Source: Russula earlei (lineage: Eukaryota > Basidiomycota > Agaricomycetes > Russulales > Russulaceae). From it: a DNA stretch of 64,000 bases. Shown in pieces: positions 1 to 64,000 of this stretch. The position numbers were made by a program, and so were the translations under genes. Positions within the stretch are counted from its first letter, which is position 1. The number at the start of each line of letters is the position of its first letter. The stretch lies in assembly GCA_025769875.1 (NCBI GenBank), contig JAGFNK010000129.1:1-64000 (forward strand), read 5' to 3'. The notes beneath the pieces were generated by a model, which saw nothing but the letters and a program-made list of their open reading frames with translations, was not told where the DNA came from and did no database searches.

Positions 1-1837
1 AGGGAAAATCCGGTGAGACTCCAAGTTGAGCGGCCAGCGCGTCCTTGTCTTGGTCTGATAGTGCCTCCAATGTGGCTCTAGCAGCTGCAATTCGATCTTC
101 AGGGGACGAAGATGAGCGGGTATGAGTGGGGTGAGGTGTCTCTACAATGGTAGATGTGTCGTCCCAGTCAATGAGGTTAATGTTCTGTTTGCGTCGTGGG
201 CAGTCGCGCGCGAAGTGGCCTATTTGGCCGCACTCGAAACAGTTGTTGTTATTTTGGCGACGACTATTGTTGTTGCCAAGTTGCGCGACTTGTCCTCTAA
301 AGTTCCTCTGGTTTCGGAACGGGGGTGCTCGCGTTCTGTCGATGTCCATGGGTACCTGTTGGTTAGCCATAGACCTGGGGGCGTTTGACAAGTTATATCC
401 TTGTTGGAACGATTGGAATGTTCCACGTCCTCCTGGGTTAAAGGTATTTCGCTGCTGGTATTGTTGGTTCCCGCGGTAAGGGAATCCTCCTCTGGGGACG
501 AAAGGGGTGCGTCTGAAAGTGTTATTCTGTCCTAACAGATTGGCTAGCAGTTGTTTTCCCTTGACTATTTTGACTGCTCGTTGCTTGATGTCGTCGTAAG
601 AGTTCATATTTTGAGAAGTCAGTATAGTATCGAGGACGTTTTGTGGTAGTCCTCTCATAAAGAGGTGAGTTACGGAATCTTCTCCAAGTTGGTAGCCAGC
701 TTCACGAGCGAGCGTTTCAAACGCCGCGATGTATTGATCCACTTCGTTGTTTCTGAGTCGTAGATCTGAGATCTTTCCGGCTGCACGTTGTGCTCGTCCG
801 GTATCTTGGAACTGTTGTTGGAATTCATGTAGGAACTGTTCCCATACTGCTGGGATGTCGTCTTGTGGACCGAGAGTGTCGATCCAAGTTCCTATGCTTC
901 TAGCCCAGTTGTCGGTCTCTGGTCCTTTTATGAGAGTTAGGGCCAGCGCGACTTGTCGGATGGGAGAGTTCATGCCAGTGACAGTTCGATTGGCACGGAG
1001 ATAATCAGTTAATTCTCGAATAAACAGGTCTGCCTTGGTTCGGTCGCCTTCGAATGGAACAGGAAGACTTCCGAGGGTTTTGGTATCGCCTGGTGCCGGT
1101 TGTGGTATCGGGATCTGAGGTAGGTTAGCGTTCGGACCATATCCTCCAGGGCCTCCCGGACCACCAGGGCCTCCTGGGCCACCTGGACCACCTGGTCCTC
1201 CTGGTCCTCCAGATCCTGAAGGATGGCCTCCGCTTCGTCGCAGAGCGTTTCTAAGAGCCTGATATGTATCGTTTGGCGTGGTGGTGTTTGCTCTCCCGGC
1301 TGTGGTTGATGTTGCGGCGACGGTCGTCATTGCGGCAGTGGTAGTCGTTGTTGGTTGATTAGTTGTGGTAGTGGTCGTGACTGTGGCCATGGTGTCTGCT
1401 CTCTGATGGGGAAGCGCTGATAGGGGAAGGTTGTTGGGGAAGAAGACAGTGGGGGTGAGGGTGTCGTCGTCGTTCGATCGGATGGCGTCTGGTCTGAGGT
1501 CGTCGGGGATAGGCGCGTTTCGTATGTCTTGCGCAGTATTGGTTTCTTCTTCGATAGTTTCTGTGCTAGCTGGTTCTGAATGCTTGTCGTCTGTATTTTC
1601 TCCAGCTTTTGTTTCGTCGAGATTGTCTCGTGCGTTGAGGTTATATTGATTCAAGTCTTCTCGTTCTTCTCCGAGGTAGCGCCTGCCGCTTTCGTCTTGG
1701 AATATTTCGTACCAAGTGTCTGCTCCGTAGTAAACTGGTACTGTGAGATCGTCAAATACTCGTCCTCCTGATGGATGAGTAATATAACAGCCTAGTGTTT
1801 GCTTGTTCTCTTCGGGTCCAACCCAATACGTTCGCAT
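1..1837 (-). CDS. gag: Gag polyprotein of element 1 (3'-truncated by window)
   Basis: Open without a stop from the ATG at 1837 to the window edge (612 codons). Gag forms the particle and packages element RNA. The first ~150 residues form an acidic N-terminal extension. An internal Met at 1390 begins a Thr-rich stretch, followed by a collagen-like Gly-Gly-Pro tract near 1140-1220. The capsid-like region follows (LFIRELTDYL, then NWARSIGTWID, GLPQNVLDTI). Near 190-232 lies a classic CCHC zinc knuckle, CFECGQIGHFARDC, which binds nucleic acid. The last visible residues, SPDFP, resemble the DFPPA gag terminus of element 2, so only a few codons are probably missing. I chose 1837 as the first in-frame ATG after the stop at 1922. 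No frameshift is seen, making this the best-preserved gag in the window. Confidence 0.85.
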   Translation of the reverse strand, partial: MRTYWVGPEENKQTLGCYITHPSGGRVFDDLTVPVYYGADTWYEIFQDESGRRYLGEEREDLNQYNLNARDNLDETKAGENTDDKHSEPASTETIEEETNTAQDIRNAPIPDDLRPDAIRSNDDDTLTPTVFFPNNLPLSALPHQRADTMATVTTTTTTNQPTTTTTAAMTTVAATSTTAGRANTTTPNDTYQALRNALRRSGGHPSGSGGPGGPGGPGGPGGPGGPGGPGGYGPNANLPQIPIPQPAPGDTKTLGSLPVPFEGDRTKADLFIRELTDYLRANRTVTGMNSPIRQVALALTLIKGPETDNWARSIGTWIDTLGPQDDIPAVWEQFLHEFQQQFQDTGRAQRAAGKISDLRLRNNEVDQYIAAFETLAREAGYQLGEDSVTHLFMRGLPQNVLDTILTSQNMNSYDDIKQRAVKIVKGKQLLANLLGQNNTFRRTPFVPRGGFPYRGNQQYQQRNTFNPGGRGTFQSFQQGYNLSNAPRSMANQQVPMDIDRTRAPPFRNQRNFRGQVAQLGNNNSRRQNNNNCFECGQIGHFARDCPRRKQNINLIDWDDTSTIVETPHPTHTRSSSSPEDRIAAARATLEALSDQDKDALAAQLGVSPDFP

Positions 1838-1912
1838 GTTGAACGGTACAGTGAGCCTATTTTGCTCTGGCAGGTAAACTCGATCCCTGCGTGACGAAGC
1901 TGTGATGAAACA

Positions 1913-1923
1913 AAGTCGAATCT
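1913..1923 (-). promoter_or_regulatory. Primer-binding site of element 1 (self-priming type)
   Basis: The minus-strand sequence AGATTCGACTT lies two bases inside the LTR end. It is the exact reverse complement of AAGTCGAATCT at 2047-2057, which sits about 30 bp downstream of the LTR TATA box, where the transcript should start. This is the Tf1 arrangement, in which the RNA 5' end folds back to prime reverse transcription. Confidence 0.75.
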
Positions 1924-1925
1924 AA

Positions 1926-2236
1926 TGTCACCGCCGTTGGGTCAGACGATGATTGATTAGACTCGTTGAGTGTTTGATGGTAGAGTTAACTGGTAGTCAA
2001 GCAGTTAATGAGAAGAAAGGAATCGATTGTCTGGTAACTAGACAGGAGATTCGACTTGGGCTCCTAATGAGTCCATCGTACGGTTTATATACCTGCGAGA
2101 ATACCTAGAGCTTGTTGGTACATTCGAGAGCGAGAGTCCACGAGAATCGTATGGAAGGTTAGAGACTGGTCGACGCGTAGGAGGAAAAGACAAGTGGCTT
2201 CGACACGTGACCAGAAGGTTCGAAAATTTACCATAC
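1926..2236 (-). repeat. 5' LTR of element 1 (outer end approximate)
   Basis: The inner end is clear: TGTCACC on the plus strand, so the LTR ends in GGTGACA on the coding strand. It carries a TATA box at 2084-2091. The outer end is a guess: ACA at 2234-2236 would give a TGT start, but ends near 2276 are equally possible. No second copy of this LTR exists in the window to settle it. Confidence 0.55.
2047..2091 (-). promoter_or_regulatory. LTR core promoter and predicted RNA 5' end, element 1
   Basis: TATATAAA on the minus strand at 2084-2091 lies 27-34 bp upstream of AAGTCGAATCT, which begins at 2057. That 11-mer is complementary to the primer-binding site at 1913-1923, so the start site is inferred from both the TATA spacing and the pairing. 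Confidence 0.65.
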
Positions 2237-3633
2237 ACGGTTCTTCCCCTTATGCCCTGGTGGGCACGTGGTATCATCATGTGAGACGTTAGTATCCCAT
2301 CCCATTGAGCAACGTCTGACGACGCGACGTAGTGATGTTACGGCCCGGCTCGGCCTGATAGCCACGGCTAAGGCTCGGCTTGAACGGCTCAGGGTTTCAA
2401 AATCATGGGCCGTGGCCGCGAGGGCGGCTTTCGGCCGGCTTAGGCCCGGCTCAGGCTAAAGCTGTGGCTTGTTACCAGTGACTGCTAATTTTAACTCTGG
2501 TCATACATCATCTCATCATCTGCAAGTAGTTGATCTGCTATTGGAGCATGATTCACATCTGCTTCATGCTGCATGAAGCAGATGTGAATCACAGGAGTGA
2601 TGTTGGCAGGACTCCACTGCACACTGCATCAGAAAATGGGCATGACCATGTTGCTCGGTCCTGCTTGATCACACCACAAATGTCAATGCACAGGATGTTG
2701 AACTGAAAACTCCATTGCACTGAGCATTGGCCACTGAAAATGTGACCTTGAGCACTGAGTGAATATGAATGCATGAGACCTGTGGGGACAGACACATCAG
2801 CAAAAACACAAGATAATTTATGGCTTTTTTGACTTTTTAGCTTTACTATCGCTTACCCAGTGTTTCACCACAGGTACGAGTGTTTCACCACCATGCTGAT
2901 AACACTTTATAAGCCTCAAAACATCTCTGATCTTCTTCAAATTGATGATCTGAGAGGTTATAACCATTAGGAACATTCCTACAATTTTTTCCTGATTTGT
3001 GGTTGAGGTTGAGGTCAGCAGAAGCTACATTATGAGGAGTGAATCACATATTTTTAACATTGAGATACAAGGAGTGAACTGATCCTTCCCATTTTTTTTC
3101 TCATATCAGCAATATATATTTCCTATGGACTGAGAGTGATTTTACCATGATCATAGAGCAGTTTGTGGTTTTCTGGCCCACCATGACATTTCACCAACAT
3201 AATTCAAGTGCCAACAAGTGTGCTATTTTGGGCAAATTCGATCAACATCGAAACAAAATGAAAGTTGGTGAATGGGGAGGCAGCGTCTCAACCATCAATC
3301 CCCAACTCTCATGCCAACTTCACAACTCTCCACGGCCCCTCCACATCTTCCCATCCTTTCACCCCACTGTCTGTTCCTTGTAAGGTATGTGAGCCTGCTG
3401 ACAGGGAAACTCACATGACCTGTACTTGCCCCCACTTTCCCATGCGTCCCTCACCCACGCGTCTTCCTTTCCCTTTGTCTTTCGTCTCCCTCTCCTCTCA
3501 TCCCTCGCCCACATGTCCTCCTTCCTATCCTCCTTCTCCTCTCCTTCCCTCCCACACTCTCCATTTGACGTCATCCCCTCACATTCCCCACTGTGACAAT
3601 GGCTCAAGACGATCAGCTGTCAACGTCACTCAC
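2237..3633. other. Intergenic stretch, no gene recognised
   Basis: A GC-rich block at about 2340-2460 is rich in CGGCT and GGCC words, and a T/A-rich part follows. A C/T-rich run at 3300-3600 gives open frames on both strands of low-complexity composition. I recognise no conserved protein here. A perfect hairpin at 2550-2590 is listed separately. The first 40 bases may belong to the LTR of element 1. Confidence 0.5.
2550..2590. repeat. Perfect 19-bp inverted repeat with 3-bp loop
   Basis: Arms GATTCACATCTGCTTCATG (2550-2568) and its exact reverse complement (2572-2590) flank CTG. It is not inside any recognised gene or element. Confidence 0.9.
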
Positions 3634-4515
3634 TGTCACGGTAACTAGCCGTGTCAGTTCACAAGCAGAAAGCAAGTCGATGATAGAGATGTGTTCAAGA
3701 AACGGGCTGGTTCCCGTGTATAGTGAGTAAGGATCCCTGCAGCGGTCGAAGTGTTTTATGCTAAACAGGTTATGGCCAATAGACCCTTCCTAGTACGACT
3801 CGGTCCGTTGAGAAGCTAGAGTAAGTTTGTAATGGGATAGACTAGGGCTGGTTCCACTAGCTATATGCGTTCAAGTCCGTCGGGACCTTGAACAACGCAG
3901 AGAGAGTAGAGGAAGGTAGGTCTTAAAGGAGGAGAGCTCTTCTCAGGAGAGTGAAGAGAGACTCTTAGGGAAGGAAGGGAAAGGCGAAGAGTAGATGGTG
4001 GATGGTGTGTTGAGAGTTGATGAAATGGAGAGGTGGTTGTGAGTTAAGTTTGTGAGAGTGAAGTGGGTTGCAGGCGAATATGTTTGGACAAGAGTAGGTT
4101 GGATTCTACAAGAGACCAAGCTTAGGGCTTTGGTCACAAAGTACTGAGCTTATATATACAGGAGAAGCGCAGCAATAGCTGCGCTTTGACTGTGCTACTA
4201 GTATAGTAGGAGTCATAATAAGTAGGAGTCATAGAATGAGGCCACGAATGAGTCAGAACCAAGTAACTGTGCTGCACAGTAGATGCGCAGCATTGCACAG
4301 TCGAAACTAAGAAGTGAACATAAATGGAAAGAGAACCAAACAAAGGGAAAGTAACAGCAATCCAGTGTTACCTGGACGTGTATGGATCACATGATAACAC
4401 AGAAAGGATCACAAGACGTAAGAGATCACAAGACCAGTAGGTAAAGGGACGTACGCAAGCAAGCAGTCCATAGCAAAAAGGTAAGAAGTAAACGTAAAAG
4501 GAAAATGGTGTAACA
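3634..4515 (-). repeat. 3' LTR of element 2
   Basis: On the plus strand it begins TGTCACGG and ends GGTGTAACA. It is nearly identical to 11154-12036, with at least one single-base length difference near 4235. A purine tract adjoins its inner end. Confidence 0.95.
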
Positions 4516-4527
4516 TCACCCCCCCAT
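4516..4527 (-). other. Polypurine tract of element 2
   Basis: The minus strand reads ATGGGGGGGTGA immediately before the 3' LTR. This is the standard place for the plus-strand DNA primer. Confidence 0.7.
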
Positions 4528-4535
4528 CAAGGCCC

Positions 4536-5729
4536 CTAGAAGTGAGAACGACGACGATAAGGCTGACCTACTTTCCTCCAGGGCTGGTCCGACTTCGCAG
4601 ATCGTACCCTTTTTGTTTGATGATCTCCTCTGTTGGGACAGTTTGGTCGAATGTGCCCCAGTTCACCGCAATGAAAGCAGGATTTTCTGGAGTGACGGGA
4701 GGAGATTGGTGGGAGTCTGGGAGAGTCAGATGCGAAGGATGAGCTAGAGAGTCGGAAGGAGTCGGCAGGAGGAAGACGAATCGAGTCGCATAAGTTCCTG
4801 TAAGGCGACTACCATCTTCTTCTTCGTCTGATCTGTCTTGCCACCTGAGGTTGAGGGTAACCCGATTGAGAGTATTGGCGGTGGCAAGGGTTTGTTTGAC
4901 TTCTCTAAGGTGTCCTTGATGTTCGAGTATTTGGGCGAAGAGGAGGCGTATGGTTTGCCTCCTTTTGAGGATCTCCGCTGTCCTGTACCTGTATGACTTG
5001 ACTCCTGCTGTGAGTGAGGGGTCGTTGTCGTCCTCAATGGCACTATTGACGAAGTTTGTGTAAGGCTGGTCAGCGAGGAGCATGTCCCACTGCTCCTCGT
5101 TGGGGACTGGGATGGGCCAGGCAGCAGGGATTGGTGTGAATACTCGAGAGAAAATGGGGGCTCCCTTGCCAAGGGTAGCGTGGATGAGGGGTTCGGGTCA
5201 GGGCATCCAGCTCGACAAGAAACCAGTTCGCCCTGTACATGGTTCCTCCAGGGTACTCAGGGACTGCGAAGTCAATAAGGGGGTAGTCCGTGGAGGGGAT
5301 CCAGTCAGGGCTGGGTTGTGGAAGGCGAGGGGCGTCAAAGAATTTGGCGGCCTCGAATTGTTCGGCAAGGGAGAATGGGGATGGAGTGCGTGCTGGGAAA
5401 AGGTCAAGTCCCAGGGCATTGCACTCAGATCCGAGAAGGGTGGAGGAGAGGGAGACGGATGGTGAGAGAGGGGAGAGACAAACTCGGGCGACGGCGTCGT
5501 TGTTGTCCTCATCGCACTCGTAGGCAGGAGGGTTTTTGAAGGGTAGAGACCTTCTTGCCAGTTGGGGAGTGGGGGAGGCGATGGCGTCGACGTCGGCATA
5601 GGAAAGAGTGGGGGAAGGGTAGGCGAGAACGGGGGAGGCACAAGTGGGGACTGGGGACGAGGGACAGTAGGCAGGGGATGAGTAGGTTGGGACGGGCGAG
5701 GATGGAATATAAACTGGGGATTGAGACAT
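4536..5729 (-). pseudogene. ORF3 of element 2 (accessory zinc-knuckle protein), frameshifted
   Basis: The ATG at 5729 begins MSQSPVYIPSS, a Ser/Pro/Thr-rich N-terminus. The protein-like reading continues in that frame to about 5195, shifts frame (WPIPVPNEEQWDMLLADQPY onward), and shifts back near 4760. The middle is a predicted helical, Arg/Gln/Leu-rich stretch (KRRQTIRLLFAQILEHQG). The C-terminus has a CCHC knuckle, CFHCGELGHIRPNC (about 4640-4679), then a basic tail ending at the TAG at 4536-4538. ORF3 lies between pol and the 3' LTR, where retroviruses carry env. It has no signal peptide or membrane segment, so it is not env-like. Equivalent ORFs occur in elements 3 and 4. Function unknown; nucleic-acid binding is inferred from the knuckle. 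Confidence 0.65.
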
Positions 5730-5865
5730 TGGCAGATATGAGAAGAGGTAGAGTTTGAAGGTGAAGAAGGGTGGAGAAGGTGAGGAAGTAGTTTGGTAGA
5801 GTGAATGGATGAGATGGCAAGCAAGTTGTAGAAGATGCTCTGCCGTCTCGAGTTCTGGAGGAGGG

Positions 5866-5873
5866 TTTTTATA
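5866..5873 (-). promoter_or_regulatory. Conserved TATAAAAA overlapping the pol stop, element 2
   Basis: The minus strand reads TATAAAAA and includes the pol stop codon TAA (5869-5871). It lies 137 bp upstream of the ORF3 start at 5729. The same octamer overlaps the pol stop in elements 3 and 4. It may be an internal promoter for ORF3. Confidence 0.5.
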
Positions 5874-8800
5874 CATGAGCTCGTCCACCCGCAGGGGAAT
5901 TTGTCTTTGAGTTCAAGTATTCTTTGAGTAGAGCCGGAGCGTGAAGGTCAGCAGAATTGACCCATGAGCGCTCCGAAACCAGGGTATCCTTCCCAATGAA
6001 CAAGGTATTGTGTCCTGCCTCGGTACTTCCTGTCTCCAATAATAGCAGCAATTTCATATTCTTCTTCTCCTTGTACAATGTCAGGTGGTGGTCGGGTAAA
6101 AGCTTTGCCGTATGCCCCTGTTTCAGTGAATGGCATGAGAAGATCCACATGAAACACATTGTGGATTTTCATTGATGGGGGCAGTTTGATGCGATATGCC
6201 ACTGGTGTGATTTGTTGTATCACCTCAAATGGTCCATAACGCCGAGGGGCAAGCTTCTTTGATGGGGCCTTGACCACCAGATTACGTCCATCCAGCCACA
6301 CGAGTTGTCCTTCTTCGAGCTTCCTTGGTTCTTCTGATGGTTTGATACGTTTCAGAAGTTCCTCCTGTGCCCTGGATCGTACCTGTTCCATGATTTTGAG
6401 ACGTGTTTCAGCCTCTGGAACAGATATATCCATTGTTGTCCATTTGGCAGTTGGATTGAAACCAAGAAGAAGTTCGTGTGGTGTGTGCCTGGTGCCTTCA
6501 TGTCGCCAAGAATTGTGAGCAAACTCAGCAATAGGAAGTAGTGTGTGCCAATCGTTTTGCCGTTCATTTACGAATTCCCTTAGATAAGTCTCAATCCAGA
6601 GGTTCATCCGCTCAGTTTGTCCGTCCGTGCGTGGGTGAAAGGCGGTGCTCAAATTTTGTTTGATCCCTGTGGCTTTACAGATGGCCCTGGCGAAGTTTCC
6701 TTTGAAACGAGGGTCCCTGTCAGAGATGATTCTCTTGGGAATTCCGAACCATGGAAATAGATTAGCCAGGTACTTGATGGCGACGCCCAAGCCATCTATA
6801 GTTTTATTACAGGGGATAAACTTTGCGGCCTTTGAGCAGCCTTGATCGACGATGGTAAGAATGGAATCGTATGATCCAGACTTTGGAAGATCCGTGATAA
6901 GGTCCATTGAAACATATTGGAAGGGGCCAGCTGATACATTTGTATCAAATGGTTGGAGTGGCGCATGTTTCAGGGTGGTGATGGCTTTAGATTCTTGACA
7001 CTTAGCGCATCCTTTGACGTATTCTTCCACAAATAGACGGAGTCTGGGTCCTTCGTATTTCCTTCTTATAAGGTCCCAGGTGTTAGCGATGCCAGGGTGT
7101 CCTCCCACTGGGGAATCATGGACTTCCTTCAAGACTTCCCGTCGTAAAACGGGGTCATCAGGCAGGTAAGTGCGTAAGGGGAGTGACTTGTGTGAGTAAG
7201 CTTTGCGTGCAAAAGCTTCCTGGTTATCGCCAAAGGTACGGTTAAGGGTAGGAGCACGAGTTTCAGGGATGTTTGCCATCTGCAAGTGCTCATTGAAGAC
7301 ATGATCAGGTAGGAGTGTGATAGCTTTATTATGGATGTTTTCTCCTTTGTGATCAGGTCGTCGTGATAGAATATCAGCAACAGTGTTAGACTTTCCAGGG
7401 ATAGTTGTCAACTTGAAATTGTATTCCTGGAGAAGGGCCATCCACCTTGCTTGACGTGGTGAAAGGTCCTGGGGTTTGCGGAAGTAGGCCAAATTGGCAT
7501 GATCTGTGCGAATAGTTACTTCATGACGTGCCCCAAGTAGCCAGTGTCGATATTCTTTAAGAACAGATACTATGGCGAGTAGTTCTCTGTCATGGATATC
7601 GTAGTTCCTTTCTGCTGGTAGTAGGGATCTTGAAAAATATACCAGAGGATGGATACCATCTTCAAATTGCTGAGATATAGTGGCTCCCAGAGCGAAAGAA
7701 GAGGCATCAGCATCCACAATGAAAGGTTTGTTGAAGTCTGGGTTGCGAAGAACAGGGTAATGGGTGAAGATATTCTTGAGAATATTGAACGAAGATTCTG
7801 TGTAGTTATCCCAGACCCAGGGTTTGTTCTTCTTTGTGAGCCAGACTAGAGGTTGAACGATATCTGAATATTTTGGAATGAAGTTGCGATAGTAATTCCC
7901 AAATCCAAGGAAAGAGCGTAGTTCATGTAGATTGGTAGGGGCTTTCCAATCACGAATTCCTTTGACTTTGATTGGGTCCATCTTGATCATTCCTTTGCCG
8001 ATAATGACGCCAAGATAGTCAATTTCTTCTTTGTGGAATTGACATTTCTCAGGTTTAAGGAAGAGGTCATTATCTTGAAGCTTCTTAAAGATGCGAGTAA
8101 CAAGATCTTTATGGTACTCCCATCCTTTAGATGCTTGTGTGGCAATGATGCCATCGTCCATATAGATGTGGAACTCCATATCATGATGATTGAGTTCTTC
8201 TCTAAAGATATCATTGACCATAGATTGGAAGGTGGCAGGGGCATTAGTGAGACCAAAGGTCATCACCATAGGTTCAAATAAGCCCTTGTTTGTTTTGAAA
8301 GCTGCCTTCCATTGATCACCGTCTTTGATGCGTATGTTGTTATAACCCCATCGTACATCAAACTTAGTGAAGTATTGTTTACTTCCTAAGCGAGTGATGA
8401 TTTCGGGAATGAGAGGAAGGGGGGTTTTGTTTTCAACAGTGATTGCATTAAGACGTCTATAGTCTTGGACGTAGCGTCGTTTACCATCTTTCTTGCCTAC
8501 AAAGAAGCAAGGAGAGGCATATGGTGACTTTGAAGGACGTATGTATCCTTTTTCCAAATGTTCCTTTAGGAATTCATCTTGGGCCTGTTGTTCCACTGGT
8601 GCGAGGGGGTAAATCTTGCAATTGAGCGTAGATGGAGCATCAGGGATTAGGTCTATGGCATGATCCCAAGGTTTGGAAGTAGGAAAGCGATGAGAGGCTT
8701 CTTCAGAAAAGAGCCTTTCAAAGCGATGATAGTCGGGAGGAACTAAATCCTTCCAGTCCTTCTTGTCTTGATCAGCTGCTTGTGCAGCTAATTGAGTAGA

Positions 8801-9313
8801 TGTGCTAATCTTTGCTACTCTGATTGGAGTAGGATCAAAGCGTGGGGGTATAGGAAGTCGCTTGATCCATTTGTCGGCGTCCCAAGTGGAGGCTACGACA
8901 GTATCCTCAAGGGTTCCTTTGGTCCAATCAACAGTAGGGTTGGTAGCACGAAGGAATGGGAAGCCAAGAAGCATGTCATCGGTTGAGATTTCAGCGATAT
9001 AGAAGCGCATTCGATGTTCTTGTCCTTTAAATCGAATGTAAAGGTCGACTGCTTCAGTGACAGTTCCGGCTTTGTTGTGAGTTCCATCTACATTGCGCAT
9101 GACTTTTGGCTTTTGTAGAGTGGAAACTGGGAGTTTGTAGCGAGTGATGATATTCTTGTGAATGAAATTGTCGGTTGCTCCACTATCAAGTAGAGCGACA
9201 AGATCGGCCCTTCGTCCACTAGTGCGTATTTGAACAGGAACTTTGATTGAATTGAGTCTTGCTACAAATACATCACTAGGGAAGACAGCTCGAATTAAGG
9301 CCGGGTAATTCAA
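5869..9313 (-). pseudogene. pol: Pol polyprotein of element 2 (protease-RT-RNase H-integrase-chromodomain), one frameshift
   Basis: A 1121-residue frame runs from 9313 to 5948. Domains in order: aspartic protease LLDSGATDNFI at about residue 43; reverse transcriptase with FTKFDVRWGYNNIRI and the catalytic YMDD near residue 390; RNase H (VDADASSFALGA, then RTDHANLAYF); HHCC zinc finger ending GCAKCQ; integrase core Asp, Asp, Glu in MDLITDLP, ISDRDPRF and TDGQTERMN; and a C-terminal chromodomain with EYEIAAI and YLVHWEGYP. The chromodomain should continue SERSWVNSADLHAP in another frame. One extra G near 5989 explains the early stop, and the family-like end is at 5869. The frame starts at TTG overlapping the gag stop TGA, with no nearby ATG. 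Domain order (integrase after RNase H) and the chromodomain identify a Ty3/gypsy chromovirus. Confidence 0.93.
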
Positions 9314-11106
9314 GCTGGGGGAAAATCCACTCCGTTATTGACCATGGCAGTAGCCCATGAGCAACGTTGTTCTTCAGAATATCCAGACATTATAGCCGCA
9401 ACTTCCTCAGGAGATGGTCCTTCATTATAAGTTTGTGTCTCCTGTTGAGTAGGTTGTTGGGACTGGTTGATCATCAGGAGGGATTTTCCTGATAATATTC
9501 GGTTGGTTGTTCATCAGTTTGAGCTAAACGAACATGGGTGTCGACCTGTTCTTCAGGGATAGTACAGTTCCTGGTATTCATCTGGTTCTATAACTTCAAC
9601 CAGACGTGTTTTCATAGGAACTGATTTGAAGGTGGTCGGCTTGTTAGGACAGTTGCGTGCAACATGTCCCTTGTTTAGAGCAAAAGAAGCAACGTCCTTC
9701 GATTTGATGTTGTTTCTTCTCTTGCTCAGTAGTGGCCGCTCTAGCGCGATCAACATCCATTGGAACAACTTGATTGTTGCTCCTAGGAATAAATTGACCC
9801 GTAGGGTTCCTTGGTACAAACGTAGGATTGGCCCTAGGAGGCGGTCCAGGAGGAGGGCGGAATGTAGTGTTGGTAGGACGGAAGTTAAGGAATCGTTGGG
9901 GATTACGTGCGATATTGCGTATATCTCCCATGTAGCTTTGCCTCACGGCATATTTGTTATGTTCCTTTCTAGCCGCTTCAGTCCATTCCATAAAGTTGGT
10001 AGGTAGGGTTTCCCTTGATAAGACGTTGTTAAGGAGTGGCCTACTAAGACCTCTAGCAAAGTAGTCTAGAGTTCCGTTTGCATTTAGGTCGTATCCTGCG
10101 TCATTAGCAAGGTTGGTAAAGGTGGCAATATAAGAGTCCAGGTCAGGTCCTTGTTGCCTTAGAACAGCTAGTTTGTTGAATGCGTTTTGCCTTTTATTGG
10201 TGTCAGTGAAGGCATTGTTAAACGCATTTCTAAAGTCGTTCCATAGAACTTCGTCGGTCCTGAGTATTCCCAGTGTGTTGACACTATTATTGACTGCTTC
10301 CAGTTGAGTGTCAACCCAATGGTCTACATTAGGGCCTCTTATAAAGGATAGACAAGCGTTAACTCGTCTATAAGGATTGTTGAAGAGGGAGTTTTCATCA
10401 TTCATATTGCGAAAGATGGCAAACTCTCTCATGAATTTGGAGGATTGGGAGCGATCTCCATCGAAGATAGATGGTGGGTTTCCCCTGACCGCTCCGTTAG
10501 AAGGGATTGGGACTATGGCAGCCATAGCTGGAGGTGGTGGAGTAGGAGGTGAAGGTGGAGTAGGAGGGGTAATAGGTCTAGGAGTGGGTACGCGAGCGAT
10601 ACCAAAGATCCTTTGTGGTACAGGAAGTGGTTCAGGGTGCTGGCGCGGCTTCTACAGCTAGATGTATAGGAGATAACCTTGGTGAAGGGTTGTCTGGTTC
10701 GAGGTCGAGAGGAAGGTCGTTCGGATTCTTCTGCTGAAGATAAACGATGTCTTCCAAGAGAAGGTGAAGGTTGGTATTGGAAAAGTTGGTACTGGGGGTC
10801 TGATTGATCCCAAGTTCCTAAACCGTGTTCTTCGTTATTGAGAACAAGGCCTTCGTGAGTGGCGTATTCAAGGTTGAGTCCGACTTCTCGTCTATCAAGT
10901 TTATACCAACGTCCGTTGATAAATTCGATAGGGTGATAAAGGTTTTCGATGCGGAGGTAGTATCCTACTTCGGGTTCGTCGGGATGCCAAAAGGCGTTAC
11001 CAGTGATACGCTTAGGTAGGTTTTCTTGGTTGCGTCGAGTGACGGTTCGGTGTTGAAGAAGGGTTAGATGAGGAAGCGGGTTCGATAGAAGGTTCGGGGA
11101 TAGCAA
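9310..11106 (-). pseudogene. gag: Gag of element 2, several small indels
   Basis: Gag-like sequence is spread over different frames. The N-terminal extension (RITGNAFWHPDEPEVGYYLR, then FINGRWYKLDRREVG) runs from about 11106 to 10650. The capsid region (SIFDGDRSQSSKFMREFAIF, then GLSRPLLNNV) runs from 10525 to 9668. The zinc knuckle CFFCSKQG is interrupted by one extra G in the CCC run at 9668-9670; after that shift it reads HVARNCPNKP. Two further, mutually compensating shifts near 9555 and 9485 restore the frame that ends MVNNGVDFPPA with TGA at 9310-9312. No ATG is present in frame at the 5' end. The final TGA overlaps the first codon of pol. Confidence 0.8.
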
Positions 11107-11140
11107 GAAGTATTCGAGGTAGAAGCCGTGGTGGAACGTT

Positions 11141-11151
11141 AAGCTTGGTCT
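11141..11151 (-). promoter_or_regulatory. Primer-binding site of element 2 (self-priming type)
   Basis: AGACCAAGCTT on the minus strand, two bases after the LTR end. It pairs perfectly with AAGCTTGGTCT at 11633-11643, the predicted RNA 5' end. Compared with element 3, both partners carry the matching change. Confidence 0.8.
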
Positions 11152-11153
11152 GA

Positions 11154-12036
11154 TGTCACGGTAACTAGCCGTGTCAGTTCACAAGCAGAAAGCAAGTCGA
11201 TGATAGAGATGTGTTCAAGAAACGGGCTGGTTCCCGTGTATAGTGAGTAAGGATCCCTGCAGCGGTCGAAGTGTTTTATGCTAAACAGGTTATGGCCAAT
11301 AGACCCTTCCTAGTACGACTCGGTCCGTTGAGAAGCTAGGGTAAGTTTGTAATGGGATAGACTAGGGCTGGTTCCACTAGCTATATGCGTTCAAGTCCGT
11401 CGGGACCTTGAACAACGCAGAGAGAGTAGAGGAAGGTAGGTCTTAAAGGAGGAGAGCTCTTCTCAGGAGAGTGAAGAGAGACTCTTAGGGAAGGAAGGGA
11501 AAGGCGAAGAGTAGATGGTGGATGGTGTGTTGAGAGTTGATGAAATGGAGAGGTGGTTGTGAGTTAAGTTTGTGAGAGTGAAGTGGGTTGCAGGCGAATA
11601 TGTTTGGACAAGAGTAGGTTGGATTCTACAAGAGACCAAGCTTAGGGCTTTGGTCACAAAGTACTGAGCTTATATATACAGGAGAAGCGCAGCAATAGCT
11701 GCGCTTTGACTGTGCTACTAGTATAGTAGGAGTCATAATAAGTAGGAGTCATAGAAATGAGGCCACGAATGAGTCAGAACCAAGTAACTGTGCTGCACAG
11801 TAGGTGCGCAGCATTGCACAGTCGAAACTAAGAAGTGAACATAAATGGAAAGAGAACCAAACAAAGGGAAAGTAACAGCAATCCAGTGTTACCTGGACGT
11901 GTATGGATCACATGATAACACAGAAAGGATCACAAGACGTAAGAGATCACAAGACCAGTAGGTAAAGGGACGTACGCAAGCAAGCAGTCCATAGCAAAAA
12001 GGTAAGAAGTAAACGTAAAAGGAAAATGGTGTAACA
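11154..12036 (-). repeat. 5' LTR of element 2
   Basis: 883 bp, near-identical to 3634-4515. It is followed by the target duplication CTCAC. It carries the TATA box and transcript start. Confidence 0.95.
11633..11678 (-). promoter_or_regulatory. LTR core promoter and predicted RNA 5' end, element 2
   Basis: TATATATAAG (minus strand, 11669-11678) lies about 30 bp upstream of AAGCTTGGTCT, which starts at 11643. The RNA would start there and pair with the primer-binding site at 11141-11151. Confidence 0.7.
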
Positions 12037-15000
12037 CTCACCTTGTCCTCACCCCTGCCATGTGCATACATATGGTCGTGGATGACACATGTGCAGATGT
12101 CATCGCCACTCGATCCAAGGGCTTGCTGGCCATAGCGTCTTGTCCCTTTGTCATTGCTGCACCGCCTTGCGCTCTCGACTTGCAGTCAGAGGAGTAGCAT
12201 TTGTGTATTTAAGTATCAGTAGCTACTATCTTGTCCAGTAGCTATAGCTGAGCAGCTCAGTGAATGGGATCAGTTTTCTAGTATTCGCATTGACCCTCTT
12301 GTGTGGCCTAACACTGTGGGCCCCCCCCCAATGTTAATAAGGGATTTAGGTTGAACTTATTGGAAATGTAATCTAAAAATGTCTAGAATGTGAATCTGAA
12401 GAACAGTTAGAAGTTATTTACAATGTACACTGCAATAACAACACAATAATCTGACTGGATATATTGTGAATTCATTTGCAATGTAGATGTCTATAAAACC
12501 TGCATGTGTCCAAGGCATTCATTGACAATGATTTTCCATTTTCCATTTATAATGGAATGGCCAAAAATAATTATAATATAATCCCAATGATTCCCGTGAC
12601 CTCATTAGGGAGATATTCTGCTGCAACGTCCAATTTCAGAACATTCCGAGTCAATGACTCAAGTCAAAAAGACTTAAGATGTTAAATTGACTTCAAAATC
12701 TTAACATGCAAGTCACGATGTATATGAATATCGTGATATCTATTCACAATGAGTATATAACATTGCAATACATGTGGCCAACCATTAGAACCCTTCCTCA
12801 TAGAGGGGCGGCCGGAGGTACACACATGGCCAACAGATGACAGAGCGCGCATGCAAGCCCCCACACAGATTACAGTTCCGGTGAAGTGCATCAGGTGACA
12901 TGTGAGTGAGATTGTAAGGCAGTTGAGACCAGGGGAAAGAAGGAGGAAAGGAAAAGCAAGAAGTGTTCTCCAGCTCACCAATGTGACATGGCTTGAAGGT
13001 CAGCGTGAGGCCAATAACACGTTGAAGCGGAGGTGCAAGAGACGGAAGGCGAGAGTGGGACAGTCGAAGGATGAAAGGAAAATATGAAGGTGGGTCGGAA
13101 AGGCAGAGGAGAATCGAACGCGTTGATGTTGGTTTGGCTTGGGAACTGCATGGCACACAGGGGAGAGATATTCAGAACCAAAGATTTGGGGAGTGGGGGT
13201 ACGAGAGACACGAACAGGGGTCAGTGTGAGTAGGAGAAATGAAAATGAGGTCTGTGCGAGGAATTGGAAATGTGTAAGGTAAACAAGATTGATCAGTAGC
13301 AAACGAGTCAAAGAAAACAAATGGAGTCGGAGAATTCATAGCGAAACAGAGGCAGAAAGGTAGAGTATGAAGTATCGACTGCGGTAATCGTGCATCATCA
13401 GGGCACTGAGCCCTCACATCTGACTGCAGTGACAATGGTGAAAGGTGGAAGAACATGTCATACTGGTGGTGGCGGGGCGACACGATGAAAGGCAATTGAG
13501 GGCGGGCTGGGCGGCGGGGGTGGAATTGCTACGCGATGAATGGAAGTCGATAGTGGGAGTGCAAGACGGTCGACGAGTTCACGAGGTGGCAGACTGGGAA
13601 ACGATGAAAGGACAAAGAAGGCGATGATGTGGTCGTTGAAGGCGCGAGGCGGCAGACTTGGAAACAATGAAAGGTTGAGAGAAATGATGATGTGGTCGAC
13701 GAGGTGCGAGGAAGTGGGCTGGAAAGGCATGAAAGGACAAGAAATGGTGGTGACGTCGTCAACAATGGTGCAAGGAAGTGGGCTGGAAAGGCATGAAAGG
13801 ATGAGAAATGGTGGCGTCCGCGATTCAAGAATGGTCCGGGAAACTGGTGACGTCGTTCTTGTGAGGCATGAGGGAAGGTGGTGGTGAAAGGAATGGAATG
13901 GAAAATTGCTGGTGAGGAGAAATGCAGAGGGAGAAACTTGATAGAGGGATGTGTGAGGTGTAGGAGTTTGTGTTCGTGGGGATCATGTCGGCAGTCAACC
14001 AATACCCCCAGATCAATGACTCCACGGCCAGCGGGAATCCGCCTTACACCGGGTGATTGTATCTCCTCTGCCATGCCATTGTCACCCAGCCAAGCGGCAT
14101 TGCGGTCTCAGGACCCTCCACAGAGAACATTGATGGACTCCCGAGCAGTGCCTTGGTCGCCATGGACAAAATCCATCCGCACAGCTGCGCCCCAGTCAGT
14201 GTTGCCATTGTTCATGTCGGTAGTGTGTTCAAGAGAGATGGGTGACACACCTTGACACCCGGACAGTGTTCTAAAATCTCCTCCAGCCACTTGGATAGTG
14301 AGCCATGACGATCGCCATATCCAACAGATGAGTGCCCACCTTTGTTTCAATGTTCTCTAATGACGTAGGGTTGTCGACCTTTGGGGGGTGAACACCCGCA
14401 AGTGCATCAGTGGATAGAACCGAGCAGCATGATGAGGGCGGCAGGCATACAGAGTGCCCAGGCTGGGCCCTGTGCAGTGTACATCGAATTGGCAGTGTTT
14501 GTAGATGATGCAGACCACTGTAAGTTGACACAGTTGTGCCAGTACTGCGATGAGAAAGAGCGTTCGCCGAGGGGAACAAGCATAGATTGTTGGTGCTTGA
14601 GTCGAAGTCGTAGGTGTAGAGGAGGCTTGAGGTGAAATGATGTCTGTGGGTGAAGGCATTGGCAGAATGAGATGTTATCGAAAGCGTTGTTGAGGCAGGC
14701 GAGATGTTGACGAGAGCGTTGGTGGGTCCAGGTGTGAGCGTACGATGTATCTAAGATGGGCAGGACCATTAGTGAAGACAAAACAGAAAACAGAGTGATA
14801 AAGACAAATCCTGGAAACAGTGAGCGGCAGGGCTCATTTGAGACAGAGGTGAGACTTTAGAGATGGAAGTGAGCTGACGAGAGCGATGTACTCAAAGTGA
14901 ATTCCGCTGCCCGACTTCAAAGATGAAGTCAGGTTTATTTACTGTGAAGACATTTAGTGCTAAGCATGGGTTGGCTGATATCGTACTGAGGTGAGCAAGC

Positions 15001-16041
15001 GTGTTCCGAAGGCGGGTAGTCAGGGGAAAAAGGGTTTTGAATCCGCAAGACGATGTGCACGCTGTTAAAATGAGGCTGGTGTGCCATGGGCATGAGTCTA
15101 AATCCAAGAGAGAACAAAAGAAAAACACTGTAAGTAGTTAGGACGTACGATCTGAAACATGGTGGGGATATGTAGCACAGTCGAGGGTGAGACCGTCATG
15201 CCAAGTGATAGCGAATCCGAAGCAGAGAAAAGGTGGCTGGTACCAGACATGAGATAAACGTACACTGTCAAAACAGTCTGGAACCCAAAAGGTGGTCATG
15301 TGTGTTGACGATGAGGGTGTCAGTGTGTCATCAGCGGTGAGCCTAATCTAGGAAAAGCGAAATCGTAAGATCTAAACAAAGTAAAGCATATGCGGGATTG
15401 AGAAACAAGGCAAAAGTAAACCATTTTGAACACTGTTCAAGGGCGGCGAGGGTGGTGGCGTCGGGAGAGGCCTTTTGACCGTTTTGCGTTGGCCGGGGCT
15501 AGTCAGTGGTGGGTGACGGGCCATGAGCGCGAATGTCAACGTCTTCTTGTGCAAATGGTGGGAAGCGATGGTCAAGGAACGGAATGAAGAGTGTGAATGA
15601 AGAAAAAACGATGATGGTGGTGACGTGCATGGTCGTGGTCGTGGAGGCAAGGAATCCAAGTGCCTAGTGTTTGACTTGGTGCTGCTCACAAGTTCACTCT
15701 ATGTTCCGGGGAAGCTATGGGATGTGGAGAACACAATGATTGATGTCGAGACAGGATACTATGCACAAATGGTGCGGACGAGTTTCTTCTGCTGGCATTG
15801 AGACTATGCACACGGCAGCCATAGATGCAGGCTCATGCTGTGAAGCACAATGAGGAATATATTGAGTACATCAAGATGAGCTTTGATGTGTCACAGAAGA
15901 CAATACAGAAGAAGTACATCTCATCAATGTCATCATCCATGTTATAATGTCGCAAAGGAGTATCAAATTGGAGGGGGATGTGAGAGGCAAAGAGGGGAGA
16001 AACAGGCTGAGGCATCATAGGGAGTGGTGAGGAACGCGTAC
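12037..16041. other. 4-kb stretch between LTRs, no recognisable gene
   Basis: The left part (12300-12780) is A/T-rich with no coding signal. From 12.8 to 15.7 kb the minus strand is C/T-rich and gives many overlapping open frames on both strands, none with a motif I know. A stretch at 14350-13950 (minus) reads somewhat protein-like in pieces but is broken by stops. Degenerate tandem repeats at 13575-13830 are listed separately. It may be an old decayed element or gene. Confidence 0.4.
13575..13830. repeat. Degenerate tandem repeat, ~60-64 bp period, about four units
   Basis: Each unit contains GGAAAnnATGAAAGG-like words. The two best units share GAAGTGGGCTGGAAAGGCAT at 13711 and again at 13775, a period of 64 bp. 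The two earlier units share GGCAGACTGGGAAACGATGA-like sequence near 13590 and 13649. Confidence 0.75.
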
Positions 16042-16924
16042 TGTCACGGTAACTAGCCATGTCAGTTCACAAGCAGAAAGCAAGTTGATAATAGAGAGTT
16101 GTTCAAGAAATGGGCTGGTTCCCGTGTATAATGAATAAGGATCCCTGCAGCGGTCAAAGTGTTTTATGCTAAACAGGTTATGGCCAATAGACCCTTCCTA
16201 GTACGACTCGGTCTGTTGAGAAGCTAGGGTAAGTTTGTAATGGGATAGACTAGGGCTGGTTCCACTAGCTATATGCGTTCAAGTCTGTCGGGGACCTTGA
16301 ACAACACAGAGAGAGTAGAGGAAGGTAGGTCTTAAAGGAGGAGAGCTCTTCTCAGGTGAGTGAAGAGAGACTCTTAGGGAAGGAAGGGAAAGGCGAAGAG
16401 TAGATGGTGGATGGTGTGTTGAGAGTTGATGAAATGGAGAGGTAGTTGTGGGTTAAGTTTGTGAGAGTGAAGTGGGTTGCAGGCGAATATGTTTGGACAA
16501 GAGTAGGTTGGATTCTACAAGAGACCAAGCTTAGGGCTTTGGTCACAAAGTACTGAGCTTATATATACAGGAGAAGCGCAGCAATAGCTGCGCTTTGACT
16601 GTGCTACTAGTATAGTAGGAGTCATAATAAGTAGGAGTCATAGAAATGAGGCCACGAATGAGTCAGAACCAAGTAACTGTGCTGCACAGTAGGTGCGCAG
16701 CATTGCACAGTCGAAACTAAGAAGTGAACATAAATGGAAAGAAAACCAAACAAAGGGAAAGTAACAGCAATCCAGTGTTACCTGGACGTGTATGGATCAC
16801 ATGATAACACAGAAAGGATCACAAGGCGTAAGAGATCACAAGACCAGTAAGTAAAGGGACGTACGCAAGCAAGCAGTCCGTAGCAAAAGGTAAGAAGTAA
16901 ACGTAAAAGGAAAATGGTGTAACA
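16042..16924 (-). repeat. Solo LTR of the element 2 family
   Basis: 883 bp, matching the element 2 LTRs end to end, with no internal region next to it. The target duplication CGTAC is at 16037-16041 and 16925-16929. This is the expected product of recombination between the two LTRs of an earlier full insertion. Confidence 0.93.
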
Positions 16925-16929
16925 CGTAC

Positions 16930-17517
16930 CGAGTCTTATCATCAGTGTATCAAAGGGACACAGGGGCAGAAACATCATAGTGAAAGTGAACTAGGAGAGG
17001 ACCATCACATGAAAGGAAACCGAAACCTGGGTACCATACTTGTGAATCCAAAACAACCTTAAGAGTCCTGCTAGAAGTCCGCAAAATGAGGACATTGAGG
17101 TGAAGGCGAAGGCATGATGCATTGAGACGACAAGTCCTGGCTCCGAATGGCAATGGCAACGGCGTTCAAGGAGCGTGGGGGTCAGGTGGATTGGATGGAC
17201 AACGCGCAATGAAAGGCAGCTCAAGACCGGGTGAGACGGTTGAGGCTCAGTCAAAGGTGACGGAGGAGGACACAGTGAAAGAGAACGCAAGGTGGGAAAG
17301 GAAGATGAGCGCGAAGGATGGATGCGAGAGATGAAAGATGAAAGACGCAAATGAGGGGATGGCTCGGACGCACAGTTGGTGGTGAAGGCTGAAGTGTGAG
17401 GGGAGTCCTTCGAGATGGTTCATGGCAGAAGATGCGGAAGGGAGGAATGAGAACCGGAGGAGAGCAGTAGAGCTACTGGGGGCGATGTACAATACTATGC
17501 CCCCCAAGTTGTGCTTG
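16930..17517. other. Purine-rich intergenic stretch, no gene recognised
   Basis: Between the solo LTR and the kinase pseudogene. The plus strand is G/A-rich around 17160-17480 and the minus strand pyrimidine-rich. Open frames here have low-complexity composition. Confidence 0.4.
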
Positions 17518-19163
17518 CTACTTGCAGGAGGGCAAAGATACATTCAAAGAAAGGTGAACACTGGATGATGATGTGCTGAAGGGTAACCCTAGTGAACGAG
17601 ACTGCTTGCTATTCACAGAAGATGGAGGTAGAAGCCATCCTTTACACATCATTTTGGACGATCTCTTGCTATCTGGAGCCTTGCGCTTGCGGCGGGTCCT
17701 ACTCGCCGTCGGATACGGACCAAACACACTCGTGTCCTGGCTACCATTGTCATCTTTGTCCCACTGGGACTGGGATGTCATGTGCCTGTCTATGATATCC
17801 AAGATCGATTTGTGAGAAGAAACCTTCAATGGATCGGGCTTGTTAGGTCCTGGAGGTTTGGACGTGTCGCTGACCACGGGTGGATCTGAGTTAAAACCAT
17901 TATAAAAGGAATGATAAAGATTGCATAAATCTTGGATGATCTCCCCACACAGTGTCTTGACAAGTGACCCAATAGTCTCCTGCGAGAGTTGCAAGTTGTG
18001 TATGCAACCAAGCTTTCCAGCACCGCCCTTGACAATGCCATTGTCTGTCTGTCTGTGTTGATCAAATACAAGTGGCATTGCCGATTTCACGATTTCAGGA
18101 TTTACACATTTCACGACCACATAAAGAAGTACCCAAAAGAAGGACTCCAGATCATCCGAGACTTCATGCGGCCAAGTGAAAGGGAATAGCAAAAGCCCTG
18201 TTGATATGAACTGCCATGTACCCTGAACATGAATTTATTCAATTTGCCGCACGTAGAGGTGAAGGTCATACTGTTCGAGAGGGTCCCCTTGGCTGCGCAT
18301 CCATATCCTCCTTCTTGGAAAGGTCCCAATCAATCAGGATCCCTGATCCATCTTCGCGGATCAGAATGTTCCCTGTGCTCACATCCCGATGTAAAATTTT
18401 GGTTCTCTCGTATGCTACCGCATGAGCTGCTCCAAAATATTAATCAATGACAAACTTAACTTAAATGTTACACCAATTCTTACCCATGATGGCATCCCGA
18501 ATGACCTGGCATAGCTGCCATGTCGATTTGAACATACTCAGCGGCTGTCCAAGTGTCTCCAACACCAGTCAGTAATGAACATATGGGTCAACATTTGGTT
18601 GACCCAGGCACCATTTGTTTTTCCCTTTCCCTTTCACATAGCCTTGCGTCTTTGTCCTTTGCACAACAAGCAGAACCGTATTTGTGTGGTCCGGTGACAA
18701 AGGAACATCGCCAGCTTGACCAAACACCGGGATGTGAGGCACTTGTGCCCCATGTAATTCCCGATACACATCCCCTTCCTTCTGGGTCCCTCAACAATCT
18801 ATACGCCAGAAGTCCTTCAAATATACCAGTTTTGAGCTTTCGACATCATATGTGATGTATCCAAATGTGGAACGACCAAAAAGTGTCTCCTGTATGCCAT
18901 ATTGGCCCCACTGTGATATAAAACTGCAGCTGCTGACCAGTCGGCATCACAGGTCATCATGAACAAGAAACTTGCAAAGGTCCTTGGGTTTTACCTTCTT
19001 GATCATGAGACCCTCAGTATTCGTTCAGCTTCGAAATTGCCTGCAGTGGCCTCATCATTAGGGACCACAGAGATGACTGTGGTGTCTTGACCACGATCCG
19101 CGTTGGAGAGAAAGTTGAGTCTCTAGATGAACTCAAACAGTGTGTCATGTTTTTTGACCCAAT
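17518..19163 (-). pseudogene. FunK1-type protein kinase, C-terminal part (interrupted gene)
   Basis: FunK1 is a fungal-specific kinase family expanded in mushrooms. Visible on the minus strand: LFEFI then RLNFLSNADRGQDTTV (~19120), FGRSTFGYITYDVESSKLVY (~18870), the catalytic loop LHRDVSTGNILI (~18390), the metal-binding segment GILIDWDLSK (~18330), TWQFISTGLL (~18200) and the family hallmark HEVSDDLESFF (~18150). A basic tail follows. Introns are likely between these blocks. Stops break the reading: TGA at 18569-18571 after VHY, TGA after RIDC, and TAG in place of a Trp after FEFI. The gene continues across the transposon at 19166 and element 3; its N-terminal half is at 29451-30187. The kinase is not functional as it stands. 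Confidence 0.85.
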
Positions 19164-19165
19164 TA

Positions 19166-19574
19166 TTGCCGTTTTCAGCACACTTGGCGGAGCTTGAATT
19201 CCACCCAAATCAGCGCAGAAACCCCCTCAAACATGCGGGATGAATATCTCCCTCAAAACAGCTTCAATTCATATGAAATTTATTGTCCCTGAATCGCCTG
19301 AATGAGGGCTAGGCAGCCCCATTGTTTTCATGAGATTTGAGTGAGAATTGGTGGAGCTGGACTCAAGCCACCTCCACATGTGTATTAGATGAATTACAAC
19401 TCAAAATCATGGTCTATATCTATTATTTTTCCCTCATGTTGTACCCATGGGCTGTCTTGAGGCAGCCCCATAGTGTTTTTGACTCAAGTGTTGTGGTGTG
19501 CAACATTGTTTTCAGTGTGATCAGGAGTGATGGCCAGCCACTCATTGCCCCTCTTACCTCTTCATTCTGACCAT
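19166..19574 (+). repeat. Left terminal inverted repeat
   Basis: 409 bp, pairs with 21655-22062 in reverse orientation with a small number of substitutions. The inner end is at TTCTGACCAT. Confidence 0.9.
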
Positions 19575-21654
19575 ACACATACCCTGCGCCCATGCCCGCT
19601 CCAGCCTCCGTCCCTACATCATGCACCATTGCCTCTGCCTCACCTGCCTTGCCCATCGTCCCTGCGGTTCCCACCTCGTCCGCCATTCCCGTCACCTCAT
19701 TCACCGCCACCATCCTCGACTTGCCAGCCATCATCGCCTCGGCTCCACCTGCCCTCGCCGTCCCAGCATTGCCTGCATTCACCATTGTCACCACCTCGTC
19801 TGTCCCCGCCACCGTAGCCTCAGCCGTGACATCGCCTATTGCCACTGTCCCCGTCTTAGCCCAACCAGCTCCCATGCCCTCAGTGTCGCCTGCTATGGCC
19901 ACTGTCTCAGCTCCATGCACAACCACCATCTCAACCTCGCCCACCGACATTTTAGCGCTGACCACCACTTCAGCCCTCGCAGCCTTGTCTGCCACCCCCG
20001 CCTTCGTCTCATCCGCTCCCGTGCCCTCAGTCGTCTCGTCGCCCTCAGTCTCGTCCATCGCCTTATCTGTTGCCACAGTAGCCTCAGTCGTGCCAGCCGC
20101 TGACTTCGCATCAGTCTCCGTCTTAGCCTCACCCATACTCGTCAGTTCAGCCCAGTCCGTCATAGCACCAGCATCGCCAGCCGCCGCCGTCTCCACCCTG
20201 CCCTCAGCCTCAGCCTTCTCAGTCTCAGCCGCCGCCACCACGCCCCTAGCTTTGCCAGCCGTCTCCGTCGCCCCAGCTTCAGATCAGTGAACCACCGCCA
20301 CCGCGCTCTTAGCCTTGCCAGCCGCCTTGGTCTCGTCAGCCGCCACCGTAGCCTCAGCCTCAGCCACCGACGTCTTAGCGCCACACGCCGCCATCTCCAC
20401 CACCGTCTCACAAGCCACCACCACCACGCCCTTGTCAGCCACCGCCGCCATTGCCCCTGCGTCACCCTCAGTCGTCGCCTCCGCCCCGTCCACCTCCACC
20501 GTCGCACCAGCTCAGTCCGCCGCCACCTTCTCAGTCTCAGCCTCAGTCTTCTCAGTCTCAGCCGCCGCTTTAGTAGTTTCGTGTGACACCAGCACCGCCA
20601 CACCGTTGCAACCCCTCGCCACCAGCACCACCCCAGAAGACCAAGAAGGCCTCGGCCATGAACTTAGCCATGACACGCCACAACAGGAGCAGAAGCCGCC
20701 GCTGCAGGAGAAGCAGTTGCCGACGCCAACAGCACACTGCACGCCACCTCCCACATTGCCTCCCCATCCATTTGCGCGCTCTCGCCCACATCTGCTGCTG
20801 ACACCTGCAGTGGAGACGACCCCGCCACCACCGCCGCAAGATGACAGATCCCACCCCTGCGCAAGCTGCCCCACGCATCCTCTTTCTCGAGTCCTTGCCA
20901 CCTATGTCTCTATCTACGAACTCATGCTCACCGCCTATGCCTTCGCTCCTCGTCCACGCCTGCTGCCACCACCTGCAATGGAGACGACCACGCCGCCACC
21001 GCCACAAGACAACACCACCACCACGCAGCTGCCATCTCGTCACCGCTGCCCTCGTCTTCATCACCTCCGTTTCCCATCGCCCTCGCCTCTTCCATCATCG
21101 CCATCGCCGATCTCCGCCTTTGCGTCTTCCGCAGCACAAGCAGCCACGACCGCCGCCTCAATTCAGACATGAAAGGCTCAAAACACTCGCATTGAGACGC
21201 TTGACCGAGGACGGTCAAAGTTTCAAGCCCCCGGGAGGTGTAAGGAAGATTATGGCTGGCCTTGAAATCACATGCGAAAACGCAACACGACACGACATGA
21301 GACTGACACCTCGGCTCCCTTTCATCCCTTGCCACCTCCCTCTCGTTCCAGGCAGTCCACCGACCGCACACCACAAGCCATCTTGTGTGCGACATCAAGA
21401 CCTCAATCGCATCACCCAGCCCTCGCCACCGATCACGCGCCCATGCACGCCTCGGCACACTAGACATGTTCACGTCTCAAGCCTTTCATGACCGCCTCGA
21501 CCGTCTCAACCAGTCTTGATTCACTTTCATGCCATTCATCTCTAGTACCTCTCTCCTGTATATAAAAACACCCTAGCTACTCTGTAGTAGAAAGAGTTCA
21601 GAATAGGACCCCTCTTTGCAACCCACTCCTCTCTGTCTGTGAAAAACAAGAAGG
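19575..21654. other. GC-rich low-complexity interior of the TIR transposon
   Basis: 19.6-20.6 kb is a degenerate mix of GCC/CCA/GTC-type triplets. On the plus strand it reads as an Ala/Ser/Thr/Val/Pro-rich frame (19592-20290, and 20315-21172 after a break). The minus strand reads as an Ala/Glu/Thr/Gly-rich frame of equal length, and a Trp/Arg-rich frame is also open. Parallel open frames like these follow from the triplet bias alone, so I do not call a gene. A TATATAAA at about 21560 precedes CACCCTAGCTACT, a segment also found near 37600. Confidence 0.5.
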
Positions 21655-22062
21655 ATGGTCAGAATCGAGAGGCAAGAGGGGTGATGAGTGGCTGGCTGCG
21701 ACTCCAATTGCACTGGAAACAACGTTGCACACCACAACACTTGAGTCAAAAACACTATGGGGCTGCCTCAAGACAGCCCATGGGTACAACATGAGGGAAA
21801 AATAATAGATATAGACCATGATTTTGAGTTGTGATTCATCTAATACACATGTGGAGGTGGCTTGAGTCCAGCTCCACCAATTCTCACTCAAATCTCATGA
21901 AAACAATGGGGCTGCCTAGCCCTCATTTAGGCGATTCAGGGACAATAAATTTCATATGAATTGAAGCTGTTTTGAGGGAGATATTCATCCTGCATGTTTG
22001 AGGGGGTTTCTGCGCCAATTTGGGTGGAATTCAAGCTCTGCCAAGTGCGCTGAAAACGGCAA
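21655..22062 (-). repeat. Right terminal inverted repeat
   Basis: Reverse complement of 19166-19574. The outer end GGCAA adjoins the TA duplication, and 14 bases of kinase sequence follow before element 3. Confidence 0.9.
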
Positions 22063-22078
22063 TAAAAGGCTCAGAATA

Positions 22079-22572
22079 TGTCACAAGAACCGGCTCTTCG
22101 GACCGGACCGGCAACCGGACAAGCCTACCCGGACAGACCTCACGATTCCCGCGCGTTTTAATGACTCATCTAACCTCGCATGTACCAGCACCTTCCAGCG
22201 TGCTCTAGTCTCAATTGCCTCATTGTTACCTTGTGTCTACTATTTGATATAGGATACACTGTCTATATAAACCTGTTTGTAACGTAGAACAAGCCCTAAG
22301 CTTGTTCTCCTGTGAAATATCACTGGATTTCGAACTTCAGGACTTGTAGGCTTGCAAGACAACAAGCACTTTGTCTGAAACTCTTCCTGCTCATAAGCCT
22401 TCTCAACGCGAAGACTTATTCGCAGTTTCCCTTCTCCGCGGAACATATTTGCCTTGGCAATATCGTCTCCGAGATCCCCGAAATTCGCGAAGACTTAGTG
22501 TCTCGCTCAACTCGCTGCGCTCGTCTCGCGTGTGAACCGATTTGTCAACGACACCGCCCCCAGTCGGTGACA
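22079..22572 (+). repeat. 5' LTR of element 3
   Basis: Starts TGTCACAAG and ends GGTGACA. It differs from 28957-29450 at 22213, 22455, 22509 and 22531 only. Each difference is a CpG in the 3' LTR that reads TpG or CpA here. Confidence 0.96.
22264..22308 (+). promoter_or_regulatory. LTR core promoter and predicted RNA 5' end, element 3
   Basis: TATATAA at 22264-22270 is followed 34 bp later by AAGCTTGTTCT (22298-22308), the predicted first 11 nt of the RNA. The start is also the centre of an imperfect inverted repeat, AGAACAAGC then GCTTGTTCT. Confidence 0.7.
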
Positions 22573-22574
22573 TT

Positions 22575-22585
22575 AGAACAAGCTT
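22575..22585 (+). promoter_or_regulatory. Primer-binding site of element 3 (self-priming type)
   Basis: AGAACAAGCTT, two bases after the LTR. It is an exact 11-nt complement of 22298-22308; the match ends on both sides, so it is exactly 11 nt, as in Tf1. There is no TGG as expected for a tRNA 3'-CCA complement. Confidence 0.8.
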
Positions 22586-22652
22586 CTCCTCGAACCCTTG
22601 ACCCCGAACGCGTACACACGCATCCACCCCTGAATACAACGAATTCTTAAAG

Positions 22653-24324
22653 ATGACCTCAATGGCCAGAGACTGGAGATACAAAGGCCAAGGAAAGCCT
22701 TCTGAACAAGGACTGGCAAAGCTCAGACTTCCATTCGCAATAACCCTGGATGCCGACATTGCTCTAGTTCCAGAGCAATTTAGAAAGAATACCCTATTCT
22801 TACGACTTGGGACAGATTCCACTCCATGGACCGGATTCTTCGCACCCTACAAACAAGCAAAGGTAGCCCTCGCAACACTCTACGGAGTGTGGTTCGAAAT
22901 CGAACGACACGAAGACTACTTTACGGCCGTACGCGTCGCACGCCCGATTTTCGAACTGACATTTGATCCTCTTCCAGGACTGGACATGGACGCACTGGTT
23001 GCCTCAGGAACACCAGTACCACATTCCTCTCGAGCGACGACCCCGGCACCTGAAGAAACGATGGAACAAGAACCCCCCACGACAACTCAAGTCCACATTA
23101 CCGACGACGAACCAGAAGCACCCATTCCCCCGCAACTCGCGTCGTCCGGCACGACGCGAGCCTTTCCCCGACCTAGTCAATTCCAAGGCTTCGGAGGACG
23201 CAGGAAAACGACCTCCGAGCCCCGATCCCGACAACTACGACACACGCGCCAGTTATGGCCATGATGGACGCTCCTCCGATAATGGAAAGCTCGAAGGCAT
23301 TCCCCCGAAGGCCTTCAATGGCAACAGGGCCCGCACCCATATCTTCCTGACTGCTTTCCATAGGTTTATGACCTTAAACCACGACAGCAAAATCGCGCGC
23401 GACCCCATCAAGAAGTGCGCGTACTTCCTGTCACTTCTTGAAGGACCGGACGTCGAAGGATGGGTCGAAACCATGGATGAATGGCTGCAAGAAATTATTG
23501 ACGACCCTGAAGAACTCCCCTTTGGCCTCAATCCCTGGCAAGCCATGCAACAGAAATTCAAACACGCATTCGTCGACTATGCCGAACGTGAACGCGCGCA
23601 AGACCAACTCCGAGAACTGAAGATGAAAGACAACAATCTTGATGGCTACATTTCAGCCTTCCAAGTCCTTTCCAAGCGTGCAGGACTCTTCACAAATGAC
23701 CCAACCGTTATGCGTCTGTTTGCGTGCGGCCTCCCCAAGCCACTGGTCGAAGCCTGCATCAATTTTGAAGATCCGACCTCCTTCAATGATTGGATCAGCG
23801 CTGCGCAAAAGCAACACCGTGTCTGGATGCGCCGACGAGCAGTCCTAACCGACCATGCGAACACACACAACAGGAATACTAGCTCAAGCACCAACCATCC
23901 TTGGGCCCGCCTTTCGAATTGGGGCACATGCGGCAATACCAGCAACAACGCCATCGCGCCGCGCGCACGCCTACCACCACGCGACCCAAACGCGATGGAC
24001 ACCAGCGCGGGCGCCGCTCGCAAAGCAGTCACCGAGGCAGAAAAACAAAAACACCGAGAAGAAGGAAGGTGTTTCCACTGCTCTCTCCAAGGACACTTGG
24101 CCCGCGACTGTCCCACGAAACCGAAACGCGAAGCAACTCGCGTACGAACTGCAGATGCGACTACCACCACATCCAAATCCTCTGTTGTGGAGGTAATCGA
24201 AGAAAGTACGACCGACAAACTCACCAGAGCGGCAAAGGCGTTATCGGTAAAGGAAAGAGAAGCCTTCATTAAGGCTCTGACAGGAGATGATGAGGACAAA
24301 GAAGAGGATTTTTCGGACGCTTGA
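22653..24324 (+). pseudogene. gag: Gag of element 3, one 1-bp insertion
   Basis: The ATG at 22653 begins MTSMARDWRYKGQGK, an N-terminal extension domain that is also present in element 4. The frame runs to about 23205, where an AAAA run (23205-23208) has one A too many relative to the protein: FGGRRK should continue RPPSPDPDNYD, which is in the next frame. From there the capsid region (KLEGIPPKAFNGNRARTHIF, then ACGLPKPLVEACI) leads to the CCHC knuckle CFHCSLQGHLARDC (about 24072-24113) and an acidic C-terminus ending EEDFSDA with TGA at 24322-24324. Gag forms the particle and packages RNA. It overlaps the pol frame by about 30 bp. A sequencing error at the A run would explain the break equally well. 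Confidence 0.88.
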
Positions 24325-27300
24325 GCATTACGGCGATTGCTCGAGCTTTAGGTATCGATCCCATGTACAGATCTCAAAGAAAGTCAATATCAGTGATGAC
24401 TACTATGTACATTGGATCGAACAAAGCCGAAAAGAAAGCCCTTATAGACAGTGGGGCTACTGAATGCTTCATATCTCCCAAATTAACAAAAGAATTATGC
24501 TTACAAACAACAAAACTGGTTCCAACCAGAAATGTCAAGAACGTCGATGGAACACTTAACCGCCTAGGGAAAATCACCCAAACGGTCCAACTAGAACTGA
24601 AACTATTGGGACAAAAACACATACATCAATTCTTGGTTGCAGACATAGGACAAGACGATATCATCCTCGGATACCCATTTCTAGAATTGACCAATCCAAA
24701 AATAAACTGGTCCAAAGGAACCATCAAGGGAAAAGTCATCCTCAAAGGAGACCAAGAAACCCCAACATGGATCAAAGCGTTGGTAGACTGGGAAGAAGGC
24801 GATGAACTATGGCTACAAACCCAAATACGTAAAACGACCATAGCACAACAACTGGCAGAATCACAAATGCAAAACGAACAAAAAACCTGGCAAGAAATAG
24901 TTCCTCACCAATACCATCAATACGGACAAGTATTTATGGAACAAGAGTCGGAAAGGTTCCCTGGACCAAGGAAATGGGATCACGCCATTGACTTAAAATC
25001 AGACGCCCCAACAACGATCAACTGCAGAGTGTACCCCCTATCACCAAAGGAAAAAGAAGAACAGGGAAAATTCCTTGAACAAAACTTACGACTTAAACGG
25101 ATAAGAAGATCCAATTTGCCATACGCCAGTGGATTCTTCCTTATAAAGAAAAAGGATGGAAAATTTCGACCAGTGCAAGACTATAGAAACCTAAATAAAT
25201 GGACAATACCCAATGTATATCCACTACCCCTGATTCCAGAACTTATCCACGCCTTAGCAGGAAAAGAACTTTTTACCAAGTTCGATGTCAGGTGGGGCTA
25301 CAACAACATTCGAATTAAAGAAGGAGACGAATGGAAAGCCGCCTTCAAGACTAGTGACGGACTATTCGAACCCACGGTAATGTTCTTCGGCCTGACAAAT
25401 TCCCCAGCCACCTTTCAAACTATGATGGACGACATTTTTCAAGAAGAACTCGCGCAAGGATGGTTAAAGATCTATATGGATGACATCATCATCGCTACAC
25501 AAAATGATGAAACAGAACACACACTCAAAGTCAACCACATACTATCTAAACTAAGACAACACGACCTCTATCTTAAACCAGAAAAATGTCAATTCCACAA
25601 AAAGAAGGTAGAATACCTCGGAGTAATCATAGGAGAAGGAAAAATAACAATGGACCCCGTCAAAGTCAAAGGAATTAAAGACTGGCCAACCCCATCAACG
25701 CTAAAGGAAGTTAGAAGTTTCCTAGGATTTTGTAACTTTTATCGAAATTTTATACCTAACTTTTCCATAAAAGCAAGACCACTAAACGACTTAACAAAAA
25801 AGAACAAACAATGGCAATGGACAACAAAAGAAGATCAAGCCTTTCAAACCCTCAAGGAAACCTGTGTATCCTACCCAGTACTCCGCACTCCCGATTGGAC
25901 AAAACAATTCATCCTAGATACTGACGCATCAGGATTCGCCATAGGAGCAGTCATATCCCAAGAATATGAAGACGGCTTACACCCTATTGCATACTACTCC
26001 AGAACATTATTAGACGCGGAAAGAAACTACTGACGCTCATGACAAAGAACTAGCAGCAGTGATCTTTGGATTAAAAAGTGGACGACCATTCTTCCTGGGA
26101 GCCGACAAACCAGTCAGAATAAGAACAGATCATAAAAATCTTACCTACTTCAAAGAACCACAGAAACTAACAGGACGACAAGCCAGATGGATGCAATACA
26201 TGCAAGACTTCAATATCACCATGGAACATGTCCCAGGACACACGCACACCATTGCCGATGCACTTTCTCGTCGCAAAGACCTTAACAAGGGGGTAGAAGA
26301 ACAAAAAACCACACTACTACCACCTGAAATTTTCGCAAAAAAAATCTACCTACCAGACAAGCCCGACAAACGACAAGAAATTCTAAGACAGTTCCACGAC
26401 ACCCCTTTTGCAGGACATCCAGGAATAGCCAACACCTGGGACTTAGTCAAACAACACTACGAAGGACCTAGACTACGACAATTTGTAGAACAATACGTCA
26501 AAGGCTGCGCCAAATGTCAAGAATCCAAAACCAATATACCCAGAAAGAAAGCCACGACATTCCCACTCGACACACACGTTGAACAAGGCCCGTTTCAATA
26601 CGTATCAATGGACCTCATCACCGATCTACCCAAATCAGAAGGATTTGACAGCGTCCTTACTATAGTCGACCAAGGATGCTCCAAAGCAACAAAGTTCATC
26701 CCATGCAACAAAACGATCGATGGAACAGGCGTTGCACACGAATATCTGAAACACCTCGTGCCCTGGTTTGGCGTCCCTAAAAGAATCATCTCTGACAGAG
26801 ACCCCCGATTCGCATCAAACTTCTCTAAAGCCTTATGTAAAAATCTAGGCATCAAACAAAACATGTCCACCGCATTTCACCCCCAAACCGATGGACAAAC
26901 AGAAAGGATGAACGCATGGCTAGAACAATACCTAAGACCCTGGACCACGACTCATCCACATTCCTGGGCAAAAATGCTCCCCTTGGCAGAATACGCACAC
27001 AACTCATGGAAACATGAAACATCACGGAAATCACCACACGAACTCCTCATGGGATTCAAACCCCAAGTTAACATTAGTCTAGAAGATAATAACGTACCCT
27101 CATCCACCAACCGGCTAAAACAACTAGAAGAAGCAAGACAAGACGCCCAACAACTTCTAGAACGTAAACAACAACCCCTAAAGCCCGACATCAAAGAAAT
27201 GGAAGAAGGAACCCTTGTATGGTTAGAAGCAAAGAACCTCAAAACACGAGGAACACGCAAGCTGATGCCTAAAAGATACGGCCCATTCCCTATCACAAAA

Positions 27301-27633
27301 AGAATTTCCAAGGTCGCATATCAATTACAACTCCCGCCATCGATGAAGATACACGACGTTTTCCATGTCAACTTACTCCTCCCCTATAAGGAAACGGAGG
27401 AATATGGCACGCCGTTTACACAACCTCCACCAACCGTTGAAAACGAAGAAGAATATGAAATTGAAGCGATTCTAGACACAAGAAGATTTGGACGAACATG
27501 TAAACTTCAATACCTCGTACATTGGAAGGGATACCCGGCATCAGATGACTCATGGGTCGACCACCACGACCTCAACGCTCCAGAACTTCTAACAGAGTAC
27601 TACTCCGCTTCGGCTGGACGACCCCAAATATAA
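24294..27633 (+). pseudogene. pol: Pol polyprotein of element 3, one 1-bp insertion
   Basis: Open from just after a TGA at 24291 in the -1 frame relative to gag. No ATG occurs until 24363, inside conserved sequence. Counting from the TTG at 24321: protease LIDSGATECFI (Asp at residue 43), reverse transcriptase with YMDD at residues 385-388, and RNase H starting LDTDASGFAIGA. The frame then breaks: AACTAC is followed by an extra T at about 26031 giving TGA, where Asn-Tyr-Asp-Ala-His-Asp is expected (element 4 has NYNAHD). The second piece continues RNase H (RTDHKNLTYF), the HHCC finger (HPGIANTW, GCAKCQ), the DDE core (MDLITDLP, ISDRDPRF, TDGQTERMN) and a chromodomain (EYEIEAIL, YLVHWKGYP, DDSWVDHHDL). 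It ends at the TAA at 27631-27633. Confidence 0.93.
26282..26295 (+). other. Second copy of the polypurine tract inside pol (putative central PPT)
   Basis: TTAACAAGGGGGTA is identical to the 3' polypurine tract at 28942-28955. It encodes Leu-Asn-Lys-Gly-Val between RNase H and integrase. Element 4 has the same duplication. Confidence 0.55.
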
Positions 27634-27636
27634 AAA
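27629..27636 (+). promoter_or_regulatory. Conserved TATAAAAA overlapping the pol stop, element 3
   Basis: TATAAAAA contains the pol stop TAA (27631-27633) and lies 54-61 bp upstream of the ORF3 ATG at 27690. It is conserved in place in elements 2 and 4. It may drive a separate ORF3 transcript. Confidence 0.55.
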
Positions 27637-27689
27637 CACCACCCACAAACAACCATTCTCTACCGCTCCACCCCCAGAACATAACAGAC

Positions 27690-28937
27690 ATGTCCTCCAC
27701 TCAGAACTCTCCTACCACTTCCACCGCTACCCTTGTATCCACTCCACCTTATTCCCCTACACTTATCCATCTACCACTGTCTAGAGAACCCTCTCCCTCG
27801 ACAGCGGCAACCACCAACACCAGAATATTCATCCGACGAGCAGCACAGCACGCTGCAATGATCGTACAAGCACGCGAACTATGGGAAGACGATTCCCTCA
27901 CCACCATACTGCGAGCCTTCGGCAATCGATCCCCTACTCGAGGAACCAACTCTCCCGTTAGAACCCGCAGTCCTTCCTATCACGTTCGCTCCCCTTCACC
28001 TGACCCCATTCCAATTCCCCCACGTACTACCACGCCCATCATCCAGCAAGTCGAAAATATCGTCCTGCTAAACGAGAACTTCACCCCCATAAGCCGCGAA
28101 AGAACTCCTCCCCCCATCTACGAACCACCAGCTAATCGCACCCAACTCTCAGAACTGGAGGAACTTGGAGAAGGTTGGGAAGAAGGAGACCTTGGACTCG
28201 ACCTACTAATTCCAGACCCAGGCAATGAAGACGACACGCTTCCCCCTCGCTTCGTTCTCCCTGACTTGACACATGGCTTCCCCTCTTTGCTAGCCACCTA
28301 CGGTCCCGGATGTCCCACTCATCGCATTCCCATTCGAGCTAGAGCCGACCCCTACCCTCGTCCCCTTCTTACACAGAAAGATGCCTTCCTGTTTAAAGAA
28401 GGCCTCAGACACACCAAGGCTATAGACGAGGCACTTAGGTTTGAGCAAGACCTATCCCTAGAGGCAGAAGTGCGTCGCTACCGGTTCGCCATAAAGAAAA
28501 CACGACAAATGGCGAACAGTCTCGTCACCGCTCGCGAAAGATACCACGACATGGTGTGGGAAGTCAGGGACGCGGAAATCAAACTGGCCAAAGCCAACGC
28601 CAAAGCACGTCTCGAACCACGAGTCTTGTTTGGAACCATGCCCCAACTCACCGACCAAGAACATAAAGATGCCAAGGAAGCCTTACTAGACCCGTGGTAT
28701 CAGTTCACCCCTCGACTTTCGGACAAGTGTGCTTGGTGCCACGATGGAGGACACGACACCTTCGAGTGCCCTAAGATCACCATCTGCGTCCTTTGCAACC
28801 GCCACGGGCACATAGCTGATCGTTGTAGAAACCCACATCGACGGTGCAAGACCGATAGAATATGTCGAGTTCCTCGCGACCAAGTCCATTTCCACACCCA
28901 TCGTTGTCAATCGACTCTCATCCCCTACGCCACTTAG
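27690..28937 (+). CDS. ORF3 of element 3: accessory protein with two CCHC zinc knuckles, intact
   Basis: 415 residues, starting MSSTQNSPTTST. The Ser/Thr/Pro-rich N-terminus continues to about residue 140 (SREPSPSTAATT, SPSPDPIPIPP). An acidic stretch follows (LEELGEGWEEGDLGLDLLIP), then a helical basic region that could form a coiled coil (RYRFAIKKTRQMANSLVTAR, KLAKANAKARLEPR). The C-terminus has two knuckles of the pattern C-x2-C-x4-H-x4-C: CAWCHDGGHDTFEC and CVLCNRHGHIADRC, then further Cys/His (RRCKTDRICRVP, HTHRC). Against element 4, codons in the knuckle region differ mostly at silent sites, which suggests selection on the protein. I do not know a named family for it. RNA or cDNA binding is inferred. 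Membrane segments and a signal peptide are absent. Confidence 0.85.
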   Translation: MSSTQNSPTTSTATLVSTPPYSPTLIHLPLSREPSPSTAATTNTRIFIRRAAQHAAMIVQARELWEDDSLTTILRAFGNRSPTRGTNSPVRTRSPSYHVRSPSPDPIPIPPRTTTPIIQQVENIVLLNENFTPISRERTPPPIYEPPANRTQLSELEELGEGWEEGDLGLDLLIPDPGNEDDTLPPRFVLPDLTHGFPSLLATYGPGCPTHRIPIRARADPYPRPLLTQKDAFLFKEGLRHTKAIDEALRFEQDLSLEAEVRRYRFAIKKTRQMANSLVTARERYHDMVWEVRDAEIKLAKANAKARLEPRVLFGTMPQLTDQEHKDAKEALLDPWYQFTPRLSDKCAWCHDGGHDTFECPKITICVLCNRHGHIADRCRNPHRRCKTDRICRVPRDQVHFHTHRCQSTLIPYAT

Positions 28938-28941
28938 GACG

Positions 28942-28956
28942 TTAACAAGGGGGTAA
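28942..28956 (+). other. 3' polypurine tract of element 3
   Basis: TTAACAAGGGGGTAA abuts the 3' LTR. It primes plus-strand DNA in LTR retrotransposons. Confidence 0.8.
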
Positions 28957-29450
28957 TGTCACAAGAACCGGCTCTTCGGACCGGACCGGCAACCGGACAA
29001 GCCTACCCGGACAGACCTCACGATTCCCGCGCGTTTTAATGACTCATCTAACCTCGCATGTACCAGCACCTTCCAGCGTGCTCTAGTCTCGATTGCCTCA
29101 TTGTTACCTTGTGTCTACTATTTGATATAGGATACACTGTCTATATAAACCTGTTTGTAACGTAGAACAAGCCCTAAGCTTGTTCTCCTGTGAAATATCA
29201 CTGGATTTCGAACTTCAGGACTTGTAGGCTTGCAAGACAACAAGCACTTTGTCTGAAACTCTTCCTGCTCATAAGCCTTCTCAACGCGAAGACTTATTCG
29301 CAGTTTCCCTTCTCCGCGGAACATATTTGCCTCGGCAATATCGTCTCCGAGATCCCCGAAATTCGCGAAGACTTAGTGTCTCGCTCGACTCGCTGCGCTC
29401 GTCTCGCGCGTGAACCGATTTGTCAACGACACCGCCCCCAGTCGGTGACA
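28957..29450 (+). repeat. 3' LTR of element 3
   Basis: 494 bp, same length as the 5' LTR, four substitutions. It retains the CpG at all four differing positions. Confidence 0.96.
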
Positions 29451-30187
29451 GAATAGATTAGACCGCTACGGTCCCATCAAAGTAATCGGCCACTTTTACC
29501 AAAGAGGATGATAGCGAAGGAGAAGAGGCGAAATTGTGAATGATGGAGAGTGGAGGCATAAGTGATCAATTGACCGCAAATTTTGTAAGCTGAATCATTG
29601 TACTTTATCATCTGACTGTCAGTTTCCCTCTTACCTGTAGGCATGAGAAAAATGTTGTCACCCTCATTTTTGTTTTCGATCCACAAATCGACCACTTTCT
29701 AGTCCAGTGGCTTCTCAGGGGGTCCCAAACAATAGATGGAGATGTCGGGTTTGAAAGGGATTGATCCATCAGGCTGAGAAGTAGTGTTGACGAATGTGAG
29801 TTGAGGGCAGAGGCAGCATGCTTTGATCATTTTGATCTCTCATGTGTGTGAGCATGGATCCCCCTCCAGTTGTGAAAGACTTACAAAGTGTCCCTCATTC
29901 TGTGAGACTGAATTGTGTTCAAAATTGAAGTTGATTGCCGGTCTATCTTGGCTTGCTTTTGGGATGAATTCCGATAAGAATTCGCATACGGGCATAGGAC
30001 TGACGAATTTCTCGCATGCGTCCCCAGCCATGTCCTTATATCTGGGCAAAGCCATTTCTCAAGGTGTGGAAGAATGGGCTTCACTTTCGGAAAGGTCATG
30101 TTTGAGCGGAGTTGTCGTTGTCTTACTCCCAGTCGATGTGTGCTGGGAATCAGGTGGCGTGCTAAGTTTGGGACGGGTGTGAGACAT
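29451..30187 (-). pseudogene. FunK1-type protein kinase, N-terminal part
   Basis: The minus-strand start is probably the ATG at 30187 (MSHTRPKLSTPPDS). Then come MPVCEFLSEFIPKASQDRP (~29990), VVDLWIENKNEGDNIF (~29690), and LITYASTLHHSQFRLFSFAI followed by WDRSG (~29540-29460), which are typical of the region before the kinase core in FunK1 proteins. TGA at 29477-29479 stands where family members have Arg (LLR-WDRSG), and another TGA follows SSTP near 30060. At 29451 the frame meets element 3. Skipping element 3 (with one GAATA) and the TIR transposon (with one TA) joins it to the C-terminal part at 19163. Confidence 0.8.
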
Positions 30188-30916
30188 GCTAAGACAAGTT
30201 GTAAAGTCAAAGAGGAGAACCACCCACCGTTGGCCAGGTGGTCAAAGGTTATTTCAACCTAATATGATATAGGTCAATTAATCAATAATGGTTGTGGAGC
30301 CACGATTACTTTATCAACTTTGCCAGCTGGCAAGTCGCCATGTACAATCACGTGGACTAACTTCAACATTCTCGCAGTTGTCTTTGGTGAATGTGAAATG
30401 ATCAGCCACTCTGAGTCGAATTTCAAAACATCACAGCATATATATATATATGTTCGCTTTTATGTTATATTGGTGTGCACTGTGGGGCCTCAGGGACGGC
30501 ATTGAGTCAAGGCGAACACAAAAAACCCAATGAATCTACACTACATCATTGAAGGGGTGTTCAAGCTTTCAAATTTCAAATTTGGACATCTGAACAATGG
30601 CTGTAAGGAGTGGAAAGAGAAAAAGCTTGGTTAGCAAACAGGACACCGAAACCAGCCTGAGGCAGGGAGGGCATGCGTACAAAGTCGACAATGTGCTGCC
30701 CCTGGGCGTCTCTTGGGACAGTCACGCTGACAAAATAAAAGCGGCAGGTCAGGGAAAAGTGAGTTGTGAAAAAATGTTTCATTGCTTAGTAAATATATTT
30801 GAAAGGATCAAGATACGTACAGAAAATTTGTGAGGTCGAGGAACTAATTAAATAAAAAAGTAAAGTAAGGTAGCAACTAGACTGGAGACCCTCATCTAAA
30901 TCCCAGATCTGTCTGG
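30188..30916. other. Upstream region of the kinase pseudogene, one exon-like fragment
   Basis: Around 30640-30735 the minus strand reads VTVPRDAQGQHIVDFVRMPS preceded by a plausible 3' splice site (TTTTGTCAG). I do not recognise the protein. The sequence GGGTGTTCAAG...TTTGGACATnTGnACA near 30555 recurs at 36558 and 55063, linking this stretch to the WD40-like duplication. Otherwise A/T-rich and non-coding. Confidence 0.4.
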
Positions 30917-31877
30917 TGTCATGAACCATTCCCCGGAGAGGGCCCTTGAAGGACCCTTCCTTATAGGAGGAAACCCAGCCTCTATGATGCCACCCTGTTC
31001 ACACGAGCAAAAGGGGTGAGTAGAGGTGTCCACAATATCGCGCGCGCATTGTTGCGCGAGCGATTCCTGGCACAATCGACATACAGCAAGCCCCACTTAA
31101 AGGCAACCCTTCTAGCAACTAAGGACAGTATTAGAGCCTTCCTAAGGACCCTTTGGAACGACCCTAGGAACTCTACAATAGGTACTAACCTAGTATCAAA
31201 GGCCCTACAATGCATTATTAGACCAACTCTAATAACTATAGAACGAACTATAAGGCAACACTAAGGACCTTAATAGAAGTATTAGGGTCGGCTCTAAGGA
31301 CCCTAATAGAACTATATAAGGGCCTTATAAGATAACACTATTCCATAACCAAACTACAAGTCCTCAAATGACCGGCCCTAAACTAACTAACAGGAACTGA
31401 ATCAGGTGCTTGCACGTGTACTAAAGCAGTGAACACGTGGACAATGGAAGCTCTTACTCATCAAGAGAAGCTTCTTACTCAGCAGCTTACTGAGCATGAC
31501 TGAGCATGCTCAGTAAGCGTCCTCCAACTTCTTACTCATCACTCTATTGTGCTTGATAACAAGGTTATGACTTGTTCCCTATTTAGCAGCTCTCTTGTAG
31601 TATATAAGCGCTCAATAAAGTAGCGGACAGTCCTCAGACTGTCCATTTGTTTACGGCACTCTCTACCCCTGGGATACTCCTTTAAGGACCATCCCCTTGT
31701 GTCTACCCTGGCCTCTTCCCTGCGTGATTGCTCGACTCTCACAGTAACAGTTCCTCTCTGGTATCTGTTACTACTCTGGACTCTACTTCTTGCCCACGCA
31801 GTCTTGGACGTCTATCGACTCGTCTTCAAGCTTATCCCTCGCTCTTGAACTGGATAGTTCAACAGTGAGTCTTGACA
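30917..31877 (+). repeat. Solo LTR, family 3, copy 1
   Basis: 961 bp, TGTCATGAACC to GTCTTGACA, with target duplication TCTGG (30912-30916 and 31878-31882). TATATAAG lies near 31601. An internal inverted repeat CTTACTGAGCATG / CATGCTCAGTAAG is at 31486-31517. No internal retrotransposon region of this family is present in the window. Confidence 0.93.
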
Positions 31878-32071
31878 TCTGGGCCACTCAATTTGGACAT
31901 CATGATAGTAACAAAACACATTGTACATTATGAAAGACTTCATTGGGTGGGGTCATTCATTGTAAACTAAGCACAACTCCATAAGAGTAACTACGATTAG
32001 CACGCGTGCAGTGGCACCGACTTCTCTCGCATTTCCCTCTCCTTTCTGCTTTGCGTAGTGGTTGTCGATGC

Positions 32072-32750
32072 TCAAGTGATCCAACTTGGGTTGCCATTAG
32101 AGTGGATTGAGAGAACCCGATCATGGTTCAGGGGGTATTCCGAGCCCTTCGAAATGATATCCCACTGGTTATTTATGCCAACCATCCAGTATTGATGGCT
32201 ATTGGTGGACGTGTTAAGGTGGACATAAAGATGTCCCGTTTTGGTTTGAGGAACCATGGGTGGCGACGTAATGTTTGTATCAGACTTCGCAAAATACCAG
32301 GTAGTATAACCACTTCCAGAGTTAGAAGTGAATGATCGTTGGCGGGCCTGGTAAGGGGGTGAGGAGCCCGCCAGCTGCATATCGACGGATATGCCAGTAG
32401 AGCACCGTAACAATGATGCTGAGTCAAGCTCAGTCTGCGACCAAGACATCAGCATGCTAATATATTGATGAGAGGGCAGTGAGAACGCAAGCAGCAAGAT
32501 GAAACACAGAACCGTCTCACCCTCGTAACTGCGCATCTGTCAGCTTCGTGATGCCAAAGAGAGCAGGCAAGATGCCTTGCTTCGCTTGAGGAGAAATGGC
32601 CAACGTGTCGAGCTGAGCATTCAAAATCTGGCGCAGGTCATCATCAACGAAATTTCCCGCAATCAGACTAGTTATAGCGTGAGTGATTATATGCAAGGAA
32701 GGGGAAGATGTGTGTGGTTGGAGTATAGCTATGATAGACTCCATTATCAT
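32072..32750 (-). CDS. Hypothetical spliced protein, unrecognised
   Basis: Exon 1 (from 32750) reads MIMESIIAILQPHTSS to DDDLRQILNAQLDTLAIS and TKLTDAQLR. A GTGAGA donor at about 32525 and a TATATTAG acceptor at about 32460 give a 64-bp intron of the usual basidiomycete size. Exon 2 then reads MLMSWSQTELDSASLLRC to HQYWMVGINNQWDIISKGSE and HSNGNPSWIT, stopping at 32072. If unspliced, the second frame would begin with a hydrophobic stretch that is in fact the intron. I do not recognise the family. The start codon is only the first ATG available. Confidence 0.4.
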
Positions 32751-33803
32751 ATTGCCAGTACTGTTAGGGGAGGATGTAGAGCAAGGGGCAACATCATCGA
32801 CAGGTCGTCTAAGAGTCGCAACTTGATTGAGTAGGCGGCAGAGACCATTGAGCGCATGTTACTCACTCCATAGCTTTGGCCAAGTTTGTAAGCCGGCCGT
32901 CGTGTTCCAGATTATATCGTCTCATTGTGAACCTCTGCCAGAGAATTGTCTGAATAATAGAATGCGGGGTCGGCACCAACATCAAGACGAAGACTAGGAG
33001 GTAATATAGATAGAAACCTTTGTAGCCTTTGGAAACATGTCAGTGCTATCGAGTTGCACCGAGAAACAGTCGTCGTCATCGTCACTTGAGTGGTCCATGG
33101 CAACAACCAGCAGGGTGCAGTACAACAAGGGATGGAATGGAACGGAACTTGGAAATTGTAAGGGCATGAAATGGATGAACTGGGCCATTCATCTTGACAT
33201 TCAATTTATTGGCGTACACAGATGAAAATTGCTGGACAAATACAGAAATCTAAGGGGCACCATTGTCTTCATTTCTTGGTGATGTTCAATTCCAACTATT
33301 CCTGTTCCTGTTCCATAATCCAGGGCGCTTGAATATGAACTTGCCAATTTGCCTGCGCCCGGTCACCCCTGTGCACGGCCATGACTCACATGCCGCCAAT
33401 TAGCAGTAACCCCATGGGATGCAAAGATGCCAATTGTCTCCTCTTTTCAGCCAAATTCAATTCATGGGGGCCATTCATACCATTTGGTGTGGGGACTGAA
33501 CTCATTCATTCCATCAATATCATATTCATTGTCATGATGGAGCAAGAGACACATATGCGAGCAGAGAGCTGAATCAGAGGTAGACCTGGTGTTGATATTT
33601 ATGTAATGATAGATACCATGCATCCGGAGACTCATACGTCTCTGAATTGTAGCTATGATACTGGCTGCATGCTCACCCTCAAGCTTTTCCTCATGGCTGC
33701 TCATTTGAAAAGTTAAACATGGACACATGCACAAATAGAAAACTAAGCAATCAAGTGCACAAGCCTTCCGAGACAGACATCATCATCATCATCATCATCA
33801 TCA
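32751..33803. other. Downstream flank of WD40-like copy A
   Basis: No convincing gene. From about 33290 it is similar to 52880-53280, so the duplication that made WD40-like copies A and B extends this far. It ends in a CAT microsatellite. Confidence 0.45.
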
Positions 33804-33806
33804 TCA
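33778..33806 (+). repeat. (CAT)n microsatellite, about 10 units
   Basis: 29 bp of CAT repeats at the 3' side of WD40-like copy A. The duplicate at 53285-53328 has about 15 units. Confidence 0.95.
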
Positions 33807-34296
33807 CCCGTAGATTCCCAGAGCGGAGCGCTGAGCTGCCACATGCTCACTGTCATCATTGCTCTTGCCCAAAGTCCTCTGCAACAAGCCCTCTGGTTGC
33901 AACCCAAACAATGTCGAAACGCTCAGCTTCACGCATCCATAACCCTGCACACCACCTGGCAAATAGATGGACCAAGCATTCCGGTTCCAGAAAGTGACAA
34001 AGATGGCTAGACCGAGAAGCATGATGGCTGTCACTGAAGCTCGCTTCTGCAAGATATGGGTCAGCTGGTCACAGTGCATGTAGCGCATTGTGATATTACG
34101 ACAATAGTCGGCCCCTGGACTGACTTCTTTGTCACCTGTTGTCCAGGTTCTGCACGCTTTTTCACTTTGTGATCTTGAATCCAATACCGAATCACTGTCT
34201 CCAAGCCCCTCTCGGCTATGCTGGTCACAATTTGGTGGGCGCTCCAAGCAGAGGAGTAAGCCTGAGTGAAGCACAGTCACACGTGAGTGTCTAAAC
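33804..34296 (-). pseudogene. WD40-like copy A, 3' part
   Basis: Homologous to 53326-53820. One frame contains a hydrophobic segment (SVTAIMLLGLAIFVTFW) that could be a membrane helix. An alternative frame reads ETVIRYWIQDHKVKKRAEP. I cannot decide which is used. The gene is cut here by the solo LTR at 34297. Confidence 0.5.
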
Positions 34297-35237
34297 TGTC
34301 ATGAACCATTCCCCGGGGAGGGCCCTTGAAGGACCCTTCCTTATAGGAGGAAACCCAGCCTCTATGGTGTCACCCTGTTCACATGAGCAAAAGGGGTGAG
34401 TAGAGGTGTCCACAATATCGCGCGCGCATTGTTGCGCGAGCGATTCTCGGCACAATCGACATACAGCAAGCCCCACTTAAAGGCAACCCTTCTAGCAACA
34501 AAAGACAGTATTAGGGCCTTCCTAAGGACCCTTTGGAACGACCCTAGGAACTCTACAATAGGTACTAACCTAGTATCAAAGGCCCTACAACGCGTTATTA
34601 GACCAACTCTAATAACTATAGAACGAACTATAAGGCAACACTAAGGACCTTGATAGAAGTATTAGGGTCGACTCTAAGGACCCTAATAGAACTATATAAG
34701 GGCCTTATAAGATAACACTATTCCCTAACCAAACTACAAGTCCTCAAATGACCGGCCCTAAACTAACTAACAGGAAATGAATCAGGTGCTTGCACGTGCA
34801 CTAAAGCAGTGAACACGTGGACAATGAAAGCTTCTTACTCAGCAGCTTACTGAGCATGACTGAGCATGCTCAGTAAGCGTCCTCCAACTTCTTACTCATC
34901 ACTCTATTGTGCTTGATAACAAGGTTATGACTTGTTCCCTATTTAGCAGTTCTCTTGTAGTATATAAGCGCTCAATAAAGTAGCAGACAGTCCTCAGACT
35001 GTCCATTTGTTTACGGCACTCTCCATCCCTGGGATACTCCTTTAAGGACCGTCCCCTTGTGACTATCCTGGCCTCTCCTCTGTGTGACTGCTCGACTCTC
35101 ACAGTAACAATACCTCTCTGGTATCTGTTACTACTCTGGACTCTACTCCTTGCCCACGCGGTCTTGGACGTCTATCGACTCGGCTTGGAGCTTATCCCTC
35201 GCTCTTGAACTGGATAGTTCAACAGTGAGTCTTGACA
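34297..35237 (+). repeat. Solo LTR, family 3, copy 2 (inside WD40-like copy A)
   Basis: 941 bp, TGTCATGAACC to GTCTTGACA; target duplication TAAAC (34292-34296 and 35238-35242). It lacks about 20 bp present in copy 1 near 31450. Copies B and C have the uninterrupted site. Confidence 0.93.
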
Positions 35238-36458
35238 TAAACCAGAATGATGTTCTACCAAATACGCACCATGGCCTGCACAATGTCTTCAGCTATTGAA
35301 GATGATTAATAAACACACTTTTGTTCAAAAATGTCAAATCACTTGCATTCGTGTGGAAGTTTCTCTATCAAGCTCCAATCCTTTGTACTCGTGATTCAGG
35401 TGCATCCATAGGACATTCCCAACAGAACATCTTTGCCAGCATGGATGAATGTCAAGGGTAGAATTACATTCTCTGGCGTTGGATGTGTTGTGGTGTGCTG
35501 GATTGGGGCATCCACAAAGTGATTGGAAGTCAGGGAATACCAGTCAATGCCGTCATAAAGGTTCGTAACGGCCAGCATCTTCTCGTCAAGGGATACCGCC
35601 CAACAGCCTCTATGTGCCCATCAATCTCAGGAGCATGGGCAAGAGGCAGAAGTGGTGCATCGTACATTTCACACAAATGCAGGCGGATGCGCCATTTGAT
35701 CTCAAAGGTCTTCAGATTCCATGCACTAAAGAGTTGGATAGGTTAGGGAGATCTGTCATAAATTATGGAGAACTCACATCATGCCATGGTCCAGATACGT
35801 CACCAGCAGGATGTCGTCATTAGCTCCTAAGAAATGGAGGGCCTGCACCATAGGCTCCGGCAGCTCTCCATCCAGCTCCGGGAACTTATGTGGATCCGGG
35901 AGGAGAGCTGCTCTTTCCCAAGTAGCTGTTCATTAGAATCAGTACCTGGGTCAGCCAGCTGTCACGGGAGGCGTGGTTCAAACAAACCGATGGTCGCTTG
36001 CTTGATCAGTTTAATGACATTGCCAGAACCGATGGCCAAACAAATCCCACTCTGTGCCATGCAGTGAATCAGGCCAGGCACACTATTGAGGGAATGATAG
36101 GCCAAATTTTGCTGTACCCAGAACGTTTCAGTTTAATCAGTTGTTGCTCGAACATAGCCAGGCAATGAGAAACACTTACATCTGCCAACTTTTGAAGGCA
36201 TAACGTATGCACATCACCACTTGCATTGCTGGCCACCACAGTATAGCCAAATTGAGAATGCCAGAGTAATGTTGTCACTGGCACCTTGACTTGAAATTGG
36301 CGAACCTCCCATCTGCTTCCATGTCCCTCAAAGATGATGATGAGACCGTTGTCAGCACCGCTGGCGAACAGTGAACCATCGTGTGAGAACGCTAGAGTGT
36401 TGATGGAGTCATAATGTTTTTTAAGAGTCTTCTTCAGCACATAGTGGCTCATTAACAT
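35238..36458 (-). pseudogene. WD40-like protein gene, copy A, 5' and middle part
   Basis: The minus strand reads HYDSINTLAFSHDGSLFASG then GHGSRWEVRQFQVKVPVTTL and GDVHTLCLQKLAD, two beta-propeller-like repeats with the usual Ser/His-Asp-Gly turns. A GTAAGT donor follows. Later exons read GICLAIGSGNVIKLIKQATI, ANDDILLVTYLDHGMIAWNL and APLLPLAHAPEIDGHIEAV, then SPDEKMLAVTNLYDGIDWYS in another frame. Introns are short and GT...AG. A TGA after EPRLP and the frame change after HIEAV are shared by all three copies. WD40 proteins are scaffolds; no partner can be inferred. A solo LTR interrupts the 3' part. Confidence 0.7.
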
Positions 36459-38363
36459 AGAAGGACGGATAACGCGACAAGACCTGCACAGGAGGGTTCA
36501 AGTTAGATTCAGGGGTATCGATTTTGGTTTATATTCATTCGGATGAACAACTCATTGAAGGGTGTTCAAGTTTGGACATTTGGACAGTGGCGGTTAGATG
36601 TGACTCGGGCTGCCGTGACACCCTATTTGATAGGACAATGGTTGATGAATGATCCATGGGGTGGAAGTAGCTGATTCTGACCCTATTAAGGCTGCAACTG
36701 GCAGACAACAATTAGAAAAAAATACAGGTCTCCAACGATGCAATTTGTTTACCTTACACGCACTCGGTAAATGCCTGGGACAGTGGTCTCCGCTGTGGGA
36801 ACTGGGATCCTTCAGCTCTCATGAGATGAGAAGGTCTACAGAGCTCAAAAGGGACATCTATGCTGGGCCTATGCCGAGGATACAATTGTGGCCTGATGTC
36901 TAGATATGTTCCATTTCCATCACACAGCTGGGTTGTACTGCGACATGAGAATATTCCCTACATAAGTGCATACTAAATAATATTTTAATATAGAAATACT
37001 TGCCACGACAGGTCCAATCCAAGTCCATCGCTAACAGGCTGGGGTTGCATCACATTCATTGTATAAAAGGCTCGGCCGTGCAGATGTTGAGAAAGAGATC
37101 ACAACTTATTGTACTCCTGCCAGTAAAATTGAAATGCTTGAGAATGCCCTCGGCCCATCAGCCTGAGCCCACATGGACACCCAGACAAGTCAGTGCTTCA
37201 GACTTTGGTCCCTTGAGCTCAATTGTTCTCCTTTTGCAGCCTCATTGTTGTCATTAAGTTGTTGTTGTTTTTATAAGCTGTCCAACTCAAGAAGGAAGTA
37301 TCCACGTTGCAATCACAGAAGAAATGCCCATATCATGAACATTTGAAGTGCAGGAAGTACAGTATGTCCTAGTGAAGCAAGCCAACTTGGGGCATGCGGG
37401 GGTTCATGTGGCCGGATGGGGATCCGAGACAGCTGTCTTGAGCAAGCCAAGGGGGAAGAAAGGAAGAGAGGAGAAGAGAGGGAAAGGAGAGGAGAGGGAG
37501 ACGGCTCATGCGTGGTCGCTTCGGGCTGGCAGATACTGAGAGGGAGTAAGGAGCGAATGTATTAGAGGGACTGTCCTACTACAAAGTAGCTAGGGTGATT
37601 TATATACAAGAAGGGAGGTACTAAAGATGAAAGGAATGAAAGGAAAAGAGATAATGAAAGGGAGTGAGGTGTTGAAAGGGAGTTTGAGGCCGGGCGAGGT
37701 GGTCAAGGCCGTGGTGAAAGGCCTGAGACGCGAATGCGTCGCATGTGCTGGGGCATGTCGTGCGTGCGTGGCCAGTGGCGAGGGGTAAGCAATATGATTG
37801 AGGTCTTGACGTCAGGCGTGAGGTGGTAGGTGTGCAGTCGGAGGCAAAGGCTGGAAGACCATGAAGGAGGAGGTGCAGGAACCGGTGAGGCGTCACACGC
37901 GGTCCACGTGTGATTCCGTGGCACAATCATCTCTCTCCGTAGTGCTTTCAGAGTTCATTAGCGGGATCTGCATGAGCTGTTTATGGATCCTTAGTCAGTT
38001 CGCTTATGAGGCACAAGAATGGAGATGTACCCGGTCCATGGGAAGTATATGCAGTACTTGATGCCCTTGTATTTGTGAGGGGGTCACTGCAATATGACAA
38101 ATAATGCTCGAAGGCTTGATGATGACAGGTGGCGCAAGTTCAAGTCTACACAAAAACCCACCAGCAAAGCCAAACCTTCTGTACATCTGGTCCAGGTTGT
38201 TGAGCTCGGGTTGGAGAGATAGATATGGCTGAACACAGAGGTAAAGATTTGGTTGAAGTGGTTTGGGGTTGAGGGAGTGTGATATGGGGACATGATGGGG
38301 ATGGAAAAGAATGTGTATGACCTGGCCTGGCTCTTGCGTATTTGATGGGTCAGATGTGTCATG
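36459..38363. other. Flank of WD40-like copy A; no gene called
   Basis: 36560-37300 is similar in patches to 55040-55450 and 56340-56470; the block between, which holds the 191-residue ORF of copy B, is deleted here. 37438-37510 is G/A-rich. 37560-37740 (minus strand TATATAAA then CACCCTAGCTACT) resembles the end of the TIR transposon interior at 21470-21600. No recognisable protein is found. Confidence 0.45.
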
Positions 38364-40408
38364 TCAAAACAGGACGTGACTGTCATGTGCTCTGTGGCCT
38401 GTTGTAGAATATTGGACCCCTCGGAGCGAAAACTTGTCTAAGACTTGGAACTCAGCCTCAGGTTGTATTGAAGTACCAAGTTGCTGCTCTGGACTGTTGG
38501 AGTCTAAGAACCGAATAAAGGGAACCAGTACAGCGTCAGGGAGCTTTGATTTGCGCACGTGCGTTCCATCATATGCCAAGTTGGGCTCTTGCTGTGTGAG
38601 ACACACCGTGTCAACCATATGGGCTAATCATGTCCCATGAACATCTTCACGGATGTGTTCATATACATCGACAAAGTTGCCAAGATGTGACTGCACTTCA
38701 CTATCGTCTGAGAGCAATGCATGGAGATTTGCCTCTCTCACGGAACTATGCAAAAATGTTGACTCAAGTTCACCTGATTGAGATAATGATGAGGACTTGA
38801 GACAATATCAAGTGGTAAATAGGCCAAACCGAACTTCATGTTATGGTTCTTGCTCTGCATAGAATGAATATATTGCTCATAGAATGCCGCACTATGCGTG
38901 TGCGCCGGCCCAAAACCCCTGAGTATATTGCCGTAATGTAAGGCGGCATGGTGGATGGGTTTCACCTTTGCAAGCTTGTATAATGATTTGAATCTTGTCA
39001 CATAGCGGAAGATGTAGTGCTCGTATAGTTCAATCTCTTTCGTTGAGATTGAACGCAAGTTTGCAGTCTGAACAGCACAGACTAGGTCCATGAAAATTTC
39101 CAGAATTTCTCTCCAGTATTCAGGTGTACCATCACCTCCCTAAAGTCTGATCAGGGTGATCGGAAGATGGATTGTGCAGATGACTCTCCAGTTGTCAGTG
39201 CTGAGCTTGCCCTGTGCTGCAGTACCCCAATTTGGAGGGGCATCCGAAACCCAAGATGGAAGCTCAGTCAAGGCCATGTCTGCCCAAATGGCTTCCATAA
39301 CATCCTTTCCGAGGACAGTGCCAGTCATAGGATGGCCCCTTTTGTTCTGCGTAGAATCATCTGGAGTGAGGACGTTTTCCCCAACCTATTGGAAATGAGA
39401 TCTACTGCATACTTCCACGGATCATATTACATACCCAAACTGCAGCTGCAGCGTACAGTTGTTGTTTTGTTTGAAGCCTTCTTAGTCCTTCTTGGGACAT
39501 ATGGCAGTAATCCCGACAGATAAACTGAAGTACGACATTTTTGGCTTGCAACACAGTACCTGGGGTGGCACGATTAATGAGTTGTTTAAAACATTTATCT
39601 ATGGCCTGTTGCTCGTCCCCAGATGGAACTCTTTCTTCACTTAGAGTGTGACCTGATATACCCTAGAAGGGCATCAGTCGAGTCAATGACATAGAAATGT
39701 AAATGATGCACTGAATCATCTGTGGCAACACTCCCCTCACATGAATATGGAGATTCTGTGGAGTCATAATCTAGTCGAGGAGTTGGCAGCACTGTAGGAA
39801 TGGCAGGATATGCTGACCCTGCAGTAGGGATGCTCGGCACTTGAACCATGTCAGATGAGACCGCCTGACACTGCATCCAATACTGAATTCATCTTACCAC
39901 CAATCAGAATAAAATAACTCACCCATTCAGCAACGGATCCTGCTAATTGCCATTTATTACCAGCCCATCACAAGTCGTGGTCGTTGCAGATATGCCAGAG
40001 AATGTCACACGTGCACTCCCTTCTGTTGAGTTGCTCCCAAAGTTTCACAGGGTCTTGAGCAGTATGTATAACCTCATACCACTTCTCCATGTCAGAGTTA
40101 GGGGGTCTTTCAACAGTCATGGCCACCGGTAGTGCTGTCCCATCACCGCCCGGAATGGAAATATCGATTCCCCAAACTTGCCGACAATGAGTCTGAAGAA
40201 GTCCAAGGTCGAAGACATGCATAGGCTCGATAGCTGTGAAGTGAACTGGATTCCAATATGGCAGATTGAGAAGCGGAGACCACCTGATTCCATGTTGTCT
40301 GAAAAGGGACTCTTGCTCACCAAGAGTTTCCGCATCCCTCCAGTGCTGTGCAAGCCAAATTTGCTGAACAACATCTCGTTTTGGCCAAGTATTTTTGTTG
40401 AGGTTTTC
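38364..40408 (-). pseudogene. Plavaka-like (CACTA-type) transposase, C-terminal part
   Basis: The minus strand reads NTWPKRDVVQQIWLAQHWRD, RWSPLLNLPYWNPVHFTAIE and PMHVFDLGLLQTHCRQVWG, a hallmark block of transposases abundant in mushroom genomes. Further on are LPSWVSDAPPNWGTAAQGKL (~39230), MDLVCAVQTANLR, PIHHAALHYGNILRGFGPAH (~38900) and the C-terminal DKFSLRGVQYSTTGHRAHDS (~38420). These come in separate open stretches with introns or indels between them. The gene is cut at 40408 by element 4; the reading frame resumes at 47802. The target duplication TTTTC lies in a Glu-Asn codon pair present on both sides. Transposase activity is lost. Confidence 0.8.
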
Positions 40409-40901
40409 TGTCACTGACTGGGGGCGGTGTCGCTGACAAATCAGTTCACGCGCGAGACAAGCGCAGCGAGTCGAGCGAGACACTAAGTCTTTGCAAGTTT
40501 TGGGGATCTCGGAGACAGTATTGCCAAGGCAAACGTGTTCCGCGGAAAGGAGAGATTATGAATAAGTCTTCGCATCGAGAAGACTTATGAGTGGGAGAGG
40601 TTTCAGACCGATTGCTTGATGTCTTGCAAGCCTACAAGTCCTGAAGCTGGAAACCAGTGATATTTCACAGGAGAACAAGCTTAGGGCTTGTCCTTGTCAA
40701 ACAGCAGTCTTATATACATACTAGATACTATATCAAATAGTATTCATGAGGTGGAAGCGAGGCAATCGAACTGAAACACGCAGGAAACGTCTGGTATGTG
40801 CGAGGCTACGGAAGGGTCATAAAACACGCGGGAAACTTGAGACATGTCCGGGTAGGCTTATCCGGTTGCCGGTCCGGTCCGATGTACTGGTTCTTGTGAC
40901 A
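40409..40901 (-). repeat. 3' LTR of element 4
   Basis: 493 bp; on the coding strand it starts TGTCACAAGAACC and ends GTGACA. It retains about 21 bp (near 40455-40478) that the other LTR has lost. Confidence 0.94.
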
Positions 40902-40916
40902 TTACCCCCTTGTTAA
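40902..40916 (-). other. 3' polypurine tract of element 4
   Basis: The minus strand reads TTAACAAGGGGGTAA next to the LTR. 19 nt of this tract and its 5' flank recur inside pol near 43572-43590. Confidence 0.8.
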
Positions 40917-40919
40917 GGT

Positions 40920-42177
40920 CTAACCTGTGTAGGGGTGGACGTTAGAGATGCAGCGATGGGTGTGGTAGTGGAGTTGGTCTCAAGGGACTCGACATATTTT
41001 GTGTGCTTTACAGTGTCGATGTGGAGTTCTGCAAAGGTCCGCCTTGTGTCCATGGCGATTGCAGAGAACGCAGGTAGTGATTTTGGGACAATCGATGGTG
41101 TCATGTCCCCCATCGAGACACCAGGAGCATTTGTCGGAGATATGGGGGGAGAATTGATACCAAGGATCCATGATTGCCTCTTTGGCATCTTTATGTTCTT
41201 GTTCGGTCAGTTGCGGTATGGATTGGAACAGGATTCTGGGTTCAAGTCGGGTTTTGGCGTTAGCTCTGGCCAATTTGACCTCACTGTCCCAGATTTCCCA
41301 CAGCATGTTGTGGTAACGTCCTCTAGCCGTCACGAGTTGATTGGCCATTTGTCGCGCTTTCTTTATGGCGAATTGATATCAAAGGACTTCGGCTTCGAGG
41401 GACAAATCTTGTTCGAAGGTGAGGGCCTCGTTGACGGCCTTGGTATGTCTGAGCCCTTCTTGGAACAAGAAGGCATCTTTTGTAGTGAGGAGAGGACGAG
41501 GATAGGGGTCGGCATGAGCTCGAATCGAGATTCGGTGAGTAGGACATCCGGGGCCGTATGTCATGGTGACGGATGGGAATCCATTGGTCAGATCGGGTAG
41601 AACGAATCACGGGGGGAATAGTATCATCTTCATTGCCAGGGTCAGGGATCAACACATCAAGTCCTAGAGTTCCCTCCATCCAGCCGTCTCCCAGTTCACC
41701 CAGTTCAGCTGCAGTGTCTGTTCCCGGGGCTACAGGTGTTATGTAGGCCGGTGGGGGAGTGTCGTTGTTTCGTGGGGGTATTGGGACAAAGTTTTCGTTG
41801 AGGAGTATCAAATTAATTGGTTGTTGGGGGATGGGTGTGTCGAGTCGAGGAGGGATGGGGATGGGGTCAGGAGAGGGGGAACGAACGTAATAGGATGGGC
41901 TGCGGGCAATTGGGGAGTCAGTTCCTCTGGTGGGGGAGCGATTGCTGAAGGCTCGCAGTATGGTGGGTAGAGTTTCTTCGTGCCAAAGTTCTTGGGCCTG
42001 CGCTATCATTGCTGCATGTCGTGCTGCACGTCGTACTAGGAGTTGAGCGTTGATAGTCACGGCCGTAGATGGAGATGGTTCTCTAGAGATTGGTAGAGGA
42101 ATAAGAGTTGGGGAGTGTGGAGGAGTAGGGATGAGAGTAGTGGAAGAGGTGGTGGGTGAGTTGGCGTTGGAGGACAT
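40920..42177 (-). pseudogene. ORF3 of element 4, frameshifted with a nonsense codon
   Basis: The ATG at 42177 starts MSSNANSPTTSS and keeps the Ser/Pro-rich N-terminus (SREPSPSTAVTI, SPSPDPIPIPP). The frame shifts near 41580 (DQWIPIRHH versus MTYGPGCPTHRIS) and again near 41375. The helical region (MANQLVTARGRYHNMLWEI) and both knuckles (CSWCLDGGHDTIDC and CVLCNRHGHKADLC) are kept. A TGA at 40980-40982 replaces the Arg codon that element 3 has after CRVP. The end is TAG at 40920-40922. It is homologous along its whole length to the intact ORF3 of element 3. Confidence 0.8.
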
Positions 42178-42229
42178 GTTGGAGTGGGAAGAATGGAGTA
42201 GTGGGGAGTGTTGATTGAGATTGGCAGTC

Positions 42230-42237
42230 TTTTTATA
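42230..42237 (-). promoter_or_regulatory. Conserved TATAAAAA overlapping the pol stop, element 4
   Basis: TATAAAAA on the minus strand includes the pol stop TAA (42233-42235) and lies 53-60 bp upstream of the ORF3 start. Confidence 0.55.
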
Positions 42238-45200
42238 CATTGGGTCGTCCAGCCGTAGCGGAGTAGAATTCTTTGAGGAGTCTGGGGGCGTTGAGGTCGT
42301 GGTGGTCGACCCATGAGTCATCTGATGATGGGTAACCTTTCCAGTGTACGAGATATTGAAGTTTACATGTTCGTCCAAACCTTCTGGCATCTAGAATGGC
42401 CTCGATCTCGTATTCTTCTTCGTTATCGATGATCAGAGGAGGTTGTGTAAATGGCGTGCCATATTCTTCCGTTTCTATATATGGTAGAAGTAGATTGACA
42501 TGGAAGACGTCGTGTATTTTCATGGATGGTGGAAGTTGGAGTTGGTAAGCGACTTTAGAAATCTTTTTTACGATGGGAAAGGGTCCATAACGTTTTGGGG
42601 TCAGCTTGCGGTTCCCTCGTGTCTTGAGGTTTTTGCCTTCTAACCATATGAGGGTTCCTTCTTTCATTTCCAGGTTATCAGGTCTGGAGGGTTGTTGTTT
42701 TCGTTCTAAAAGTTGTTGTGCATTGTGTCTAGATTGTTCTAGTTCTTTGAGTCGATTGGTTGAGGCGGGAACGTTGTTGTCTTCGAGATTTATGTCAATT
42801 TGAGGTTTAAATCCCATGAGGAGTTCGTGTGGTGATCGTCGTGATGTTTCATGTTTCCATGAGTTATGTGCATATTCTGCAATGGGAAGCATTTTTTCCC
42901 AGGAGTGTGGATGGGTCGCGGTCCAGGGTCTCAAGTATTGTTCTAGCCAGGCGTTCATTCTTTCGGTTTGTCCATCGGTTTGGGGGTGAACGTGGTGGAC
43001 ATGTTTTGTTTGATGCCTAGATTTTTACATATGGCTTTAGAGAAGTTTGATGCGAATCGGGGGTCTCTGTCAGATATGATTCTTTTAGGGACACCAAACC
43101 AAGGCACGAGGTGTTTCAGATATTCGTGTGCGACACCTGTTCCGTCGATCGTTTTGTTACAAGGAATGAATTTGGTCGCTTTAGAACATCCTTGATCGAC
43201 AATTGTGAGGATACTGTCGAATCCTTCTGATCTTGGTAAATCAGTGATGAGGTCCATCGATACGTATTGAAAGGGGCCTTGTTTGACGTGTGTGTCGAGT
43301 GGGAAGGTTGTGGCTTTCTTTCTTGGTAAATTGGTTTTGGATTCCTGGCATTTGGCACAGCCTTTTATGTATTGTTCTACAAATTGTCGTAGTCTAGGTC
43401 CTTCGTAGTGTTGTTTGACTAGGTCCCATGTGTTGGCTATTCCTGGGGTGTCCTGCAGGTGGGGCATTGTGAAATTGTCAGTAGGATTTCTCGTCATTTG
43501 TCTAGTTTGTCGGGTAGGTAGATTTTTCGTGTGAATATTTCAGATGGGAGGAGGATGGTTTTTTGTTCTTCTACCCCCTTGTTAAGGTCTTTGCAACGAG
43601 AAAGTGTATCGGCAATTGTATTGGTGTGTCCCGGGATGTGTTCCATAATTAAGTTAAAGTCTTGCATATATTGCATCCATCTTGCTTGCCGTCCTGTTAG
43701 TTTCTGTGATTCTTTAAAGTATGTAAGATTTTTGTGGTCTGTCCTTATCTGGACAGGCTTTTCTGCACCTAGGAAGAATGGTCGGCTGCTTTTGAGGCCA
43801 AAGATGACAGCAGCCAGTTCTTTATCGTGTGCATTGTAATTTCTTTCCACGTCTAGTAGTGTTCTTGAATAGAATGCTATAGGATGGAGTCCATCTTTAT
43901 ATTCTTGGGAGATAACTGCTCCTATGGCAAATCCTGATGCATCGGTGTCAAGGATGAATTGTTTGGTCCAATCTGGAGTTCGGAGCACTGGGTAGGATAC
44001 GCATGTATCTTTCAGTGATTGGAATGCTTGTTGCTCTCTGGGTGTCCATTCCCATTGTTTATTCTTTTTTGTTAGGTCGTTGAGTGGTCTAGCTTTAACT
44101 GAGAAATTTGGGATGAAATTGCAGTAGAAGTTGTAGAACCCAAGGAAGCTTTGAACTTCCTTTAATGTTTTTGGTGTAGGCCAGTCTCCAATTCCTTTGA
44201 CTTTTACTGGGTCCATGGTGATTTTTCCTTCGCCAATGATTACTCCTAGGTATTCGACTTTTCTTTTGTGGAATTGGCATTTTTCTGGTTTAAGATATAG
44301 GTCGTGTTGTTTCAATTTTGACAGGATGTGGTTAACTTTAGATTTATGTTTTTCTTCATCATTTTCTGTGGCGATAATGATGTCGTCCATATAAATCTTC
44401 AGCCATCCTTGAGCAAGTTCTTCTTCAAGGATGTCGTCCATCATCGTTTGGAAGGTTGCTGGGGAGTTAGTCAATCCGAAAAACATTACCATTGGTTCGA
44501 ATAATCCATCGCTGGTTTTGAAGGCTGCTTTCCATTCGTCTCCTTCTTTAATCCTAATGTTGTTGTAGCCCCATCTGATATCAAATTTAGTAAAGAGTTC
44601 TTTGCCTGCTAGGGCATGTATCAATTCTGGGATTAAAGGAAGTGGGTAGACATTGGGTATGGTCCATTTATTCAGGTTTCTATAGTCTTGTACTGGTCGA
44701 AATTTGCCATCCTTCTTTTTGATCAAAAAGAAGCCACTTGCATATGGTGAGTTGGACCTTCTGATTCGCTTTAATTGTAGGTTTTGTTCAAGAAATTTTC
44801 CTTGTTCTTCTTTCTCTTTGGGTGAAAGGGGGTATACTCTGCAATTGATTGTTGTAGGGGCGTCGGGTTTAAGGTCGATAGCATGATCCCACTTTCTTGG
44901 TCCAGGGAATCTTTCTGATTTTTGTTCTTCAAAGACTTGGCCGTAGGCATGATATTGGAGAGGGACTATTTGTTGCCAAGTCAGTTGTTTTGATTGTACT
45001 TGGGATTCTGCTAATTGTTGGGCAATCGTAGTTTTTCGCAGTTGTGTTTGTACCCAAAGTTCGTCACCTTCTTCCCATTGTGCGATGTTCTTTATCCATC
45101 CTGGTGTTTCTTCATCTCCAGATAAGGTTATTTTTCCCATTAATGTTCCATTGGTCCAGTTGATTTTGGGATTCATTGATTCGAGGAAGGGGTATCCTAA

Positions 45201-45548
45201 AATCAGATTGTCTTGTCTGATGTCTGCTACAAGGAATTGGTGTTTGCTTTTTTGTCCCAGTAGTTTTAACTCTAAGTCTACCGCTTGAGTGATCTTTCCT
45301 AGGCGATTAGGAGTGTTATCAATGTTTTTTACCACTCTAGGTGTTAACAATTTTTGTGTTCTCAATTGAAGTTGTTTGGTTAATTTGGGGGATATGAAGC
45401 ATTCAGTTCCTCCACTATCGATTAACGCGGTTTTCTTTTCAGCTTTTGAGGTTCCAACATATATAGTCAATTTGACCTGCATTGACTTTTTTCTTGTAAT
45501 TTTATATACATTGGTACCTAGGGCCCGAGCGATCGCCGATATGCTCAG
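42233..45548 (-). pseudogene. pol: Pol polyprotein of element 4, several breaks
   Basis: Conserved sequence starts at the CTG overlapping the gag stop (45546-45548) and precedes the first ATG. The protease motif is LIDSGGTECFI; the usual residue after DSG is Ala or Ser, so Gly is odd. Reverse transcriptase has KIYMDD, and RNase H has LDTDASGFAIGA and NYNAHDKELAAV. The frame is open to a TGA at 43494-43496 (LPDKLDK then stop) where element 3 has CGA. Small insertions near 43470-43445 disrupt the HHCC finger region. A 1-bp deletion near 42985 breaks STAFHP of the integrase. The remainder, MNAWLEQYL to the chromodomain (EYEIEAIL, YLVHWKGYP, SWVDHHDLNAP), is open to the stop at 42233. Confidence 0.9.
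43572..43585 (-). other. Second copy of the polypurine tract inside pol, element 4
   Basis: TTAACAAGGGGGTA on the minus strand, same location in pol as in element 3. Together with its 5' flank it shares 19 nt with this element's own 3' polypurine tract. Confidence 0.55.
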
Positions 45549-47248
45549 GCATCCGAAAAATCCTTTCCTTCGTCATCATCGGTTTCTCCATTCAACATCC
45601 TAATAAATTCCTCTCTTTCTTCTTTAGAAAGGGCTTTGGCAGCCTTCGTGACTTTGGCTGTTGCACTTTCTTCAATGATCTTGACAACGGAGGACTTGGA
45701 TGTGGTGGTGGTCACTTCCGCTGTGCATGCGTGTGTCGGCTCGCGTTTGGGTTTCGTGGGGCAGTCTCTAGCAAGGTGTCCTTGTTTTGAGCAATGAAAG
45801 CACCTGCCTTCGGCATGATGTTTTTCCTTGTCAGCTTCAGTGATTGCTTTGCGCGCTGCGCCTGCGCTAGTATCCATTGTGTTCAGGTCGCGTGGTGGAA
45901 GGCATGCGCATGGTGCGGTAGCGCTGTTGGTGGTGTTGCCGTGCACGCCCCAATTCGAAAGGCGGGCCCAGGGGCAATTGGTGTTTGAGTTAGTGTTTCT
46001 GTTGTGAGTGTTGGCATGGTCAGTGAGGACTGCGTGTTTGTGCATCCAGATGCGATGTTGCTTCTGGGCGCCGGACATCCATTCTTGAAAGGTGGTTGGG
46101 TCTTCTTGACTGATGATCGCTTCTACCAATGGTTTGGGGAGACCGCACGCGAATAGACGCATGACCATTGGGTCATCTGTATGTAGAGACCCTCGTCGAG
46201 CTAGTAGTTCAAAGTTAGCTATATATTCATCCAAGTTGTTGTCCTTCATTTTGAGTTCTCTGTAGCTGGTCTTGCGCGCGTTCGCATTTGGCGTAATTCG
46301 GTAAATGCTCGTTTAAATTGCTGCTCCATGGCTTGCCAGGCAGTGAGGCCAAAGGGAATTTCTTCTGGATCGAGCATGACCTTTTCAAGCCATTCGTCCA
46401 TAGCTTCGACCCAACCGTCGACACGAGGTCCTTCCATTAGTGATAAGAAATAAGCACATTTCTTAATGGGATTTTGAGCAATTTTGCTGTCAAAATTCAT
46501 TCTCATGAAACGTCGAAACGCAGGTGAGGAATGCGTGAGTACGCACGCGATCGCCGTTGAAGGCCTTGGGTGGGACGCCTTCAAGCTTACCGTTGTCGGA
46601 GGGGCATGCGTCGCGGTCGTACATGGCGTATGCACCATAGTCGTCGGGGTCTGGGCTTGGAGGTCGTCTTTTGCGTCCTTTGAAACCTTGGAACAAGGAT
46701 GGGCGTGGGTACAGCCTGCGCCGTTCCGGACGACGCGAGTTGTTGAGGTATCTGTGCTGGTGGTTCTTCTGGTTTGTCGGTCGCGAACGAAAATTTGTGT
46801 TGTGGTTTGTGGTTCTTGTTCCATAGGTTCGGTGGGTGCAGGTCCAGGGGTCGGGGCGCGAGACGGGTTCTTTGAGTTAGGAATCGGTTCTCCAGATTTA
46901 ATGAGCTGTTCCATATCAAGACCTTTGAGAGGGTCAAAGGTCAGTCCAAGAGCTGGGCGTGCGAACATGGTAAGCCTCGAAGTAGTCTTCGTGGCATTGA
47001 ATTTCGAACCATACACCGTAGAGGGTTCCAAGGCCTACCTTGGCCTTCCTGTAATAAGCATAGTATCCAGTCCAGGGTACACTGTCTATTCCTACTCTGA
47101 GGAAATGAGCATTTTCTCTAAAGGCCTCAGGAACAAGAGCGTCGTCAAGGTCCAGGTTCAGTTTGAAGGGACACTTGAGTTTCTTTAGTCCTTCTTCTGT
47201 GGGTTTTCCTTGTCCTTTGAACCTCCAGTCTCTGGCCATGGAAGTCAT
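45545..47248 (-). pseudogene. gag: Gag of element 4, several frameshifts
   Basis: The ATG at 47248 starts MTSMARDWRFKGQGK, the same N-terminal extension as element 3 (LRVGIDSVPWTGYYAYYRKA, LGTLYGVWFEI). Frame changes occur near 46950, 46700, 46500 and 46250, so capsid sequence appears in three frames: KLEGVPPKAFNGDRVRTHAF, then FDSKIAQNPIKKCAYFLSLM, then ACGLPKPLVEAIISQEDPTT. The zinc knuckle CFHCSKQGHLARDC (~45800-45757) and the acidic end GKDFSDA with TGA at 45545-45547 are intact. Confidence 0.85.
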
Positions 47249-47316
47249 CTTTCAAAAATCAGTTGTATTCGGGGGTGGATGCGTGTGTACGCGTTCAGGG
47301 TCAAGGGTTCGAGGGT

Positions 47317-47327
47317 AAGTTTGTTCT
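47317..47327 (-). promoter_or_regulatory. Primer-binding site of element 4, one mismatch
   Basis: AGAACAAACTT on the minus strand, two bases after the LTR. It matches the complement of AAGCTTGTTCT (47571-47581, just downstream of a TATATAAG at 47608-47615) at 10 of 11 positions. The mismatch is a G to A change. Confidence 0.7.
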
Positions 47328-47329
47328 AA

Positions 47330-47801
47330 TGTCACCAACTGGGGGCAGTGTTGCTGACAAATCAGTTCACGTGCGAGACACTAAGTCTTCGCAAGTTTCG
47401 GGGATCTCAGAGACAGTATTGCCAAGGCAAACAGTGTTCCGCGGAAAGGAGAGATTATGAATAAGTTTTCACGTCAAGAAGACTTATGAGTGGGAGAGGT
47501 TTCAGACCGATTGCTTGATGTCTTGCAAGCCTACAAGTCCTGAAGCTGGAAACCAGTGATATTTCACAGGAGAACAAGCTTAGGGCTTGTCCTTGTCAAA
47601 CAGAAGTCTTATATACATACTAGATACTATATCAAATAGTATTCATGAGGTGGAAGCGAGGCGATTCGAACTGGAACACGCAGGAAATGTCTGGTATGTG
47701 TGAGGCTACGGAAGGGTCATAAAACATGTGGGAAACTTGAGACATGTCCGGGTAGGCTTATCCGGTTGCCAGTCCGGTCCGATGTACCGGTTCTTGTGAC
47801 A
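47330..47801 (-). repeat. 5' LTR of element 4
   Basis: 472 bp. About 21 bp shorter than the 3' LTR because of one deletion beside CACGTGCGAGAC near 47370. Confidence 0.94.
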
Positions 47802-48757
47802 TTTTCAATATCTTGAACCTTGAGATTGCAGCAAGTACAAAAATTGGTAGCCATCGGACTTGCAAATCCACTGGCCTGACGTGCAGCTAGCATATCAGAA
47901 ACAACAGGAGCAAGTATAGTGCGAACTCGACAGCCTTGGCTATGCCTCGCCATTCGAGAATACCACACACCAGGTTCAAAGAACTCGAGTAAGACCTCAA
48001 CGAGAAGTCTAAGGCTGTGGTTAACATCGGACAGAGAGGGTTTCTTTGGCCCAGGAATTATGCCAGCAAGAAACATGTTCTCTGGGCGATATCATAGGTG
48101 GGACGGAAGGTTGAGCAAAATCAACCAAATAGTGGTCAATGAGACGGTTTGTTTAGCCTCCTTCATGTGAAAGGGGTTGAAGCTGTCCATCGAGAATGAA
48201 AACGCCAGGCGGGTTTCATCAGCTGGCCCTGGGAGGAAACGTTCACCCGTTTTCAGGAGAATCTTGCACAGATGTCCCGCATCCCACATGTCCTCCATTA
48301 TTTTCTTTTGTTGCCTCCAAAAGCCTTTGAAAACTTGTTCCTCAATAGCAGGCCGGGAAAGTAGTCTCCCGACCCATTGCTTCAGATCTTGTGCTTCATA
48401 CTTGGACCGAGGAATGGTGTAAGAGCTGCCATTGGTGACAATAGTGTGGAATAAGGATTCACCACAGGCCGTGCCTTTTGAGACCCATCGGTATGTGCAG
48501 TGAGCTGGCGCAAATAGGTGATTGTTTTTGGGGTCATCAGGAGAAACTGCTATGGGATGGCAATGTTCCGAGTTGTCAAAAGATGTGGGCGCTTTCCTCT
48601 TTTTGGTCTTGATGGCCGAATGCGGATATAGGGCATAGCACGAAGGGCAGCAGATGTAGCTGTGAGTGACGGGATCAAGATCATACATAACGAGGAGTCT
48701 TCTAGGGTCCTTCGGCACACCATTTGTCAAGGAGCAAAGAGACTCTTGGCTATTCAA
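47802..48757 (-). pseudogene. Plavaka-like transposase, N-terminal/middle part
   Basis: The minus strand reads YDLDPVTHSYICCPSCYALY, TYRWVSKGTACGESLFHTIV, WVGRLLSRPAIEEQVFKGFW, RLAFSFSMDSFNPFHMKEAK and TIWLILLNLPSHL, then MFLAGIIPGPKKPSLSDVNH and FEPGVWYSRMARHSQGCRVR, ending CNLKVQDIEN at the insertion point. A TGA at 48092-48094 replaces an Arg codon between LPSHL and YRPENM. The order and motifs match the mushroom Plavaka/CACTA transposases. The downstream half is at 38364-40408. Possible N-terminal exons lie further right. Confidence 0.82.
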
Positions 48758-49933
48758 AAATGCTCCTCATCCTGGCCAGTAAAATAGCTGTGCCATGGCG
48801 AGGAAAGTGGTATAGAACGTACATCGCCAGAGTTGTCACATACATGACAAGAAGTGTTTTATCTTGGGGATGCCTTGTTGCAAAGTACTTTTCTGGAGCA
48901 TTGTTAGCCAGAGTGACGCAGCAGTTATATATATATGTGCACATGCCTGTATTGTTGACAGCACCTTTGACGCCATGCACAGCCCGTTGTCCCGACCATT
49001 CGACTTCCTTCAAGGTATTGATCCTGACCAGCTCTCATAAAATTTAGTCCTCCAAGTCTTCTTTTTCATCAGTAGGTTCTATTGATTCAAGTATATCTAG
49101 GATCTCGCAAAGACAATGTTCATGCTCTAAATAGACTTGATTTTTGAATACTAGTTTTAATGCATATAATCCAGTGTTAGGACACCTAAGCTGGTCGGGG
49201 TGGTGCCTGCGATAAGGACTGCTGATGACAGGGTCATTGACAAAGTCTAAAGACTCAATATTGGGCATCCATGTGGAACATGCTATAAGTTCAGCATCTA
49301 GACAGGACAAAAACTCCATAGAGACCCTGGCAGATACCAGACCATTTTGAAATAAGGAAAAAATGTTTGTGTGAGAGACAGAGAGATGGAACGTTCCCAA
49401 GAAAACCTTTGTTGTCGGACAAAATAGGCAGTGTGTTCAAGTGACATTTTGAGATTGCCTGCTTCTCCAACAGAGGTGAGGCAATTCTTTGGGGTTCCCC
49501 GCACCTGTTGCCAATTGCTTCGTGGGAAGGTGGAATGTGACAGTTGGTCACATATGTAATATCACACTAGATCTCTGGAATGGGTGGATAACATTTGCTA
49601 GAGCAACTATACGGCCCTGGGCAGTGTGATCTAAAATCCATGTGCCAACCTTCATAGGTGTTTGCAGTAGAAGTTACTAGTTCCCGTCAATAGACTCTGC
49701 ATTTGCATTCTACAGTGTGATAAGCCACTCGTGCACACTCATGCTACAAGCCTACAACTCCAAAATTTCAAGGGTAATGACAAACGAACTAGTCATGATG
49801 AACTGCACTAGAACAAGTGCTCGTCACATACTCAGGTAACCTTGCTGGTATCGCCCTGACTTCTGACCAGAATTTTGGTTGTGAACTTTCCGATTGAGTC
49901 ATGATCGAACGCTCAAGAGTCTATAGTCATAGT
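48758..49933. other. Region upstream of the transposase; one possible exon
   Basis: 49044-49400 (minus) is open and reads FLSCLDAELIACSTWMPNIE then HEHCLCEILDILESIEPTDE. It may be an N-terminal exon of the transposase or unrelated. A short (AT)n run is near 48926. Nothing else is recognised. Confidence 0.4.
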
Positions 49934-51526
49934 TTAGTTTAGATAAGGCCCAACGAAGAATGTAGGAAGAACATACGCAATTACGTCCAAGCTGTGGCTG
50001 AAATCATATGGCTCATCTTTCAGACACAGCTTATATTTCACATACAGTGTTTCCCTGCCCTCCAGCCACTGTGGGTTGTAGGCATTGGGAGGCAGGCCCG
50101 GGGGCGCATATACCTTTTCATGCACCTTCTGGGACCCAACACGCAAGTGGGCAAACGCTCCGCGCTTGTCATTTGACCAGCCATTGAGGTGGCTGCGATG
50201 GTGCAGTTGATCGAAAACTTTGAGCCAACTGTGCAAGTCAGGGTGTCGTCAATCTGGCTTGACAACTGTATACTTGATCTGGTTGGTAGCTGGATCGAGA
50301 TCAGATTTGTCAGAGGACATGCCATCAACTCCCAACGTGTCCAAGATAGGCAGGTGCCACTGAAGTGGTTCATACTGTTTAACAATGTCGCGACAGCGAT
50401 GAAATAACTACATTGCAGATCAGTGACCATGAGGATAGTGGAAATGAAATGACAGTCACCTGGTATTTACGCTGCCACCGGCTATGTTTGGATTTCTCCA
50501 CAGCCTTCTCTGCCTGTGAGAGCACGTTGCTTTTATGATGTGACTTAAGACTCTTGACCCTGGTGCAAAACACCTTCTCTATTGCCTTCCGCATTTCCAC
50601 TGTATCATCATAACCCATCTTCTTGATCAGATAACTAGTAAAGACTCAGCCAGTGGAAACATTCCAGGGAGATTTTGGGGTACCTGCTATATCAATCATA
50701 AAGTCACTCGCAGTAGCTTCGCAAGCCCTCATGCCATGGCCAGTACGTTCCCATTGAGCTGCAAATGCGACAAGGCGAGAGGGCTCAGGTGTCCTGCCAT
50801 ATGGTGGTTCTATTATTAAAAGAGAAGCAAGTTCAACCCAGACCAATTTCTACGCAGACATAGTCAGCTCAGAAAGACGTTGCGAAGGTTGATTCGGGTA
50901 CTGACAGCGAGTGCCTTTTCTTCAATCCCACGCTGTTGTGGGCTTCGTCTGCGTCTGGCCTCCTGAGTCCTGCCGCCAACGCTCCTGGGGTCACGGTTTT
51001 GGCCTTCTAGGGTTTGGTGGAGTGGACCAATGATGGGAGTATGACTTCCCAGTTGACTCGTAAGCTGACTTTGGCCTAGTGGTGGGTGATTAATTTCCAG
51101 CTGTGAAGACAAGATTGGCTGGTGAGATGATGACTGGGAAGTTGGTGGAGGTAGTGACACAGGAGTTGTGGGCACTTCTTCGGGTTCATAGGATGGCCCA
51201 GGCTATTTTGGCAGTTTGAGGATTGTTTTTCCATTAAATTGACAGTTGCGAGTCAAATGAGGGAAACTCATGTGCGATCTTGTGGAACTGCCCCCAACTT
51301 GCTCACCACTGTGGTCTTCTGGCTCGAGCACCTCCTCGAGATCCTCAGCTGTTGCATACCATTCTTCCTCAGGTGTTGCGTACTGTTCTTCCTCTAAATC
51401 TGAGTTGTGTGATATTGGCGAATCCAGAGCATAGAATCTTTCTGGGTCCTGCATATGTTCATCAGTTGGCGAGATATGGTCCACCTCAGCCAAACTTCTG
51501 TCACATGGGTCCATTTGTATTTCCAC
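49934..51526 (-). pseudogene. Spliced gene of unknown function, one nonsense codon
   Basis: Exon-like blocks on the minus strand: an acidic N-terminus (MEIQMDPCDRSLAEVDHISP, EEQYATPEEEWYATAEDLEE), a Ser/Pro/Gln-rich block (51175-50864), WVELASLLIIEPPYGRTPEP (~50830), MGYDDTVEMRKAIEKVF then KSKHSRWQRKYQ (50618-50463), a GTGACT donor and TGTAG acceptor (50462 to about 50412), LFHRCRDIVKQYEPLQWHLP then GVDGMSSDKSD, a TGA at 50249-50251 where Trp fits, and LKVFDQLHHRSHLNGW then GLPPNAYNPQWLEG. The GMSSD and GLP..Y.P.WL pattern resembles, from memory, an unnamed protein family common in mushrooms. I cannot assign a function. Confidence 0.55.
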
Positions 51527-53284
51527 TGACCCTGCACAGATGCTGGTCTATACGAAATAGGTCAGATATTATACTCCTGCATGTAGTTGGAAATCCATAC
51601 TCTGTCCTCTTGGGCCCACTCTGTATGTGTCATCGTGCTGGCAATAGATCCACAACTAGGACTCCGAATCATGTTCCCTTTTCCTTGATTAGGGACAGAT
51701 ACTATAGCCCACGGTGTGGCCTGGATTTCCTTGAGCAATGTTCAACTTCTTCAGAACAACTAGCAAATAATGGAAAAATAGGCATACCATGCTCATGATA
51801 TCCTGACTTTGGTTTGTTGGTGAATCACTTCTCTCGGAGGTACCTCCACGGAATCATTTCCTCCTTTGAGCTTGAAAACATGTTAAGAGGATGTACATAG
51901 TAGTAGATGACATGGGACGAATCCTTACATGTTTGGTCATGTTCTGAGATAGGCTCTGAGCCGGTGCCAACGTAAATCAGCAAACGAAATTCATCTCAGC
52001 AAAGGGAAAACCTCACCGCTTCCTGAATGAGAACCATGTTGTTTTTCAAGTGTTGGAGGTGTCATGGCATGATGGGCACACCAATCAGTCTCATCCATGC
52101 TAAATTTTGCCCAGCCATCTTCGTTGTCTTCAGATGAGTTTGCAACCTGTGCATGCAGGGTGTCACCTACACGCCGACCCTTGCAGCGGCTAATGACAAG
52201 ATTGGGGGCTGAACTACTGGTCCTTCCTTCAGTGGCTCAGTAAATCCTGTTGGCTGATCTCATATTAGTAACACTTACTACTAGATCGAGGACAAAGAGG
52301 GATCTTGGGTGGGCAAGCATTGATTTGCTCGTTATCAGTTGTAGTCATGCATCGCACCATAGGTCACAACCGCACTTCCAACTTTCAAAGCAGGCTCCTA
52401 AACAATGGCAAGGTGGCCCAGATGGGTAGGTAACATATACACACTTTATAGTCGTGAGTCATAATAATGGTGCCAAACCATCACTAGTATTGTCTTCAGA
52501 AAAAGGTCGCATTGTGGTCCCAGGTCGGTATGAGCACTATATATCTGCACCAATTGTGGTCTTGAAAAGGCTTAAGTTCAGTATGACTCACCCTGTGTAA
52601 AACATCTCCCCTTTCCATTGTCCGATGCATTCTCCCTTCTAACCAGAATATCCTGTATTTGGATGGGCCAGGTGCAGGAGGATCTGTGGTTCACTCTACG
52701 TAAGCATAAGGGCTTGTAGCATGGCGACACTCGTTCAACGCATGGTTGATGTTACTTACATGCTTCAATTTCTTGTGAGAGGCAACCAAATGAGGAGTCA
52801 GTTGTCCAATTGAATGGGGACAATGTGAGGACACTCATGAGGCATGCCGCGCGTGACTTCTGATTGGAAAGAACTAATAAGTCATTTATTTACTACTGAA
52901 TTTGAATTATGAACTTGCCGACTTTCAAGCGCATATGCTGCCACTGAATAACTCACGCACCACCAATTTCACAGCAACCCATAGGATGCAAGGATACCTT
53001 GTCCGCTACATTTGACTCATGGGGATCATTATTACCGCGTGGGAATAGGCAGCTTCATGTTGCCCATTCTCAAACTAATTCATTCTGTCTACAATAGATT
53101 TGATGTCAATGTTTGTGTAATCATAGATACCCTGCATCCGGAGACTTGTACATCTCTGAATCGTAACTACTGGCTGCACGCTCGCTCTCAAGCCTTTCTT
53201 CATTCTATGGAATGGCTGCTCATTTGAAAAGTTAAACACAAATAGAAAACTGAGCAATCAAGTGCACAAGCCTTCCAAGACAGA
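51527..53284. other. Non-coding flank; right end is duplicated sequence
   Basis: No recognisable gene in 51527-52860. From about 52880 it resembles 33290-33777 next to WD40-like copy A. Confidence 0.45.

Positions 53285-53328
<44 letters not shown>
53285..53328 (+). repeat. (CAT)n microsatellite, about 15 units
   Basis: 44 bp of CAT repeats in the same position as the 29-bp tract beside copy A. Confidence 0.95.
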
Positions 53329-55001
53329 CCCATAGATTCCCAGAGCTGAGCGCTGAGCTGCCACATGCTCACTGTCATCATTGCTCTTGCCCAAAGTCCT
53401 CTGCAATGAGCCCTCTGGTTGCAACCCAAACAATGTCGAAACGCTCAGCTTCACGTGTCCATAACCCTGCGCGCCACTTGGCAAATAGATGGACCAAGCA
53501 TTCCAGTTCCAGAAAGCGACAAAGACAGCTAGACCGAGAAGCATGATGGCCATCACTGAAGCTCGCTTCTGCAAGATATGGGTCAGCTGGTCACAGTGCA
53601 CGTAGCGTATCATGATATTACAACAATAGTCGGCCCCTGGACTGACTTCTTTGTCACCTGTTGTCCAGGTTCTGCATGCTTTTTCACTTTGCGATCTTGA
53701 ATCCAATACCAAATCACTGTCTCCGAGCCCCTCTCGGCTACGCCAGTCACAATTTGGCGGGCGCTCCAAGCAGAGGAGTAAGCCTGAGCAAAGCACAGTC
53801 ACGTGTGAGTGTCTAAACCAGAATGATGTTCTACCAAATACACACCACAGCCTGCACAATGTCTTCAGCTATTGAAGATGATTAATAAACACACTTTTGT
53901 TCAAAAATGTCAAATCGCTTGCATTCGTGTGGAAGTTTCTCTATCAAGCTCCAATCCTTTGTACTTGTGATTCGGGTGCATCCATAGGACATTCCCGACA
54001 GAATGTCCTTGCCAGCATGGATGAATGTCAACAGTAGAATGACATTCTCCGGCATTGGATGCGTTGTGGTGTGCTGGAATGGGGCATCCACAAAGTGATT
54101 GGAAGTCAGGGAATACCAGTCAATGCCATCATAAAGGTTCATAACGGCCAGCATCTTCTCATCAGGGGATACCACCAAACAGCCTCTATGTGCCCATCAA
54201 TCTCAGGAGCATGGGCAAGAGGCAGAAGTGGTGTGTCATACATTTTACACAAACACGGGCAGATGCGCCATTTGATCTCAAAGGTCTTCAGATTCCACAC
54301 ACTAAAGAGTCGGATAGGTTAGGGAGATCTGTCGTAAATTATGGAGAACTCACATCATGCCATGGTCCAGATACATCACCAGCAGGATGTCGTCATTAGC
54401 TCCTAAGAAATGGAGGGCCCGCGCCATAGGCTCCAGCAGCTCTCCATCCAGCTCCGGGAACTTAGGCGGATCCGGGAGGAGAGCTGCTCTTTCCCAAGTA
54501 GCTGTTCATTAGAATCAGTACCTGGGTCAGCCAGCTGTCACGGGAGGTGTGGTTGAAACAAACCAATGGTCACTTGCTTGATCAGTTGGATGATGTTGCC
54601 GGAACCAATGGCCAAACAAATCCCACTCTGTGCCATGCAGTGAATCGGGCCAGGCATGCTATTGAGGGAATGATAGGCCAAATTTTGCTGTACCCAGAAC
54701 ATTTCAGTTTAATCAGTTGTTGCTCGAACATAGCCAGGCAATGAGAAACACTTACATCTGCCAACTTTTGAAGGCATAATGTATGCATGTCACCACTTGC
54801 ATTGCTGGCCACCACAGTATAGCCAAATTGAGAATGCCAGAGTAATGTTGTCACTGGCACCTTGACTTGAAATTGGCAAACCTCATGTCCACTTCCATGT
54901 CCCTGGAAAATTATGACGAGACCGTCATCAGCACCTCTGGCGAACAGTGAACCATCGTGTGAGAATGCTAGAGTGTTGATGGAGTCATAATGTTTTGTCA
55001 A
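53326..55001 (-). pseudogene. WD40-like protein gene, copy B
   Basis: Same gene as copy A without the solo LTR. Exon boundaries from splice signals: exon 1 to 54756 (donor GTAAGT), exon 2 54658-54522, exon 3 54483-54354 (donor GTGAGT), exon 4 from 54301. Protein marks: HYDSINTLAFSHDGSLFARG, GHGSGHEVCQFQVKVPVTTL, GANDDILLVTYLDHGM, SPDEKMLAVMNLYDGIDWYS, FDIFEQK. It shares the TGA after the EPHLP-like sequence and the frame change after HIEAV with copies A and C. The 3' part has an open frame with a possible membrane helix (SVMAIMLLGLAVFVAFW). Its outer part forms the left end of the inverted duplication. Confidence 0.7.
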
Positions 55002-55425
55002 GAGTCTTCTTCAGCACATAATTGACCCAGAAGGACGGATAACACGGATGAACAACTCATTGAAGGGTGTTCATTTGGACATTTGGACAATGGCTACTAG
55101 ATGTGACTCGGGCGGCCGTGTTGGTCAGACAATGGTCAATGAATGATCCATGGAGTGGATGGGTAGACTGTCAGGCCCCCACACTGGCAGAGGCCAATTT
55201 GAGATAAAAATACAAATTTTTCACCGATACAATTTGTTTCTTTGCACCTATGCCGAGAATACAATTGTGGCCTGATGGGTCCATCACAAATCTGGCTTGT
55301 CGCAGCCATGACATGTACATAAGAATATTCCGTACATAAGTGTATACTAAACAAAAATATAATGCTCTCCATGATCTGTGCCGATATGGAAATATTTGCC
55401 AGACAGGCCACATCCAAGCCCATCT

Positions 55426-56001
55426 CTAACAGGCCGGGGTTGCATCAGAAACTACACTACCTGAGAGAGGAAAGATACAAACATCTTCAAATGGGAGGGA
55501 AAAGGTGTTCCAAGTTCTGCATGAGTTATACATATACCCATATACCTGCACAGTGGATGAGCTTGTATCCTGAGTAATGGATAAAACACACTGTGCAATA
55601 GCAAGGTGGACAACAGACCCAGATGGGCCCCGGGCGAGAAAATGCTTCCTTTTTCCAACAAACAACACCGCTATTTCCCCGTGCCAAGGGATGAGAGGGA
55701 AGTCGTGTTTCAAATTTGGGTTTCGCTCAAGGCATTCATCAAAATAGCCTGACACCAAAAGCATGCGGCCAGCGACTTGGATAAGAGTGTCATATACCTC
55801 TGGTGGTGCGCGGCTTGGCATAGAGAATGACCTTTTGACATCAATGTAGGGGGGGTAGATGGCATTCTCTTGTATGGGTATATCTGCGTGAAAAGTGTGT
55901 GCGACATTTTGCCAATGGGCCCTTTGCCACAGGCAGCCAGCGACACGACCATGCTTTGTCTGGGGGTCAAATTCCAAACATACAGATTTAGCCATTTGCA
56001 C
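55426..56001 (-). CDS. Hypothetical 191-residue ORF in the left arm
   Basis: Open frame beginning MQMAKSVCLEFDPQTKHGRV with SMPSRAPPEVYDTLIQVAGR, MLLVSGYFDECLERNPNLKH and GEIAVLFVGKRKHFLARGPS. Composition and the near-intact second copy (61520-62102) suggest a real exon rather than chance. No intron donor is obvious at the end. I do not recognise the family; it may be an upstream exon of the WD40-like gene or a separate gene. Confidence 0.45.
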   Translation of the reverse strand: MQMAKSVCLEFDPQTKHGRVAGCLWQRAHWQNVAHTFHADIPIQENAIYPPYIDVKRSFSMPSRAPPEVYDTLIQVAGRMLLVSGYFDECLERNPNLKHDFPLIPWHGEIAVLFVGKRKHFLARGPSGSVVHLAIAQCVLSITQDTSSSTVQVYGYMYNSCRTWNTFSLPFEDVCIFPLSGSVVSDATPAC

Positions 56002-58014
56002 TGAGAAGCATAAGCACCCACAGAGACGAGAAGCCTGAGGCGGTGTATAGCCATCGCTGATGGCGGCCTAAAGTGATGATTCCGAAAAGTGATCAATTGG
56101 GGAAAGCGTGCTGGAAAACATTCTTGAGTCGCAAAAACTTAAATGTGGATTCAAAAGGAAGAAAAAAACCGCCCGTGATCCAGTTCAATAGCATACGGTA
56201 CTGAAAGGCCCACATATTGTGTCCCCGAAAGGGCTAGAGCATGTTGTCCAATTGGCCTGCATAGATGACCAGGTATGAGCAACACCTATTATGCCCCAAA
56301 GAAGGCGACAGTAAATCGGCCTGTATAGATGACCAGACGCTGAGAAAGACAAGCCAGCAGCCTATTGTACTTCTGGAAAGGCTCGAGAACACTGTCGCAT
56401 CAGCCTAAGCCCGTGTGAACACCTAGACAAATCCTGATTATATTAGAACCTGAGCCCACGTGGTGACCGGAATGGGGAAGAACCGATATTTATTAGTGGA
56501 GATAAGGACCTCCTTTATACACAACATTGGAATGTGTGACGAGGGATTGAGGTGAAAGATAGAAAGAACGGAAGGGAGGCATGCTTGCAAGTGAGGCCCC
56601 AGGGCCATTGGGAGAACCTCAAGTACATTATTAAAAAATTATCAAAAATGTTGTGTTATCGCCCATAATCAAAGTGTAATTTATTAAAAAATTATCACTT
56701 GGCAGCGACCGTGTCTAACCTCATCTAGACGCTTGGCAGTCAGACATTGCAATATAATACTTATGTAAATTATTCGCTACGCTACAAAACTGGATCCATG
56801 AGAGCGAGAGGAAATGAACACACGTCCCATTTTTTGCTTGAAGTGAGCACATGCATCACTATTTGGCGGTGGCCCTGGCAGCCACAGGGAGGCAATGAGT
56901 GGTAGGTATGTGGGGAACAATAGGCTGGGAATGATGGGCGCACCTTTAGGTAGGAGAACACGGGGAGTGAGCGACGGAGCCATAGAATTGACATGGCTCA
57001 CGCTCTGGTGTGTGAATGTGCCAGCACTGGTTGGCATTTGATTTCACTTTAAAAAATGAAAAAAGAGAACACGCAGGAAGAGAACGGTGTTGTTGTCGTT
57101 GTCCCGAGTCACCAAACCAAAAGCACACACAATGTAAGCTCGCCAAGGAGTGGCCAAAGACCTTTGAACCTCACCTATCATAGCTGAGGTACGTAGGTGC
57201 TGTCACTGTAAGAGAGGGAGTTTAGAGATAGGGAGATGAAAAAAGAAGAAAAACAAAATGTGCATGAGGGTGGTGGTTGCACAAAAACGTTTTCGTTTGC
57301 TAGCCTTGCACACTGGGAGAGAAGGGAGATGAATCTGAGGGGATGTTAGCAAGGCATGAAATGGAGGGAGGGGGAGGGCACATACCATTTCGCATTGAAA
57401 AAGGGAGGGCATGCGAGAGGATCAAGGGCGACAAGAGGACGACAAAAAATAAGCACACAAATGCTTAGTAAATACCTTTGATAAGCAAGCTTCCAGATTG
57501 AAGCAGCTCAGAACTCCAAATGGGGTGACTCGCCCACCGTAAGGGAGTTGAGTGCGGACACATTGTGGGTGGATATGAGTATTGATTACAGAATATCAAG
57601 ATAAAGCGCAGGAGATGGGAACGGCTAAACAATATGACAGTGCAATGGAATGAAAGGAGTCAAGCAAAGTGTGCAAACGGACAGACAATTAGGCAGCAGC
57701 ATGATGGAGATAGATAAATAGATAGATATGACCAAATGGACTGTATGTGGGTGCGTGAACAAAGACACCTGGGGGAAAATGTCAAGAAAATGTATGTTCA
57801 TATATATAGATGGCTACAAACGTATGCCGCGTTACGACCTCTAAACACTATTTTGTGTGAGTGTCGACATGGCATGCATGGGCTGTCGCTGGTGTTCAAT
57901 GGTGTTAGAAGTGAGATTGCCATCGTTGTTATTGCTGTTGATGGAATTGAGAGTAAAGTTTGTATGGTTCATCTGCTTGGGTACCAGGGTAAATTTGATT
58001 GGTACTATTGCCAG
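56002..58014. other. Non-coding part of the left arm
   Basis: Contains A/T-rich sequence with two ATTATTAAAAAATTATCA-like words (56625-56700), a C/T-rich stretch on the minus strand (57203-57480) and a short GATA run near 57710-57730. The longest frames have no known motif. Every part is repeated in reverse at 59510-61430. Confidence 0.5.
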
Positions 58015-58096
58015 GGAATGTACTGTGATTGAGTGACGTCGGGCCTGGTGGTGGTCGGTGAGTGGGTTGCCCGGTGGTCAGTGCTGTTGTTGTAAA

Positions 58097-58523
58097 TTAG
58101 AATACATAGATAAAAACTAAGATAATCCTTACCTGATTCAGCAGCATGTTGAAGAGTATTTGGTGACTCTCAACAGCCTTGATCTCACATTTCAGGACGT
58201 GAATTGCCATCTGCGCTTCCACTATTTCCTGTGAAACTTCATCTCTGACTGACCGGCATGCTATGGGCGATTTGAGCATCCAATGCATTATTGAGGCTCT
58301 GGTCCCCATCCTCAATAAGGTGCTTTCTCCAGTCTTGGCAAATCTTGCACCCATTTCTGTGGATAATGGCTTTAGTTTCCTCATCATATCCCCAGTCTGA
58401 ATCGCCATCAGAGGAGGAGCCAGACCAGTTGGTGTCTTCACCATGGGAGGAGGAGCCGGACCAGTTGGTATCTTCACCATGGGAGGAGGAGCCGGACCCA
58501 TTGCTCTCAGAGTCCTCTAGCAT
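58097..58523 (-). pseudogene. Small unrecognised gene in the palindrome spacer, with 36-bp tandem repeats
   Basis: The minus strand starts MLEDSESNGSGSSSHGEDT, followed by two more 12-residue repeats (NWSGSSSHGEDT, NWSGSSSDGDSD), then ETKAIIHRNGCKICQDWRKH and LIEDGDQSLNNALDAQIA. The continuation SVRDEVSQEIVEAQMAIHVL is in another frame, so a 1-bp shift lies near 58262. It is single-copy in the window. The Cys/His pair in GCKICQDWRKH could be a metal site, but this is a guess. Confidence 0.45.
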
Positions 58524-59509
58524 CGGTGGTGAGATGGGTTAGGGAGGGAAGGTTGGGAAGGATGAGAGGTGAGTAAAGATGAGCAGATTTGATTTACGTC
58601 TTTATTATTAAAAATTCAAATAAATGAATGACACATGTTATCGCCTAGCCATGCTAGGCAAATCCCGCAACAGGCTATTCCTCCAAGCACAGCCGCAATG
58701 ACAATGGGAAGTCCGGACCTTGTTTATGTCCCCAGGATTGAGCCCGACAAGATCAACACGTATACAGAGCTTTCTCTTTCATGCCACAAGTGCTTCTGAA
58801 TGTATGACACTTGCTACCGACTCATTCCACACACATGCAGAGTGACACACATTTCCTCTTTCATGCCACAATATGACACCCCGTCTCGTACCTCAGTTCT
58901 TATTCCACAAACTGAGGTTATGTCTGCCATTCCATTACCACTTGTACTAACATACAGTACCTAGAGCAATCTTATCGCAACACTGGTCTAGGTCTGCACG
59001 TCCGCTTCTGCTTTGTTGCCCTTGGCTTCTTTGAATCCACATGTCTGCTTGAGCTTCTGGACTCAAAACTTCAATAGCACGATGCGGTGATAAAGGTCCT
59101 GCTTTGCATGGACCTCCTCCATCAACCAACTTGCGGTCCTTGCGTCTGTTGGGTTGATCACCACAGTCGAGCCGTGATGGATGAAGCAGAAAACTTATCT
59201 CTGGGCTCTGCCCATTAAGCACGTAAATGTGCATTCCTTGCAGAGGTTTGCCATAGAAAGGAAAGCGAGCGCGATCGCTTGCATGGTATCATTGCCGAGT
59301 TGAAAGAGAAGCTTGGCGATGTGAAAAAGACCTTGGAGTGTACCAGGTCAGAGCTGAAAAAATGGGAGGCCAATCAATGTGCCACCTTCGTACCCCCCCC
59401 ATCCGGGCCCACCACTCCCCTATCACCATCACCCACACCAACAACGTCCCACATCCCACAAAATCATCTATGTCGACAGTGACTAAGATGACATCCCCGC
59501 ATCCCTCCA
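58524..59509. other. Remainder of the palindrome spacer
   Basis: A/T-rich near 58600, then mixed. 58960-59234 (minus) and 59279-59482 (plus; ELKEKLGDVKKTLECTRSEL, possible coiled coil) are open but unrecognised. The spacer is not repeated elsewhere in the window. Confidence 0.4.
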
Positions 59510-61519
59510 CTGGCAATAGTACCAATCAAATTTACCCTGGTACCCAAGCAGATGAACCATACAAACTTTACTCTCAATTCCATCAACAGCAATAACAACG
59601 ATGGCAATCTCACTTCTAACACCATTGAACACCAACTGACAGCCCATGCATGCCATGTCGACACTCACACAAAATAGTGTTTAGAGGTCGTAACGTGGCA
59701 TACGTTTGTAGCCATCTATATATATGAACATACATTTTCTCGACATTTTCCCCCAGGTGTCTTTGTTCATGCACCCACATACAGTCCATTCGGTCATATC
59801 TATCTATTTATCTATCTCCATCATGCTGCTGCCTAATTGTCTGTCCGTTTGCACACTTTGCTTGACTCCTTTCATTCCATTGCACTGTCATATTGTTTAG
59901 CCGTTCCCATCTCCTGCGCTTTATCTTGATATTCTGTAATCAATACTCATATCCACCCACAATGTGTCCGCACTCAACTCCCTTACGGTGGGCGAGTCAC
60001 CCCATTTGGAGTTCTGAGCTGCTTCAATCTGGAAGCTTGCTTATCAAAGGTATTTACTAAGCATTTGTGTGCTTATTTTTTGTCGTCCTCTTGTCGCCCT
60101 TGATCCTCTCGCATGCCCTCCCTTTTTCAATGCGAAATGGTATGTGCCCTCCCCCTCCCTCCATTTCATGCCTTGCTAACATCCCCTCAGATTCATCTCC
60201 CTTCTCTCCCAGTGTGCAAGGCTAGCAAACGAAAACGTTTTTGTGCAACCACCACCCTCATGCACATTTTGTTTTTCTTCTTTTTTCATCTCCCTATCTC
60301 TAAACTCCCTCTCTTACAGTGACAGCACCTACGTACCTCAGCTATGATAGGTGAGGTTCAAAGGTCTTTGGCCACTCCTTGGCGAGCTTACATTGTGTGT
60401 GCTTTTGGTTTGGTGACTCGGGACAACGACAACAACACTGTTCTCTTCCTGCGTGTTCTCTTTTTTCATTTTTTAAAGTGAAATCAAATGCCAACCAGTG
60501 CTGGCACATTCACACACCAGAGCGTGAGCCATGTCAATTCTATGGCTCCGTCGCTCACTCCCCGTGTTCTCCTACCTAAAGGTGCGCCCATCATTCCCAG
60601 CCTATTGTTCCCCACATACCTACCACTCATTGCCTCCCTGTGGCTGCCAGGGCCACCGCCAAATAGTGATGCATGTGCTCACTTCAAGCAAAAAATGGGA
60701 CGTGTGTTCATTTCCTCTCGCTCTCATGGATCCAGTTTTGTAGCGTAGCGAATAATTTACATAAGTATTATATTGCAATGTCTGACTGCCAAGCGTCTAG
60801 ATGAGGTTAGACACGGTCGCTGCCAAGTGATAATTTTTTAATAAATTACACTTTGATTATGGGCGATAACACAACATTTTTGATAATTTTTTAATAATGT
60901 ACTTGAGGTTCTCCCGATGGCCCTGGGGCCTCACTTGCAAGCATGCCTCCCTTCCGTTCTTTCTATCTTTCACCTCAATCCCTTGTCACACATTCCAATG
61001 TTGTGTATAAAGGAGGTCCTTATCTCCACTAATAAATATCGGTTCTTCCCCATTCCGGTCACCACGTGGGCTCAGGTTCTAATATAATCAGGATTCGTCT
61101 AGGTGTTCACACGGGCTTAGGCTGATGCGACAGCTGTTCTCGAGCCTTTCCAGAAGTACAATAGGCTGCTGGCTTGTCTTTCTCAGCGTCTGGTCATCTA
61201 TACAGGCCGATTTACTGTCGCCTTCTTTGGGGCATAATAGGTGTTGCTCATACCTGGTCATCTATGCAGGCCAATTGGACAACATGCTCTAGCCCTTTCG
61301 GGGACACAATATGTGGGCCTTTCAGTACCGTATGCTATTGAACTGGATCACGGGCGGTTTTTTTCTTCCTTTTGAATCCACATTTAAGTTTTTGCGACTC
61401 AAGAATGTTTTCCAGCACGCTTTCCCCAATTGATCACTTTTCGGAATCATCACTTTAGGCCACCATCAGCGATGGCTATACACCGCCTCAGGCTTCTCAG
61501 TCTCCGTGGGTGCTTATGC

Positions 61520-62102
61520 TTCTCAGTGCAAATGGCTAAATCTGTATGTTTGGAATTTGACCCCCAGACAAAGTGTGGTCGTGTCGCTGGCTGCCTGTGG
61601 CAAAGGGCCAATCAGCGAAATGTTGCACACACTTTCATGCAGATATACCCATACAAGAGAATGCCATCTACCCCCCCTACGTTGATGTCAAAAGGTCAGT
61701 TCTCTATGCCAAGCCACGCACCACCGGAGGTATATGACACTCTTATCCAAGTTGCTGGCCGCATGCTTTTGGTGTCGGGCTATTTTGATGAACACCTTGA
61801 GCGAAACCCGAATTTGAAACACGACTTCCCTCTCATCCCTTGGCACGGGGAAATAGCGGTGTTGTTTGTTGGAAAAAGGAAGCATTTTCTCGCCCAGGGC
61901 CCATCTAGGGTCTGTTGTCCACCTTGCTATCGCACAGTGTGTTTTATCCATTACTCAGGATACAAGCTCATCCACTGCGCAGGTATATGGGTATATGTAT
62001 AACTCATGCAGAACTTGGAACACCTTTTCCCTCCCATTTGAAGATGTTTGTATCTTTCCTCTCTCAGGTAGTGTAGTTTCTGATGCAACCCCGGCCTGTT
62101 AG
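61520..62102 (+). pseudogene. Hypothetical ORF, right-arm copy, frameshifted
   Basis: Copy of 55426-56001. MAKSVCLEFDPQTKCGRV and MLLVSGYFDEHLERNPNLKH are in one frame. Two compensating shifts lie between HTF and FSMPS. A further shift after AQGPS moves the end (VVHLAIAQCVLSITQD) to another frame. The left copy is open throughout, so this one is the decayed member. Confidence 0.5.
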
Positions 62103-62429
62103 AGATGGACTTGGACACAGCCTGTCTGGCAAATATTTCCATATCGGCACAGATCATGGAGAGCGTTAAAGTTTTGTTTAGTATACACTTATGTACGGAA
62201 TATTCTTATGTACATGTCATGGCTGCGACAAGCCAGATTTGTGATGGACCCATCAGGCCACAATTGTATTCTCGGCATAGGTGCGTGGAAACAAATTGTC
62301 TCAGTGGAAAATTTGTATTTTTATCTCAAATTGGCCTCTGCCAGTGTGGGGGCCTGACAGTCTACCCATCCACTCCATGGATCATTCATTGACCATTGTC
62401 TGACCAACACGGCCGCCCGAGTCACATCT

Positions 62430-62920
62430 TGTCACAAGTACCGGCCCTCGGACCGGACAGGCAACCGGACAAGCCTACCCGGACAAGCCTCACGATTCCT
62501 GCATGTTCTCATGACTCATCTAGCCTCACATGTACCACTACCTTCCAGCGTGTTCCAGTCTCAATCGTCTCGCTGCTACCTCATGTCTACTATTTGATAT
62601 AGGACATACTGTCTATATAAACCTGTCAGTAGAAGAGAACAAGCCCTAAGCTTGTTCTCTTGTAAAATATCACTGGATTCAGCTTCAGGACTGTAGGCTT
62701 GCAGGGAAACAAGCAATCGTCTTAGAACCTCTTCTATCTCTTCAAGTCTTCGAACGTGAAGACTTCTTCATTGTCTTTCCACTCCGCGGTACACACTAGC
62801 CTCTGCTGTGTTGTCACCGAGATCCCTGACTTCCACAAGAACTTAGTATCTCGCTTGACTCACTGCGTTCATCTCGCGCGTGAACCGATTTGTCAACGAC
62901 ACTGCCCCCAGTCAGTGACA
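62430..62920 (+). repeat. Solo LTR of the element 3/4 lineage in the right arm
   Basis: 491 bp, TGTCACAAG to GTGACA, target duplication CATCT (62425-62429 and 62921-62925). The left arm has the empty site (CATCT once, near 55095 in reverse). It contains AAGCTTGTTCT after its TATA box. Confidence 0.93.
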
Positions 62921-63022
62921 CATCTAGTAGCCATTGTCCAAATGTCCAAATGAACACCCTTCAATGAGTTGTTCATCCGTGTTATCCGTCCTTCTGGGTC
63001 AATTACATGCTGATGAAGACTC

Positions 63023-64000
63023 TTGACAAAACATTATGACTCCATCAACACTCTAGCATTCTCACACGATGGTTCACTGTTCGCCAGAGGTGCTGACGAT
63101 GGTCTCATCATAATTTTCCAGGGACATGGAAGCGGACATGAGGTTCGCCAATTTCAAGTCAAGGCACCAGTGACAACATTACTCTGGCATTCTCAATTTG
63201 GCTATACTGTGGTGGCTGGCAATGCAAGTGGTGATGTGCATACATTATGCCTTCAAAAGTCGGCAGATGTAAGTGTTTCTCATTGCCTGGCTATGCTCGA
63301 GCAACAACTGATTAAACTGAAACGTTCTGGGTACAGCAAAATTCGGCCTATCATTCCCTCAATAGCGTACCTGGCCTGATTCACTGCATGGCACAGAGTG
63401 GGATTTGTTTGGCCATTGGTTCCGGCAACATCATCCACCTGATCAAGCAAGCAACCATTGGTTTGTTTGAACCGCACCTCCCATGACAGCTGGCTGACCC
63501 AGGTACCAATTCTAATGAACAGCTACTTGGGAAAGAGCAGCTCTCCTCCTGGATCCGCCTAAGTTCCCAGAGCTGGATGGAGAGCTGCTGGAGCCTATGG
63601 CGCGGGCCCTCCATTTCTTAGGAGCTAATGACGACATCCTGCTGGTGACGTATCTGGACCATGGCATGATGTGAGTTCTCCATAATTTACGACAGATCTC
63701 CCTAACCTATCCGACTCTTTAGTGCGTGGAATCTGAAGACCTTTGAGATCAAATGGTGCATCCGCCCACATTTGTGTGAAATGTACGACGCACCACTTCT
63801 GCCTCTTGCCCATGCTCCTGAGATTGATGGGCACATAGAGGCTGTTCGGCGGTATCCCCTGACGAGAAGACGCTGGCCATTACGAACCTTTATGATGGCA
63901 TTGACTGGTATTCCCTGACTTCCGATCACTTTGTGGATGCCCCATTCCAGCACACCACAATGCATCCAATGCCGGAGAATGTCATTCTACCGTTGACATT
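63023..64000 (+). pseudogene. WD40-like protein gene, copy C (cut by window edge)
   Basis: Exons by splice signals: to 63268 (donor GTAAGT), 63366-63502, 63541-63670 (donor GTGAGT), and from 63723 to beyond the window. Protein: HYDSINTLAFSHDGSLFARG, GHGSGHEVRQFQVKAPVTTL, GICLAIGSGNIIHLIKQATI, GANDDILLVTYLDHGM, APLLPLAHAPEIDGHIEAV, then SPDEKTLAITNLYDGIDWYS after a +1-type frame change at about 63850. It has the same TGA after EPHLP as the other copies. It is the mirror image of copy B. Confidence 0.7.

Follow-up and report, generated by a model that had tools for sequence, protein, structure and literature searches.

Primer and primer-binding sites that change together in five LTR retrotransposon families of Russula earlei point to self-priming of the Tf1 type

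The LTR retrotransposons described here, which belong to five families of one genome, are very probably self-priming chromoviruses that work as Tf1 does, a reading drawn from sequence comparison, predicted RNA folds and analogy with Tf1. According to this reading the RNA would begin at an A some 34 bp downstream of the TATA box, and its nucleotides 1-11 would fold back onto a primer-binding site (PBS) just past the 5' LTR, as the sequences and predicted folds suggest. By analogy with Tf1, the RNase H of the element would then free these 11 nt, and their 3' end would prime minus-strand DNA. The PBS of each new copy would be recopied from the primer, which fits the co-variation between families, and consequently primer and PBS would stay matched.

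The window, that is, the whole 64-kb stretch of DNA that was analysed, from an assembly of 66.6 Mb, carries several LTR retrotransposons. The element in which the match was first noticed, element 3, has the following features.

22,079-29,450, plus strand: element 3, family A, classed as a Ty3/gypsy chromovirus; LTR identity 99.2%, TSD GAATA on both sides
22,079-22,572, plus strand: 5' LTR, TGTCAC...GTGACA, 494 bp
22,264-22,271, plus strand: TATA box, its start 34 bp upstream of the inferred RNA start
22,286-22,294, plus strand: U3 arm AGAACAAGC, identical in sequence to PBS nt 1-9 and able to pair with nt 3-11 of the primer
22,298-22,308, plus strand: self-primer AAGCTTGTTCT, inferred RNA nt 1-11, exact complement of the PBS
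22,309-22,326, plus strand: conserved hairpin adjoining the 3' side of the primer, predicted at columns 12-30 when 51 copies are folded as a consensus
22,543-22,572, plus strand: U5-tail hairpin adjoining the 5' side of the PBS, in predicted folds
22,575-22,585, plus strand: primer-binding site AGAACAAGCTT
22,586-22,592, plus strand: post-PBS stretch, variable between copies in base and length
28,957-29,450, plus strand: 3' LTR, with U3 arm at 29,164-29,172 and primer copy at 29,176-29,186

The initial annotation had reported the exact 11-nt complement between 22,298-22,308 and 22,575-22,585, 2 nt past the LTR, and had placed AAGCTTGTTCT 34 bp downstream of the TATA box; both the coordinates and the letters were verified, the 34 bp being counted from the start of the box. 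When 100 post-LTR offsets were scanned, offset 2 was the only one with at least 11 nt complementary to the element's own LTR, and the chance expectation for such an 11-nt self-match is about 1e-4 (484/4^11).

Related copies lie elsewhere in the window. The other full-length family-A copy, element 4, has the PBS AGAACAAACTT, which matches at 10 of 11 positions, and an LTR identity of 90.7%; it reads as an older relative of element 3, and element 1 as a recent copy of family B.

40,409-47,801, minus strand: element 4, family A, older; primer 47,571-47,581, PBS 47,317-47,327 with one mismatch, TSD GAAAA
3,634-12,036, minus strand: element 1, family B; LTRs of 882/883 bp, 99.7% identity, TSD GTGAG
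11,633-11,643, minus strand: element 1 self-primer AAGCTTGGTCT
11,141-11,151, minus strand: element 1 PBS AGACCAAGCTT
11,647-11,655, minus strand: element 1 U3 arm GACCAAAGC, with one bulge in its pairing to primer nt 3-10
62,430-62,920, plus strand: solo LTR, family A; primer 62,648-62,658, TSD CATCT; found only in the right arm of an inverted repeat, the left arm being the empty site
16,042-16,924, minus strand: solo LTR, family B; TSD GTACG

The inverted repeat that holds the family-A solo LTR is very large (54,024-58,014 / 59,510-64,000), and its arms are 94-100% complementary and about 1.5 kb apart. Two further kinds of repeat were observed. The stretch adjoining element 3 (19,143-22,085) has inverted end arms of 375 bp at 95% and internal open frames of 160-285 aa, the three of which that were tested gave no Pfam match; it could be a DNA transposon. 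Three other stretches (33,730-36,420, 53,237-55,105 and 63,028-64,000) repeat one another at 94-97% and contain a CAT-repeat run; they represent either a segmental duplication or an unknown element.

By their coding content we class the elements as Ty3/gypsy chromoviruses. Element 3 encodes gag, PR, RT, RNase H, an IN zinc finger, SH3_Tf2-1 and a chromodomain in separate frames, with frame breaks present; the Ty3/gypsy order PR-RT-RNase H-IN with gag upstream was found with its domains spread over these frames, and the rve core scored 27.4 bits, below the cut-off of 32.6. A chromodomain at the integrase C-terminus was detected in element 3 (E 1.3e-9) and in element 4 (E 7.8e-11), and in element 1 it is partial (22 bits against a cut-off of 25.1). 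Matches to PF24626 (SH3_Tf2-1), with E values of 8.6e-19 and 1.5e-21, hint at membership of the Tf1/sushi group. The pol of element 1 is an open frame of 1121 aa, and its closest solved structure by sequence is chain A of 7q5b, from Ty3 of Saccharomyces (E 1.3e-110, residues 213-1106). Among 120 pol relatives listed, one in Candolleomyces aberdarensis stands at 43%; no relatives were found in viral contigs queried with one protein and with an alignment of 11. A piece of the host's own RPB2 is 92% identical to that of Marasmius sp. AFHP31 and 97% to one further contig, by which the host reads as an agaric.

If element 3 is self-priming, 11-nt complementarity at the same spacing should recur in its relatives, and this expectation of the initial annotation was borne out in 49 of 53 family-A copies and in four other families with 11-mers of their own. 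The 49 copies match at 11 of 11 positions, among them one (L053) that is changed on both sides, and the remaining four have one mismatch each. In all, 54 distinct family-A copies were collected, and the primer was found in every one except L043. They came from similarity searches (30 of the best 40 of 363 candidates, and 8 of the best 40 of 954), from the first 30 of 833 matches to a pattern in which the LTR end and TT were fixed and the PBS was left free, and from L072 and one copy in the window; a separate pattern, with both flanks fixed, was used on the post-PBS stretch. These copies are kin, so that their counts are not independent. Furthermore, two RPB2-like loci score almost equally (G000:C8:146837, 448.4 bits; G000:C591:25804, 448.2 bits), a hint that two haplotypes may have been assembled and that some family-A copies may therefore be alleles.

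The 11-mer primers of the five LTR families are AAGCTTGTTCT in A, AAGCTTGGTCT in B, AAGCTCGACTT in C, AAGTCGAATCT in D and ACGCTCGACTT in E, and each matches its own PBS at 11 of 11 positions and the PBS of other families at 4-10 of 11. Between families the differences fall in eight of the 11 columns, namely 2 and 4-10, and every change is compensated. The primers of A and B are one column apart, as are those of C and E, so these are only three clearly distinct groups rather than five independent cases. In one representative per family, examined with the same scan, the longest LTR complement lay at post-LTR offset 0-2 in all five, and the first A of the primer lay 34-35 bp downstream of the TATA start, also in all five. 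We also inspected 13 upstream pieces at PF24626 hits, hand-picked from 150 listed hits mostly by long open frames. Exact 11-nt matches were present in nine (L069, L071, L072, L073, L079, L080, L081, L082 and L084), three (L070, L074 and L075) had the match with one or two changed pairs, and in L083 neither an LTR nor a match was found. By eye, L075 has two mismatches and L074 holds two positions only through G-U; the changed bases of these three pieces resemble CpG to TpG/CpA and look like decay of methylated C. Genome-wide, the motif CCCTAAGCTTGNNCTC occurred 1186 times (565 + 621) and the same pattern read backwards 0 times; among 100 matches listed, its NN was TT or GT, as judged by eye.

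Among LTR elements, priming by a tRNA is the usual route, and a host tRNA might prime these elements too, with its 3' end or an internal half, the LTR match then being a coincidence or a remnant. We consider this highly improbable. Our comparison covered 32 tRNA genes of the 63 listed hits, and within it the longest tRNA complement to the first 16 nt was 6 nt in element 3 and 6-9 nt across six elements, whereas five families each match their own LTR. TGG was absent from the 30 nt after the LTR in all six. Consequently, a PBS of the tRNA type, with a TGG start and a match to a tRNA 3' end, was found in none of the six elements against those 32 of 63 hits, in agreement with the initial annotation, for which a longer tRNA match to the PBS would have spoken against self-priming. 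Priming by a tRNA was rejected on these two grounds, the missing TGG and the shortness of the complement within the 32 tRNA genes compared. Ty3 uses a tRNA primer, and the present elements differ from it in having no PBS of that type. As an observation apart, 17 of the 63 RF00005 tRNA hits share a score of 61.6 and another 17 a score of 56.3; four such hits were retrieved and read as tRNA-Ile(UAU), and the hits of equal score may be a tRNA-derived repeat.

Predicted RNA folds are consistent with self-priming. From the inferred start to past the PBS, the minimum-energy fold contained all 11 primer:PBS pairs in each of the five family representatives, with a predicted mean pair probability of 0.92-0.99. 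None of 100 shuffles folded as well as element 3 (z -2.9), and the fold of element 1, of family B, was only moderately better than its shuffles (z -1.67, 5 of 100 as good). A consensus fold of 51 family-A copies, out of the 52 fetched copies that have both parts (L065, with a deletion, was excluded), comprised the primer duplex, the hairpin after the primer and the U5-tail hairpin before the PBS, and the last 45 nt of the LTR, folded alone, formed a hairpin in 5 of 5 representatives. The helices flanking the primer duplex are predicted as local hairpins; these folds leave room for, but do not display, a three-duplex 'pretzel' like that of Tf1. Taken together, the 49 of 53 copies, the four other families, the lack of a tRNA match and these folds support, at the level of sequence, the Tf1-type self-priming that had been put forward for element 3.

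One part of the initial annotation, that the match is exactly 11 nt and ends on both sides, stands for element 3 and fails across family A. In element 3 the C after the PBS faces T at -1 and the spacer T faces C at +12. Across the 54 distinct copies of family A, the PBS is followed by A in 30, by T in 14, by C in 9 and by G in 1, and the A of the 30 copies pairs with T at -1. On the 5' side, pairing extends to 12 in family B and in the A copies with this post-PBS A, and to 13 in E; if the bases upstream and in the spacer are included, the match reaches 12 nt in both B and C and 14 nt in E, with spacer pairing in C and E. A sharp 5' boundary was therefore dropped as proof of the RNA start, as pairing runs on for 1-2 nt in other copies and families, and the sequence alone would fix the start to within about two bases, not one. 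In families C and E, cleavage after nt 11 and cleavage after nt 12 would both be compatible with the pairing. The stretch after the PBS is highly variable in family A, with an entropy of 1.51 bits at its first base against 0-0.13 inside the PBS, and the distance from the PBS to a GAACCC anchor ranges from 5 to 10 nt between copies. This stretch could mark the RNA 5' end copied at second-strand transfer, or it could be a free spacer; its variability was not retained as a footprint of cap copying or untemplated bases, since an unconstrained spacer fits equally well.

Just upstream of the inferred start lies a short U3 arm, AGAACAAGC in A, GACCAAAGC in B, CAGTTGAGC in C and AAGTCGAGC in E, which is predicted to pair with the primer across a 5-nt loop, at primer nt 3-11 in A and E and nt 3-10 in B (one bulge) and C (one G-U). 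In family D the hairpin measures 9-10 bp and differs in geometry. When only the upstream letters were shuffled, 0-28 of 2000 folded equally well across eight cases. In terms of pairing energy, families A, B, D and E have primers that favour their own arm; the primer of C pairs more favourably with the arm of E, and the arm of C suits C and E equally. Within the arm (-12 to -4), the 53 family-A copies differ at two positions only, -10 (31 A, 22 G) and -8 (50 C, 3 T), and both variants retain pairing as G-U; outside it, positions -14 and -20 vary freely (1.93 bits and 1.76 bits). Pair-breaking changes in the arm were seen in at least 4 of 100 matches listed.

The palindrome that arm and primer form around the inferred RNA start of families A, B, C and E, and the conservation of -12 to -4 amid variable flanks in family A, would also be expected if the two made up a transcription-factor or initiator site, with the post-LTR copy as another binding site instead of a primer site. 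This alternative is very unlikely: it leaves unexplained why the third copy lies 1-2 nt past the LTR in every family, why the post-LTR and LTR copies change together between families, and why a tRNA-type PBS is absent.

Within the self-priming reading, the arm calls for an account of its own, to which the confidence expressed in self-priming does not extend. Because the RNA contains U3 at its 3' end alone, the arm hairpin would form with the 3' primer copy; we hypothesize that the PBS-like arm folds onto this copy and may mask it, possibly keeping it off the PBS. Only tentatively, and with less than even confidence, can this be extended to a rule in which each of these self-priming families has a PBS-imitating U3 arm that locks the 3' primer copy, so that only the 5' copy pairs and is cut, and in which the arm tracks the primer between families though it is not renewed from the primer in usual reverse transcription. 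It is possible, if rather doubtful, that the arm has no function and that its match is upheld by quasi-palindrome copying errors through template switching. Correction of quasi-palindromes by this route is known in other systems, and in families A, B, C and E a gap of just 5 nt separates arm and primer; but the two common variants of the family-A arm (G for A at -10 in 22 of 53 copies, T for C at -8 in 3 of 53) make G-U wobbles of the kind that such correction would tend to erase, and the geometry of family D differs. The portions of the self-priming literature at hand, in which coverage of Tf1 is thin, contain no mention of a U3 arm, for the Tf1/Tj1 group or otherwise, and no paper on one appeared among the titles and opening lines of abstracts listed; this is no sign that it is unpublished.

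Self-priming itself is an established mechanism. In the available excerpts of the papers cited, priming by the first 11 nt of the RNA has been shown for Tf1 (PMC7175516), and it has been proposed for Tj1 (PMC4600332) and for Cryptococcus Tcn1, with Tcn2-5 proposed to use other mechanisms (PMC7175516). According to the excerpts it is also common to Tf1/sushi elements (PMC10085805), and it has been predicted for the majority of plant elements in the Tcn1 clade (PMC6317226); for club-moss SM-Tcn1, evidence of self-priming was sought and none was found (PMC2864245). As in Tf1/Tf2 of Schizosaccharomyces pombe, Tj1 of S. japonicus, Tosmo and Tcry, so far as these excerpts describe them, the PBS past the 5' LTR here complements RNA nt 1-11 (PMC7175516, PMC4600332, PMC10085805), whereas the primer sequences differ from theirs. 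The present elements also share with the Tf1/Tf2-type group a Ty3/gypsy pol with a Tf2-1-like SH3 (PF24626) and a chromodomain, and they are chromoviruses like Cryptococcus Tcn1, the plant Tcn1 clade, the basidiomycete marY1 and the Laccy clades.

The mechanism being already known, what is new here is that further elements are placed by mechanism and not by phylogeny. Five matched primer/PBS pairs, in three clearly distinct groups within one genome, are stronger comparative evidence than a single match. Unlike tRNA priming, self-priming means that the primer sequence occurs twice in the genomic RNA, at its 5' and 3' ends, and the conserved U3 arm suggests how these elements might handle the duplicate.
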